64,000 nucleotides of DNA, taken from Umbilicaria muhlenbergii (taxonomy: Eukaryota; Ascomycota; Lecanoromycetes; Umbilicariales; Umbilicariaceae). Below, one piece after another: positions 1 to 64,000 of the stretch (position 1 is the stretch's first letter; every line of letters begins with the position of its first letter). The DNA lies in the NCBI GenBank assembly GCA_000611775.1, contig KK106986.1, positions 1,634,022-1,698,021 on the forward strand. Reading direction: 5' to 3'. The notes below the pieces were generated by a model. That model made no database searches. It was not told where the DNA came from and was given only the letters and a program-made list of their open reading frames with translations. A program made the translations under genes and the position numbers.

Positions 1-232
1 CCGAGCAGACGTCATTGGGGCAGGGGTTTAGGGCAGGGGTTCCTAGCAAGAGAAGCAGTCACGTCATGGGTGTACGTACATTTTGGCTTAGCGAAAAGCT
101 CCTTAACATGTATATTAACGGCTTGAAAGCCTCAAGTTTCTGCTTTCTTCCTCACGTTCATTTATATCATTTGGGTGATATTTAGGCAGATACAATACAT
201 TTATTTGGTCTCTATATCGTCCCATTACAACA
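1..232 (+). repeat. Solo LTR of the Copia-2 family, nearly unmutated
   Basis: The sequence matches the Copia-2 5' LTR at 43817-44058 and the 3' LTR pieces at 56204-56274 and 63595-63778. It lacks only the first ~22 bases of the LTR, which lie outside the window. It ends in TTACAACA and runs straight into host DNA without the primer-binding site GGTTATGAGCCCGG that follows the Copia-2 5' LTR. It is therefore a solo LTR or the 3' LTR of an element to the left. Its GGGG and CG sites are intact, unlike the mutated 3' LTR copy. Confidence 0.9.
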
Positions 233-1002
233 AAATCCTCATCTTATAGCTATAGATTCATAAAGCTCTTTCGCCTCAAGATCCACTTGCAATTTCTGCA
301 GTCGGTTCTTATCGGCTTTCAGCAGGGCCTAGACACATTTCTTGAAGCCGGTGATGCTGCATGCCGTAGGTCCCACCGCCAATATGAAAGTGAGAAAAGA
401 TGATGATTCTCATCCTGAATTTCTTCAAAGATATTCTGCGCATTTCGTTTTCTCCAAGTTGATTGGTCTGCTAGATCTGCACTATCTCCACAGGCCGATA
501 CCAAGCGGCTCTTCAGATCGTTCCTGAGGAGTCTTGGGACATCATCAGATTCATTCATTGCCTGAGCGCTATCAATCTGCCCCCAGCTCAGCGTGGTGCT
601 CACCCGAGGATGCCTCTTTTAGGGTGCGGGCTGGGTGACAGGGGGTGATGAAAGCGCAGAAGAGACTGCAACCAGTACGACCCAGACAAAGGTATTGCGT
701 TTATTGAACACTGTAAGGAACTCTTAATGAAAGTAGTCATAAGCATAATAGTAGTTTGGAACGGATGGAGCATGAAAGAGTTGGGAGATTTCTCCTGGAT
801 TGAATTATACGTTCTGTTTCTGTCAGCATTCAGATTTACGGAACGTAGGAAGGAAAGACTGGGAAGCTAGCACACGGTGGTCATATATAACTTATACGAC
901 CTGATCATTAGATTTATTTTGCCACCTATAAGTTTAAACTCAATTCCACCTTAGGCTTCTCTCTTTCCCGGCCCCCTTCTCCTCCAGCATTCCTTCTACC
1001 GC
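233..1002. other. Host intergenic stretch with one weak ORF
   Basis: Base composition is balanced and there is no repeat signature. A minus-strand open frame of 94 residues lies at 319-603. It has no recognisable motif and overlaps a 61-residue plus frame, so neither is called as a gene. I see no other structure. Confidence 0.5.
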
Positions 1003-2172
1003 TCACTTATTGAATGCGCTCGCAAACAACGCTATCTCCAGCTTCAACGCCTCACGGAATAGAGTGGTCCATTCACCCGTCATGTTACCCGTGCCGGTGT
1101 CGATCTTGTTTTGCCACACCGCGTAGTTGGCGTCCAAGAAAGCTGTCTTTGTCAGGGCTTAATCGCGAAAATGAGATGTAAGGGCAACTTACCAGCGAGA
1201 TCATCGGCAAAAGAGGGGTCGGTGTTCGGCTGTATCCAAGTCTTGTAAAAGATGGTGTCTGCAAGCAAGATTTCAGTAGCTGCGCATGACATTCGGGTTT
1301 GTATTCTTCAGGCTGTCCTACCGTTTCTCGTCAACGGGTCCTTCAGCAGCTTTTCAGCGAGTAGAGTCCATCCCTTGCTTGCCATCAGCACTTCTTCACC
1401 CGGGAACAACATTCCACCTAAAGAGGCCTCATACATAGATGCACGGAATGCTCAGGACATGCATATTGAACCAGTCCTCGTGTGAGGCCGCATTCTGCAG
1501 CACATTCCCGTACGCCAACTCCGCAATGTTGCGATTCTCTTCAGCCAGGTCGGCGGCGCGGCCGTGCAGGTCAGTAACGTAGGACTGGCCGGCGCTGACG
1601 GCGTAGTCAGCGTCGCTGGAGACGGAATGGGCTTCGGCTTGTAGCGCGGTGACGTTGCCCGGGGGAAGGGTAATTAGGCGGTGAGCTTTGTAATAGACGT
1701 AGTCTTCAAGATAGAAGTAGTCTTGCTAGAAAAGGAGTCAGGTGGTTGAGGATGAGGGGAGGAAGGGGTGGAATGGCGCACGACAGAGTATTTCTGGTAG
1801 ATTGGGAGGCATTCTTGGTCGGTGCTGCGGGCGCAGAAGGTGCAGAAGCTGTTATTGAGGAATTTGGAGACGAGGTCTTGGTTCGAAGGAGCGTTCCAGA
1901 GGGAGTCGATGAAGGTGGAGCTGAGGGTTGGTTAATTCATTGTGAAAGGCGGAGTGTATTGTAGAGGTTGGACTGTACGACGATGTTCTCTTTTTCAACT
2001 GATTCTGGATATCGTCCACAGATGCACCTCGAGTTGGATGGATGGCGTCCGTGTTCATATTCACATAGGCAAGTTGAATGCGGGCTGAAGGAACGTAAGC
2101 GGGGATAGGAAAGACGGGGGCCATTAGGCTCCAGGAAGACAGGGCCATTGGGCTGAAGGAAGACAAGGCCAT
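1003..2172 (-). CDS. TENA/THI-4-like protein, five exons, possibly frameshifted
   Basis: Seen: splicing at four GT-AG introns (1921-1981, 1726-1784, 1259-1321, 1143-1192 in plus coordinates) gives a frame of about 310 residues. It contains QDYFYLEDYVYYKAHRL, a long helical middle (GRAADLAEENRNIAELAYGN) and the C-terminal part FLDANYAVWQNKID followed by FREALKLEIALF. Known: this arrangement (QDYxYL helix, late W, terminal FxxALxLE helix) is typical of the TENA/THI-4/PQQC heme-oxygenase-like fold, whose characterised members degrade or salvage thiamine pyrimidines. Odd: in the third exon, near 1385-1470, the frame must shift between WFNMHVLS and FRASMYEASLGGML, and the segment expected there looks short. 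The gene may be a pseudogene, or an exon boundary was missed. The start at 2172 is the first ATG of the frame; the N-terminal ~60 residues are unlike the family and could be mis-assigned. The function is inferred from family only. Confidence 0.6.
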
Positions 2173-2675
2173 GTTGAAGTGCTGGATAGGCTGATTTTAT
2201 TGATCACGGTTCTGGCATTCTTTGTCTTTATATGCTTTCCGGAGAATCAGGCAGCACACTTGTTCTGCTAGCCACTAACAGCGAGAATCTCAGGGGCATA
2301 GAGGCGAGATCTCACATAAGATTAAATAAAGGGCCACCTGACACCTGTTTTGATACATTGAGGCATTGACAAGGAGTTCTCAACCACTCCACACTCTGAC
2401 TCAGCTGACGCGGCTGTCTTACATTGGGGCCTGAACGCTGGCCGCTCGATACCTAAAGGTCGGGTATGTAGGTAGGTACGGTAACGTGGTTTAAATGGTC
2501 TGGTGTATAAGAGGATGATGGCTGGGGAAGGTAGAGGGCATGCGGTGGATTAGTGGCTTGGCGAGGCCACGATTAAACCGATGGAGCTTGACGGGAGCCT
2601 GGTCACTGTGCCTCATCGATACGAGGCGTCTTACCTCTCGCAATCCCACTCGACGTGTAGATTTAGCGGCTTCAA
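2173..2675. promoter_or_regulatory. Divergent intergenic region between the TENA-like and DUF4188 genes
   Basis: About 500 bases separate the start of the minus-strand TENA-like gene from the first usable ATG of the plus-strand DUF4188 gene, so the segment must hold both promoters if both are live. I see no clear shared operator or repeat. The ORF starting at 2581 is open but is out of frame with the DUF4188 domain. Confidence 0.4.
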
Positions 2676-3841
2676 TTGTATGCTGACAGGCGTGACAGCC
2701 TGCTATTTGTCGCTTTCATACCTTCCCTATTCCTTTTTTGTTTCTGTACTTTTACACCGGCCTCCCGCACCGAGCTTTTTGGTAAATGTATTCCTTGGAG
2801 ACGTGTCCATTTTCCATTCCATCAACCACTCGCAGCAGAGCACTCAGCGCGGTTCAGCTTGGCGTCCCTTCGGGCCCTTTACCTGAATTTCAAAAACGAC
2901 TTCGGCGATCTGCTAGAGGTAACCGATTTCTCCATCGCGACGTGGCTGCAGCTATTAAGCCAGTCCTGGCTACACTCCGGCCTGAGCTACTGGCTCCCGC
3001 TTCTTTATCTTGTTTATCGCATTGCTAGGCTGTCCATTGACTGTCGTCGTATCTTCACCGGCACCTTCACGAATGTAATGTTTGGACGATGGTCGGCCAC
3101 ACTGCCAGAGCCAGAGGATCCCTCGGCCGTCACTGCGGCTTCGGACGGTGTTGTCATGTTCTTGTTGGGCGCACGCATCAACCAGTTTGTACCTCTATTG
3201 ACGCCGTGAAGGCGTGTTCGAGATCGATAATATTTCTCTAATATGCCTCAGTCCTCTGGGCAAGCTTGCGCCCGGTAATGCCGAAATCGATAAAGTATTC
3301 AAAGACATGTGGATCGAGGCGGAGAAGAATCGAACGAAATGGAGCTGTAAGTCGTCATACCGACCGCCTTTTCTTGCATGCATTCCTTAATCTATTCTAA
3401 TCATACTGGTCTCTACTCAGATCTAGGGAGAACCGCCACCTTGTTCGATATTTCAGACACTGAATGGATTACCACCTTCTGGATTTCATATTGGAAGGAC
3501 CTCAAGGGCCTTCAGGAATTCGCAACTTCATCCGCCCACAGTCTGGGCCAGAATGCTTACCTTAAGAAGAAGTTTCCGTACATGGGAGTCATGCACGAGA
3601 CCTATCATTCGCCAAAGGGCTCCTGGGAGACTATTTATGACAATGTACCGCCTATTGGATTGGGTAAGGGAACAATTCAGACGCTGCAGTATTGGAGAAT
3701 GTTTTTGGTTAACCCTTGTGAAATCCTACAGGAAAAGCCAGGTACGTGATCGGAGAGGGACCGAATGGTTTCAAGCTTGGAGATACACTCAAGCCGAGCC
3801 CTAAAATGTCGATGTATGGTCGAATGGGTAGGAAGAAGTAA
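2676..3841 (+). CDS. DUF4188 (monooxygenase-like) family protein, four exons
   Basis: Seen: joining 2676-3184, 3252-3346, 3421-3663 and 3732-3841 gives exactly 319 codons ending in TAA, with GT-AG introns of 67, 74 and 68 nt. The spliced protein has a hydrophobic stretch around WLPLLYLVYRIARL, then DGVVMFLLGARINHPLGKLA across the first junction, YLGRTATLFDISDTEWIT across the second, FPYMGVMHETYHSPKGSWET, and the end GLGKARYVIGEGPNGF to MSMYGRMGRKK. Known: HPLG, the MHE-Y-P-GxWE block and the terminal GRMGR are typical of DUF4188 proteins, often labelled monooxygenases and found near secondary-metabolism genes; no reaction is established for this one. The first exon before the hydrophobic segment is unusually hydrophobic and the true start may lie downstream. 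No frame damage is visible. Confidence 0.78.
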
Positions 3842-4673
3842 GAGGGATGAAGACAGAATAGTCTGCGATTCTGTAAGTAGATGGAACGGTCAGAGGCATT
3901 CCTCGGGCGTTTAGATCGTTCAATTACAACTTTACAAGGACCTGGGGCGAAGTCCAGGAAATAAAACAAAATGGTAGGCAATAGGTGCTGGCTTGGCGCA
4001 TCTGGGTATTTATTCAGATAGAAGAGTCGAGAATGTCAGATTGCTTGCGATCACCTAGATATCAGCCGTAAAGGTAGATTGAATCATTCCTAGTGCGAAG
4101 CCCTTTTCATCGATCCTATCAACCCACCCAGCACAAAAGTACTGCGGGATCCCTCTATGTTCAACCTTTAAGATATCAATCTTTTACGCGGGAATGAGGC
4201 CATTAATAATATTGTTTTTGTCACCGCTGCACCATGGTAGAACCATAGAAGCTTCTCTTCGCCTTGTTTTCTTCTCGCTTCACAGTGCGATTGACCAGTA
4301 GGATGTCACCTGTCACGGACAATTGAATGCTTCATTGTACCACGGCTGCAAGAGCCGCTGGCAGCAAACAGCAAAAACAAGATTCGTACGCCCGCTGAAG
4401 GAATCGAACCGCCATCTCTGCCAGGGGAGGATGCGATGTATCGAGAAACCTAGTGTATATAAACAAAGGAAATTGAAGAAATACAGCAACCAACCATCGC
4501 ACCCACCCTGGCAGTGTACTACCATTGTACTAAGCGGGCTTTCTGTGTTATCTACACCTCCCTATTTACAAAAATGTAGAAAAAACGTAGCCCTATCCAG
4601 ATGCGAGTAGCGATGTCTGAAGCACCTTGAGCTGGAAAAGATTGGCCTGCAAATATAGAGGTAATGGTGTTCT
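3842..4673. other. Host intergenic stretch without a supported gene
   Basis: Two short overlapping frames at 4313-4610 on opposite strands carry no motif. A GGTTCGATTCC match to a tRNA B box on the minus strand near 4400 lacks a cloverleaf. A 20-base near-tandem duplication (GGGCTCAAGTGTAGGGCTA) lies just beyond, at the start of the Copia-1 LTR. Nothing else is recognised. Confidence 0.5.
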
Positions 4674-4876
4674 TGTTAGATATGCGTCTAGGGCTCAAGT
4701 GTAGGGCTAAAGGGCTCAAGTGTAGGGCTAGGACAGCTTAGTAAGCTGTCACTAGTGGTGGCTGGCGAGGCCACATAGCATGCAGAGTTTGCATCACTTA
4801 CTCACGTACGTGTTGCATGACATCTATCATATGCTTAGATAGCTTTTATCTATCTATCTATCTAGCATATCTATTA
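4674..4876 (+). repeat. 5' LTR of Copia-1
   Basis: The ends are inverted (TGTTAGATATGC at the start, GCATATCTATTA at the end) and the LTR is followed at once by GGTTATGAGCCCGG, the same primer-binding site as in Copia-2. It contains a (TATC)n microsatellite near 4848-4866. No matching 3' LTR was found in the window, so Copia-1 is incomplete or rearranged. Confidence 0.7.
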
Positions 4877-4890
4877 GGTTATGAGCCCGG
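4877..4890 (+). other. Primer-binding site of Copia-1 (initiator tRNA-Met, half-tRNA type)
   Basis: GGTTATGAGCCCGG begins at the first base after the LTR. It is complementary to the anticodon arm of initiator tRNA-Met, whose loop carries CTCATAA. Use of an internal tRNA-Met fragment as primer is known for Copia-type elements. The identical site follows the Copia-2 5' LTR at 44059. Confidence 0.7.
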
Positions 4891-4988
4891 GGAGCACTAC
4901 TGCTAAGCAATAACATAGTCATGAAAGAATCACCCCTGTCATACAGAAATTGCACCTGACTGCTCACCCCTCATACCCCTAAACCACC

Positions 4989-5550
4989 ATGGCCAACAAC
5001 GACCACCAAGACTCAGTGCGACGAGAAGAGAAGTTGAAAGGAGTAAAAAACTGATCAAGATGATTTAACATGACAACACTGAATCTTAAGAAGAAGGGGT
5101 ATTGAGATATAATCACTGATGTTCATACAATCAGAATCACAGCAGCAGCAATCATCAGTTTCAACTGAGATGCTGCTGAAGCAGTTGAGATCATCAAGAG
5201 AGGAATAAATGATGACCTGTTCAAGAATGTGAAAGACACAGACAACTCATCTGAAATTTAAGGCATTTTGAAGACTGTTTGCATGCAAGTTGAGCAGAGT
5301 GTGATGTATGTTGAATTATACTCTTTGTTGTTATACCCCTTCATAACAAAGGCTCAAGGACATGAGAAATCAATTAACATGTAAATCATAAATGTAACAA
5401 GCATGATAAAGAAAATCAAGGCTGCTGTCACTATTGAATAAGATGTGTGAAAAGATATCATCTTGATTACTTTACTTAAGAGCTTATCAGAGGAGTATGA
5501 CTCAAGGAAGAATTATATATTTAATTAAAAGAAAATAATTATGATTGATG
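4989..5550 (+). pseudogene. Copia-1 gag fragment
   Basis: An ATG in the context ACCATGG starts a frame that begins MANNDHQDSVRREEKLKGVK. It continues through in-frame TGA and TAA codons as WxxW...LNLKKKGYWDIIT and ends near a conserved LLKSLSEEYD-like stretch. This is the usual Copia gag pattern (an N-terminal W-rich block, then a SL..EY motif). The frame is lost at about 5550, just before the TIR of element S. Mutation intensity rises abruptly after about 5040: the first 15 codons are still GC-rich, the rest is riddled with TGA. Confidence 0.7.
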
Positions 5551-5636
5551 TTTAATAAATTTTGACAGTAAATATCTCTTGAGTACCTTTTTCTTTTCTT
5601 TTCAGGGAGTACTTGTAAGAGGCAGGTTACAACATG

Positions 5637-5776
5637 TGTTGTGACTTTATCAGAGCCTCAACTCTACCAGGGCCTTGTCACCTCTTACTTTAGCTTAACT
5701 TAGTGTAGCTTAATGAAGTCAGCATAAAAGCTGGCTTCTTAGTAGATAGAATAGGACATCTTTATCACTCACAACA
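5637..5776 (+). repeat. Gypsy-A 5' LTR
   Basis: 140 bp, TGTTGTGAC...CTCACAACA with 7-bp inverted ends. It contains the block TTAACTTAGTGTAGCTTA shared with the 3' LTR. Confidence 0.9.
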
Positions 5777-5789
5777 AAAATGATAGCAA

Positions 5790-8700
5790 CATCACCATAA
5801 ATGATCATTAAGGCATCATAGACTGCTTTAACAGTTAAGTCTTCTTACCTAGCATCAGTCCTATCAAAGCTTTGACTTTATCATGTAAATCATCAATCTG
5901 GCGTTCACATCAGACATCAACTGACTGGCTTTAGATCAAGCTATGATAGCACTCAGCTATCAACTTCAGGACTTCATCAACTCAGATCATCATTAAGCTG
6001 AAGACATCTCAGCAGTCAGGAAACAAGTCATCACTCATGTTGTTCAAGAAAACACCAGATCAGCAGACACTCAACCAAAGGAATTCAATCAATTCATCAA
6101 AGCAGTATCTCAAGAATCCCTCACTTGATCATCTGAGTGAGTCACAGATAAATCATGATTAAATCATGATATCTGCAAGCTTCTAGGAGCTGTTTCAGCT
6201 GCTGCACCCTCAAGCTCATGAGAATGAGAACATCACTCTTCAACAGGATATCATCCTGACTCCTTTACTCATGACTCATTCACATCAAGATCATTCAATG
6301 AGCTCATCACTTAACAAATCACAAGTGAAACTGAGTTAATATGAGGTGAATGAAGGTCATCTCATGATTCAGGCATGATAAACAACAGTGAAGGAATCTC
6401 TCAAGAAGAGATGCAGCAGCTTATTCAAGTTAACATTCAGGCAGCAGTAACAGCAGTCATGATCAACATACAAGCAGGCTCACAAGGCTCATCAGGATCA
6501 TCAAGTGAAGTTGAACTTCTCAGCTCTGTTGATTCAATAAGTGATGAAATCAAGGGTAACTCAGCATTCAGGCTCTGAGATATCAGTTACTTTGACCTCA
6601 ATTCAGATGTTGAATCAGTTGAAGTCAAGGAGAATCATCAAATCTATCATAATGTGTTCAGCTTCATTAATCATCTATGCATCAAAGCACTCATCATGAA
6701 CGCAGCTTTGCTTAAGCAAAACCTGAACACTTGCCTGTTAGGAAAGGTGAACACCTGATACATAAAGGAACTCACTCACCTTTCTCATATAAGCTTGAGG
6801 AATGACAACAATGAGGTATTTGAATGATGTAATGTTTTAAAAATTAAATTTTAAAATAGTCCTGATAGAGTCCTGACAGCTTTAAAGGCTTTATGATACA
6901 CTGTTCAGGATGTTAAACATTATCAAGATTCAGCCTTTTATATACAGTTCATCATTCTGCATGAGAAAAACACTGAAATTGTCACAACAGAGGCAGCACA
7001 GATTTTAACTGTTTATGAGCATTTAAACATTAAGTTACACTTATACCTACCTCACCTCACATCAAACTCTACCATAGTGACCCTTATTGAGGACGTCAAT
7101 TACCAGAAAGATATTTAATTTGATATGTACATTAAAGATCAAGAGTCTAGTCATGATAATACCTTCAATGATCAATGAGAACGCCGGTCAGGCAATCAAC
7201 AAGACAAGCAACATTTCAATCATTCATCTCAATTTCAATTTCAAGAGAACAATTGTTCTCTGTTTTTTAATATTAATTATTCTGTCAATAACCCTTCCTT
7301 TCATAATGCTGAGTGATTCAACAAAGGATATGACCATTATCCTGCATATCAAGATCAGAGAAATTCTAACAATGCACAAGCACAAGATCAAATCATAATT
7401 ACATCTTAATTTAAAAAGATACATCAATCACTCATGATCACAAATGAAAATGAAAAATCATTCATTGATGTAGATCAATCACTGAATCAAAATGTTGAAA
7501 ACAAGAACCCTTTTCAATGCTGACAACTTAATCATCTCTGAGCTTATCATGAAGAGCTTAATGAAGATGAGCAGGCATCTTATCAAGAGTGAGAAGATGA
7601 TTTCTATGAGCAAGCTTATCAGCAAGGTGCTGAGGACGCTTACATATCAAGTTTCAATGAATATAATAAGCAAGATGGTCAAGCTGTGAAAGGATCAGGA
7701 GGAGAATCAGAAAATTTAAACATAAATCATTATACACTCTCCCTCTCCTGCTGAAACTGTCATGAGGAATTTCAGTTAAACAACAAACTGCATAAGCATG
7801 TCTGGAAAGGCTGTCTACCAGCAGTCAATCATAGGTTTATTGAAGGCTCACATAATCACTTTATCATAATGAGCTCAAGCAAGCTAAAGCAGCTTATGCA
7901 AGGATATGCTTTTCAGGGTTGATGATACATCACAGTGAAGGTGAGATTCAGTGAAAAGTCAAATACACTCATAAAGTCAGTCTGCATTGATAGTGAATGC
8001 ATTATGAGCCTCATTGACAGGCAGTTCTTCCACGGATTAACCTTGAATGAAACTTACAAGGTGAAGTGAACAGCATCATTAATCTCAGTCTGCAGCTTAA
8101 AGACTGCAACTCATTAAGCAAATGAGTATGTCATTCTGAATATTTACCTCTCAGGCACTGACGGCAGGACAGTTCACATCAGCAGTGAATTTCACTTAAT
8201 TAACAACCTCAAAGCAAACATGCTTATTGAGATGAATATATTAGCAGCAGAGGAGGTCACAGTCAAGCTGTGATTAAAAAACTCAGTAATTATGATAAAA
8301 AGCTGCCAAAATATCATCATTTCACTACATGTAATGACTAGATCTAATGCCTGAATGAATAAAACAGTGACATCTAATGAGTACACTGTGATTTCATCAC
8401 AGATTTAAATTGCAGTACTCATTACCTCATTTCATGAGATTAAACTTCTCAAGGACAGGGACCTCTTATTTAAATCTGATGATATTGACATTGAACTCAC
8501 AGTGTATACTCACATCATCAATCATGCAATGTCTGAAGTACTGATCTATAATGAGTTCAAAAAGCCTGTGATCCTACCTCAGAAGACTCATTTAGATCAG
8601 GTAGTGAAATATGAGACAGACAGCTGTTACTCAACTCACTTAAATGCCTCAATGCTTGCTGCCTGAAAGACTCACTCAGGAGATAATGAGAGCTGAGCAT

Positions 8701-11700
8701 GTTAAAGTTTTTAAAGCATTCTAGCTGCAGTCACGGCATTTAATGTAATCATGAACAACTTATTCACAGGAAACTCCTCATTCTCATTATAATCATCTGC
8801 AGAGAGCCTGCTACTGAATGAAATCACTGTGTGCAGTGATGTGAGCATCATGTACTGAATTACTGAAGTCATCAACCAATACCCTCAGCTATGAGAAGAT
8901 TGAGGCAACATCATTAATGTTTCAAAGTCAGAGTGAATGAACATATCACTTCTTGATAACTGAAGAGAGCTCTACAAGGCTGAGCAAGTCAAGATATACT
9001 CACTGAGGAAGCAAGACAAGAAGCTCATTAATAAAATATTCAATAAACTACATGCTGAAAATCACCTAAAATGAGCATCAATCATCACTTCATTCACATA
9101 CCCTTGTTTCATCATGTGAAGAGATACTCAAGAAGGCTGTAAAGGCAGAGTGATCATGAATATATGAGCTTTAAATAAAATAATGATGTCAGACATCTAC
9201 TCAGTGTCATCTTAAGCTGAAATCCTTGCGGCAGTACACGGGTCAAACTATATATCAACAGTAAACTGCAGCAGCTTCTTTCATCAATGAAGAATAAAAT
9301 TGAAGACATGTCACAAGCTTATCATGTCCTCTCACTGAGGCCAGGAAGTATTCAAAGTGATGATGATGAAATATAAAAACTCATCAGCTTATGTACAGAG
9401 AATGATAAACAAAGTTCTTTAAGAGCAATGCAAATTCACATGAGTTTACATGAATGACATTGTCATATTCTTCAACATGCTGAATGAGCACTTGCATCAC
9501 CTAGATAATGTATTCAGAGTGTTAATGAAGAAGAATATTTACCTCTCTCTTAAGAAGTCATTTCTTGATTATCCCTCAGTAAAGCTCCTTGATCAGAGAG
9601 TTGATGCTTTAAAATTAACAACAGTGAAAGAAAAGCTCACAGTAATTACCTGATTAAAATTCTCTAAATCACTGAGCGCTCTTGAGAAATATCTTGATCT
9701 TATCAGGTACCTTCAACAATACATATTAAAGTACACAGTTATTTTGAAATCACTTCAGGAACAAAAAATGCTGCTAAATAAAATCATTAAGAAGCAGTCA
9801 GGTAAATCATTTAAAGACACAATGAGAAAAAAGATAATTAAAAAAGTAAAGGTAGACATGTTAACTTCACAAGAGCTTCAAACATTCAATCAACTACAGA
9901 TAATGTTCTCTCAGTTAATCATATTAACTCACTTCAATTCAGCTCATCAGCTGTACATTGATTTAAACATGTTGAAAGAATTTAAGTTCAGTGCTCACAT
10001 TTACCATCATCAAAGTGATGATGAAACCAAGGCAGAACTGACTCTGAAGGTGAAACAAAAGAAAATGAAGCTTATATGTTTCCTCAGCAGGCTGCTTGCA
10101 GATGTGAAGATTAAATACTGACTCATTAAGTTGAAGATGACAGGTTTAATATGAGTTGTTCAGAAAATACAACACATGATTAAATCAGTCATCAAGGTCA
10201 TTATCATATATACTGATCATGCAACAATAATCAACATCATATGTCAATCAAGCCTGTCAACAACATCAACTGAAAAGATGAACTTATGATTTATTTAAGC
10301 ATCTGAATATCTTCAACACTTCTGACTTGACGTTCACTACAAGCCTGATAAATTCAATGTGATATCAGACGTGTTATTCAGATTGACAGAGTGAGATTAT
10401 CATCAGGAGTCAGATACCTCAACTCTTGACATTCTTTACACATCATCAGTCTACAATGCAGCAGTGTACCTGATTTCACTGATGAAGTTAAACTCAGAGT
10501 TTTGAGAGCGCCTGATTGCCAGATATGATCAGGACGCTCAGTGAATTAAAGTTAAAATCATGATAAAAGCAAACATCAGATTAAAAGAGAACACCTCAGC
10601 TTTATCATATAAGATAATAAATGACTTAATCTACTACAAGAACCTGAAGATCAGCCTTCAATTAAACATTTCATCAGTAAATGACTTAAAAAAGGAACTG
10701 TTTCAGCAAGCACATGATGAACTGAGACACCTCAGATATGCAAGGATGCATGAGCATCTCACTGAGAAATTATACTTCTTCAACCTCTTCAAAAAACTTC
10801 ATGAGTTTATTCACTCATGCCCTCAATGTCAGTTATGTTAAACACTTAAGCATAAATCATACAGTGCTCTTCAGTCAATTTTAATGCCTTCATGACCTTT
10901 TCACATCATCTCATTGAACTTCATACTGAGACTGCCAGTAACACCTCTGCTGAAGAAATATGACTGCATAATGTCTTTAACAGACAAATTCAGCAAAGTG
11001 ATAAGCTTTATCCCCGGCAAAACCACATGAAAGGATGCACAATGAGTCATAAAATTTCTCAACTGTTTAACTCTTATGAACTGAGGCCTCCTCAAGGCAA
11101 TCCTGACAGACAGGGACTTAAAATTCATGATGAGAATGTAAAAGAGCATCTTCAAGCAGTTGAAAGTTAAATCACTACTTTCAATGATGTATCACCCTCA
11201 GACAGATGATAGCTCTGAAATTATAAATTAAACAGCAGAGATCACTCTACAGTACTTTCTGATGACATTGAAGGACATCAGAGGTTGAGTCACAGTATTA
11301 TCAAGAATGCAGGCAGCCCTGAACAACTTTATAAAGTATTTCAACATCATTAAAACCTCAACTGAAGTCCTTTATGAATTTCAGATCAGAGAAGCACTCA
11401 ATCTTTTATGAGTTAATGAGAATAGTGAGCCTGCAAATAAGGCAGTTTCAAGGAAAATTCAAGATGTGAATCCTGCAGACTCAATGACAGTAATGATGAA
11501 ATACAAATCAACAGCAGTTAATGCAAAGAACATCATTACCTTTGCTGTCATACACATGAAGGAGTACTATGACAGCAGGCATACATCAAAATTCTTTAAA
11601 ATTAATGACATGATCAATTTACAGTTACACTGAGGGTACACTATATCAAGCATTCAAAACAAGAAGATCAAACAGCAGTTCATGAGTTTATTCAAAGTCA

Positions 11701-12160
11701 TCAAGAGAATCAAATGCTTAACTTATAAGTTAAATCTCCCCTCTTATTAATGAATTCATAACATCATATCAATAACTTACCTAAAAGGTGTAATCACAGC
11801 TGACTCATATAATCAGCTGAGGTCAGATCACCTGTCATCAGTGATGATAAATAATGACTTAAATCACTATGAAATTGAACACCTGCTCAAGAAGAGAACA
11901 AGGTGCTCTGAACATGATGATCATGAAATAATCATCAAATACCTTGTATGATGAAAAGGCTACAGTCTTGAACATGACATGTGATATAACATCAAGGATC
12001 TGAGAAGCGCAAGGGATCTCACAAAGACATATGATGATGCACATGTGAGAGCTTAAGTCAAAGCACTGACAGTTAATGATGAAAGCTGACACCTTCAAGA
12101 AGAAATCAATAAAAGATCCTCTGAGATCTTTTAAATTCTCATCACATAACCCTGATTGCT
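5790..12160 (+). pseudogene. Gypsy-A gag-pol remnant: gag, protease, RT, RNase H, integrase, chromodomain
   Basis: Read through many in-frame TGA codons, the plus strand shows, in order: a gag region with a Q/S-rich stretch near 6380-6550; a CxxC...HxxxxxC finger at 7749-7814; a protease-like CIDSECIMSLIDRQF near 7980 (the family DSG has become DSE); RT with YMNDIVIFF near 9448 in place of Y-DD; RNase H about 9750-10400; an integrase HHCC finger at about 10710-10841 (HDELRHLRYARMHEHL...CPQCQLC), an ILTDRD motif near 11098 and a first catalytic Asp now Asn near 10914; and a chromodomain at about 11866-12060 (YLVWWKGYSLEHDMWYNIKDL region). The order RT-RH-IN-chromodomain defines a Ty3/Gypsy chromovirus. 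Catalytic residues are lost in several domains, so the element is inactive. Confidence 0.88.
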
Positions 12161-12164
12161 TCAC

Positions 12165-13620
12165 GTGCTATGAAATAACACTTAGTGAAGCATACTTAAT
12201 ATATTATGAAGCATCATACATGACATGCTCAGAGAAATCCCTCATCAGATGACATGCAGAGTTGAAATAATTCACTGTCTCATCACTGAACAGTGAACTC
12301 TACACCTCACTTTCCTCATCACTCAACACATTGCATCAGAGAACCTCATTACTCATCACTCAACATTCTACAGTGAGTCTTAAATTAATCACAACAACTT
12401 AATCCTGGGCTCTTGCAACCTGTATGATGAAGATGACATGCTCATCAAGATCAGCTGACCTGATGAAATCATGATTAATTCACAGAAAGTTGCTGTGAGC
12501 GTCTTCACAGAGGTGACAGCAGTACTGACTGCATCAATCACAGAGAACATCAATGATGATGATGATAACAACAAGCCTTTAAACTTGATCAAGATGCCTC
12601 TCAATATCACTCATGATAAAATTAACTGTCAGAGAGCCTGACTGTGAGCAAATAAACATAGTGAAGAGGATTTCAGCATCAATGAAATGATGCAAATAAC
12701 AGATGAAGATATGAAGGAAGTTGATTAAACTCTGATAAATTCATTCTGAAGAATGAACTCAAAGGAAGGAGGATGATCACACATGAACACAGAAAAATAT
12801 GAGCATGAGTGAATCATTCAATATTTACTCAATGTATGTAAATTCATAATAACAGCACTCTTTCTTCTACTTAATCTTTCATCAGTTGTAGCAGAAAATA
12901 CTCTGAGAGTTCCTCTGATGAAATCAGAGAAGAATGTAACAATTTTAAGAGTGTCATGCAGCATTGTTCATGACAGACAAACTCACAAGCAATGAAAGGA
13001 TTCAAAGAAAGAGGACAAGAGGATTATGAAGTATTAAGTCCTCATGAGTCATATAACCTATTTAATTATAAGAGATACAGGGTTTAAGATCACTGATGAA
13101 TTTGAGGATTCAGCATGAGACATATAAGTCACATGCAAATATCATATATCAGACGTGATGAGATCACTCATCATCAAGAACAAAGTCATCTGACTCATTA
13201 ACTTTCAAATCAAGGAAATGCGCGCTGCTCACTCTGTACAAATGTGCAATGATCATCACACATGACTTTACCAAGCCTACGCCAAGTGGTGGAGAGACTG
13301 AATCACGTTTATTGAAACATGAATGACGTGGGAATAGAACTTGACACAAAGGGAGTGAAATGTGAGCCTTCACTGAGTAAAGTTCCTCAGTGATGCAACA
13401 GGCGTCAATGTCAACACCTGCACCTCAGACAAGCTTGACTACTGAGTCAGAGCTGTGAGGATCTTCAAAGAAAATGAATATGAACTCAACAATGCATTCC
13501 TGATTTAATCATGCTGTCATCAGCAATGATCACTGTGAACATCATTAAGTACTTCTCATCAAGGCTGATGAAGAGCTGTCACAAGGAAGTTAGTGAAGAA
13601 TGAAATCTGAGCATCATCTG
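12165..13620 (+). pseudogene. Extra sense-strand ORF region of Gypsy-A, function unknown
   Basis: About 1.4 kb separates the chromodomain from the 3' LTR. One plus frame can be followed through almost the whole stretch, interrupted mainly by TGA, the same damage as in pol, so it was probably coding before mutation. It includes an acidic run (NINDDDDNN near 12550), a hydrophobic segment FIITALFLLLNLSSVVAEN near 12840-12900 that resembles a signal peptide or membrane anchor, and a Trp-rich part near 13270-13330. I recognise no family. A downstream ORF with a membrane segment is in the position of an env gene, but nothing else supports that; a captured host gene is equally possible. Confidence 0.45.
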
Positions 13621-13832
13621 ACATCATTGATCTTCCTTTTATTTATTTTTTTTATTCTTAGAACTTCTCTTCCTCTCCTGTCTCAAATTTCCTATGTAAT
13701 CAGTGATTGCTTTATTAGTGGCATGATATTATCATGCATTATCCTCAGCAACACTTTTCTAAATAGGGTGAAACACGCTTCTAGAAAAGTGAAAGGCTCA
13801 TAAAGGCTATGAGCATGTTTGAAAGAGAGCAC

Positions 13833-13973
13833 TTGTTGTGACTTTATCAGGGCCTCAGCTTTATCAGAGCCTCATCACCCCTTATCTTAACTTAACTTAG
13901 TGTAGCTTAGTGAAGTCAGCATAAAAGCTGACTTCTTAGTAGATAAAATAGAACATCTTTATCACTTGCAACA
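13833..13973 (+). repeat. Gypsy-A 3' LTR
   Basis: 141 bp, about 90% like the 5' LTR by eye, with C/T and G/A differences. It is followed by the TSD ACATG and the rest of the X1 left LTR. Confidence 0.9.
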
Positions 13974-13978
13974 ACATG

Positions 13979-15969
13979 AGGTCATATAAATGTTGAATGA
14001 GATGTCATAAACAGAAGTCATGATAAGATTAATGCAGTAATTATACATCTTTTATTCAGTGACAAAATTGATTATTAAAGAAGCAGGTTTTTAAATCTTC
14101 TTGTGAAGAGTTTTCATTTAATGTCAAGATGTTAAGTGCTGAGTCATCATATTCAAGTTATAATGTCATATCATAATGTCATATCATAATGTTGTATTCA
14201 TCCGCAAAGTGGCAGCCCGCTCAGATATTTTCACTTAAAGAGATACAATTTTAGTGCTTATATTTTAAATTTAAGCACTCATTTAGCAACCTGTTGTTGT
14301 CATGAGCGCACATTCATCACATATACATAATTAATATTTCCCTCAGTCAGTCATTTTGCTCATCATTGATCTATGCTAAGCTACTTATTTTACATTTAAA
14401 AGCATCAATCAACATCTCTCTTCTTTAATAAAGTTAACTTTTAAATGACTTGCTTCTGCTTCTTATTTCTTATATTCTTCTGATAAAGAATTATTCTCTT
14501 CATTCTCTTTCATCAAGACATTCAGTTTTTTAATCTCTTCTCAGTCATCTTTAATAATGAAACTTGAGTAATCATGTCTGTCAAGAGCTTTTTTTCATAT
14601 GTTTATAAATCACATCTTGTTGAACCTAGACTTGCTTTCATCCTCAAGATGAGCACTGAGGTTGATGATAAACCTGTTGATGAAGTTGATCAAGTCTGCC
14701 TGAATTTGCTTTAAAAAGATAATGATGTTGAGGAGGTCTCAGTCATCATTATAAGCCTGTTGAAGTGCTTCATTGATCATGAGCATCTGATGCATAATCT
14801 TTTTCAACTTGTTTTTCATTCATGTCATCTTTTCATTTATTATCTTCCTGATTGCCTTCTTCTCTGTCATGTCATGATTTTTAAATATATTACTTAAAGA
14901 TTATTCTTCTGACCTGATGCTCATGCTCAACAGCCTCAGCTTCATCTCTGAGGGTTGATTTATTCTCATTGAGCTCAGTAATGCTGATTCTCACATGATC
15001 AGTCATGAGGTCTTCAGTTGAGCAGGTTTTTCAGTCAACAGTGAAAGCTTCATGAATTATACAAGTCTTAAGTGCTTACCTGATCTTAAAAACCTCATGA
15101 TGATGATTATGTAATCTAATTTAAAGTCTCCTTGAATGAATGATCTCTCACTTAAACTTCATTCACTTGCTTTTTACTTTTTTACCTTCTTTTTCACATC
15201 TTTTTTTAATATCATTGAATCTTCTTTTCTTGTCTCTGTTGTTACATCTCTCGCTAGATGGTACCTGGTTGATATGTGTAGCAGGCGTACATGCAGTACT
15301 GCTCATGATGCTCAGAGCATGAGCACCCTGAGCACTTGATTGATATGCATAGTAAGTGTACATGTGGTACTGCTCATGATGCTCAGGGCATGAGCACCTC
15401 AAGCACTCAATTACTCATGATGCTCAGAGCATGAGCACCCTGAGCAGAGAAGTTACACACATCAAGCAGTACAGTTACACATGAGTCTTTTAAAGTTCTA
15501 TATAATCACAGGTAGATTCATAGTTAGAAGCTCATGCTCAACTCATGTATTAAATGCAATCTCATAAGTCTACAACCTTCAGCCTATTTGAGTCTACATG
15601 TGATCAGTAGTTCATTGAATCAAGTGCTGTGATTAGATGAATGTTGATATAGTTCATTGAATGATTATATTATTTTTATTATTACAACATCACCTGTTAC
15701 ATCTGCTTCACTGATGAACTTATATTGATCTCATCAGATCTGATTGTATCATTCAGCTCCTCAGTTTTCTTCATCAGACTGAACTTTGAGCTTGATGACT
15801 GAACTTAAACTGTATCATATGACTTTAAAAACTTCATTTGCATTAAAGTCTGCCTTATATTGAGTCACCTGATTATTAATAATGAGTCATTTCATCACCT
15901 GTTGTATCAGGTGATCAGTGAGTCTCACATTCATTAATGAAGCTGTGTTTATATCTTTTGCATCATATG
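13979..15969 (-). other. X1: rest of left LTR, then unidentified mutated sequence
   Basis: 13979-14200 continues the X-family LTR (AGGTCATATAA... to the ATAATGTCATATC repeats). The sequence then changes at TTCATCCGCAAAGTGGCAG without the LTR end CCCTGACA. On the minus strand 14400-15150 reads as a charged, coiled-coil-like protein through TGA codons (EEIKKLNVLMKENEENNSLS near 14500). No family is recognised. Confidence 0.45.
15240..15450. repeat. Tandem palindromic repeat, three copies
   Basis: Three diverged units contain GCTCATGATGCTCAGAGCAT followed by GAGCACC. Each is a near-palindrome built on TGCTCATG and CATGAGCA. The first two units are preceded by a related GATATG-AGTAC stretch. It could form a hairpin cluster; no function is assigned. 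Confidence 0.7.
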
Positions 15970-16647
15970 TATGATGGCTGTTGAGATGAGACAGGATCAG
16001 ATTTTTAATCTCTGTCTCATCTTAATCTCATCTCATCTCAGTGATGAATTTTCAGTTCAGTTCTGATTCTGTTGATTAAACAGGACAGGAATAGTCCTGT
16101 TGTCTTAACATTATTAATATGTCATGATGACAATAACCTAAGCTTAACCTAAAGAGGCTTGATACAGTATCACATTAAGTTAAATGTCATCTAAGGAGTC
16201 ATCAGTTTACATTTCATCATAAATCATTACATTGAATCATTAGAATTATTAATTTGAATCTCAACATCATGTAACAATCAGTTCACTGACTCTCAGTCAC
16301 ATTTTGAAAGTCATTTTTTAAGGTCATTCTTTGAGGCTGTTGTTGAAGCTGTTTTGAAAGCTGTTTTTTGAGACTGTCATTGAGGCTGTTTTGAAAGCTG
16401 TTTTTTGAGGCTGTCATTGAAGCTGTTTTGAAAGCCGTTTTTCCCTTTTCCGTGTCCCAAAACCACTGACAGTCATATAAGGAGTCACGTGACCGGGATT
16501 TCATCAAGATCACAGGACAGGATGAAACAGAACTTTTATCTCAATCCTGAGGGACAGGACTACTGCTTGATCTCATATCTCATTTCATCTCATCATTATT
16601 TTATTCCTTCATCCTGAACTGAGACTCCTGTCCCGGCGGTCACCCTA
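15970..16647. mobile_element. hAT-type MITE copy 1 (678 bp)
   Basis: A perfect 8-bp TSD ATCATATG lies at 15962-15969 and 16648-16655. The terminal inverted repeats are degenerate: TATGATGGCTGTTGAGATGAG at the left versus CCCGGCGGTCACCCTA at the right, equivalent once C-to-T and G-to-A changes are allowed. The first ~290 bp and last ~220 bp match the ends of the autonomous hAT copy at 48533-55606. The middle (16300-16440) is a tandem array of GAGGCTGTTTTGAAAGC-like units absent from the long copy. Confidence 0.93.
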
Positions 16648-16655
16648 ATCATATG

Positions 16656-18480
16656 AACTTCAATTGAACTCATGATAATAAACTGATCAGTCTGCAAAGT
16701 CTGCATTGATCAGAGTCTTTTTATAACTCATGATGATGTTTCTTTTGACTGATCCTTCCTCCTTGTATACCTTCAGAACATGAAGTGAGCTCAGAATCTT
16801 AATCTCATCTTCTTGATTATTTTCTTTGATGATTGTTTTTGCTCTCTTCAGTTCAGGAATCTCAGTTGATGCAGAATTAAGATGATCATTCTTCTTCAAC
16901 ATCTTAAGTTTCATTGAATTAAGCTGAAGATCTGACCTCAACCTTGCTTCTCTTGAGATGCAGATAAGCTCTGAGGTAGAAGCTCACTTTGTGACATTAA
17001 TCAACTGAGATGTCATGAAATGAATGATGTCTGACATTACATCATGAGGTGTATGAGGACTTATGAGCTGTGATGAGAGAATTCTTGATCAAGTTTCAGG
17101 CTTTAAACATGTCTGAGCAGATGAGTGATTATTGACAGTAAAGCTTGATGCACTGAGTTTCATTCTCAATAAAGTCATGTGTAATGTGAGCTTGATGAAG
17201 TTAAACTCATTTTTCCTTAATGTTGATGAAGTCAACACAAGGTATTCCTTAATTAATGAGGGTTGATTGAGTATGAGTAATGATCATGATTCTTTTAACA
17301 TGAAATGACTCATCAGATGAGATGTATTGATTAAATCATTAAATCTGACTGATTGAGTTAAATGAGGCAGGTGATCTCATGACAGAGATGATATAATCAG
17401 CTCAATGTGATCTGATGTCTCACTCACTGAGTGAGGTGAATTGAAATGTAGCAGAGAGTGTTGAGTGAGTGAGTTGTCATGAGGTGAGTTTTAACATGTG
17501 AGCTTGAACTGTCTTTTCTGATGAGTCATCATTTGCAAAAACTGGTAACTGGAGGTTAACAGGTGAGGTTGAACAGCAAATGAAGTTAAATCATTCATTA
17601 AGATTGATCTTGATAAGGTAATTATGTGCATGATATCAGAATTGACCTGACTTTAAGTAATTTCATCTTGACTGATTGTATTCACTTTCTTCACAGTGAC
17701 ATTCTGATTCTTGAGTTCATCTGAATTCTCTCTTTGAGATCTGATAACTGATTTTTCACTGCTGTTTTTTTTGTCACTTCTGTCTGTCAGCTCTTTAATC
17801 TTTTCACTTATTATCATGTTCTTAAATGTTTTAATGAGTTTGATGAGATCAGGTTCTGAGTTTAGCTCTCTCTTTCACTTATCATATAAAGCTTTAACTG
17901 CTTTAAATTTAACATCATAATTAGTCACACCTCCTCATGTGATTGCTGAGACTGATTTGAAAGATCTGAAAAGGTTGTCACTCCTCACTCAATAAATATT
18001 CAAGTCATGCATCTTAAATAGCTTGATTTTCAGTTCTGATGAAATCTGATGCTGAATGCGCTCCTTCTCAGCGTCACTCAGGAAGTGGTATAAGTCATAT
18101 AATAACAATTGATATGATGACACAAGAGAAGTTATTCAGTTGCTTCAATAATTCTTTATCATTTGAAGGATTTCATGCTCAGTTGCATGTGCATACTTCA
18201 GCTTTTCAGCTCTCACTGTATTGTAGAGCACACTTAAATCAGGCAGATCATTTAAGATCTCACTTTTCATGAAGAGTCCTCTGAGGTTTAAGCTCATGTT
18301 GTATAACTCTGATGTTGTATCCTTCTCACGGGTGTTGAGTATTGTGGATTGATGATAATATTCATGCACATGTAAATAAAGTGACTTAATAAGCTTAAAA
18401 TGAGGTTTCATCACCTGAGCAGGAAGTTGAATTTAATGAACTTATATGACATGAAGTCAAACTGATCAGTATAACATCAC
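16656..18480 (-). pseudogene. Unidentified mutated gene inside X1
   Basis: On the minus strand a frame runs with few interruptions other than TGA from about 18480 to 17650 and again at 16941-16687. Visible pieces are LYNMSLNLRGLFMKSEILND, HATEHEILQMIKNY, YDVKFKAVKALYDKWKREL and a Lys/Glu-rich tail. It looks like a helical, partly coiled-coil protein. It matches none of the retrotransposon domains I can name. It may belong to X1 or to an element not otherwise recognised. Confidence 0.35.
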
Positions 18481-18779
18481 TCACACTGATGTAAAGTGAC
18501 AGTGAGGGGTTTTATTTTATTTAATAATTATGCTCTGATCACAAAGTCCTTTATGTTCATTGACAGTATGAATGATGTAAAGGAGAAGAGATCTCAGATT
18601 CATTTATTAAGTTCATTCAGTAACTTTGAATGCTTCTGAGATTAAATGAGAGGTTGTGAAGGAGTTTCATGCATTTAATTAATAAATATTATGTCTCACT
18701 TCTACTCATTTGAGGACTTCATCTTTTACTGTAGATTTTAAAGTGACTGCCAGATGATGAGTTATTGCTACAATGTATC

Positions 18780-19080
18780 ATCATGATGAGAGTGTTGCTG
18801 AGAGAAGCAGAAGATAATGTCATGAAGATTAAAAAAAGTGTTTAATAAAGAGAATAATGAGAGGCAAGGAGAGCATTAATGAAGTGAGTTGTGAAGTGAT
18901 GCAGCACTGCTGATGATAACAAATTAATGAATGAGTCATGATGAGAGAAGCAGAAGATGATGTTGTGAAGATTAAAAAAAGTATTCAATAAAGAGGGTAA
19001 TGAGAAGCAAGAAGAATGTTGATGCAGTGAATCATAAAAAGATGCAGTGCTACTGATGATAATAAATTAATGAATGATGA
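18780..19080. repeat. ~150-bp tandem duplication
   Basis: The block beginning GAGAGAAGCAGAAGATAATGT (about 18797) recurs at about 18946 with the same order of landmarks: GAAGATTAAAAAAAGTGTT, AATAAAGAG, GATGCAG, ACTGCTGATGATAA, AAATTAATGAATGA. The differences are mostly transitions. No coding sense is seen. Confidence 0.8.
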
Positions 19081-19187
19081 AAAATATCTGAATCACTGTT
19101 CTGCAACCTTGTAAGCATGTTCAATGAATAATAGATGTGTTCATTGAATTAAACTCATGTTCATTGAACTGAATGAAAAGAACACAT

Positions 19188-19415
19188 TGTAAGACTATAG
19201 CATCTCTTACTAAAAAGGGAAGTATAGTAGAGGTATGTGACAGCATGAGATATAAATGTATAAAGATTATATGATCTTAATTATATAAAACTAATAATTA
19301 AGAAATGAAGGTGAGATTAAGCAGTGCAGAGTTTTCATGTGACTCATTAACACTGTCAAGCTGCTTGTAGAGTGCATGCTTTACATAAGTCTCAGATTGT
19401 CATTAACTCATGACA
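19188..19415 (-). repeat. Gypsy-B 3' LTR
   Basis: 228 bp, ending CATTAACTCATGACA, the same length as its partner. Differences from the partner are nearly all transitions. Confidence 0.9.
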
Positions 19416-19416
19416 A

Positions 19417-20560
19417 TTACCTCTCTTCTATGCAGCAGCCCTTCAGCGCAGAAAGGTGAATGACTGATAAAAAGCTCAATTAACAATTGAATTGATGATG
19501 CAACATCAGCACTGATTAAATGAGATGAAAGTGAAGTGAGCTTGTCACATGACAGTGAAAACTCTGAGGAGTGAAGAGGCAGCAGCAGAGTCATGACAGC
19601 ATAAGCATGACAGCATTATGATAACATAATCAAGGCCTCAGGTGATGATATCACAACAAGAGCTTTAAAGTATAAATACTGTTAATTCCTCAGCCTTCTA
19701 TCATCAACTTTTGCCAGAGCAGTGACTCATCACTGTAACATCATCAATGCACCCTCAAAATGCATCATTTTCATCATCACAACATCAGTCATTATGCCTG
19801 TAAGTCAGAGAAGCTGGCTCTGCAGATGCACTTTTAATGTGAGTCATCATATAACATTCACTCATTATTAAGTGCTTCATTAAATTTCATGCACATTTTA
19901 TTGAATCTTTCTGTCTCTGTTGTTCTCATCACTTCATGGATGACATGACTCAGGTATGTGATGTCAGATTGAATGTCAAGTGTGCATATTATGCAAATTT
20001 ACATAAAGCTTATCTTCTGATAAGTTTAATCTGCTCATCTGTTGTACATCACTGATGATTTAAAGTCCTTGTGTATTTCACTTGCAAGATTAACACCTTG
20101 ATATGCTTGATTAATAAAGTTAATGTTGACACTCCTTCACCTGCTCTCCTGACTGCTCTCAAGGCGCGTCAAAAGTGTTATAACAAGAAGATTACAGCAC
20201 ATCTTTGTGTTGTCAGCTGTCATCAGAAGCTGTTTAAATTGAAGTCTGCTGTTGAGGTTAATTTCCTGCTGCTCAAGCAGTTTAAATGCAGCAACAACAT
20301 GCTTAAAGGTATCTTGAATATCATGTGATATTCAGTTTAATCCTCTTCTCTTCACCCCTGATGTGATGATTATAATCAGTTAATGTGCATTCTATTTTAA
20401 AAGCGTTTGCCTGTCATTGTTGATGATGATGATGATGATGATGACAATGATGAGGACTTCTCTCCATTTGAGGAATTAAAGAGATCAGAGGAATCAGAGG
20501 AGGATGAAGAAGATGAGAAGAAAGATGAGAATGATGATGATGAATAAATTATTTTTTGCT
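19417..20560 (+). pseudogene. Antisense ORF region at the 3' end of Gypsy-B
   Basis: This stretch lies between the minus-strand pol and the 3' LTR but is open on the plus strand. One 85-residue frame at 20071-20328 is rich in Lys and Cys (KARQKCYNKKITAHLCVVSC). It is followed across a possible intron by an acidic run encoded by GATGATGAT repeats at 20415-20550 (EDFSPFEELKRSEESEEDE). The codon pattern and the scarcity of in-frame stops argue for a former gene in the opposite orientation. Gypsy-C has plus-strand ORFs in the same place with Cys/Lys-rich residues. No family is recognised. Confidence 0.4.
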
Positions 20561-20699
20561 GATGTTTTGTTGATCTTATATGATAATTCCTTTTGCCTGC
20601 TTTGATTCATCATGATGATGATAATAATATTATGATTCTCATGTGCTTTCCTGATGATTCATCTTCTTTAATGAACTTGTCATTCTTGACTCTTGTCAT

Positions 20700-23600
20700 A
20701 AATCACTTATAAGGCCTCAATAAAATCTGTAAAACCCCTTGAGGAAAATCAGGAAAAAGTGTTCTTATGATGTTAATTAAGTCTTTTTAAATCACTTCTT
20801 CCTGCACTCTTTTAATTTATTGTTGAAGACTGCATGCATTTCCTGTGCACCTTTTAAGTTCTTCTTTAACACTCATTGATCATATTCTTCTGATCAACTC
20901 TTTCATCTCACTTTGTACAGGATTTCATTCCTGAATTTTCAGCAGTTTAAAATCTCTTCAACTTCATATTCTTCTTCATTGTCAATTAGCTTTGAAGGTG
21001 GCAGTAATGATTTAAAGTCATCATCAGCTCTGCACTGATATGACTTCAGGTAAAAGACATGAAAGACATTATGAATTTAATAAATGAGTGATAAAGTTAA
21101 CCTGTAAGCCTGCTTTTCTATTAAGTCTTCAACTTGAAATGATTTAATGAATTTGTGAAACAGTTTCCTGCTTAAGTGCTTCTGTCATAAGTTCTTCATG
21201 AATAACATTATCAAGTCTTTCACATTATAGATCTTGAGTTTATGTTTAACATCAAAATATTTTGTCTGAGAATTAATTACATTTTCTCATCATTGTGACA
21301 GCACTTTCTGTATGTCATGAAATCATTTCACTCAATTTTTAACTGCAGGTACTTTTTCTTTCCTGAAGTCATTCTCAACTTCAAATCTTACTTTCAGATG
21401 ATAAGTATACATGACATAAAAAGAGCTGCACCTTATTGATGCTTGTGTTTCATTGTTGTAAGTGAATTCTGTCAGGAGTAAAAGATTCATTCAGTTGTCT
21501 TGTTCATCTGAGCAATAACAGTGAAGATAATATTTTAAGGTTTGATTCTGCTGTTCTGTCTGTTCATCTGTTTGCAGGTAAAAGGCAGTGCTTAATTAAT
21601 GCTTCATTCTTAAATAATAGCACATTTTCAATCAGAAAGTGCTTGTGAAAACTGATTCTTGATCAGAGACAACCCCTTTCAATACATTAAATCAGCATAT
21701 TATTTCCTCATAAAACAAGTCAGTCAACTCTGTTGCTGTAATCATTTTCATGATTTGAATATACTGAGCCATTTTCATATACTGATTCATAATCATTAAG
21801 ATCACATCATACACGCAACCTCTGCACTTACTTGATGGCAAGTCAGTGATAAAATTTATTATGACTTGCTGTCATGATTCTTCTGACTGAGGCAGCGCCT
21901 GTAGCTCATCATAAGAATGATGTTTAAGCACTTTCACCCTTTGACAGATGTCACATGACACAACATAATCTTTGACATCTCAGCTCATATCAATTCAATA
22001 ATATTTGTGATCAATTAATTTAAAAGTTCTTTCTACCTTGAAATGTCCTGTCAAGACATCATCATGATGATGTTTTAAGATCTCTGCCCTCACAGACTCT
22101 TCTTCAGGAACATATATTTATTCCTCATGAAATAAAAAGCCTTCAGAGTCAATCCTTCAGAAACTTTCAGCTTTAGTCTTGCACTTCACTGATGAACAGT
22201 CAGTGTTGCGCGTCACCTCTACAAATGAATCATTATTTTGTAGAGTTTGAATCAAATTCCTTAAAGGTAAACTCAGGCTTTCATCAGCTGTTTCATGAAT
22301 GACAAGATCTCTTATCATCACATGTGAAATGAGTTGTTTGCAATCAACAGTTTCAATGACAGGGTTAAGCTGTTTCACAGTTACATCACAGTCATCATGA
22401 GTAAGTGTTTTACTGTCACTCCTTCAGCATTTTTTCTGAAGTTTAAGGTTTTTAATTCTGATCATTCTCCCCGCCTCTGTGAGTAACTGCCTCACAATAG
22501 GAGCATATCTGAGTGAGAATATATTCACAAGAGTGATTAACTTTCTCTGAAGTGTTAAGAGTAATTTCTTCATAATTTTACTCACTTCTTCAACATCCCT
22601 GTAGTCTGATCACCTCAATAACACATCAGTGAGGTTGATCTTTTCAGACTGATGCAGGATATTGAAATCAAAAGCAGTGAACTTCATTACTTATCATGCT
22701 TGCCTGTCATTCAATTCCTTCACGTTCATAAATCCTCATAAATTGTTATGATCAGTTAATACCTCTATGATATGACAACTGCCTTTGAGGTAGTGTCATC
22801 AGTGTTTAAACATCATAATGATGACAAGGAGCTCTTGATCATGAGTTTCATATCAAGTCTCTGAAGGAGACAGCTTTCTCAATTAAAACACAACTGAATG
22901 TCACTTCCTGTTATTCAACAGCTGAGACAGGATGCCACTGAGCTCAATGATTAACACATCAGTTTTCACCTGTATTAATAACTTTAAGTCAAAGTGAATC
23001 AGGATGAGTGCTGTTATAAAGACTTCATGAAGGTGATCAAATACCTTCTTTGCATCATTTGAGAATTCAAAAGACTTAAACTTCTTTTCATCCTTGCTAT
23101 CTTTCATAAGGTTTGTCAAGGGGGCTGCAACTTATGAATAACACTTAATAAAGTGTCTATAAAAGTTTGCAAAGCTCAGGAAGACTTGTACTTCTTGAAA
23201 AGTCCTTAATATTAATCAGTCCTGTATGATGTTCACTCATCATGAATTCATCACTACGCCTTCAGCTGTGATAATAAACCCTAGGAATTTCACCTTGATA
23301 ATGAAGAATTCACACTTCTTAAGGTTCACATAAAGTTGAAATCAGCAGAGTCAGTTTAACACCTGCTTAATGTGCTCTCAGTGTTTCACTGATGATCTTG
23401 AATATATAAGAATATCATCTAGATAAACAACACAAAAGACATTCACAAGCTCTGTCAGCACTTGATTAATGTAAGCTTGAAACATAGCTGATGCATTTGT
23501 CAATCTGAAAGACATGATCATATACTTAAAGTGACTGTAATGAGTGTGAAATGCTGTTTTCCACTCATCACCCTTCTTGATGCAGATACAGTGATAGATG

Positions 23601-25790
23601 TTCTTTAAATTTAACTTCATAAATAACTTGACTTTATTAAGTTGATTTAATGTTTCACTTATAAGAGGTAACAAGTGCCTGTTCTTGATGATCACCTTGT
23701 TTAATCCTCAGTAATCAACACATAACTGCAGCCCTTCATCTTTCTTTGAAACAAAAAGAATGAGTGCCCCTGCAGGGCTCATGAAATGATGAATTCAACT
23801 TTTCATTAAAGCGTCATTCAAGTATTCTCATAGCACCCTTAATTCAGTATTGAAGAGGTTATACAAAGAGTCATAAGATGAATCTGTGCTGTTCAGGTCA
23901 ATTGCATGATCATTGACCTTGTAAGATGAAAGGAGGTCAACATTCTTCATTGAGAACATATTCACATAATCAGTGTACTTCTCAGGTAAAGCTTATGTTA
24001 TTTCAGTGCTTTATATGCACACCTCTGATGCAGCATCATCACTCAGACTGACTCATATCACAGCATAAACAGCAAGGTGATCTTGAATCTCTCTTATAAA
24101 TTCATCAGATGACTGTAACTCAATAGGCTGCTCCTCAATGTTGAAGCATCACATCTTCATTTCACAGTTGATTCACACATGTTCAGTCTTCAATGCAAAG
24201 AGTTTAAGAATAAGGGGTGGTCCTGACTTATTCAATGCATAAAACACATGTTCACATTCATGAGACTGTCCTCAACTGTAAAAAAGATGATAATGCACAT
24301 GATAAGCACTGAAGCAGTAAGCCTTCTGATCATTCAAGAATTAAGATTGAGGCAACAAGCCCTTCATATGAGTCAATTGATGCTCAATAATGAAATGTTG
24401 TGAAATCACATTGACTTCAGCTCTCATGTTCAATAAGGCTTGCATGAGTATGACATCATCATTGTGAAGAACTTGTTCATCAACAATTAAATTAAACTCT
24501 GAGGTTACTTTTGTTCAACACTTCAGTGATGCAGAGCCTTTACTGAAGTGTTTTCATTTTTTGATGCTGAAACAGCTGCAATCAGGGTTTTATTTAAGTC
24601 TGAGTTTTTCACAGGCTGTGAATAATCAGAGGAATAATGTCTCTTCTGATTATAATTTCAACAAGTCACATGTGACAAGTCCTTTGTTTCAGGAGCCTTC
24701 ACTGATTCACTTTCACATTTATTATCTCACTTGCTCTTCATCTTGCCTTTATCAGGCTTATGATCCTTATTCTTTGCAGGCTTTAATGATGACTCAAGTT
24801 TACAACTGAAGGTAACTGTTGTATTAGAATTTGCTTTTGATTTCATAATGTCTCTCAAACATAAGTTATTCTTCAGGTGTGTGATCAAGATGATGATTCT
24901 CTTTTAAGTTGTGAGTAGATCCTGATAATTCATCAAGGCTGCACAGACCTCAGGCTTCAATTTTGTGAAGAAGTGAATCCTCATGTGCTCTTCACTGTAA
25001 GGAGGTAACTGAGCTTTCAAGGTGCTCAAATAACTATTGAAAGCTTGAATTAATTAATGAGGTAATTAAACAGCATCATTATACAGCTGAGTGATGTGAA
25101 GCTGATGATTCACAGGGTCCTCAATAATGTTGAGCAGGAATTTCATAAAATCATCTCAGATAACAGTGAAATAATTTTTAATCTCATCATCTCACAGTCA
25201 CACCTCCTTTGATTCATCCTTTAAGTATTACATGACATAAATCATCTTATCCTCCTCATGAGGGAAATCAGCTGAGTTAAAATGAAAGGTATTTTTTACA
25301 TCTCACATTTAATTCAGGTGCTCTTTCATGTTCTTGTCATGATATAACAGCAACTCCTTTGCCTGAATTCTTGATTGTACATTTCATATTGACAGTGTTT
25401 CATCAGTGCAGCACTTGCTCATTATGAACTCAGCATTCATAAAGTCAAGGAATCTCTCAGCTGAGGTATCAACATGAGTAGCAGGATCTTTGAGTAAGTT
25501 GATTTTTAATATTAAAACTTTCATTCAGAGCTGCTGCAGCTCTTGTTGCTTAAGAAGTTCATCTCATTATCATTTCACTTGTATGATCTCATCATTAATG
25601 TTGCACACTGTTTCACCTGAGGATCCTCCGCTCATGAGGTTCACTTCACTGATGTCAGAGGAAATGAGTGATGTTTCACAGTTATTTTATTGATTCTTCA
25701 TCATCATGTCTCATTCTGCTTCAGAAGTTTAATGTAGTTGATTTCAAGTTTACATCTTATCTTGAGTCATCATCCTTTGAAAGGTAGAGT
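20700..25790 (-). pseudogene. Gypsy-B gag-pol remnant: gag, protease, RT, RNase H, integrase, chromodomain-like end
   Basis: Minus strand, from high to low coordinates: gag (25790 to about 24550), a protease remnant at about 24430 (AEVNVIS; the catalytic DSG is gone), RT at 23695-23378 with GDEWKTAFHTHYSHFKYMIM and the intact-looking motif VYLDDILIYS, RNase H at 23119-22901, integrase at about 22060-21300 with the HHCC finger (GHF...SCDICQRVK), FITDLP, VSDQESVF and a TDEQTEQQN stretch, then EEEYEVEEIL near 20970, the start of a chromodomain. A C-terminal peptide IRTLFPDFPQGV near 20750 recurs in X2. Many TGA codons replace Trp. The RT motif is kept but protease and other sites are lost. Confidence 0.9.
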
Positions 25791-25799
25791 TATTAGAAC

Positions 25800-26027
25800 T
25801 GTAAGATTATAATGTCTCTTACTAGAAAAGGAAGTATAGTTGAGGTATGTGACAACATGAGATATAAATGTATAAGAGTTATATGATTCTAACTATATAA
25901 AACTAATAACTAAGGAATGAAGGTGAGATCAAGCAGTGCAGAGTTTTCATGTGACTCATTAACACTGTTAAGCTGCTTGTAGGGTGCATGCTTTATGTGA
26001 GTCTCAGATTGCCACTAACTTGTGACA
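25800..26027 (-). repeat. Gypsy-B 5' LTR
   Basis: 228 bp, TGTAAGATTATAATG...CTTGTGACA, followed by the TSD CACAT. Confidence 0.9.
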
Positions 26028-26032
26028 CACAT

Positions 26033-26881
26033 CAAGGGTGTGTGCTTTCTCAACAATTTTAATCATGACATGTTATCTTGATTGAGGTTCTGCTACATTA
26101 ATATATGCTATCTGTTGAAATCATGCAGGCAAGGAAAGCTGTAATGTCATTGAAAGAGATTTAAAAAGTTGAAGTGTCTCTCAACTCACAGATATTCACA
26201 TTGCACATTAATGAAAAAAGAGACTGATCATCATTCTGCAGAAACTCTGAGTTTCTACTTTATTCTTTATGCATTTCACCCTATAGTGATATAGTGAAGA
26301 CTCAATGTATCAGAACAGCTGTATCATCAACTTAAATATGTTCATGTAATCTTGATTATCAACTCTGAAGATACTTGCATCATGACAGTGAGACACCTGT
26401 ATAATGTGAATGAGATCAGAAGAGTGATGTCAATTTTTAAACATTATGAAGACTTCTTTTGTTAACCTTAAGCTCAAGATGTTTCATGAGAAGGTGATCA
26501 ATTTTAACAAGTATTCATTACAACTCTGCAGTTGATGACATTCCTGATATTTCTTGCATGCTGAGAAGAGACTGATGACTTAAGCAGAGCTCATGTTGTT
26601 TCAACTTTTAATGTTGTTAAGTTGCATTCACATGCGTGGCAATCTGTAATCTTAAGTGAAGACTGATGACTTGAGCATTAATAATAAAACATAAAAGGCA
26701 ACATCTGCATCTCATCAGCTTCACACTGATAAATTTGTGACTGTGTCTTGAAGACAGAGGGGTTCAAACTGTAGCAATGACATGATGTAATCAGGTCAAG
26801 AAGTCTGTTCAGAATATTTCTTAAAATGATGATTGATGACAGATGCCTGACAACATACACTGAGTATACAAGCTTACTGAT
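26033..26881 (-). other. X1 body sequence, unidentified
   Basis: Mutated sequence between Gypsy-B and the second MITE. A minus frame at 26678-26860 and its extension through TGA codons carries CEADEMQMLPFMF, but no family is recognised. Confidence 0.35.
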
Positions 26882-27590
26882 TACAGTGGCTGTTGAGACA
26901 GGACAGGATCAGATTTTTAATCTTTATCTCATCTCAATCTCATCCTGTCTCAGTGATGAATTTTCAGTTCAGTCCTGATTCTGTTGACTGAACAGGACAG
27001 GAATAGTCCTGTTGTTTCAACATTATTAATATGTCATGATGACAATAATCTAAGCTTAACCTAAAGAGGCTTGATACAGTATCACATTAAGTTAAATGTC
27101 ATCTAAGGAGTCATCAGTTTACATTTCATCATAAATCATTACATTGAATCATTAAAATTATTAATTTGAATCTCAACATCATGTAACAATCAGTTCACTG
27201 ACTCTCAGTCACATTTTGATAGCTGTTTTTTGAGGCTGTTCTTTGAGGCCGTCATTGAAGCTGTTTTGAAAGCCGTTTTTTGAGGCTGTTGTTGAAGCCG
27301 TTTTGAAAGTCATTTTTCAAGGCTGTCATTGAGGCTGTTTTGAAAGCTGTTTTTTGAGGCTGTCATTGAAGCTGTTTTGAAAGCTGTTTTTCCCTTTTCC
27401 GTGTCCCAAAACCACTGACAGTCATATAAGGAGTCATGTGACCAGGATTTCATCAGGATCACAAGATGAGATGAAACAGAACTCTCATCTCAATTCTGAG
27501 GAACAGGACTACTGCTTGATCTCATATCTCATCTCATCTCATTTCATCTTTTCATCTCAGACTGAGACTTTCATCCTGGCAGTCACTCTA
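26882..27590. mobile_element. hAT-type MITE copy 2 (709 bp)
   Basis: It starts TACAGTGGCTGTTGAGACAGG and ends GGCAGTCACTCTA. The flanks are TTACTGAT (26874-26881) and TTGCTGAT (27591-27598), an 8-bp TSD with one transition. It is about 90% like MITE copy 1, with a longer internal array of the GAGGCTGTTTTGAAAGC-type unit (27225-27390). It shares both ends with the autonomous hAT element. Confidence 0.9.
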
Positions 27591-27598
27591 TTGCTGAT

Positions 27599-29803
27599 GA
27601 GAGAACTTAATGAAAGGCTGTGCATATTTCTTTCAATACTTAAACAACAATGAAAACTTTGCTAAAAATCAGTCATATATCTTCTGTGTAGTAATTATCA
27701 ATTGAGAATTAAAGTTTTAATTAAGGCCTCCTTTTAAATCTTCTGCAGCACAGACAAGCTTCTCTCAGTTTTTGAAATTATCAAGATCCTCAAGTTAAAC
27801 ATCATGTTAACAAGGCTTTATCAGCGTGAACAGCACATATATTATCAGATATATCACTTCAGTGTTAAACTTCTTAAGTTTCATGTTCTCCTCCTCTGTA
27901 CCATCAAAGCTGTAATCATTCATCACACAGAAAACCAGCACAGTGCTGCATGAAAAGTGAATTACTGAGTAGTGAAGATGTCTGTTTAATGATAAGAAGT
28001 TATGATGCTGTAATGTGAGTTACTAGTTCAGTTTTTTAAACTCAGAATGAAGTTAAAGAAGGTGTAAAAGTTTCTTGCCTTGTATGACAGATGATAAGAG
28101 TCCTGTTTTAAGTGCACTGTTTTATCATTTCTTGCAATATACTTTTAATTCTTTCATGTGTTCAAGGCTCCTGTCATCAGAGATTATAATTCAATATATA
28201 CTTCATCTTGTCTGAACATCTCATGCTTTTATTGTGATGTGTGTGATTGTACTGATCATGTTTCTTCATCAGTCAGGAAAAAAATTAACTCACTGTGATT
28301 ACTTGAGGCATGAGCTTGCTGACTGACTAAGCAGAAAAAAAGTCAGCAGCAACATGATGAAAATTCATGTATAAACTTCTTTATTACACAAGGCGTCAAG
28401 CACATCATCATGCATATGCATGCATAAGCATGCAGTTTTGAAATAATGCTTTTGACATTCAATTATAGAATTTCTATATAAATCTCATATAAATTGCATT
28501 GATTGATAATCATTTATGATCATACATGCTTTTCACATGTGATGTTGCTGTTTCTGAAGATGCTGTTGCTACTGATTTTAAAATGAGCAGTTTCAGCTGT
28601 TTTTATATTAATGTTTCACTGCCTTTGATCACTTTTATAATTATTATTACTGTTATGATTCTGCCTTTTTTCTTTCTTTCTTCATTAATCATGTCTTGAG
28701 CTCATACACCCTCTGAACGTGCTGCAGAATGTTGATTAAAAGAAGTAAATTTTCACTGAATTTGTTATTTTTTGAATCATTTTGATTCAAAGCCTTTTTC
28801 TATTGATGATTGTGTTTCAACTGTGATTATGTTTTCACTGCACTTTTGCTTTCTCATCTCTGATGAGACTTTTCACTTGAACTGTCTTCACTTTTAAACT
28901 GCCTCCTTCACAGTTGACTTATCTTCACAGTGAAACCTCTTCTCTTTTCATCATTGCTGTTAAATTCTTTATGCAGCTGAACATCTCTGAACTTTTTACA
29001 CAGCTGAACACCTCTGCAGTTGAATCTCTTCACAGTTAAACATCTTCACACTTGATCTGTCTTCACAGTGAAACCTCTTCTCTCTTCATCATCATTACTG
29101 AACCGCTTACACAGCTGAACACCTCTGCAGTCAGAACTTTTCATAATTAAACATCTTCATGCTTGATCTGTCTTCACAGCTGATCTCCTTCACAGCTGAA
29201 TTACTCATCTTCATGATTAACTCACCTGCTGATTAATCTGCTTATTCAGTTAAACATCTTCACAGCTGATCTCCTTCACATCTGAATTACTCATCTTCAT
29301 GATTAACTCACCTGTTGATCAGCCTGTCTACTCAGTTGAACTGTTCATTTTTTCATTTATGCATCTTTCACACCTGCTTTTACTTTACTAAAATAGGTTC
29401 TTATAACCTCTTATATCATTAAAGCTTGAGGTCTATTATATCTGTAAGTTTCTGTTTGATCAGTTGTGATTTTAAATTTTGCAATTTTCTCTTTCTTTCA
29501 TCATGTTTTCTTCTCTTTTTTCTTTCATTACATCTCTTTTCTCTCTTCTTTCATCACACTTTCTTTCTTTTTTTTTATTATGTTTTTTATTTTTTTTTCT
29601 CTCTTCTTGTTTTACTTTCTGCAGTCATTTTGAGCTTGTTTCTTGTCTGATTAAGCTGGTTTTAATGCACATGATATAACTTTATATGGTGAATTTATTT
29701 CTGAAGTCAGAAGTCAAAACTAACAGAGTTTAAAGTTTAATATCAGATGTCATCTGATTAAGTTCATTTCAAGCTTTATATTAAAAACACCTCCTGTTTC
29801 AAC
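27599..29803. other. X1 body sequence, unidentified, partly repetitive
   Basis: No domain can be read on either strand. 29426-29680 is a T/C-rich low-complexity stretch that gives Phe/Ser-rich spurious ORFs. 28880-29341 is a tandem repeat, listed separately. Confidence 0.4.
28880..29341. repeat. Diverged tandem repeat, ~80-bp units
   Basis: The units combine CTTCACAGTTGAA-, CATCTTCACAGCTGATCTCC- and ACTCATCTTCATGATTAACT-like blocks. The last two units (about 29176-29255 and 29256-29341) are the clearest. Differences are mostly transitions. Confidence 0.65.
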
Positions 29804-30069
29804 CTCAAGCCTTCATCACATCACTGAAGATTCTAACAGCTGACAGGCAATGTTAATAATTATAATAAACAGATGAGACTTCTCAAATAAGTAATTCTGA
29901 GCTCACTTTTAATATGATACACAGTCTTCAACTGTATAATAAATATTATTATTTATAATATCAAAAGTGAGCTTAAAATTACTTATTTGAGAAGTCTCAT
30001 CTGCTTATTATAGCTACTAACATTGCCTGTCAGCTGTCAGAATCTTCAGTGATGTGACAGAGGCTTGAG
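29804..30069. repeat. Large palindromic (fold-back) element
   Basis: Left arm 29804-29910 (CTCAAGCCTTCATCACATCA... to CTCACTTTT) and right arm 29963-30069 (AAAAGTGAGC... to AGGCTTGAG) are inverted copies of about 107 bp with few mismatches. A ~52-bp AT-rich spacer separates them. The arms are better conserved with each other than most repeats here. No clear TSD was found. A fold-back MITE is likely. Confidence 0.85.
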
Positions 30070-31149
30070 ACAACTTTATATATTATTCTTAATGAATCAG
30101 CTTAATTGTTGAAGGAGGAAGTGTGTCAGGTTTATATAAAATATCAGTACAAAACTGACATCAATCAAGCAACTTGACAGAGGCAAGTTATGAGGTGAAA
30201 TTTCAAGTGACTTAAAGATGAAGAAGAAGAAAATTGAAAGAAGGAGAGAGAGAACAGATCACTTGAAGTAATCTGTAATATATCAACATCAATTATCACC
30301 TGATCTTATTCATACTTTGAGGCCTTTAATTGATTGATATAAAGCTTTTAAATTCAAATTTCTAGACCTGTAGCAGTCATGTTGATGTTGCATGACAGTT
30401 CACTAATAAGGCTACAGGACTGCATATATACTTCATGTAAAAAAAAAATCATAACTCAGTTAATTTTGCATCAGTTCAAGTGAATCAAAGATGAAGTGTG
30501 ATGATTATATTGCTATGAAGTTGTTCTGCGCCTCAGAATTAAATTATGATGTTGAGGTGATGACATCAGTGATCACCTACTGCCTCAGCAGCTTATTGTC
30601 AGGTGTAATCACCTTAACAGTGTATTCATGTAATAACACATTAAAATTCACTCTCAGATAAGTTCTTTTTAAAGAGCTTTAAATTGATCTGAGATCAAGG
30701 CATGTTATCATACAATAAAGAAAAAAGAATTTAAGGTTATTGATTAATTCTTTAAATTTTAAAGTTTTAAATTCTCATTTTCTGATTTTCATTTTCATCA
30801 AATTGATTTTTTATTTTGATACTTTGTCATGTATCATCTGCTGTACCTTGCTCACCTACAACATTTTGAGTGATGAGTTCAAGCAGGTGAGTAAGATGAA
30901 GAACATCATTAATTAATCTGTTTACATCTGATCTTACAGCATTTCAATCACATGAGTATAAAGTATATGTTTTGAGATGAAAGTATCATGATCTTATCAG
31001 TTCTTTTAACTTAATAAATACATCATTTTTAATCATCTTGCTTGAGGCCCTCCTGAAGGTCATGTTTTAAATGATAATACTACATGTGCTTATAATCACT
31101 GTCAGTCTCTTTTGTCAGTGAAGCTGCTGTTATTCTTGATCTTCTTCTG
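30070..31149. other. Unidentified mutated sequence
   Basis: GAAGGAGGAAG followed by TGTGTCAGG and a TATATAAAATA box near 30110-30150 resembles a polypurine tract plus LTR start, but no partner LTR was found. The rest has no readable domain. Confidence 0.35.
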
Positions 31150-31790
31150 TCTGCTGCTTTTCTGTGATTTTTATTGTGCTGCCTCATGTTTCTGAAGCCT
31201 CTCAGGAACCCTTGAGATTGATGACTTTATCAACATTTACTTAAAATCATACCTAAAGATCAAGTCAGTAAAATGCTTAAAAGTCACTGATCACTGATAA
31301 GTAAATCTTACATAACGTCAGCGTCCTCATTGTCAAGAAACATAATAACAACACTGCTCTTATCAGCATGACTTGTATGATCAATTTGATGCATGTAGCT
31401 CTTAATGTTCATTGTCATGTTGAAGTTAATCACAAGACTGACATCTTGCACATCAATACCTTTATCAGTGAGATTCATAACAATCAGAACATCAGTAGTG
31501 CTGTTGTGTATAAATGTCAGCACAGCTTCTCTCTGCTCTTGTGTTTTATTATCATGAAGAGTGACTGATGAAAAGCTCATATGCTTGATATCTTTAGCAA
31601 CAGCATTGCAGTTTTGTTTCAGTTAATATTAACAAAGATGATGATTGAAGATGTGAATTTTCTTAAAGATAATATCTTCAAAAGCTGTTTCTTCCTCTTA
31701 TCTTCTTTGTTGATGAATTCAATGTGCTGTTCAATCATCCTCACAGCCTCACTCACTTGTTATCATAATTACTCTCTCAGTGACTGATAT
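31150..31790 (-). pseudogene. PRP28: 3' fragment of a PRP28-type DEAD-box splicing helicase gene, hypermutated
   Basis: Seen on the minus strand: a segment around IEQHIEFINKEDKR, then IIIFVNI, a frame slip, NCNAVAKDIKHMSFSSVTLH, then DNKTQEQREAVL, a DVQDVSLVINFNM stretch, a mutated motif VI region (IDHTSHADKSSV where the family has IGRTGRAGKSG) and FLDNEDADVM. After a probable intron (GTATGATTTTAAG...) come VPERLQKHEAAQ and a basic tail. Known: this order (motifs IV-VI, the NEDADVMYDL-like block and the KHEAAQ end) is characteristic of Prp28, the U5 snRNP helicase of pre-mRNA splicing. Only the C-terminal third is present and helicase residues are lost. It lies next to an X-family internal region, so it may have been captured by that element or be a duplicated host segment. 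Confidence 0.82.
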
Positions 31791-31799
31791 GTGATTTGA

Positions 31800-32566
31800 A
31801 TTTCAGCTTTGATCATGACTTTTTTAATAAAAACCTCATGAATTGTTCTCTCTTTCACAGTTGAAGTGTTGAGGGTGAGAGAGCTGTTCAGTGAAAGATT
31901 TTTTTCTGTCATAATATAACATTCATGTTATACTTTTGTTTATATCATTTATCTTGTGTTGATGATTCCTTTTAATGTTTGAGCGGCTTCAGAAAGGTTT
32001 ATGATTAATGATAACATCAAAATGTGCTGAGATTTCTTGAAGTTTTCATCTCATGACTTTGATGCCTCCTGCATAAAGATGAGGCTTTCATGCCTTGATG
32101 AGATATTGAAAAGAGGGAGGTGTGATATCTGTTATAACTCAACATCATAATTCATATGAAGAACTTGCATCATTCTCTGAGTTTACTGTAATTATAATTG
32201 AAGGATTTTTTTACAGATGTTGATTAAGCTTCTGAAGCTCTTTTTTATTGTTTTTAAACTCAATTTCTTGTTGTACATGTTATAATTATAATCACTGACG
32301 CTTGATGACTTCCTGATTGTGAGCAGTGATTGCTTTAAGGTCATTAATGATGTCATTAAAATTATCTGCAGTGATGTGTTCACACCTGTCATCTTTGATG
32401 TCTGAAATAAGGATATTAATGACTGATAATGTAAACCTACTAAAGAAAGGCTTTGATTCAGCTTAATTAACTGTTTCATTAATCTGATGAGATTAAAGTG
32501 TTAATATCATCATGTCTTATTTGCTTCTGACGTGACTGTTCACCTGAAGGTACTGAGTGATCAGTA
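31800..32566 (-). other. Internal 5' region of an X-family copy (X3)
   Basis: Collinear with X2 at about 36460-37824: shared blocks include TGATGCCTCCTGCATA-AGATG, TTTACTGTAATTATAATTGA and TATAATTATAATCACTGACGC. A minus frame at 32479-32192 (SDYNYNMYNKKLSLKTIKKS) lies where gag is expected next to the 5' LTR, but no gag motif is seen. Confidence 0.6.
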
Positions 32567-32844
32567 TGTAAGAGGTTGAGTGTATGATGTGAAGTCATAT
32601 AAATGTTTAAACAGAGTGTCATAGGCAATATAATCATGATGAAGTCAATGCAATGATTAAACATCTTCTATTCAGTGGCAAAACTGATCATTGAGGAAGC
32701 AGGTTTCTGAATCTTCTTATGAAGAGTTTTCACTTAATGTCAAGGTGCTACTCACTGAGTCATCATATAAGTGAGTTATAGTGTCATAGTGTCATAGTGT
32801 CATAGTATCATACTGTTATACTATTATATATGATGACCCTGACA
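32567..32844 (-). repeat. X-family LTR (X3 right LTR)
   Basis: 278 bp, TGTAAGAGG... to GATGACCCTGACA, with an expanded run of GTGTCATA near 32780. The matching left LTR and TSD were not found; to the right the sequence returns to X1 internal DNA. Confidence 0.8.
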
Positions 32845-33335
32845 CAGGGTTACCTGCATCAATATGATCATCATTGTCATTGATGATGTCAGAAACAGGA
32901 GTGTTAACAGTTAATAATGTAAACCTGTTAATTAAAGGTCTTGATTTAACTTGATTGACTGTTTCACTGACCTGATGAGATTAAAGTGTTGATGTCATCA
33001 TGTTTTATGCTTCTGACATGACCGTTCACCTGAAGGTACTGAGTGATCAGTATGTAAAAAGCAGGTTACAACATGAGGTCATATAAGTATTGAATGAAGT
33101 GTCATAAACAGAAGTCATGATAAAGTTAATGCAGTGATTATACATCTTCTATTCAGTGACAAAACTGATTATTGAGAAAGCAGGTTTCTGAATCTTCTTG
33201 TGAAAAGTTTTCACTTGATGTCAAGATGTTAAGCGCTGAGTCATCATATTTAAGTTATAATGTCATATCATAATGTCATATCATAGTGTCATACTATAAT
33301 GTTGTACTGTCATATTATATATGATGACCCTGACA
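32845..33335 (-). repeat. X1 right (5') end: internal leader and LTR
   Basis: 32845-33052 is the leader that precedes X-family LTRs in all three copies (CTGAAGGTACTGAGTGATCA just before the LTR). 33053-33335 is the 283-bp LTR ending CCCTGACA, followed by the TSD GTACT. Confidence 0.85.
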
Positions 33336-34439
33336 GTACTCCTTTTTGACTGTATATCATAAAAATACCCCCCCCCCCTCCTTTCAAGTGAGGTTATATC
33401 AGGGGAGTTAAATCCTTTAAATTAAACCCTGCTGTCACTGTCATTAATTCATGAAGCCTGCACTTGATAAACTTTCATTTCTTTTCACTTTTTCATTTTT
33501 CATTAAACTCACCTTTCTACTGTAAATCAAGCTTTTGTAAGAGGCAGGTAGTATGACAGTCATCATAATGTTTAAATGAGGTGTCATAAGTAATATAATC
33601 ACAATGAAGTCAATGCAGTGATTATATGTATTTTATTCAGTGACAAAACTGATCATTAAGAAAGCAGGTTTCTGCATCTTCTTGTGAAGAGTTTTCACTT
33701 AATGTCAAGGCATTAAGCGCTGAGTCATCATATTTAAATTATAATGTCATATCATAATGTCATACTATAATGTCATACTGTCATATTATATATGATGACT
33801 TTAACACAGCATTTTTCTTCTCATAATGTCATCCCTGATGTCAATTGACTCTGAATTCATAATTATAGACATCATCATGATAATCATAAGTTTAAAACAC
33901 TTCTTTCTTGTGTTTCTTCTTCATCATCTCTCTTATAACATGTCATTATACTTCTTGATAAGTGTCTTGTAAGCTTGTAATGCCTTTATGTGAAGAACTT
34001 CTGTGAATGTCTCTCTGTGAAGAACTTCTGAAGTAAAATGATCATCTTTATGAGCTTCTGATAAGTGCCTTGTAGGCTTATAAGATCTTAATAAAACCTG
34101 TAAAACCTCTTGAGGAAAATCAGGAAAAAGTGTTCTTATAACATTAACTAAATCCTGTCTGAGCTGTTCAGATTGTTCAGCATGTTCAGAACTGTTTTAA
34201 CTGTTTAAATCATTTAAATTGTTCAGCATGTTCAATGAATCACTCTTGACCCTTGCTGTAAATACTTTATAAGGCTTTAATAAAACCTGTGAAACCCCTT
34301 GAGGAAAATCAGGAAAGAGTGTTCTTATGACATTAATTAAATCCTGTTCAAACCGCTCAGACTGTTTAAACTGTTCAGATTATTCAACATGTTTGATGAA
34401 CTGTTCAGATATATGTCTGCCTTTTTTACTCCTCTTTCA

Positions 34440-35760
34440 TTTTTGTTTAGTATGACAAAATGTCATAGTAATTGTCATACTTTTGCTGTACTCATGTATA
34501 TTCATTGTATTAATATATTCATCACGGTTTGCTTCTTAAGCATGTAAGTCACAGACTGCTGATGTTTCAGCTGCACTGTCAACTTCAGTATTCATTGTAC
34601 TGATATATTTATCATATTAATATATATTCATCACGGCTTGCTTCTTGAGCATGTAGGTCATGAACTGTTGATGTTTTAATTATGCTGTCAGCTTCAGTAT
34701 TCATCATACTGATATGTTCATCATACTGGTATGTTCATCACTGATATGTTCATCATATTGATATGTTCATCACGGCTTGCTTCTTGAGCATGTAGGTTAT
34801 GAACTGCTGGTGTTTCAGTCACATTATCAGCTTCAGTATTTGTTGTACTGATATATTTGTTGTACTTGTATGTTCATCACGGCTTGCTTCTTCTTGAGCA
34901 TGTAGGCACTGACTGCTGATGTTTTAATTGTATCATCAGCTTCAGTATTCATCATACTGGTATATATTCATCATACTGATATGTTCATCATACTGATATG
35001 TTCATCATACTTATATGTTCATCATGGCTTGCTTCTTCTTGAGCATGTAGACACTGACTGCTGATGTGTTTCAGTCATATCATCAGCTTCAGTATGCATC
35101 ATATTAATATATTCATCACAGCTTGCTTCTTGAGCATATAAGTCATGAACTGCTGATGTTTCAGTCATATCACTGATTTCATTTTCATTATGACTTGCTT
35201 CATGAGCAGGTAAGTTCCTCACCACTGATGTTTTAATGAGATCATCATTTTCAGTATTTATTGTATCAGTAAATTCATTATGATAAGTATGACATTCTTT
35301 TGTTGTAACTTCTGTCATACTGAATAGATTCCTCACTGCTGATGTTTCAGTAATACTGTTGATTTCATTTTCATTACAGCTTTTCTGCATCACTGATGTT
35401 CTGATGAGACCGCCATCTTCAGTATTCATCATATTAGTAGATTCCTCACTGCTGATGTTTCAGTGATATCATTAATTTCATTTTCATTATGACTTTTCTG
35501 CATCACTGATGTTCTGATGAGACCACCGTCTTCAGTATTCATCATATTGATATTGTATTCATCATGACAAGTATGACATTCTTTTGTTGTAAACTCTGTC
35601 ATATTGAGTGTTTTAACTGCAGTTCATTACAGTTTGCTTCTTTTTAAGTTGATAAATTTCACATCACTGATGTTCTGATGAGACTGTCATCTTCAGTATT
35701 CATCATACTGATAATGTATTCATCATGACAGGTATGACATTCTTTTGTTATATAAGTGAA
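34440..35760 (-). repeat. Coding-type tandem array in X2
   Basis: About eight to ten units of roughly 100-140 bp share GGCTTGCTTCTTGAGCATGT, CTGCTGATGTTTCAGT and CAGTATTCATCATACTGATA. The minus frame at 35432-35022 is open through several units and reads as repeats of TETSAVHDLYAQEASCDEY and MMNTEADDM-like peptides. The repeats keep an open frame in part, so they may once have been a repetitive acidic protein domain. Confidence 0.75.
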
Positions 35761-35894
35761 GTTTAGAAAAACTTATAATTTATGAATATTCTTCAGAAGC
35801 AGTCATTCTTCAACAACTTAAATTTTTTTTAAGTTCATGTATATGCCTTCCTGATCTTAAGATGAAGATCATGACATTATAATGCAGCTGATAC

Positions 35895-36190
35895 TTGTCA
35901 TACATACTCCTCATGCTCAGATTCATCAAGAGCCTTATTAATGAATGCCTGAAACATAACAGGAGTGTTCATGAGATTGAAAAACATAATAAAATATTTG
36001 AACAACTTGAACTATGTTCAGAATGCTGTTTTTCACTCATTCATGAAATTGAAAGGCATGACAAGATATTTAAACAGCCTGAACTGTGTTCAGAATGCTG
36101 TTTTTCACTCATCTTCACTCTTGATCTGTACTCAATTATATGCATTCTTGCAGTTTAATTTAATGAACTTCTTAGCTTCCTGTAAATGAT
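35895..36190 (-). pseudogene. RT fragment of X2 with an in-frame duplication
   Basis: The minus strand reads FIKLNCKNAYN, EDEWKTAFWTQFRLFKYLVM (W from TGA) and MFQAFINKAL, the block before the YxDD motif in Ty3/Gypsy RT. The KTAF...NLMN segment occurs twice, with a period of 72 bp (from 35970 and from 36042). The catalytic YxDD segment is absent, so the fragment cannot be functional. Confidence 0.8.
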
Positions 36191-37824
36191 TCAACATAAA
36201 CTCTTTATCATATCACAATGAGTTCATTTATTCACATTAATTGTAATCATGACTGCTGTTGATCATCCTGTCATACAGTCATTCATTCAATGACTGATGA
36301 CTTTACATTTAATACAGAGGCTTGCTACTTTTCATGCATTTACTTTTTTTCTTGAAATGAAGTTTCCTTGTCAGCGTGAGGAAGTCATGAGTGTTTATGT
36401 CATCATCATTGTAATTGTTTCTTCAGTGATTAATAAGTGGTTGAGATTCTGACTCTGATTGTGATCACTTTCATGATAAGAACCTCATGAGTTGTTTTCA
36501 CTTTCATGATTGAATTGTTGAGGATGAGAGAGCTTTTCAGGAGAGGATTCTTTTCTGTTATAATACAACATTTGTGTCATACTTTCATTTATGTCATTAA
36601 TTTTGTTTTCATGATCCTTTTTCATATCTGAACAGCTTCAGAATGATTCATGATTAATGATGATGTTAAGATGTGTTGATATTTCTTGCACTGACTGTCT
36701 TGCAACCTGCGTCAGATCTCAACATCATAATTCAGTTAAAACATGATGTGAAAGTCTTGATCATCAGCAGTTTTAAATGAGTGTCTCATCAATTTTCTTG
36801 TGTGAAGTTAAAAGGAAGCAGTAGAGTTCTGATAATTTATCATATCAAGAGGTGATTATATCATGACTGTGAAGTTCAACTGCATTAAAGGTGATGATAT
36901 TTCATTCATTCATGTCTTCATCAGAGAATAAGTTCTTCTTCAGCATCTTCAGGTAATTATTATAAATGATTTAAATGTGATCATGCTGCTCCTTTTACTT
37001 TCATCAGTCATTCATGACTGTTTTCTCAAGGTAGGTGCCTGCTCAGATGATGAAATCTCATTTAATAAAGAATTGCTCTGACATCAGCTTTTGATTTTAA
37101 TTAATTTTGTTTAAGTATTTTTAAAGTTTTCATCTCATGATTTTGACACCTCCTGCATAGAGATGAGGCTCTCATGACTTTATAAAATGTTGAAAAGAAG
37201 AAGATGTGATGTTTGTCATAACTTAATGTTGTAGTCTGTGTGAAGAACTTGAGTCATTTCCTTGATTTACTGTAATTATAATTGAAGAATCTTCTTACAG
37301 ATGTTAATTAAACTTCTGAAGCTTTCTTTTATTGTCCTTAAACTCAATTTCTTGTCATACACATCATAATTATAATCACTGACGCTCAATGACTTCTTGA
37401 TTGTGAGCAGTGATTATCAGGATCATGCAGAGCTCATCATGCAGATATGATGATTAAAAGATTAATTTTAAAAAGTCATTAAGTGATGAGCAAAACTACA
37501 TATGTGAGTGTTGCAGAATTAACTGAACGCGCTAAACTCAATCAGAAGTTAGTGTAGATTACTTAATTTTATAATGCTTTTAACAGTGACTGCCTCAAGA
37601 TTATTAATGAAGTCATCAAGATTATCTGCATTGATATGATCATCATTGTCATTAATGATGTCAGAAGCAGAAGTGTCAATAGTTAATAATATAAATCTGT
37701 TAATTGAAGGTCTTAATTTAACTTAATTGACTGTTTCACTGACTTGATGAGATTAAAGTGTTGATGTCATCATGTTTTATACTTCTGACATGATCATTCA
37801 CCTGAAGGTACTGAGTGATCAGTA
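36191..37824 (-). other. X2 internal region between RT fragment and 5' LTR
   Basis: 36460-37824 is collinear with X3 (31800-32566) plus an extra ~250 bp. No gag or protease motif can be read. CTGAAGGTACTGAGTGATCA precedes the LTR as in the other copies. Confidence 0.5.
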
Positions 37825-38559
37825 TGTAAGAAGCAGGTAGTATGACAGTCATCATAATGTTTAAATGAGGTGTTGTAGGCAATATAATCATGATGAAGTT
37901 AATGCAGTGATTATACATATTTTATTCAGTGATAAAACTGATCACTGAGAAAGCAGGTTTCTGCATCTTCTTGTGAAGAGTTTTCATTTGATGTCAAGGT
38001 GTTAAGCACTGAGTCATCATATTTAAGCTATAGTGTCATATCATAATGTCATATTATAATGTCATACTGTCTTATTATATATAATGGCCCTGACAGCTTT
38101 CAGAATAACCTCAGTTGACAGTCATAATATGTCTCACAACTTTTAATGTTTTAATTACTGTGAGAGTTACATTTCCCTTCATGACTGAAGTTTAAATGAC
38201 TGTGAATTGATGAATTTTTTTATTACTTCAAGGTTTAAGTGCTTATGCAGCTTAAGACTATGAAACATTATCATCATAAAGTGATAAAAGTACTGTACTT
38301 TATTCTTCTGCTTAAGTGATTAACTTCTGCTTTTAACTGAGTGTTGCAGAGAACCTGACTCTCAGGGAAAACTCTGATCTTATATACATATGTAGTCTGA
38401 GAGAAAATCCTGATGATGTCAGTGTCACTGAATGCTACAATTTACATTCAGGTTTAAGCACAAGGAATTTCTACTTAAAAAGTTGACAAAAGTCTTAAAC
38501 AATGCTTTATGCAAATCACTTGTATCCCTCTTCTTATTAGTCATCTGCTATTGAAACGC

Positions 38560-38850
38560 TTGAATATGAGTTATATTCACTCAGTTGAAGTAAAAGCTGA
38601 TCATGTGTAATGAGCTTCTGAAGTTATGTTTGTAAACTCAAGGAGCCTGGCATATGAAGTGAAGATTAATCATGTGTAATGAGCTTCTGAACTTGAAGTC
38701 ACGTTTGAGGCAATGTTTATGAAGGCTGATCATGCGTAATGAGCTTCTGATGTTGCGTGTTTGAGGTAATGTTTTGAAGGCTGATCATGTGTAATGAGCT
38801 TTTGAAGTCACGTTTGTAGACTCAATGAGTCTGGTCAATGTTTTGAAGGC
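38560..38850. repeat. Subterminal repeats of element S
   Basis: Four spaced copies of GATCATGTGTAATGAGCTTC with TGAAG (about 38598, 38670, 38727, 38783), some followed by TCACGTTTG. Subterminal repeats of this kind are known as transposase-binding arrays in several TIR families; that role is inference here. Confidence 0.75.
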
Positions 38851-39218
38851 AAAGCCTTCATGAACTCATCTTAACTTCCCTACCAGGTGCACAACGTCTA
38901 GTAGGTACTGACAAGAGACATCACATGAAGATGTGAGTTCATTGTCTCCTGTTGTGAATTGATGAGTTATTGATCAACAGGAGTCCTAAGTCCATAAAGC
39001 GTAAATCATGAGTATTAATTTGTAGAAAGAACCATTCTTCTAGCTTAATGAAATATAAAGGAATACTACAGCTGATGCAGTCTATGAGCGGGCCAATTTT
39101 GGCCGTTAGACCGCACAGGCGTGTAAATTTTAGGGGGGGGTACTCCCGCGATATACAGTCAAAAAGGGGTACTCCCCGGAAAGAAAAAAAAAAAGGGGTA
39201 CTCAGAGGATATTTGCCG

Positions 39219-40278
39219 CTTTAATATGATTCAAAGTGAGAACGTAGTGTGATTGTATGATGGTGTGCAAATTTGGTGACCCCACCCAGCGCGATCGCAC
39301 CGCTGCTAGTGCTCAGCTCAGGCTGTCCAGCCTGCCTTAGCCTGATACGCTAATGCAACCACTGCGTGGTGAAACCAAAGTGCTCAAAATCAGCAGACTG
39401 TTCAAAGAGATTATTGTACACATTGATGGAAAGGGTGCAAGTGTTGTAAATATTGATAAGGACTGACTAACTAGCAAAGAACAATGTGGGAACCAGCTCA
39501 ATATAAGGCCCCGCCGTGACTGCCTGGACCCTGAAAACCCTAAACCCTGCCTGTCATCCAACACCGATATCAACCCCGATAAGCGACTGCTGTAAGCCGA
39601 CAGCGCCTAAATTCAACAGCAAGAAGCAGCCTGTTGAGTACATATGACCGATTCCTATCTTCATCATAGCTTGGTTTTGCAGCGCTCTTCCCATTTCCAA
39701 GTTTCTTCAGCATTGTCGTCGCTATGTCAGCAATGTACTCAAACAGAGAAAGTAGCCAAAGCAGCATTTCCACACTCAAATACAGCACCACTGTGCCTCC
39801 AGGCTCCCACTTCATTCAAGCCGTGTCGTGAACGAGTGGCCACAGGCATGGGGTGTATCAATTGTTGCACAGCGCGCATGAAAGGCTTGCTAGCTAGCTC
39901 TCAGCATTAAGCTTGAAGGGCATGCATTGTTTATGCAGCTCAGGGTAATGAATGTCAGCTCCCTGTGTATTGTAGGAGATTGATCATCTTGTATTGTGCT
40001 GAAATGCGCTTGATGGATGTTTTATTGTTCTGACCTGTGTCTGGGGCAGTGCTGGCTCTGAAGTTGAAGAGACAGAGGAGTAGAGTTGCTCGATGACTAT
40101 ACATAGAGCATTGAGACGCTAGAAGAGTCACCGGTCTAGAGGTAAAACTACGTTTAGGAAGAAAATCCTTGTAGGCCACTTGAGATTCAGTATAAGGATG
40201 ACATAAATACTTAAGATATATTATTCTTATTATAAAATGTTCTAATGTTAAGCTAAGAGGTTCTGACCGCTATAGCAT
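39219..40278. other. Host stretch without a supported gene
   Basis: Base composition returns to normal after the S element. Overlapping short frames at 39337-39910 and 39955-40179 have no motif and lie on both strands. Nothing is called. Confidence 0.45.
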
Positions 40279-40559
40279 AGCTTTAGGGGAGGCCTAACGG
40301 GCGTACGGCCTGAAACTCCGGGGGTGGGCCCAAGAGGACTACACCGCCCAGAAGACTCACGGTGAAACGCTATTTGAAGCCGTGGCGCCGGTCGCTCCAG
40401 GGTATGTAGCCCTATAAAAAGGGCGACTGAACCCTTCCATTAGGGCAGTCTTGGGTGCCGTACACTAATAAGCTGGCCAGGCTTAGTCTCGGGCTCTATA
40501 GGGAGCATCTGGCCCCGGTCCTCCCGGGGGATCACTACCGCAGACACCTCCCCTAAGCC
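40279..40559. repeat. GC-rich structured element with inverted ends
   Basis: TTAGGGGAGG (40283-40292) and CCTCCCCTAA (40547-40556) are exact inverted ends of a ~275-bp segment. It is full of short complementary G/C blocks and has CCCTATAAAAAGGG, itself an inverted repeat, near 40410. It may be a small nonautonomous element, a LINE or SINE fragment, or a structured RNA. No homologue lies in the window. Confidence 0.5.
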
Positions 40560-41123
40560 CCGTGTCAACCTATTGCCACCCTAAATCTATTGTGCGGAGG
40601 CCTCCAGCAGCACACCAGCGCCGAGGGTCCGACCCGACCCGGAAGCTACCTTACACCAACAAGGCTGAGAAACCTTTCCAAAGCGCTCGAGCTCTTAGCC
40701 AACGTTTGGCATTGGGGGCGGGCGAAGCGAAGTCGCGAGTACGTCCACTGCGGGAGATTGGGAGATGGAAGAGCAAGCAGTAGATTACAGATTCTATTTT
40801 ATGTTCAGAAGGACCAGATTGAACGCCTAATCTACATGTATTTAGAGAGAACGCTCTTAGCAAAACACCATTCGCGTATTCTGTTGGTGCTTCGAACGAA
40901 GCATTGATGGACATATTCCGCATCATATGATCAATTCCCCGATTTCTTTGTTCCCTTTACGTTGTATAGTCGATGATCAAAGCAATCCACCGAGTGGTTT
41001 CTTCCCGTTCGTTCATGGGGACCGTACGCGGGCATCGCACCCCCAAAGCTGTCTCCCAAGGGTGGATGGTGGTTAGCGCTCCCTCATGCGGTGGGGCCTA
41101 GTATTTAGTCTTGATACTATAGG
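40560..41123. other. Host stretch without a supported gene
   Basis: Short overlapping frames (about 70-105 residues) on both strands at 40562-40926 have no motif. I see no other structure before the stop of the secreted-protein gene. Confidence 0.45.
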
Positions 41124-43031
41124 TCAAGCAGCCCGCAGTGATCTGTCCACCACGTCCTTGATTGTTACCTGAATATCATCAGCGATTGGTGGGAAGAAGT
41201 GAGGGAACAAAGGCTCACAATTCTTCCATGCGTTATGCAAGATATCAGCGCATTGGTTGTTTGCCACCGGCGTGCCCAGATTGAAGCCTCCGTTGGGAGT
41301 ACAATTGTTGACAGAGGTGACGGTGATGTCGTAGACATCGTCCTGTTTGCCCATGCTGGGCGGATAGTCGTACGCAATATTGATTACTGCCCGACCCTCC
41401 TGCTTATCACCAGCGATGACCGTGTGTGCGACATTGATCGGGCCGTTCGGGACAGTCGTGGAAGCATATTCGTCACAGAAGAATTTGGCCGCCTTTCGCA
41501 GCTCGTCCTCGTGAGCGTCTTTGACAGAACCTATCGGGTTGGGGACACAGCTCGGCTGGGAAGGAGGATCCACTGGGGCAATGATGATGGGGGCGGAAGT
41601 CGTGGGGTCAGTCGCTTCTGGGGCATCAGGCCTTATGCAACTGGCGGGGACGTCGCGCTTCCTCTTGGGAGCGTCGGCGAAGTTCTTGTGGAGGTCTTGG
41701 ATTGCTGAGTCTACTTTAGTCATAAAATCCTCGACTTCTGACGTCTTGAGTGTGTCTAGATTTCGAAATTCGAACAAGGGCACCGAGCGCTGTGAATTGT
41801 ACATTTTCTCCATTTTGGTGCCAAGGCCTCCAATGGATTTGTCGATGCTTTCGTCAAATTTTGAAAGCGCGTCTGGTGAGGGATCTTCTTTGCCGATGCC
41901 TTGAATCCAGTCTTTGATGTTCACGGTAGCATCGGGGTCGGGTGTGGTATTAGTATACGATAGGGCGCCGAACTTATCGTTGGGGACTGGTTTTGTCACG
42001 GGCCCCGTGCAGTAGGTAGTGTCAACCCTGCATGCTGTTAGTTGGGCGAGCAAGAGGAGTCTGGTTACTGACACAACGTTGTCATCTTTATCCGTCTTGT
42101 AGCATGCAAGAGAGTTGAAAAGGTTGAACAGGTCACCCTTAAGCTTTGATTTGACTTGTCTATAAATGGTGTTAAACTCAGTTCGAGGCATGAATGTTAG
42201 GAACAGCTTAGGGCTCTGATCCGGCGACAATTTGTTGCTCGCGGCTTTGGCATAGGATAAGACCAAGGAACAGAAGCCAAGCACATCGTCGGTGACTTTG
42301 GACTTGTCGATGCCGTTTGCGTTGGACTGGAAATACGCCTGTGTTACGACGACAAGAGTGACGTCCGGTCGGAAATTAGTCCCGTCAAGAATGTTCTTGT
42401 CTGTAGGATCCGCCTGGTTTTCTTTCATAAGACTGTATAGGGCTTCAAGTGGCATTGGCGCAGTGACCTGTGGAGCCCACGGCAGATCCTCCGGTTCCTG
42501 ATTCTTATTGGTGGCGATCTTCCACGGGTTGCACTTGTTATTCGCAATGTCAACGGTGTTTGGCGGGTCCCCAGTCCACGGCTTCCAAGTGATCTGACAA
42601 CGTTAACAGGACAGGACACGAAGTGGCGTCGCTGTAGTACTTACAAGGTCATCCGCCCATGCTTTACCTGCTTTTGCACCATCTCCACTCCCGACTTTAA
42701 TGTTCTCGCCATTCAAAATGTACTCTGCATTGACCTTTCCCGGATCGGAGGTCGTGTCTGCCGTCAGCTCCCAGTTCATCCCCGTGCGCTTTGCGACGAT
42801 CTGTTTCCTCGCCGCATTTGTATCTTCGGCACTGCATTTTGGATTTGTGAAGTAGAAACCTGGACTCTCAAATTCGGCTCCAATGCCTGCGGTCCCGTCG
42901 GCAGTGGGTCCGTCGAGCTCGACCGCCTCAACGTCCTGTATATCTTGTATGCACGGATCCAGGCGTGGCTGTAGCGGTAGGTAGGCCGCAGAAGCAGTAA
43001 GCAGAATCGAGGTGTACGGGAGTAGATGCAT
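41124..43031 (-). CDS. Large secreted protein of unknown function, two exons, intact
   Basis: Seen: exon 1 (43031-42645) and exon 2 (42593-41124) join across a 51-nt GTAAGT...CAG intron, giving about 618 residues with no internal stop. The start MHLLPYTSILLTASAAYLP is a good signal peptide. Then come GIGAEFESPGFYF, a Cys-bearing NPKCSAEDTNAA, a WELTADT block, PWAPQVTAPMPLEALYSLM just after the junction region, and a C-terminal part with Cys pairs (SVNNCTPNGGFNLGTPVANN, NNQCAD, WKNCEP). A dibasic KRKRD lies in the middle. I recall similar GAEFE-type secreted proteins from other fungi but no assigned reaction, so none is given. Codons are undamaged although hypermutated elements lie on both sides. 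The 35-bp triple repeat at 43110-43214 is in its promoter position. Confidence 0.85.
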
Positions 43032-43109
43032 GGTGGAGATGAAAATCTTTCTTAAGTGGCAGGATAGGCTAGGTAATGATAATGAATCGCAGACTTGGCT
43101 GATTTCTCA

Positions 43110-43214
43110 AGTATAAACAAGGCAAGCACGAGGTTTATATATTGAGTATAAACAAGGCAGGCACGAGGTTTATATATTGAGTATAAACAAGGCAAGCACG
43201 AGGTTTATATATTG
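43110..43214. repeat. 35-bp tandem repeat, three near-perfect copies
   Basis: Units at 43110-43144, 43145-43179 and 43180-43214 start AGTATAAACAAGGCAAGCAC. The second has one A-to-G change. Each unit holds a TATAAA and a TTTATATA motif. They lie 79-183 bp upstream of the secreted-protein ATG and may affect its expression. Confidence 0.92.
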
Positions 43215-43811
43215 TCGCAACCATAATACTTCGAAGGAAGATACTCTCATCATCTTATTTGTTTCAAGGCCCCTAGATTGAATCCTGTGGGCTGTGTAAA
43301 TTGGTTGGGTCTTCTGACACTGATTCCCAATTGTATCATCGCCACCTGGTGTGTAGCGTATCAAGAGGTACCATGACCTTACTTGTTTTCAGCCCCCTGA
43401 ATAGGATTCTGTGCCCCATACATATTTGTTTCATCCTCTGACATCGAGTCCCGGCTGTGTCATCGCCACCTGGTGTCTAACGTATCAAGGAGCCCCTTAA
43501 TCTCACTTGCCTTGAGGAAAGCAGACGCGTTGGCTGACGTGTAAGGCGGTCGAAGGGGTGGGGAGTGGGGAGAGCAGCGACGAGTCTGGAGCAGAGTTGG
43601 GGCCACAGCGTAAGGGATGTGACGAGGAATGCGATTGGTACAATACTTACAGATCTTCAGACAGCGTCGTGGAAGGCATTCATATGTAGTGCGGTTTGCG
43701 ACGCTTGCGGATTATGCTGCGCACAGCACAGACAATGCAGACAGTGTGCCTTGAGTTGTGATCTCATGCGGTGCAGCTGAGTGTGACTATCTAAGCTGAA
43801 CACTGTGCCCT
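43215..43811. other. Upstream host DNA with a ~125-bp duplication
   Basis: 43240-43370 and about 43375-43497 are diverged direct copies: both run from a CTTATTTGTTTCA- or TTACTTGTTTTCA-like start through TCTGACA, TCATCGCCACCTGGTGT and CGTATCAAG. A 71-residue plus frame at 43565-43780 has no motif and is not called. Confidence 0.6.
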
Positions 43812-43816
43812 AGATA

Positions 43817-44058
43817 TGTTGAATTTCGCCGATTCGCCGCCGAGCAGACGTCATTGGGGCAGGGGTTCCTAGCAAGAGAAGCAGTCACGTCATGGGTGTA
43901 AATAAGTTTTGGCTTAGCGAAAAGCTCCTTAACATGTATATTAACAGCTTGAAAGCCTCAAGTTTCTGCTTTCTTCCTCACGTTCATTTATATCATTTGG
44001 GTGATATTTAGGCAGATACAATACATTTATTTGGTCTCTATATCATCTCATTACAACA
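43817..44058 (+). repeat. Copia-2 5' LTR, nearly unmutated
   Basis: 242 bp; lacks one 13-14-bp copy of a GGGGCAGGGGTT repeat present in the other LTRs. GGGG and CG sites are mostly intact while the internal region begins to lose them at about 44200. Confidence 0.92.
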
Positions 44059-44072
44059 GGTTATGAGCCCGG
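44059..44072 (+). other. Copia-2 primer-binding site
   Basis: GGTTATGAGCCCGG directly after the LTR, identical to Copia-1 and complementary to the initiator tRNA-Met anticodon arm. Confidence 0.75.
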
Positions 44073-44428
44073 TCAGTGTCTAAATTATCACCTGTTGCTG
44101 TTGCCTACCACCTCCACTTTAATCCTCACTGCCTTAACCCCCGCTGCTGTCAACCCCGCCGTCACCACCCCCGCCGCCATTGAGCAAGTTGAGCAACCAA
44201 AGTTTGCTTTGATATAAACCTTCAATATCAGCCAGTTATAAAGTTGAAAAACTGACTGAAAAAGATGTCAATCCTTCATATGAATTCCACTCTGAAAATC
44301 AAATGAATAGAAACATCTATATATATATGAAGGCTCAACAAATAGAACTTCAAATAAATACTCACACCCCTGAGTCATTATCCACGCCGCCGCATACGCA
44401 GAAGGCAGTCACACAGTCTTAAAAGAGT

Positions 44429-47400
44429 ATGAAATATGAGTCTCTGAAGGCCTCAGGCTTAATCAAACTCAATGAGATGAACTACACTCAATGAGCAGGG
44501 AGAACAAGGGGTTATTTAAAAGCATGAGGCTACTGAGACATCATAGACAGGACTGACGTTGCATCAGAGGAGAAGAAGAATTTAAATGAGAAGACATTAA
44601 AGCCTCTCATTAAGAAGTATAAGAAGTGAAGAAGAACTGATAGAAAGGCTTGAAATGACATATTGTCACTTTGCTCTCAGGAGGATGAAATGTTTTACAA
44701 ACTGAAAACAGCAAAAAAGCTTTGAGATCACCTTGAGAATATTAAGAAGCTTAAGAGCAAGTCATATTATTAATCACAGCTTAAAACATTCATCAATTAC
44801 AAGCAAGGACTCAAGGAGACAGCAGAGCAAGCTTATCATACCTTGAAGAAAATTCAGGTGAAGATTATGATGCTTAAATCAAAGGCGCTCATTAATGATG
44901 ACATGATTCAAGAAGTGTTCCTTGACTCCTTAAAGGAGGAGCCTTACAGCTCAGTTGTATTTCAAATAAACAATAAAATCATGAACCCTGAAATTGAGAC
45001 TGTTCTATGTCAATTGAAGGAGTGAGAAATGAAAGAAGCATTGAATAATAAATTAATTAATAATGTCACCACAAACACAGCTCAAGCAGGAAGCAAAGGC
45101 AAAGATGACAAGACAAGAAAAACATGTTTTCAGTGTCAAAAAAGAGAGCATTTCACCTCTGATTATTACACTTTAAAGATGAAAGACAGGGAAGAACTAC
45201 CTTTTAACAGAGTTAAATCATCATCAAAGTTCAAGGCAAATGCACAGCAAGTCAATGAAAATTCAGAGTCAGTGAAAGATTCAAAAAATTCAAAAGATCT
45301 GATTAGCCAGGACAACAAGTTCAACTCAGATGAGTGAGCATGAAAAACAGTGATTATGAAAGCTTTAATCAACTTAGAACTAACCCTTGACTGCTGAATT
45401 GTGAACTTCAGAGCAAGCCACCACATGACTCTGAATTGAGCAATTTTTGTTGAAATTCAGAACTATTACATGAAAGTCTGCTTAGTCAATGAGCACTCAA
45501 TAAAAGCAGCTGGAATGAGCAAGGTGAAAGTTAATTTTAAAGGGAGAAAATTCACTCTAAATGACATCCTTTATGTTCCTGAATTGAATGAAAATTTGCT
45601 GTCAATTGAAGCAGTAAGTAAGCACGGAATAACAGTTGAATTTGAGCTTAAAAATGTTGTTTTTAAGCATAATGAAAGCGTCATGATCACAGCAAATCAA
45701 CAAGGTTCAGTCTATGTTGTTGAGTTGATGAATGCAAAAGTGACCTTTAAAGTTCAAGCTTATCAAAAATTGATGAGCAGCCTGACAGCCTCAGTGACAG
45801 CAGGGGGAGAATCACCTACATTAAAGCTCACTCTGAAGTTAATGAGAGTAGTATCAGGCAGCATGATTATCAGTTTCATCACTCCTCATTTAAAAACAGG
45901 TTTAGAGCACATTACCTCTGAAATCTCTGAAAATTTCAATTTTTTCACACAGGCTTAATCTGACTACTGAAAGTGACATCAGAGGTTTAATCATGCTGAG
46001 GCAAGCTGTATGCAACACCTCAAGCTGTGTGTGAAAGGTATAACCTGTGAATTACACCCTAATGAGGTGAAGAAAGCCTGCTTGACATGTTTACATAACA
46101 AGATGATACAGGTACAGGCTAAGGAGTTAAAGTCAATGATTACAAAACATCTGCAACAAGTTTATTTAAACATTTGAGGAGCCTATCATGTTAATACTTT
46201 AAATGAAAACCAGTATTTTGTTACCTTTACAGATGAATTTGCCTGATATTCTGACATTTTCTTAATGACAAAGAAGATGAATATCTATGAAATATTCAAG
46301 ACTTAAAAGATGAAAGCTGAGAAAGAAATCAGTGAGAAATTGAAGATTGTACAGGCTGACAATGGCAGAGAATATATGAAATTGACAAGCATATGAGGGT
46401 CAGAGGGGGTGAAATTTAAATTTATCATCATTTACATGCCTGAGCAGAATGACGTCTCTGAACACTTAAATCATATGATTACAGAAGCAACTAGATGTAT
46501 GCTTTACAACACTCAATTGTTAATTAAATTTTAAGATGAAGCTGTCAAAACCACCTGCTACCTAAAGAATCACCTTCTTTTAGGAGATGATCATGAAGGA
46601 AGGACTTCATATGAATTATATAAGAGGTTTAAACCCTTCATTGAACATCTACGCTCATTCAGGTGTGTTGTTCATTGTCATATACTGAAGGAAAAATGAG
46701 TGAAACTTGAAAACACGTCTTATAAAGGGGTTTTCATGAGTTATTGTAAGAGCAATCAGCAATTTCAGGTCTGAAACCAAGCAAAAAAGCAGGTGAAAAT
46801 ACATACACATGTTTTATTCCTTGAGGGAGAGAAAGGCGGAAGCTTACTGAAAAATTCAGAACATTTCAAAGCAAATGAGGACTTCATGAACTCATATATG
46901 AATAATGATGATTACTCAGTGATTTTAATGCCACAGGAACTTGCTCAGAGGTGCACTGAAAGTGAAGAAGTAATGTCTTCAAGCTCTGAAGGTTCTGAAG
47001 CAGTGATGAATTTATCAGAGCCTCTGATGTCAACTCAGAGGCTCAAAAATCAAACTGAAAATTTTGAAGAAAATTTGAACAATGATACACAACTGAAACA
47101 AGCTGAGAATAACAGGGAAGGTTCTTCTGACTCTGAAGAAGTCTCTGAAATCATACATTTAACCTCTGAATCAGCCACTGAAATTTCAGAGCAGAATTTG
47201 AGGCTGCAGCAGCAGGCTTCAGTGTCATACACTACTCAATCTGACTGAATAATGAAACCAAACCCTCACTATGTTAATATGACAGTGCAGGAGCATATAC
47301 ATGAGTCTTTTATGTACAAGGAGGCTGTCCAGAGCCTTATTTATCAGCATCAATGATTACAAGTTATAAAAGAAGAGTTAAATTCTTTGACAGCAAACAG

Positions 47401-48532
47401 GACATGAGAATTGATTGAACTGCTTAAAGAGCATCAACCAATCACTTCTAAATGAGTATTCAAGGTTAAATACACTTTCAGTGGCCTTATTGAGCGCTTC
47501 AAAGCCAGGCTAGTCATCAGAGGATTTTCTCAACAATATGAGATCAACTATGAAGAAACCTTTACTTCAACTTTATATTTCAACTCACTACGCATACTTC
47601 TGGCTATTGCAGCGTATGAAGATATGCATATACACCAAATGAACATCATTAGCGCATACCTCACCAGCGAGCTTGAAGAGGAAATATATATGAAACCCTC
47701 AGAGGGGTTGTCATATAAAGAGTTTAAGAAAATGACCTGCCACCTAATCAAGAGGTTATATGATTTAAAGCAGTTTAAATGAGTTTGAAACAACACCTTC
47801 TGAGTCACTCTACATGACCTAAGGTTTGTCAGACTGTCTGAAGACAATTCTGTTTTTCTAAATGAGAATTCAGAGGTAATTATTGCTCTCTATGTCAATG
47901 ATTTGCTCATTTTCTTGAAGGAAATAAAAGCAATTATGAAAGTTAAAATGAAGCTTCAAAAGGCGTACAATATGAAGAATTTAAGTGAGTCAAATGTCTG
48001 CCTCAGGATTCAAATACGCTGAAATCAAAAAAATTAAACCCTTATGATCAATCAATATGCTTATGTTAGCAAGGTTCTTAAGGAGTTCTTTATGAATCAT
48101 TTAAAGACTGTTTCTACATCAATAAACAGCTACAAATACATAAAATCAGCCCTAGATGATGAGTCAATGATGAATCAATTGAAATATCAAAAGGCAGTCA
48201 GAAGCCTGATGTACATCATGACTGTCACTCACTCAGACTTGACCTTCACTGTGAGTAAATTCAGTCAATTTTGCCACGCCCTGTCTGTTTAAAATTGAGC
48301 AGGCTTACAGCATGTGTTTCATTACCTGCAAGGCATGAAAGACTTGAAAATTACATTTTCAGAGGTTACCTCTATGAATATAAAGGGCTATTTGAACTCA
48401 GACTACACTGAAGACATCATGAACAGAAAGTTCACATACAAATATGTGTTTACTCTTGCTGAGGAAACAATATCATGATCTAGCTGAAAACAAAAGATCA
48501 TCATCACATCAATCACTGAGGCTGAATATGTT
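44429..48532 (+). pseudogene. Copia-2 gag-pol remnant up to the hAT insertion
   Basis: From ATG 44429 the frame continues through dozens of TGA codons: gag (LNEMNYTQ, GYLKAW), a CFQCQKREHFTSDYY zinc knuckle whose last Cys is now Tyr (45124-45170), a protease motif DCWIVNFRASHHMT at about 45390 where DSGAS has lost its Asp and Gly, integrase with FVTFTDEF and VQADNGREYM (46220-46380), RT with FKARLVIRGFSQQYEINYEE (47495), DLKQ and YVNDLLIF (47896) in place of YVDD, then RNase H up to SITEAEYV at 48532. The order PR-IN-RT-RH defines Copia. The loss of catalytic residues shows it is inactive. Confidence 0.92.
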
Positions 48533-48853
48533 TATGGTGGCTGTTGAGATGAGACAGAATTAAATTTCTAGTCTCTGTCTCATCCTGATCTCATCCTGTC
48601 TCAGTGATGATTTTTCAGTTTCATCCTGATCCTGTTGACAGAATAAGACAGGAATAGTCTTGTTGTCTCTGCATCATTAATATGTCATGATGACAGTAAC
48701 TTAGGCCTAACCTAAAGAGGCTTGATACAATATTACATTAAGATAGACATCATTTAAGGAGTCACCAGTTTACATTTCATAATAGATCATTACATTTGAT
48801 CATTAGAACTGTTGAATTGAGTCTCAATATAATCTGCGCATGACTAACTGTAT

Positions 48854-49587
48854 CTACTGAACCAAAGCACCAAATCCACTCATATACCACTTCACAAGTG
48901 TCAAATCCTTTGACTGTATTGTGATACGCTTGCCGTGGATGGCGGCAAGTTGAGTGTCTAGATAAAAGTTGAATCAGTATAACATTAGAAATAGGAGGTT
49001 AGAACTCTCACTTTCAAAGAAGGATATCATGTACTCTTTCATCACTTCTTGCAGTGCCTTCAACATGATACACTGTATCTGAAAGCCCGTGTCCTCAGTA
49101 GGCACCATTTCAGTCATGATCTCATGAACAATTCTACTGAATGAGGCTTTTGAAATGAGGAGATCTGTTGACTTTTGATATCATTTGATTTCACGCAGCG
49201 CTTGAACTGTACAATCATTGAGATAAATCATTAGAATTGATAATTAATATGCTGATATAACTTAACAACAGGCCGTGCAGCAGGTTTAAGCATTGTAAGC
49301 TTTTCAGTTAAATGTGAAGTTCCTGCTGCTCTTGCAGCAGCATCAGCCGTTCTTCATGCATGAATATCAATATGATACTGTGCCAGGCGCTGTTGATAAT
49401 TGGTGATGAGGATGATGATGATGATGATGATGACTTGTGCGTTGATTTTCTTCTTCCTAGGATTGGCCTTGGCCTTGGCCTTGACATGCGCAGCATGAGC
49501 TGAACCAGCTTTTGCTTTTGCTTTTGCGGCAGTCTTTTCATCAGTTACTGAGGCTTTTCAGGGTGCTTTGGTCATTATTTGTTTCAT
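48854..49587 (-). pseudogene. Histone H3-like gene carried by the hAT element
   Basis: Seen on the minus strand: ATG at 49587, an Ala/Lys-rich tail (KTAAKAKAKAGSAHAAHVKA, NPRKKK), an (ATC)n run at 49400-49440, LTEKLTMLKPAARPVV, a first intron with blurred borders (about 49212-49265), then QALREI, YQKSTDLLISKASFSRIVHE, GFQIQ, LKALQEVMKEYMISFFE, a 54-nt intron (49011-48958, GTGAGA...CTAG), DTQLAAIHGKRITIQSKDLT and the stop at 48854. Known: ALREI, YQKST-LLI-K, F-R-V-EI, ALQE, the FED-T junction and AIH-KR-TI--KD-L are the histone H3 fold in order. The stretch between EI and FQ is 11 residues, against 9 in canonical H3; longer loop 1 is common in CenH3. The tail is not the H3 tail (no ARTKQT). 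Only two or three TGA codons interrupt it, all at likely Trp. It lies wholly inside the transposon, opposite to the transposase. Confidence 0.85.
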
Positions 49588-50136
49588 TCATGTCATTCTG
49601 AAATGTTAGAAATGATTGTTATGTTGAGAATACAGAACCTACATGTTATGGACTGATGATTTATTGTGATAGTGAATGATGTTGAGATCATAATAAAGTG
49701 AGTGAATGTGATTGTGGATGATGTTGAGATCATAAAGTGAGTGAAGGTCATGATGTTATTTCAGTGTCACGTGCTTTTATGCTAAGTTTAAAGCGTGCAT
49801 CAATAAGATCATGTTGACATCACCCTCACCTCAAATTCCTGTCACCCCTCAACTCAATCACTCACATTTTTACAAATCATTTATCTCTTGACCTGCAAGC
49901 AGTCTTCTCATCAGTCATTGAATGCACATCTTTTACTCATGATATTTCATGTCCTGGCCTTTGTGGTGAGCCTCATGACTCTCATGATGCACATCCTAGC
50001 TCTTATGATCAGTCAGCTCAGTCTGCTCTACTAAGGATGAGTGTTACCCCTGTTGAAGAAGGCTTCATTAGTGAGTCTTAACTTCTTTTATTAAAAAAGA
50101 TGATATAATGATCTGTTGACTAATTATACATGACAG

Positions 50137-50420
50137 GCCTTGTAGAACTCTCATCATCATCAGCTCAAGAGAGTGATTCTCAAGCTACCCCTGTTGCAGA
50201 AGTCTTCACTAGTGAGTCTTGACATTTTCTATTTTAACAAGATGTTATAATGATCTATTGGCTGATTATACATGATAAGTCTTGTAGAACTCCCCTCATC
50301 ATCAGCTCATGTGAGTGACTCATATGTCATACCTGTTGCAGAAGTCTTCACTAGTGAGTCTTGACATTTTCTATTATAACAAGATGTTATAATAATCTAT
50401 TGACTGATTATACATGACAG
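50137..50420 (+). repeat. Tandem duplication of a whole exon plus intron, 142-bp period
   Basis: Unit 1 is exon 50137-50211 and intron 50212-50278; unit 2 is exon 50279-50353 and intron 50354-50420. Each exon is 75 nt (25 codons) and the introns are 67 nt, all phase 1, so the unit can multiply without breaking the frame. The preceding intron 50071-50136 and the start of the following exon at 50421 are partial further copies. Confidence 0.88.
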
Positions 50421-51954
50421 GCCTTGCTGAACGCTCCTCATCATCAGTGCAAGTGAGTGAGTCCCCCGTGATGACATCATCAATGAAAAAACGCGCTCAT
50501 ACAGCGCAATCTGATGATGAGAATGTGCAAACTGAGCAAATTCTAAACTCTTCAACACCCCCTGTTCTTACTACCCCTCATAAGCCGCGCACAAAGTGAA
50601 TAAAGACTGAAGTGAATAATGATACTAGCAGTTTTCAAACAAAGATCAGTAGGTATTCTAATGATCTATTGTAATGAAATCACTAACCATGCATTCTTAG
50701 CGCCCAAAATGCTTAATAGGTATACAAAACCTTCAATTTACATTGAAGGTGAAGAAGAAATGTTCATAGCAGAAAAGGTTCAAGCAAAAGCAGCTGTCAA
50801 GGCAGCAAACAGGACTGTTGAAGCACTTATGAAAGATCTCACAGATTTCAGCCTGAAAAAGACTGCTGACTCATACTTCACAACATCTCAGAAGGTGATT
50901 GAGGCGTGTGAACTTCATCATGAGAGGATGCAGGATCCTGATGAGGCAGTGTTATTGAGAGCTGATGATCATGATTGAGCTGCTGTCTTTCAAGCTAGGA
51001 AAAAGCTAAGGCTTATTGATGTGTGAAAAGCCGTCAACTCAGCAGATTGAAAGGCTATGAAAGAGAAGTGTCAACTAAATGTTCTGACAGATCATTTCAA
51101 TACTGATGAAAGTGATATGTGTTTTTCTTTCTACATTTCAATTCAGGAATCAACTCACAAATGATAACTGAATTCTTTCAAGTGCAACACAAGCAACAGC
51201 TGCGTCATGCAGCATATTAAGTGCAACAGAAAGAGGAACAGGAGCATGCAGAAGCTCTCAGCACAATGAGAGCATTAAGAGGAGACTCTGAATCTGCATC
51301 TGAGTCATTTGTCTTTATGATAATATTATAATGATCTCTTGTAATGATCACGCATGCTTATGACTATGCAGGATTCAAAAGATGATGAATATCAGAGAGT
51401 TGTCACTGCCAGACTTGCCGTCTCTGTGAAGTGTTATGAATGAATCATCTAAATTAATGATCTTCAAGACTTAATTGATGCTGAAGATCCTGACTCAGCT
51501 GACATCATGAGAAAGTTTCATAAGCAGATTATGAACCCAGATCATATTGAAGATTCAGAAGAGCAGTCAATGCAGGTCTTTTACATTTTAATGTTTCATT
51601 ATAATGATACTTATTCAAAACTGTCTAACTATCTGTACCCTGCTCTGAGACAACAGGTTCTGAAGAAGGACGCTATCATGATTGCTGACTCACAGGTTAA
51701 GACAGTTCATACAGAGTCATCTGAGACATACTTCAATGAAGATGATCAAATGTCTGATTTCATAATCAAAGAGTCATTCAAAATTCTTAAAGGGGATGAT
51801 AATGAGGATGATGCTGATCTTCCCTCAATTACTACAGGCTCTGATGACTTCATTCAGCATCTTGAAGCTGTTTTTGCCCCTGACGACAATAGTATCCTCA
51901 TAGAGAGTGAGGTAGCTACAAGATATGAGGAGAAAGAGCTTAAGAATGAAAACA

Positions 51955-52055
51955 TGAATGATGCAAATGCAGGTGGTGCAAATGCAGGTGATGCAAATGC
52001 AGGTGATGCAAATGCAGGTGATGCAAATGCAGGTGATGCAGATGATGCAGATGAT
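51955..52055 (+). repeat. 15-bp coding minisatellite
   Basis: GATGCAAATGCAGGT is repeated about five times, encoding DANAG, and then passes into GATGATGCA-type acidic codons just before the stop. Confidence 0.95.
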
Positions 52056-52375
52056 GAGTAGGTGAACAAATCAGAGTCTGAATCTCAATGAAGTAAACAA
52101 GCATTATCTGACGTGATCAGACATTTTCAAGGATGTTGACTGTTCAACAAATGTTAAGCACATCAATCAGACTGTGTGATTCATCAGGTGGCATTGATCA
52201 TCATAATCATGCATTAAAATTCCTTTTTCAGAATAGTTTAGTCTTTAGTTCAATGCATGTATGTACTTTCTTAATTAAGTGATTAAAATTCAAGCTCCGC
52301 TCAAATAAACTGTTTGATTCAAAGGGCTTTCTGTATTCTCATACCCTTTAACATCATTATTCATCTTAAGACAGC

Positions 52376-55341
52376 ATGACTTCCTCATAATTTACTCTTA
52401 CTTCTGAAGATGGCTGAGCTTCAGCTTCACAGTCAACTTCTGCTGACCTCTTATTTGTCACTGAACCACCATCAGCATGTCTTTTATGAAACAGAAAGGG
52501 TGACTATGTTCTCTGAACCTCTGAGTTTCATGATGAATTCAAAGAGTGGTGGAAGAGAATGAAATGAGGTCAGGATACATTCAAGAAGGTGACAAGACAC
52601 AGACCTGTTCTCTGAGGTAGTACAAAGTGAAAGGCTCTGCTGTGAGCATCATATCATGAGGCTGCTGAAATTAAAACTGAGAAGCCTGCTGTTATCTGCA
52701 AACTTTGTGAGAAAGTTCTGAAACATCTTAATCCTAATGATGCAGGGAGCAATGGTATGACAAAGCATATCAGCATCAAAAATTGTGAGGTGAATTAAAC
52801 AGGGCAGATGACTCTTCCTCAGTTATTGCAAAAGGTATTGACTTCTTTAAACCCCTGTTATAATGATCTATTCTAATGATATGACTTCAATTCATCAACT
52901 CTGTACCCACTAAGCCCGCGTCTAGCAGATTTACACAAGAAGCCTTTGAGGATCAACTTGTTCAAATAATCCTTGACCTCAACATGTCTTTCTGCTCAGT
53001 TGAACATTCCTCATTTTTACGCTTGCTTGATTTTCTTTAACCTGGTGTTGAGGCTCCTCATCAAACCAAGTTCTCTCACCTTGTCAAGAAGTGAGCAAAG
53101 AAACTTAAACAAACTGTGCTAATAAGATTAAGATCAAGGATGAAAGTTTCTTTAGCACTTGACTGTTGAACAAGTTCAAATAACCTTGCATTCCTTGACA
53201 TCACTGGTTACTTCATAGATGATAACTGAGATTATCATGAGGTTCTTCTTGAGTTCTCCCCTCTTCACGGCAAGCATACAGGGAAGAATATGACAAAGGT
53301 GATAATGAATGTGCTTGATAATTATGAGCTCCTGAATAAGCTCCTTGCTATCACAGCTGACAATGCCTTAAACAATGAAACACTGCGCACGGAGCTGGCA
53401 TCACTGCTATGAAAATGAAAGATTCATTGAAATGAAGACATGAATACTGTCAACTGCATGACACATGTCTTTCAAATATACATCAACGCACTACTACACT
53501 CACTTAAAGTGTCAGCAAACAATGACAATCCTACAAAGAAGTGAGATGTCAAAACACTGAGTCAATTAAAAGAGGTGCATGAGAAGGATAAAGACTTTGA
53601 TTTTACATTTTGAAAGGTTTTAGTCTTTCTAATGATATATTATAATGATCAATTAACTTTGCGTTCAGGTCCGTGCATTAGCCATTGCAGTCAACTCATC
53701 ATCACAATGACTTGAGAGATATAAAGTCACTCAGATCAATACACCCCCTCATTTGCAGAAGGGCATAATTGAAGATGTTGTGACAAGATGAAACAGTTCT
53801 TTCTTCATGCTTGAATGAGCATATGAGATGCGTGAGTTCAGCAGAGAATGAATAAAAGAGGAGAAGTCTATATAATGAGTTTTGATACTCAATGACACTG
53901 AATGAGAGCAGGTCAGGTATCTCATCAGTTTACTGCAATCATTTTAAAGCTTTACAGATGCGCTGAGAGTGACAGATCAGTTAAGCATTTTTTGCACTTG
54001 AGTCACTTATAATGAACTTTTCAATCATTTAGAGTGACAGCGTCAAGAAGTTTAAAAGTCTAAACTCAAATGATCTTCTAGTCTGCAGGAGGCTATTGCA
54101 GCGGCAAAGAACAAGCTTTCAACATATTATGAGTGAATGTATGATGAGTGAAGAGTGTTGTTTGCAGTAGATGCCTGTCTTGATCCTTCTTTGAAGCTTG
54201 ATTTGTTCAAGGTAAGCAGTCAACATTTCTAATGATCTATTGTAATGATTCTAGACTTTATATTCTAATCGCTACTGCAGGGCGTTGAATGAGACTCTGA
54301 GGATTATGCACAGTATCAACAAGAGTTCCTTGATTATTATGAAGTGAATTATCAAGAACAGGAGACTGTTCAGTATCAGTCATGACAGCCTGCGCCTTTT
54401 AGCATGATGAAGAAATCCCTGAAGAGTGTTCTCTTAACTTCAAGGAGTTCCGCGCTTCAGAGATCAAGGGAGATGAAAAATTATCAAGAGAGTGAAGCCT
54501 CATGATACTTTAATGAAATGAAATTAAAGCATGACAACATTCTTCTTTTATGAAAACAGCTGAAGATCAGTAAGCCTGCTTTATCACAAATGACAAAGGA
54601 CATTCTTGCTATATTAATAATTGATGTAAGTGTGAAGTGCCTTTTTTTCATGACATGAGATGTTGCTACTTATCATCAGAGTCACTTCAACTCAGACACT
54701 ATATCTGACATCATGATAATTAAAAAATGTGACACTACTCACATTCATGATATGGTGGCACATGAGGAAGGTATACAACAACATACTCAAGATGATTGAT
54801 CTCCTCCTGCAGATGAACTCACCCCTAATGATCAAGAATGTGAAACACAGTGAGTGAATATGAATGATGCTGAGAGTCTTACTCACATTTCTTTATCACA
54901 TGATGAAGGTGATGCATCAAATGTCAGACATAAAGGTGAAGGAGGATATATGTCAGCACATAAGAGAGGAAAACAATGAGTCATTGAAGTATTCAGGTAT
55001 GTTACTTAATGTAATATATTGTTGTCTGTCTAATAAGAAGCAGTGATACTGAGGAGTTAATGAACATGAATTATGATGTGAATGAGCTGAATGATGATGA
55101 GCCTCAAGCATTATCACCTGATGTTAATCATATGAGGTCACCTGCAAAGCTACAGAATGTTGTTGATGTAACTGAAGACTTAAATGAGCTACCAATTCTA
55201 TCAGGTCAGCATGATAAACCACTAAGCTTGAGTTTCATACTCACGGAAACATCAACCAGCTCAAGGGCAAGACTAGGATATGTCTTGAGTAACAAGAGGC
55301 AGCTGCAAAGAAAAAAAAAAAGATTAAAATCAATAGAATAA
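52376..55341 (+). pseudogene. hAT transposase, BED finger plus catalytic and dimerisation regions
   Basis: From ATG 52376 the frame reads through TGA codons: a Ser/Thr-rich start, then a BED-type finger (VICKLCEKVLKHL...TKHISIKNC, 52690-52790). After intron 52835-52914 comes FEDQLVQIILDLNMSFCSVE. Then AFLDITGYFID, LLEFSPLHGKHTGKNM and ITADNALNNETL (53190-53400), the hAT catalytic core. Introns at 53617-53668 and 54212-54280 follow. The C-terminal hAT dimerisation block is at 54130-54720 (RVLFAVDACLDPSLKLDLF; PALSQMTKDILAI; DVATYHQSHFNSDTI). A further intron near 54992 may lead to a last exon at 55060-55341 ending in a basic tail QRKKKRLKSIE. Family members cut and paste DNA with 8-bp duplications, as observed here. 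The many TGA codons make this copy inactive. Confidence 0.88.
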
Positions 55342-55614
55342 ATTGATAATCTAGATCATTATAATGAATCATTACAATGTATTAATTTCCCTGTGTCTGA
55401 ATTAACCTTTCCCCGTGTCTCAAAACCACTGACAGCCATATATAAGAAGTCACGTGATCAGGATCCTGCTGAGATCAAGAGACAGAATGAGACAGGACTC
55501 CTGTCTCAGTCCTGAGGGACAGGACTACTGCTTGATCCTGTATCTTGTCCCGTCCCGTCCCGTCCCTTCATCCCGGACCGGGACTCCCGTCCCGGCGGTC
55601 ACCCTAAATATGTT

Positions 55615-55902
55615 GAATTATGCAACATCATCAAGACAGCAGCCTGAATCATGAAGTGACTTAAAGAAGTTAAGTTAACATGATTTTTAAACTGTTCTTC
55701 AGCTCAATTATATGAGGACAATCAGTTGAGCATGAAGCTCATCAAAAATCCTGAATTCCACGCCAGGACCAAGCATATCAATGTGCAGTATCATTATGTA
55801 AGAGAAGCTTTAAAAGACAGCCTTATTATACTCATTTACATTCCTACTGCTGATATGCCTGCTGACTGCTTGATGAAGTCACTTACAAGAGAGAAATTTT
55901 AG
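55615..55902 (+). pseudogene. Copia-2 RNase H, C-terminal part after the hAT insertion
   Basis: The frame interrupted at TEAEYV resumes after the TSD and ends with DNQLSMKLIKNPEFHARTKH, INVQYHYVREAL, IPTADMPADCLMKSL and a TAG at 55902, the usual Copia end. It proves that the hAT element jumped into Copia-2 and not the reverse. Confidence 0.93.
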
Positions 55903-56203
55903 ACTGAAGTTTCTCTACTTGATCTCATCAACACTTAAGGTTCTTCAGGACTGCTTTTTCAAGTTTAGTCAGTATGATCATTTAAAAGAGTGTACTGAAA
56001 TCCCCTTCTGATGAACTCCCTAGGTCTTCAGAGCACGTGGTTGTTGACTCATGTTTTTATTTTAATTCTAGTTGAGTCATTTTGGCCGCCATTTTACCTA
56101 CCACTTACAGAGGCCAAATCTAACACTTGTTAAACATTATTTTATTCATTTTATGTTTCAGAGTTACCCCTGAAAGCTGCTGGCAGCGAAGCTGAAGAGG
56201 GAG

Positions 56204-56274
56204 TGTTGAATTTCACTGATTCACCACTGAGCAGACATCATTGAGGCAGAGGTTTAAGGCAGAGGTTTTTAGCA
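56204..56274 (+). repeat. Copia-2 3' LTR, left part
   Basis: TGTTGAATTTCACTGATTCA... to TTTTTAGCA. Compared with 1-58 and 43817-43875 it shows CG-to-TG/CA and GGGG-to-GAGG changes. Interrupted at TAGCA by Gypsy-C; continues at 63595-63778. Confidence 0.92.
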
Positions 56275-56729
56275 TGTAAGTGTACTACCGTGAGGTAATA
56301 TCTTAACTAAGGAATTATGAAGCTATGTGACAATAGTGGCTTAAGCTTATAGTTGATGGTTCACAATAGTATGATATTGTTAGTAGGTAGAGAATTATTG
56401 TTAAGAAAGAAAGTGAAACATGCTTTGACCTCATAATATATCTCTTCTGAAGTTAGCCTGCCTGAGGAAGATCTCATGAAGCAGTCACCTCAGTGAAGTT
56501 GTCTTCATGAGGTGTTCATTGCTGAATCACACCTTCATGAGGTGTCATCAATGATGTTAACTTCTTTAATCACTTTCATGAAGTGTCAGGAATGATGTTT
56601 ATTAACTGAGCTTCCTCATGAGATTAATTCACTAATGAAAGTTACCTTCACAAGATTGTGCTGTTGTTAAACATAATCTTTCCTATTCTGAACTAGCACC
56701 TGATGAGTTTCATACATCAGATGCTCACA
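56275..56729 (-). repeat. Gypsy-C 3' LTR
   Basis: 455 bp, TGTAAGTGTACTACCGTGAGG... to ATGCTCACA; a single copy of the block duplicated in the 5' LTR. Confidence 0.9.
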
Positions 56730-56745
56730 TTGCTCCTCTTCTTCA

Positions 56746-58000
56746 AAAACTCATGCTCTCATGAGTATGATGACATTCACAGTTGCAAGCCTTCACTGAG
56801 AAGTACTTCACAATGCACTGATAACAGTTAAAAAAAATGACCCTGTAGGTCAGAAAAAAAAAAATTTAAAATCATAAAAAAAATATGTTGTGAAGCTCAT
56901 TAAAACTCAGTGAGAAAAAGAGTCTCCCTTCACAAGATGTTTGTGAAGTTATGATTAATTTATACACTGACTCAGTGTTCATGATGATTATTGCTCATTT
57001 GTGAGCCTGTTCAGCTGTTCATGAGGTCATTCAGATTCACTTTGTTAAGCCTCATGAATGACTCTGCGTGAGTCATAAGGTCAGAGTTTTCACTGTCAGC
57101 AATCTTCACAACTTCAATCTTTCACCCCTCATCAGGTAAGTTCATGATCATGATTCTTATGATGCCTCTTGTGATGTTTTGCCTCTGTGATGCTTGTCTT
57201 TGTGATGCTTGCCTTCATGATGCTTGCCTTCATGATGCTTGCCTTCATGGTGCCTTTTCACTAACAGTGGTATAGCTCATCATGCTTTGCATCAGTCACA
57301 TCATCAACATTTTTAAGCAAATCATCTGTGATTCTTGTTTGTTTCCTCTGTTCATGCAGGCCTCTGACTCAGCCCCTCACAATTAAACCTTTCATGAGGT
57401 AGCCCTTCATGAGGAGGCTCAGCTTCATGACTGCATCATCTTGCAGCAGCTTGTCTGACTCACTGACTGTGAGCAAGATCATGAAGCAGTTTGTAAGTGA
57501 TCTTCATGATCACTTTTCATGAGAACACTTCATGACTGACCTTCATGATAATAATTGTGAAGACTGAAGACATCCCCTTTTAAGCCTGTGAGCTGTGTGT
57601 TGTTGCTGCTGCAGATTGCAGTCTTAATCATTTTAAGAGTTGTTTCCTCTCCCCTCATGCTGTCAAGTGTGTGAAGTGTCATCAGCACATCAACAAGGCC
57701 TGCATCTTCCTCTGTATGATTTTATGATATGTTTTCATGAAGCGCTTTTGTTAACTGTTCACAACTTCATCTCTGTCACTCCTGACCTCATCATCTCCCT
57801 CATGAGAACTGAGTCTGCCTTCATCTTCATCTCTGCCCTCAGTCAACCTTGACCCTGAGGGTCACAAGGAGGCGCGCAAGGCGCGCAAGCAGAAGAAATG
57901 TTAAATGAGCAAGACTTACAAAGCTGCTGTGACTGCTGCCTAGACTTGACGCCTCTGTGAAGGTGAAGACTCATGAGCTTCACTGAAGGAAAATACTGCT
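56746..58000 (+). pseudogene. Antisense ORF region at the 3' end of Gypsy-C
   Basis: Between pol (minus) and the 3' LTR the plus strand carries coding-like pieces: a possible donor GTAAGT after CCTCATCAG at about 57136, repeated CCTTCATGATGCTTG units near 57185-57255, a Cys-rich AVKCVKCHQHINKAC at about 57660-57710 and a basic EARKARKQKKC near 57870-57900. The position and the Cys/Lys character match the Gypsy-B region 19417-20560, though the sequences are diverged. No family is recognised. Confidence 0.35.
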
Positions 58001-58149
58001 GTGATAAACTGATGATGATTGAGATGTTTAAGCTCTTTCAGAGGTAAATATCAGCTCCTGTGAGGATTTATCCCTCACAGGACTTTAACTCTGAGTCAGA
58101 TTTCTTCACAGTGTTAAGAATTAATAAGTCTTAACAGGTTGAAGTCAGT

Positions 58150-61100
58150 GTAACTCATTCCTTCATGAGCCTTCAGACTTCATGAAGTGATTTCACTTTC
58201 AGTCCTTTGATAATCTAGTGCTCTGATGAGCAGAAGGAACTTTAACTCTTTACTTAATTTCCTCATGAACATGTACTGACATTGATTATGACTCATGAAG
58301 TCTCAGAAAAGTCCTCATGAAACTTCTTAATCAATTTCTTAAAGTTGCAGATGTTATTTATAAATTTTTAAGTAATCTCTGAGGATTCCTTTCACACAAT
58401 GCAGTATTATAAAACAGGTTTATCCTCAGGGCTGATCACAATTCATGAGGCTGTTATAACCTCAACCTCTCACTCTCTTTCAGCTGAGTTTTTCATGAGA
58501 TGAAGTAATTTAAGCTCTGATGTATCCTCACCTGCTCACGGTTTATGATCATGAAGCAGGTTAACATGAAACACATCATGAATGTGAAGTTCCTTTGATA
58601 ATTTCAGCTGATAAGCAATGTTCTCAATCTTCTTTACAATCTGAAAGGGTTCATAACACTGTCAATTCAGCTTTCATGAGAGTCACTTCAGAGTTATGTT
58701 CTTGACCTTTAATCAGACTAACTGTCTGACTTTATAAATCACATCAAGGTGAGACTGATTGTAGTGTTTAACTTGATACTCTTAAAACTTCACAAGAGCT
58801 CTGCAGACTTCTATTCAAGTCTTATGAAGATGCTTCACAAGCTGCTCAGCTTCAATGATAACTTCCTTAATTGCAGAGTACTTCATGAGTTCCTCTGCAG
58901 TGAGCATATCTGATTTAGGTATGAAGTCATAGATGACCTCAAATAATGTCTTTTCAGTAGAAGAGTGTAAACTCATGTTGTACATGAACTCAGTTAATGT
59001 TAAAAGTGAGGCTCAATTGTTCTGTTGATAGTTGACATAACTTCACAGGTACTGTTTCAGCATGTTATTTTATCATTCAGTCTGCTTATCAATTTGTGAA
59101 TGAAAGGCAGTGCTCAACTGATGATCAATCTTCAACATGAACATCAAGTTGACTCAGAGTCATGAGGTAAAAACAGATTCATGATCTGAAATTAAAGCTT
59201 AAGTGACTTCATGCAGCTTAATAATCTCTCTCACAAAGGTCTTCATGAGTTAATCAGCAGTTCAGTTCTTTCTGGCTAAAATATAATGTGTCATCTTTGA
59301 GAATTTACACATCATCATCAGTATGACATCATACACACCCTCATAAGCATGGCTCTCTGAAAGGTCAGTTATGAAGTTTAAAGTGAGTATCTCTCAGAGT
59401 TCCTTCAGAATAAATATGAGTTGTAATAGTTCAGATTGTCTTTCATGAATGACTCTGACTCTCTGACAGACAAGACAAGAATTACAGTATTTTTAAATTT
59501 GCTTTCACATGTCTGATCAGTAGTACTTTGCATGTATCAAGGTAAAGATTTTCTCTGTCATGAGGTGATTTGCAAGTGACTCATCATGATGCTTCTTAAT
59601 AATCTCACGTCATAATGACTCCACATGAGGTATATAAAGCATTGAGTTAAAGTATAAAAGATCATTCTTTCATGATCAGAGTGAGTGAGAACCTGACATT
59701 CTTGAATTAACTTCATGAGCAGTGATCTGTTTCAGCATATGCTTCATGAGGGGATCAATTCACAAGAACTCAGGTAACATTTCAATGAGAGAGATGTTAA
59801 TCTCCTCATAAAGTTCTTCATTTAAAACAGCCTCAGAGGCCTGTTTCTGTTGATTTCACTGTCAAGGACTTGTTGTGCCTGCAATTAATACCTTGTGAAG
59901 GTGTACCTCCTGAGTCAATAAATCATCCTTAAACTCAACTGAAATTAAGACTACTGTCAGGAACAGCATCTGTTGCAACATTAAAATATTCTTAATCTGA
60001 TCCTCTTGTTCTGCTTCATGTTGATGATCAGGTCTCCGTGAAGGGCTGTCAGCAGGATTCAGATTTCCCTTTCAGTAGGTGATAACAAAATCATAGGTTG
60101 ATAAGGTCAACACTCATCAAACTTGTCTTCATGAGAGCTTATGAGTAGTTATAAAACTTCACAAGCTTGAATGATCTGATAACACCTCAACTGAATGAGT
60201 GAATCCTTCTAAATAGTGTCATCAATGATGAAAACTCTCAACTATCATGAGCAGTTCTTCATCATGAGTTTCATACTTTCATTTCATGAGTATCATTCTT
60301 CATGAGAAATAAGCTGTAACTCTTCACTCATCAGAGTGTTTTTGTGAGAAAATGCCTGAGATCACATACCCTGAGGCATCCATTTCAAGTCATATTGATA
60401 ATGTGATGTTGAAATGCTGCAGGAACAGAGCAGTAGTGAAAGCCTGCATAAGAATTTTAAAGACAGTTTGTGTCTTCAGAGACAGGAAGCCTGCTCTTCA
60501 TGAGATTAACTTCTTGTTTAATTTTAAATTAAACCCTTTAGTGATCTCTGTGAGAGGTGCAGTGATACATGAGAAGCTCTGTATGAACCTCTGATAAAAG
60601 TTCATGAAGTTCAGAAATGTTTACACTTCATGCACACTTTCTGACTCTGATTAGTTGATAATGATGAATATGTGATTCATCTTCATTTCAACCCCTGTAT
60701 CTGTGATAACATATCTCAAGAAGGGCACACGCTTCACATTAAATAAACATTTAAAAAGTTTTGTGAACAACTCTGCTGTGAGCAGAGCTTTCAAGATAAT
60801 CTGAACATGCTGTTCATGCTGACTCTCTTTCATTGAGTAAATCAGTATATCATTCAGGAATACAATCATGAAGATGTTTAAATGTTCATGAAGGACTTCA
60901 TGAATATAAGATTAAAAACTTGCAGAAGCATTAATAAGCTCAAAAAGCATAATTAAGTATTCATACAGCCTGTACTTAATATGAAAGGCTGTCTTTCACT
61001 CATCATCCTTGCATATGCAGATGTGATAATAAATGTTTTTAACATCAATCTTCATAAAGATCTGAGTATCACAGACATGATTCATGATCTCATTAATCAA

Positions 61101-63040
61101 TGATAAAGAGTATCAGTTCTTTTAAGTAATAGCATTTAACCTCTGATAATTCATGCAGAGCTGCAAGCCTTCATCATTTTTAAATGCAAAGAGCATTAAC
61201 ACTCCTGTGAAAGATCACAACAGCTGAATAAACTCATTCATGAGGTTGATATTTAAATACTCCTGTAGTACAGTCAACTCCTTCATGAAAAGGTTGTACA
61301 TAAGATCAAAAGATGATGTTGTTCTTTTCAGCAGGTCAATTGAGTGATCTCTTTTGTAATGAGAAGGCAGAGTTTTCACTTAAGTTTCTGAAAAGACCTT
61401 CATGAGGCTCTTGTAGGCTTCAGAAATCAGGTTCATGAAGTTTTTTAATTCATCAAGATCTATTACCTGCAATCTCTGCATCATGTAGTTCATCTTAAAG
61501 TCTCTGAGTTTTCTCACAAGACCTTCTATGATGATCTCTTTCAGCAGTGAAGTTGTTAAAAAGTTTTCTGCATCTGACCTTCACTGTACTGTAAGATTAA
61601 TGAAGTCAACCTTCAGATTATTTCATCATAATCATAATAATCTTAAGATTACTGACATCTTTAAGTCAGCAGAGGTAAAAGGTTCACAAGTTTATTTTCA
61701 GACTCTGAAAGAGTCCTGAACCTTTATTACTTCATGATAAACAGAATAAGTCTGCAAGGTATCTTCTTCAACATGATGAAATGATAACACCTTAAAGATC
61801 AGAGATAAGCCCTTCACAATATCCTTGCAAAGGAGATTGAGGTCATTAACATTGTTAAGAACAGTTGAAAATAATCTTTCTGCAAGATGTACTGTGAGTC
61901 ATAATCATGTCTTCATCTTAAAAGATGCACTCTTCTCTGATCTTGACTTCATGATGATCTTCATGATAGCCTCAGAGACTGTCATGACATGATTACTGTT
62001 GTTAACTGAACTGATTAACAGAGTTCTGCTCACAGTGTTGTCTGACTTCTTCTTAAAACAGTTCAGTTCTTTATGTTTGTGCTTATCACAGTAGTTGTAA
62101 TCTCCATCAAAGAATGCTCCTCATGAGGATTTCAGATTGTGTGATGTAGTGATGATGAATATTGTAGATTTGTGATTCTTCTGTTTCACAGTGTTCACAG
62201 AAATGCTTTTGCTGAAGTCACTGTTCATGATTATTACTCATGAGTGAGTTTCAGTTCTGATGCTGAGATGAAGTTTCTTCATGAGTGTAATCAAATCTTC
62301 ATGAGAGTTTGAAAACACAGGGTGTTCATGAATCTTCTGCTTCATGACATGATTCAAGCTCTTGAAGAAGATCATTAACTGAATTTAATGATAATCCTTC
62401 ACCTCATTTTTTATTTATATCAGAAGTTCATCTGACCTGTGAAGATATTCATCATCAAATTCACTGCTCAACTTGTGACAATTTATTCAATTCATTCATG
62501 CATTATACACTCAGTTATCATGATTTTTTAAAAAAGACTTTAAAAAGTCCTTCTGACTTTCTCAGGTATCTTTTAAGCTCTTTTTTTCACAATATGTGAC
62601 TCATCACTCTGTAATCTTGTAGTTCAGATATTAATCTGACTCTTCAAGGCAGAGCTCTGCAGAAAGGTGCTCAATTTGATGTACATACTGCTGAAAGTGA
62701 GAGTAGTCCTTCATACAGTAGAGGTCTTCATCTTTGACTCACTTTTCATAACAGGCGCATTTCAGAGCTGAAGATAAATTTGATGTAAACTGTTTATGAG
62801 CTTTAAGCTCAGCCTGCTTAGTATGTTCCTTCTCACTCATGAGTTGAATCTTCACAAGTTGAATTTTAATATTCATCATGATGAACTCCTCAGAGAATGT
62901 AGAAGTGACGTGTTGTGACTGAGAGTCAAGAATGATAAAATCATCATTAACTGTTGCTTATGAAGTTTCTGAAGTGATTTGTGAAACTGTTGTGAAGGCT
63001 GATTGAGGAGCTCATGAGTTTTCAGTCATTCTTGCTGAAC
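58150..63040 (-). pseudogene. Gypsy-C gag-pol remnant
   Basis: Minus strand from the right: gag (about 63040-62130), a zinc knuckle YCDKHKHKELNC at about 62050-62110 whose first Cys is Tyr, a protease region to about 61500, RT 61350-60650 with DDEWKTAFHIKYRLYEYLIM and VFLNDILIYS in place of YxDD, RNase H, integrase 59610-58900 (a finger ending NSCLVCQRVR, then FITDLSESH, ISDHESVFTS) and a weak chromodomain-like WK block near 58200. TGA codons replace Trp throughout. The order is Ty3/Gypsy; catalytic RT Asp is lost. Confidence 0.87.
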
Positions 63041-63072
63041 AGCGTCCTTACAATGAATTGAAGCAATAAAAC

Positions 63073-63589
63073 TGTAAGCGTACTACTGTGAGGTAATATC
63101 TTAACTAAGGAATTATAAAGCTATGTGACAATAATGACTTAAGCTTATAGTTGATGATTCACAATAGTATGATATTGCTAGTAGGTAGAGAATTATTGTT
63201 AAGAAAGAAAGTGAGATGATTCACAATAGTATGATATTGCTAGTAGGTAGAGAATTATTGTTAAGAAAGAAAGTGAAACATGCTCTGACCTCATAATATA
63301 TTCCTTCTGAAGCTAACCTGCCTGAGGAAGGTCTCATGAAGCAGTCACCTCAGTGAAGCTGCCTTTGTGAGGTGTTCATTGCTGAATCACATCTTCATGA
63401 GGTGTCACCAATGATGTCAACTCCTTTAACCATTTTCATGAAGTGCTGAGAGTGATATCTATTGACTGAGCTCCCTCATGAGGTTGATTCATTAGTGAAA
63501 GTTACCTTCACAAGGCTGCGCTGTTGCTAAGCATAACCTTTCCTATTCTGAACTAGCACCTGGTGAGTTCCGTACACTGAATGCTCACA
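63073..63589 (-). repeat. Gypsy-C 5' LTR with 62-bp internal duplication
   Basis: GATGATTCACAATAGTATGA through AAGAAAGAAAGTGA occurs twice in tandem at about 63155-63278. The left LTR has one copy. Confidence 0.92.
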
Positions 63590-63594
63590 TAGCA

Positions 63595-63778
63595 AGAGAA
63601 GCAGTCACATCATGAGTGTACATACGTTTTGGCTTAGCGAAAAGCTCCTTAACATGTATATTAACAGCTCAAAAGCTTCAAGTTTCTGCTTTCTTCCTCA
63701 CGTTCATTTATATCATTTGGGTGATATTTAGGCAGATACAATACATTTATTTGATCTCTATATCATCTCATTACAACA
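63595..63778 (+). repeat. Copia-2 3' LTR, right part
   Basis: AGAGAAGCAGTCAC... to TCATTACAACA, then the TSD AGATA. It is mildly mutated (CACGTCATGGG has become CACATCATGAG), less than the left part. Confidence 0.92.
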
Positions 63779-63783
63779 AGATA

Positions 63784-64000
63784 TGTTTCAACGTTGGGTC
63801 TTCAGAGACTTATGTGCCGCTTTGTTGTGTAGGGCATCGTCATAGCTTACATGACACTCACTACCAGAGATCAGTGTGACCTCAAGCAAGGTGGTGGCGA
63901 CTGAGATCATGAGCTCATTGCGTCGTGCATGATTTGGCACAGTGTTTAGCACCTGCTCAGAAACAACTCCTTCCTTAATTTCCGAAAACAAGGCTGCCTG
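63784..64000 (-). CDS. Possible partial host gene at the window edge
   Basis: Balanced composition returns after Copia-2. A minus frame is open from the window end to about 63788 and reads LFSEIKEGVVSEQVLNTVPN, then HARRNELMISVATTLLEV. A GTAAGC after GSECH (about 63850) could be a donor site. No family is recognised and the 5' end is outside the window. Confidence 0.3.

Follow-up and report, generated by a model that had tools for sequence, protein, structure and literature searches.

A gene encoding a histone H3 fold is a regular part of a hAT transposon in Umbilicaria muhlenbergii. We found it in a dead copy of this transposon inside the window, by which we mean the whole 64,000-nucleotide stretch analysed here (contig KK106986.1, positions 1,634,022 to 1,698,021), and in further copies and families across the 34.8-Mb genome that our searches cover. 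The families read share two intron positions, and comparisons between them bear the mark of protein-level constraint. We consider it likely that the H3-like gene is a resident of the element and has been kept there under selection.

The initial annotation knew of no well-described hAT element with such cargo, but the kind had already been published. Excerpts of Manning et al. 2013 (PMC3538342) describe an H3L-carrying hAT of 5.6 kb in Pyrenophora tritici-repentis, present in near-identical copies, whose H3L is neither H3 nor CenH3 and has an altered tail. The element was read there as a transduplication with recent expansion, and a legend reports introns in some ESTs on the element, the gene going unnamed in that legend. 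Excerpts of Dhillon et al. 2019 (PMC6710886) describe 784 H3-like copies in a RIP-mutated hAT of Pseudocercospora fijiensis (Mycosphaerellaceae) and similar elements in five relatives, Cercospora and Sphaerulina being named; transcript capture was inferred there because introns are absent, and the P. tritici-repentis case was seen as recent and independent. Among the literature matches listed, only these two papers concern H3 in hAT elements; PMC4994206, as far as its excerpt goes, cites the 2013 H3L paper only. Judged by its sequence, the window element departs from the published reading in its introns, its several families within one genome and its signs of constraint. A resident-gene history looks likely here, unlike the capture proposed in those papers, and this result calls for a second look at the two published cases.

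The element and its H3-like gene

Window positions 48533-55606, within AT-rich sequence, are a complete hAT transposon of 7,074 bp. Its boundaries were set through comparison of copies, which end sharply at both points, and the 8-bp TSD AATATGTT stands on either side (48525..48532 and 55607..55614). Short, imperfect TIRs lie at both ends, their extent read by eye: a decayed left TIR (48533..48557, plus strand) that begins TATGGTGGC, where other copies start with TACAGTG or TATGATG, among others, and a right TIR (55582..55606, minus strand) that ends in GGTCACCCTA. Four of the eight end pairs tested, the window copy included, match exactly in their 8-bp TSDs; L026/L035 makes a further exact pair once shifted by one base, and the other three mismatch at two bases each. 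Frames on both flanks of the element were read by eye as a Copia reverse transcriptase and RNase H.

The transposase (52662..54798, plus strand) has four exons by an exon model made by eye, with a BED-like finger, an RNase-H fold and a dimerisation region, and it is broken by many in-frame stops. The hAT dimerisation profile (PF05699, Dimer_Tnp_hAT, cut-off 21.4 bits) scores 21.1 bits at the window copy, 21.4 with neighbours and up to 28.6 in sister copies, others of which fall under the cut-off; the X-reading of the window transposase alone gives 13.6. Matches to hAT RNase-H and zf-BED are both below their cut-offs. A homology search with the transposase, restricted to the best 8000 candidates by shared words, returned one metagenome match at 39% identity.

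Between the transposase and the H3-like gene lies a central ORF (ORF2; main part 50616..52061, plus strand) with an acidic C-terminus. It has no Pfam match up to E 1 and no homologue at E 0.01 in a search that needs exact five-residue words, so relatives may be hidden by decay. One relative was found in the genome at L049 (C1:2169437-2170081, 34% identity, 2e-17). A computed tandem repeat at 50045..50460 (plus strand) holds 2.9 copies of a 142-bp unit that, read by eye, looks like an exon and intron of this ORF. The layout points to a likely divergent promoter at 49576..49900, between the H3-like gene and the central ORF, and part of that region occurs repeated in copy L023. Divergent H3-H4 gene pairs occur in fungi. 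Like them, the H3-like gene and the central ORF are transcribed away from a common region, but unlike the second member of such a pair the central ORF matches no Pfam histone.

The H3-like gene lies on the minus strand (49575..48854) and has three exons with 202 codons, three of them in-frame TGA. Exon 1 (49266..49575) encodes an Ala/Lys-rich tail and contains two of the TGA codons. Intron 1 (49207..49265, 59 bp) has lost its donor GT in the window copy, whereas the copy alignment shows GTAAGT in several others. Exon 2 (49012..49206), with the third TGA, encodes alpha-N, alpha-1, loop 1 and alpha-2, and is followed by intron 2 (48958..49011, 54 bp, GTGAGA..TCTAG) and by exon 3 (48854..48957), which encodes loop 2 and alpha-3 and closes with a TAG stop at 48854-48856. 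The segment 48974-49180 on the minus strand alone matches the Pfam Histone profile (PF00125) at E 8e-8 and 33 bits (cut-off 26.4), and the joined exons, with stops written as X, at E 1.5e-20 and 74 bits. The joined reading also matches 176 distinct PDB sequences at E <= 0.001; the best 60 of these, from 7e-21 to 7e-19, are nearly all named H3 or CenH3. Since it has three in-frame TGA codons and a damaged intron 1 donor, the window copy, which is dead, gives no full protein now.

Much of what the initial annotation had claimed for this gene stands. It described a 7-kb hAT element with the H3-like gene between TIR and transposase and opposite to the latter, and this is what we found, the gene coming after the left TIR and ahead of the element's other genes; its coordinates for the gene were right to within a dozen bases. 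The H3 fold it proposed is borne out by the histone profile. So is the long basic tail unlike that of canonical H3: the 105 codons ahead of ALREI include 24 Ala and 19 Lys or Arg against 5 Asp or Glu, and the ARKS context that surrounds K9 and K27 in the canonical tail is missing. The gene is spliced, as it had said, but by two introns rather than one. Spacing between the EI and FQ landmarks is indeed two residues longer than in H3, at 11 residues against 9 in host H3 and 13 in host CenH3, and loop length across the transposon-borne genes runs from 9 to 16. Host H3 (C1:484630-484878) shares with the window gene the histone fold and the motifs ALREI..YQKST and IH.KR.TIQSKD; it differs in its unrelated tail, in its intron positions and in heavy divergence, and loop 1 is longer in the window gene.

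Copies, families and layout across the genome

The initial annotation had reasoned that copies of the element lacking the gene would make it a one-off capture; within this genome, most copies carry it. A DNA search with a piece of the gene found 22 places, 18 of which, the window included, span 211-747 bases at 90-100% identity, and a search with the transposase found 21, of which 15 are near full length at 91-100%. A one-off capture was rejected on these 18 long gene pieces and the further families described below. The Pfam Histone search of the genome gave 44 places, 36 of them transposon-borne by position and eight host histone-fold genes or pieces, of which we read six (C1:6166981 and C5:265582 were left out). 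A search with an exon of the L047/L048 family gave 69 places, host H3 among them.

Three diverged families besides that of the window carry H3-like genes, and two of these adjoin a related transposase. In one of them, four H3-like genes, A to D, lie opposite to the transposase in each element, one copy keeping three (loci L041-L046; C5:12000-31000, C2:6618500-6628400, C5:880500-889500, C3:3462500-3472400 and C1:5898500-5907500). The transposase of this four-gene family is 38-40% identical to the window's in pieces and 28-35% over longer stretches, and at C2:6629898 and C5:10955 the hAT dimerisation profile matches on the side where the transposase is expected. Some 8.3 kb of other sequence appears to interrupt the copy at C5:12-28 kb; 3.1 kb of it is found again at C1, 99.5% identical. 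The L047/L048 family comprises 36 H3-like places at 57-100% identity; at L047 and L048 the opposite strand carries the family's transposases some 4 kb off (C1:3992335 and C2:2371444). At L049, an H3-like gene with a frameshift in exon 2 and one decayed acceptor is accompanied by the central-ORF relative described above. We found no transposase of this clade next to it and count it among the hATs by inference. Outside the window family the central ORF was found only in L049, and none was found in the four-gene and L047/L048 families.

The orientation of the gene is regular. We assembled 69 H3-like places (67 of the 69 from the exon search plus two from the Pfam Histone search, with host H3 and the second piece of one gene omitted) and 59 transposases (one per locus, with second exons and some fragments left out). 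In 59 of the 69 H3-like places the two genes diverge: the nearest related transposase is no more than 15 kb off, on the other strand, and the H3-like gene is directed away from it. About a quarter would be expected from random strand and side, although places in one element are not independent. Five of the remaining places are otherwise arranged and five have no transposase within 15 kb. Conversely, 47 of the 59 transposases have an H3-like place within 15 kb and 12 have none listed. Three of those 12 are distant hATs at 25-27% identity (C2:146642, C2:6135356 and C1:4567707), and two (C2:6677564 and C2:5058618) retain a shorter piece of the gene some 3-4 kb away. A fourth distant hAT (C1:2161220, 23%) lies on the same strand as the L049 H3-like gene, 9.8 kb from it, and is tallied both among the 47 and as a layout exception on the H3-like side. 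Because the transposases that lack an H3-like place include distant hATs, the gene goes with one hAT clade and not with every hAT here.

Some copies have been reshaped. The window-family copy at L026 1711-3211 (C2:6671868-6675078) has lost part of its H3-like gene, and in it a 274-bp stretch of the central-ORF repeats has been amplified about five times. A short element at L050 8683-9356 (C2:2712982-2713655) consists only of both ends of the window hAT at 79-85% identity and resembles a non-autonomous derivative. Nearby, L050 2725-6093 is a tandem array with a 466-bp step and 98-99% identity, beside decayed DNA.

Introns, constraint and relation to host histones

Intron positions were read by eye in the window family, genes A to D, L047/L048 and L049, and they agree in all four families. 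Intron 1 is in phase 1 in the codon aligned with T of PGTVALREI in H3, and the residues that end exon 1 (RPG, YKSG, FKSD and similar) align with YKPG of H3. Intron 2 is in phase 1 in the codon aligned with D of LFEDTNL. Most of these introns have GT and AG ends. Host H3 has, in its fold part, a phase-1 intron at G, 3 bases (one codon) upstream of intron 1 of the transposon-borne genes, and another between TI and QSK, while the host CenH3 intron falls after FSRLV. The position of intron 2 is thus peculiar to the transposon-borne genes among the genes read. Intron 1 lies only 3 bases from the host H3 intron and may have been inherited from host H3, its position having moved by those 3 bases.

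Signs of the purifying selection that the initial annotation had suggested looking for in related genomes show up between families within this one. We counted transversions only, which sets C-to-T decay aside. In 21 of 21 pairwise comparisons among seven transposon-borne genes, the rate at third positions exceeded the combined rate at first and second positions, although these pairs overlap, are not independent and were aligned with protein guidance. An unguided control on one pair, paralogues A and B, gave the same direction: in a plain DNA alignment, 15 of 184 first and second positions and 18 of 92 third positions differ by transversion (Fisher p 0.0096), with 8 of 46 in the intron. Because third-position transversions are in excess, A and B diverged inside the element with their protein under constraint. 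The data fit one old H3-variant gene kept under purifying selection.

Our trees contain 12 transposon-borne rows, two host rows (H3 and CenH3) and 15 of 65 public matches. In the first tree, the transposon-borne rows and the two host rows lie on two sides of one branch with support 94/88. Decay removes Arg codons, so we repeated the tree with residues that decay can produce hidden, and the branch kept 81/84. In this masked tree the L047/L048 family falls outside the other transposon-borne rows, and the public proteins P0038 and P0049 fall inside, on branches of 37/0. Shuffled labels were as clustered in 28 of 500 trials for the first tree and 39 of 500 for the masked one, with only two host rows labelled, and we regard the tree support for the split between transposon-borne and host genes as moderate. 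The public protein adjoining the transposon-borne rows in the first tree, P0038, is an uncharacterised protein of 305 aa from Geoglossum umbratile; it has an H3 fold and a long tail, and may be another transposon-borne or domesticated copy.

Possible functions, rival readings and decay

Why would a transposon carry a histone? The initial annotation had likened the gene to centromeric H3, and a CenH3-like variant through which the element exploits or disrupts centromeres would account for a loop 1 two residues longer than that of H3, for the motif FSRIV, which resembles FSRLV of host CenH3, and for the top PDB match, S. pombe Cnp1 at 7e-21 against 8e-20 for H3. We consider this most improbable: the transposon-borne rows are joined to CenH3 in neither tree, loop length varies among these genes and is canonical in paralogues A and B, and all 12 rows keep the Q of host H3 TIQSKD where host CenH3 has M, a weak sign, because several non-centromeric H3 rows from other organisms have M there as well. 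It is rather unlikely, too, that the protein serves as a transposition cofactor, binding the transposase or target nucleosomes and steering insertion into heterochromatin, where it would do least harm. In most places gene and transposase occur together, which would suit such a role, as would the flanks of window-family copies, which are AT-rich and CpG-poor in 26 of the 26 examined. The same flank composition may, however, reflect survival or later mutation of the flanks, and the set includes L017 and L018, tandem copies whose flank is partly element DNA. As all 26 flanks are of this kind, escape from the host was not permanent.

The rival with a published precedent is transduplication, in which hATs picked up a host H3 transcript on one or perhaps several occasions and copied it as a functionless passenger. 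Pack-MULEs, also named in PMC6710886, are DNA transposons that carry host-derived genes; unlike them, the elements here keep one gene across families in a fixed layout. Transduplication is the reading given for P. tritici-repentis and P. fijiensis (PMC3538342, PMC6710886). Compared by description, the P. tritici-repentis element joins a transposase, a central ORF and an H3-like gene as the window family does, but its copies are 5.6 kb and near-identical whereas ours are 7.1 kb and decayed. In the homology searches no match bore the name of P. tritici-repentis or P. fijiensis, most of them bearing no name at all. The elements of P. fijiensis, Cercospora and Sphaerulina resemble ours in their 8-bp TSD, their one or two H3-like genes and the RIP mutation of the carried copies; according to the same excerpts (PMC6710886) they differ in a length of 9.5-9.9 kb, in CpA-type RIP and in an intronless H3-like gene, whereas ours decay at CpG and CpC, conserve two introns, carry up to four H3-like genes and form several families within one genome. 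The copies in this genome are decayed, and several captures would also leave a third-position bias because host H3 is itself strongly constrained. Yet a captured transcript should be intronless, and the families read have two introns, at positions that they hold in common and that host H3 and CenH3 lack; paralogues within one family have diverged under constraint; and one shared divergent layout, seen in 59 of the 69 places, is not what separate captures would be expected to give. Transduplication is on this evidence an unlikely account.

We favour a resident gene instead, and the following account of its history, taken whole, seems to us rather probable. A hAT lineage would long have carried its own H3-variant gene, of one origin, and would have split into families in the ancestry of this genome, each keeping the gene pointed away from the transposase and with the same two introns. 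While alive, the elements would have encoded a protein with an H3 fold and a divergent basic tail, free of the ARKS context of H3K9 and H3K27. This protein would pair with host H4 and be placed on element DNA that had just been made or inserted; the resulting nucleosomes would escape H3K9 methylation, and hence DNA methylation, so that the element would stay expressed and open to its transposase. Later, repeat-directed C-to-T mutation by the host would have killed the copies.

On the repeats of many fungi, both DNA methylation and the binding of HP1 are directed by H3K9 methylation. Without ARKS, the H3 variant cannot take the H3K9 mark at its usual place, and from its sequence a role against silencing is plausible. 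The most economical reading is that the element would load the variant onto its own DNA and so remain active, a gain to the element, but we put this mechanism of deposition and anti-marking forward tentatively, as something doubtful in itself. Profile searches of the genome gave one preSET_CXC match and four C5 DNA methyltransferase matches: two strong ones in long frames, of which one contains a stop, and two weaker. E(z) is described as absent from Eurotiomycetes in PMC12543289, which speaks weakly against that class as the source of this genome. If the H3 variant is resident and under selection, these transposons would bring along their own nucleosome part, something rare among mobile elements, and would allow a direct test of whether elements fight silencing through a histone and not through marks. 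It is about an even chance that a whole clade of fungal hATs has encoded its own H3 variant, for replication or against silencing, since before the families split. If it has, the transduplications reported in other fungi would be branches of one old lineage with a nucleosome component built in, and not separate accidents.

Every transposase match of this clade in the genome search carries in-frame stops, and so there is no sign of activity here. In 13 aligned copies of the H3-like gene (L022, L023 and L024 were dropped from 16 aligned rows as rearranged or truncated), 192 of 793 columns vary and seven contain a transversion. Four of these seven cluster at about 49240-49268, the start of intron 1, and are changes to T in the window copy only. 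AT-rich stretches measured in the window have CpG at 0.08-0.24 and CpC at 0.50-0.78 of expectation, and the H3-like gene itself has 0.40 and 0.72; the gene islands at 1-4000 and 40001-44000 have 0.84-0.88 and 1.02. We rejected reassignment of the TGA codon because the loss of CpG and CpC is limited to the AT-rich parts and absent from the two gene islands, and because TAA stops occur too. Across window positions 6001-38000 and 44001-64000, CpG and CpC have decayed and CpA is kept, while RIP in P. fijiensis is of the CpA type in the excerpted text (PMC6710886). On the minus strand at 41124-43106, gene-island frames encode 492 aa, with no Pfam match, and 167 aa, the latter with a start that looks signal-like by eye.
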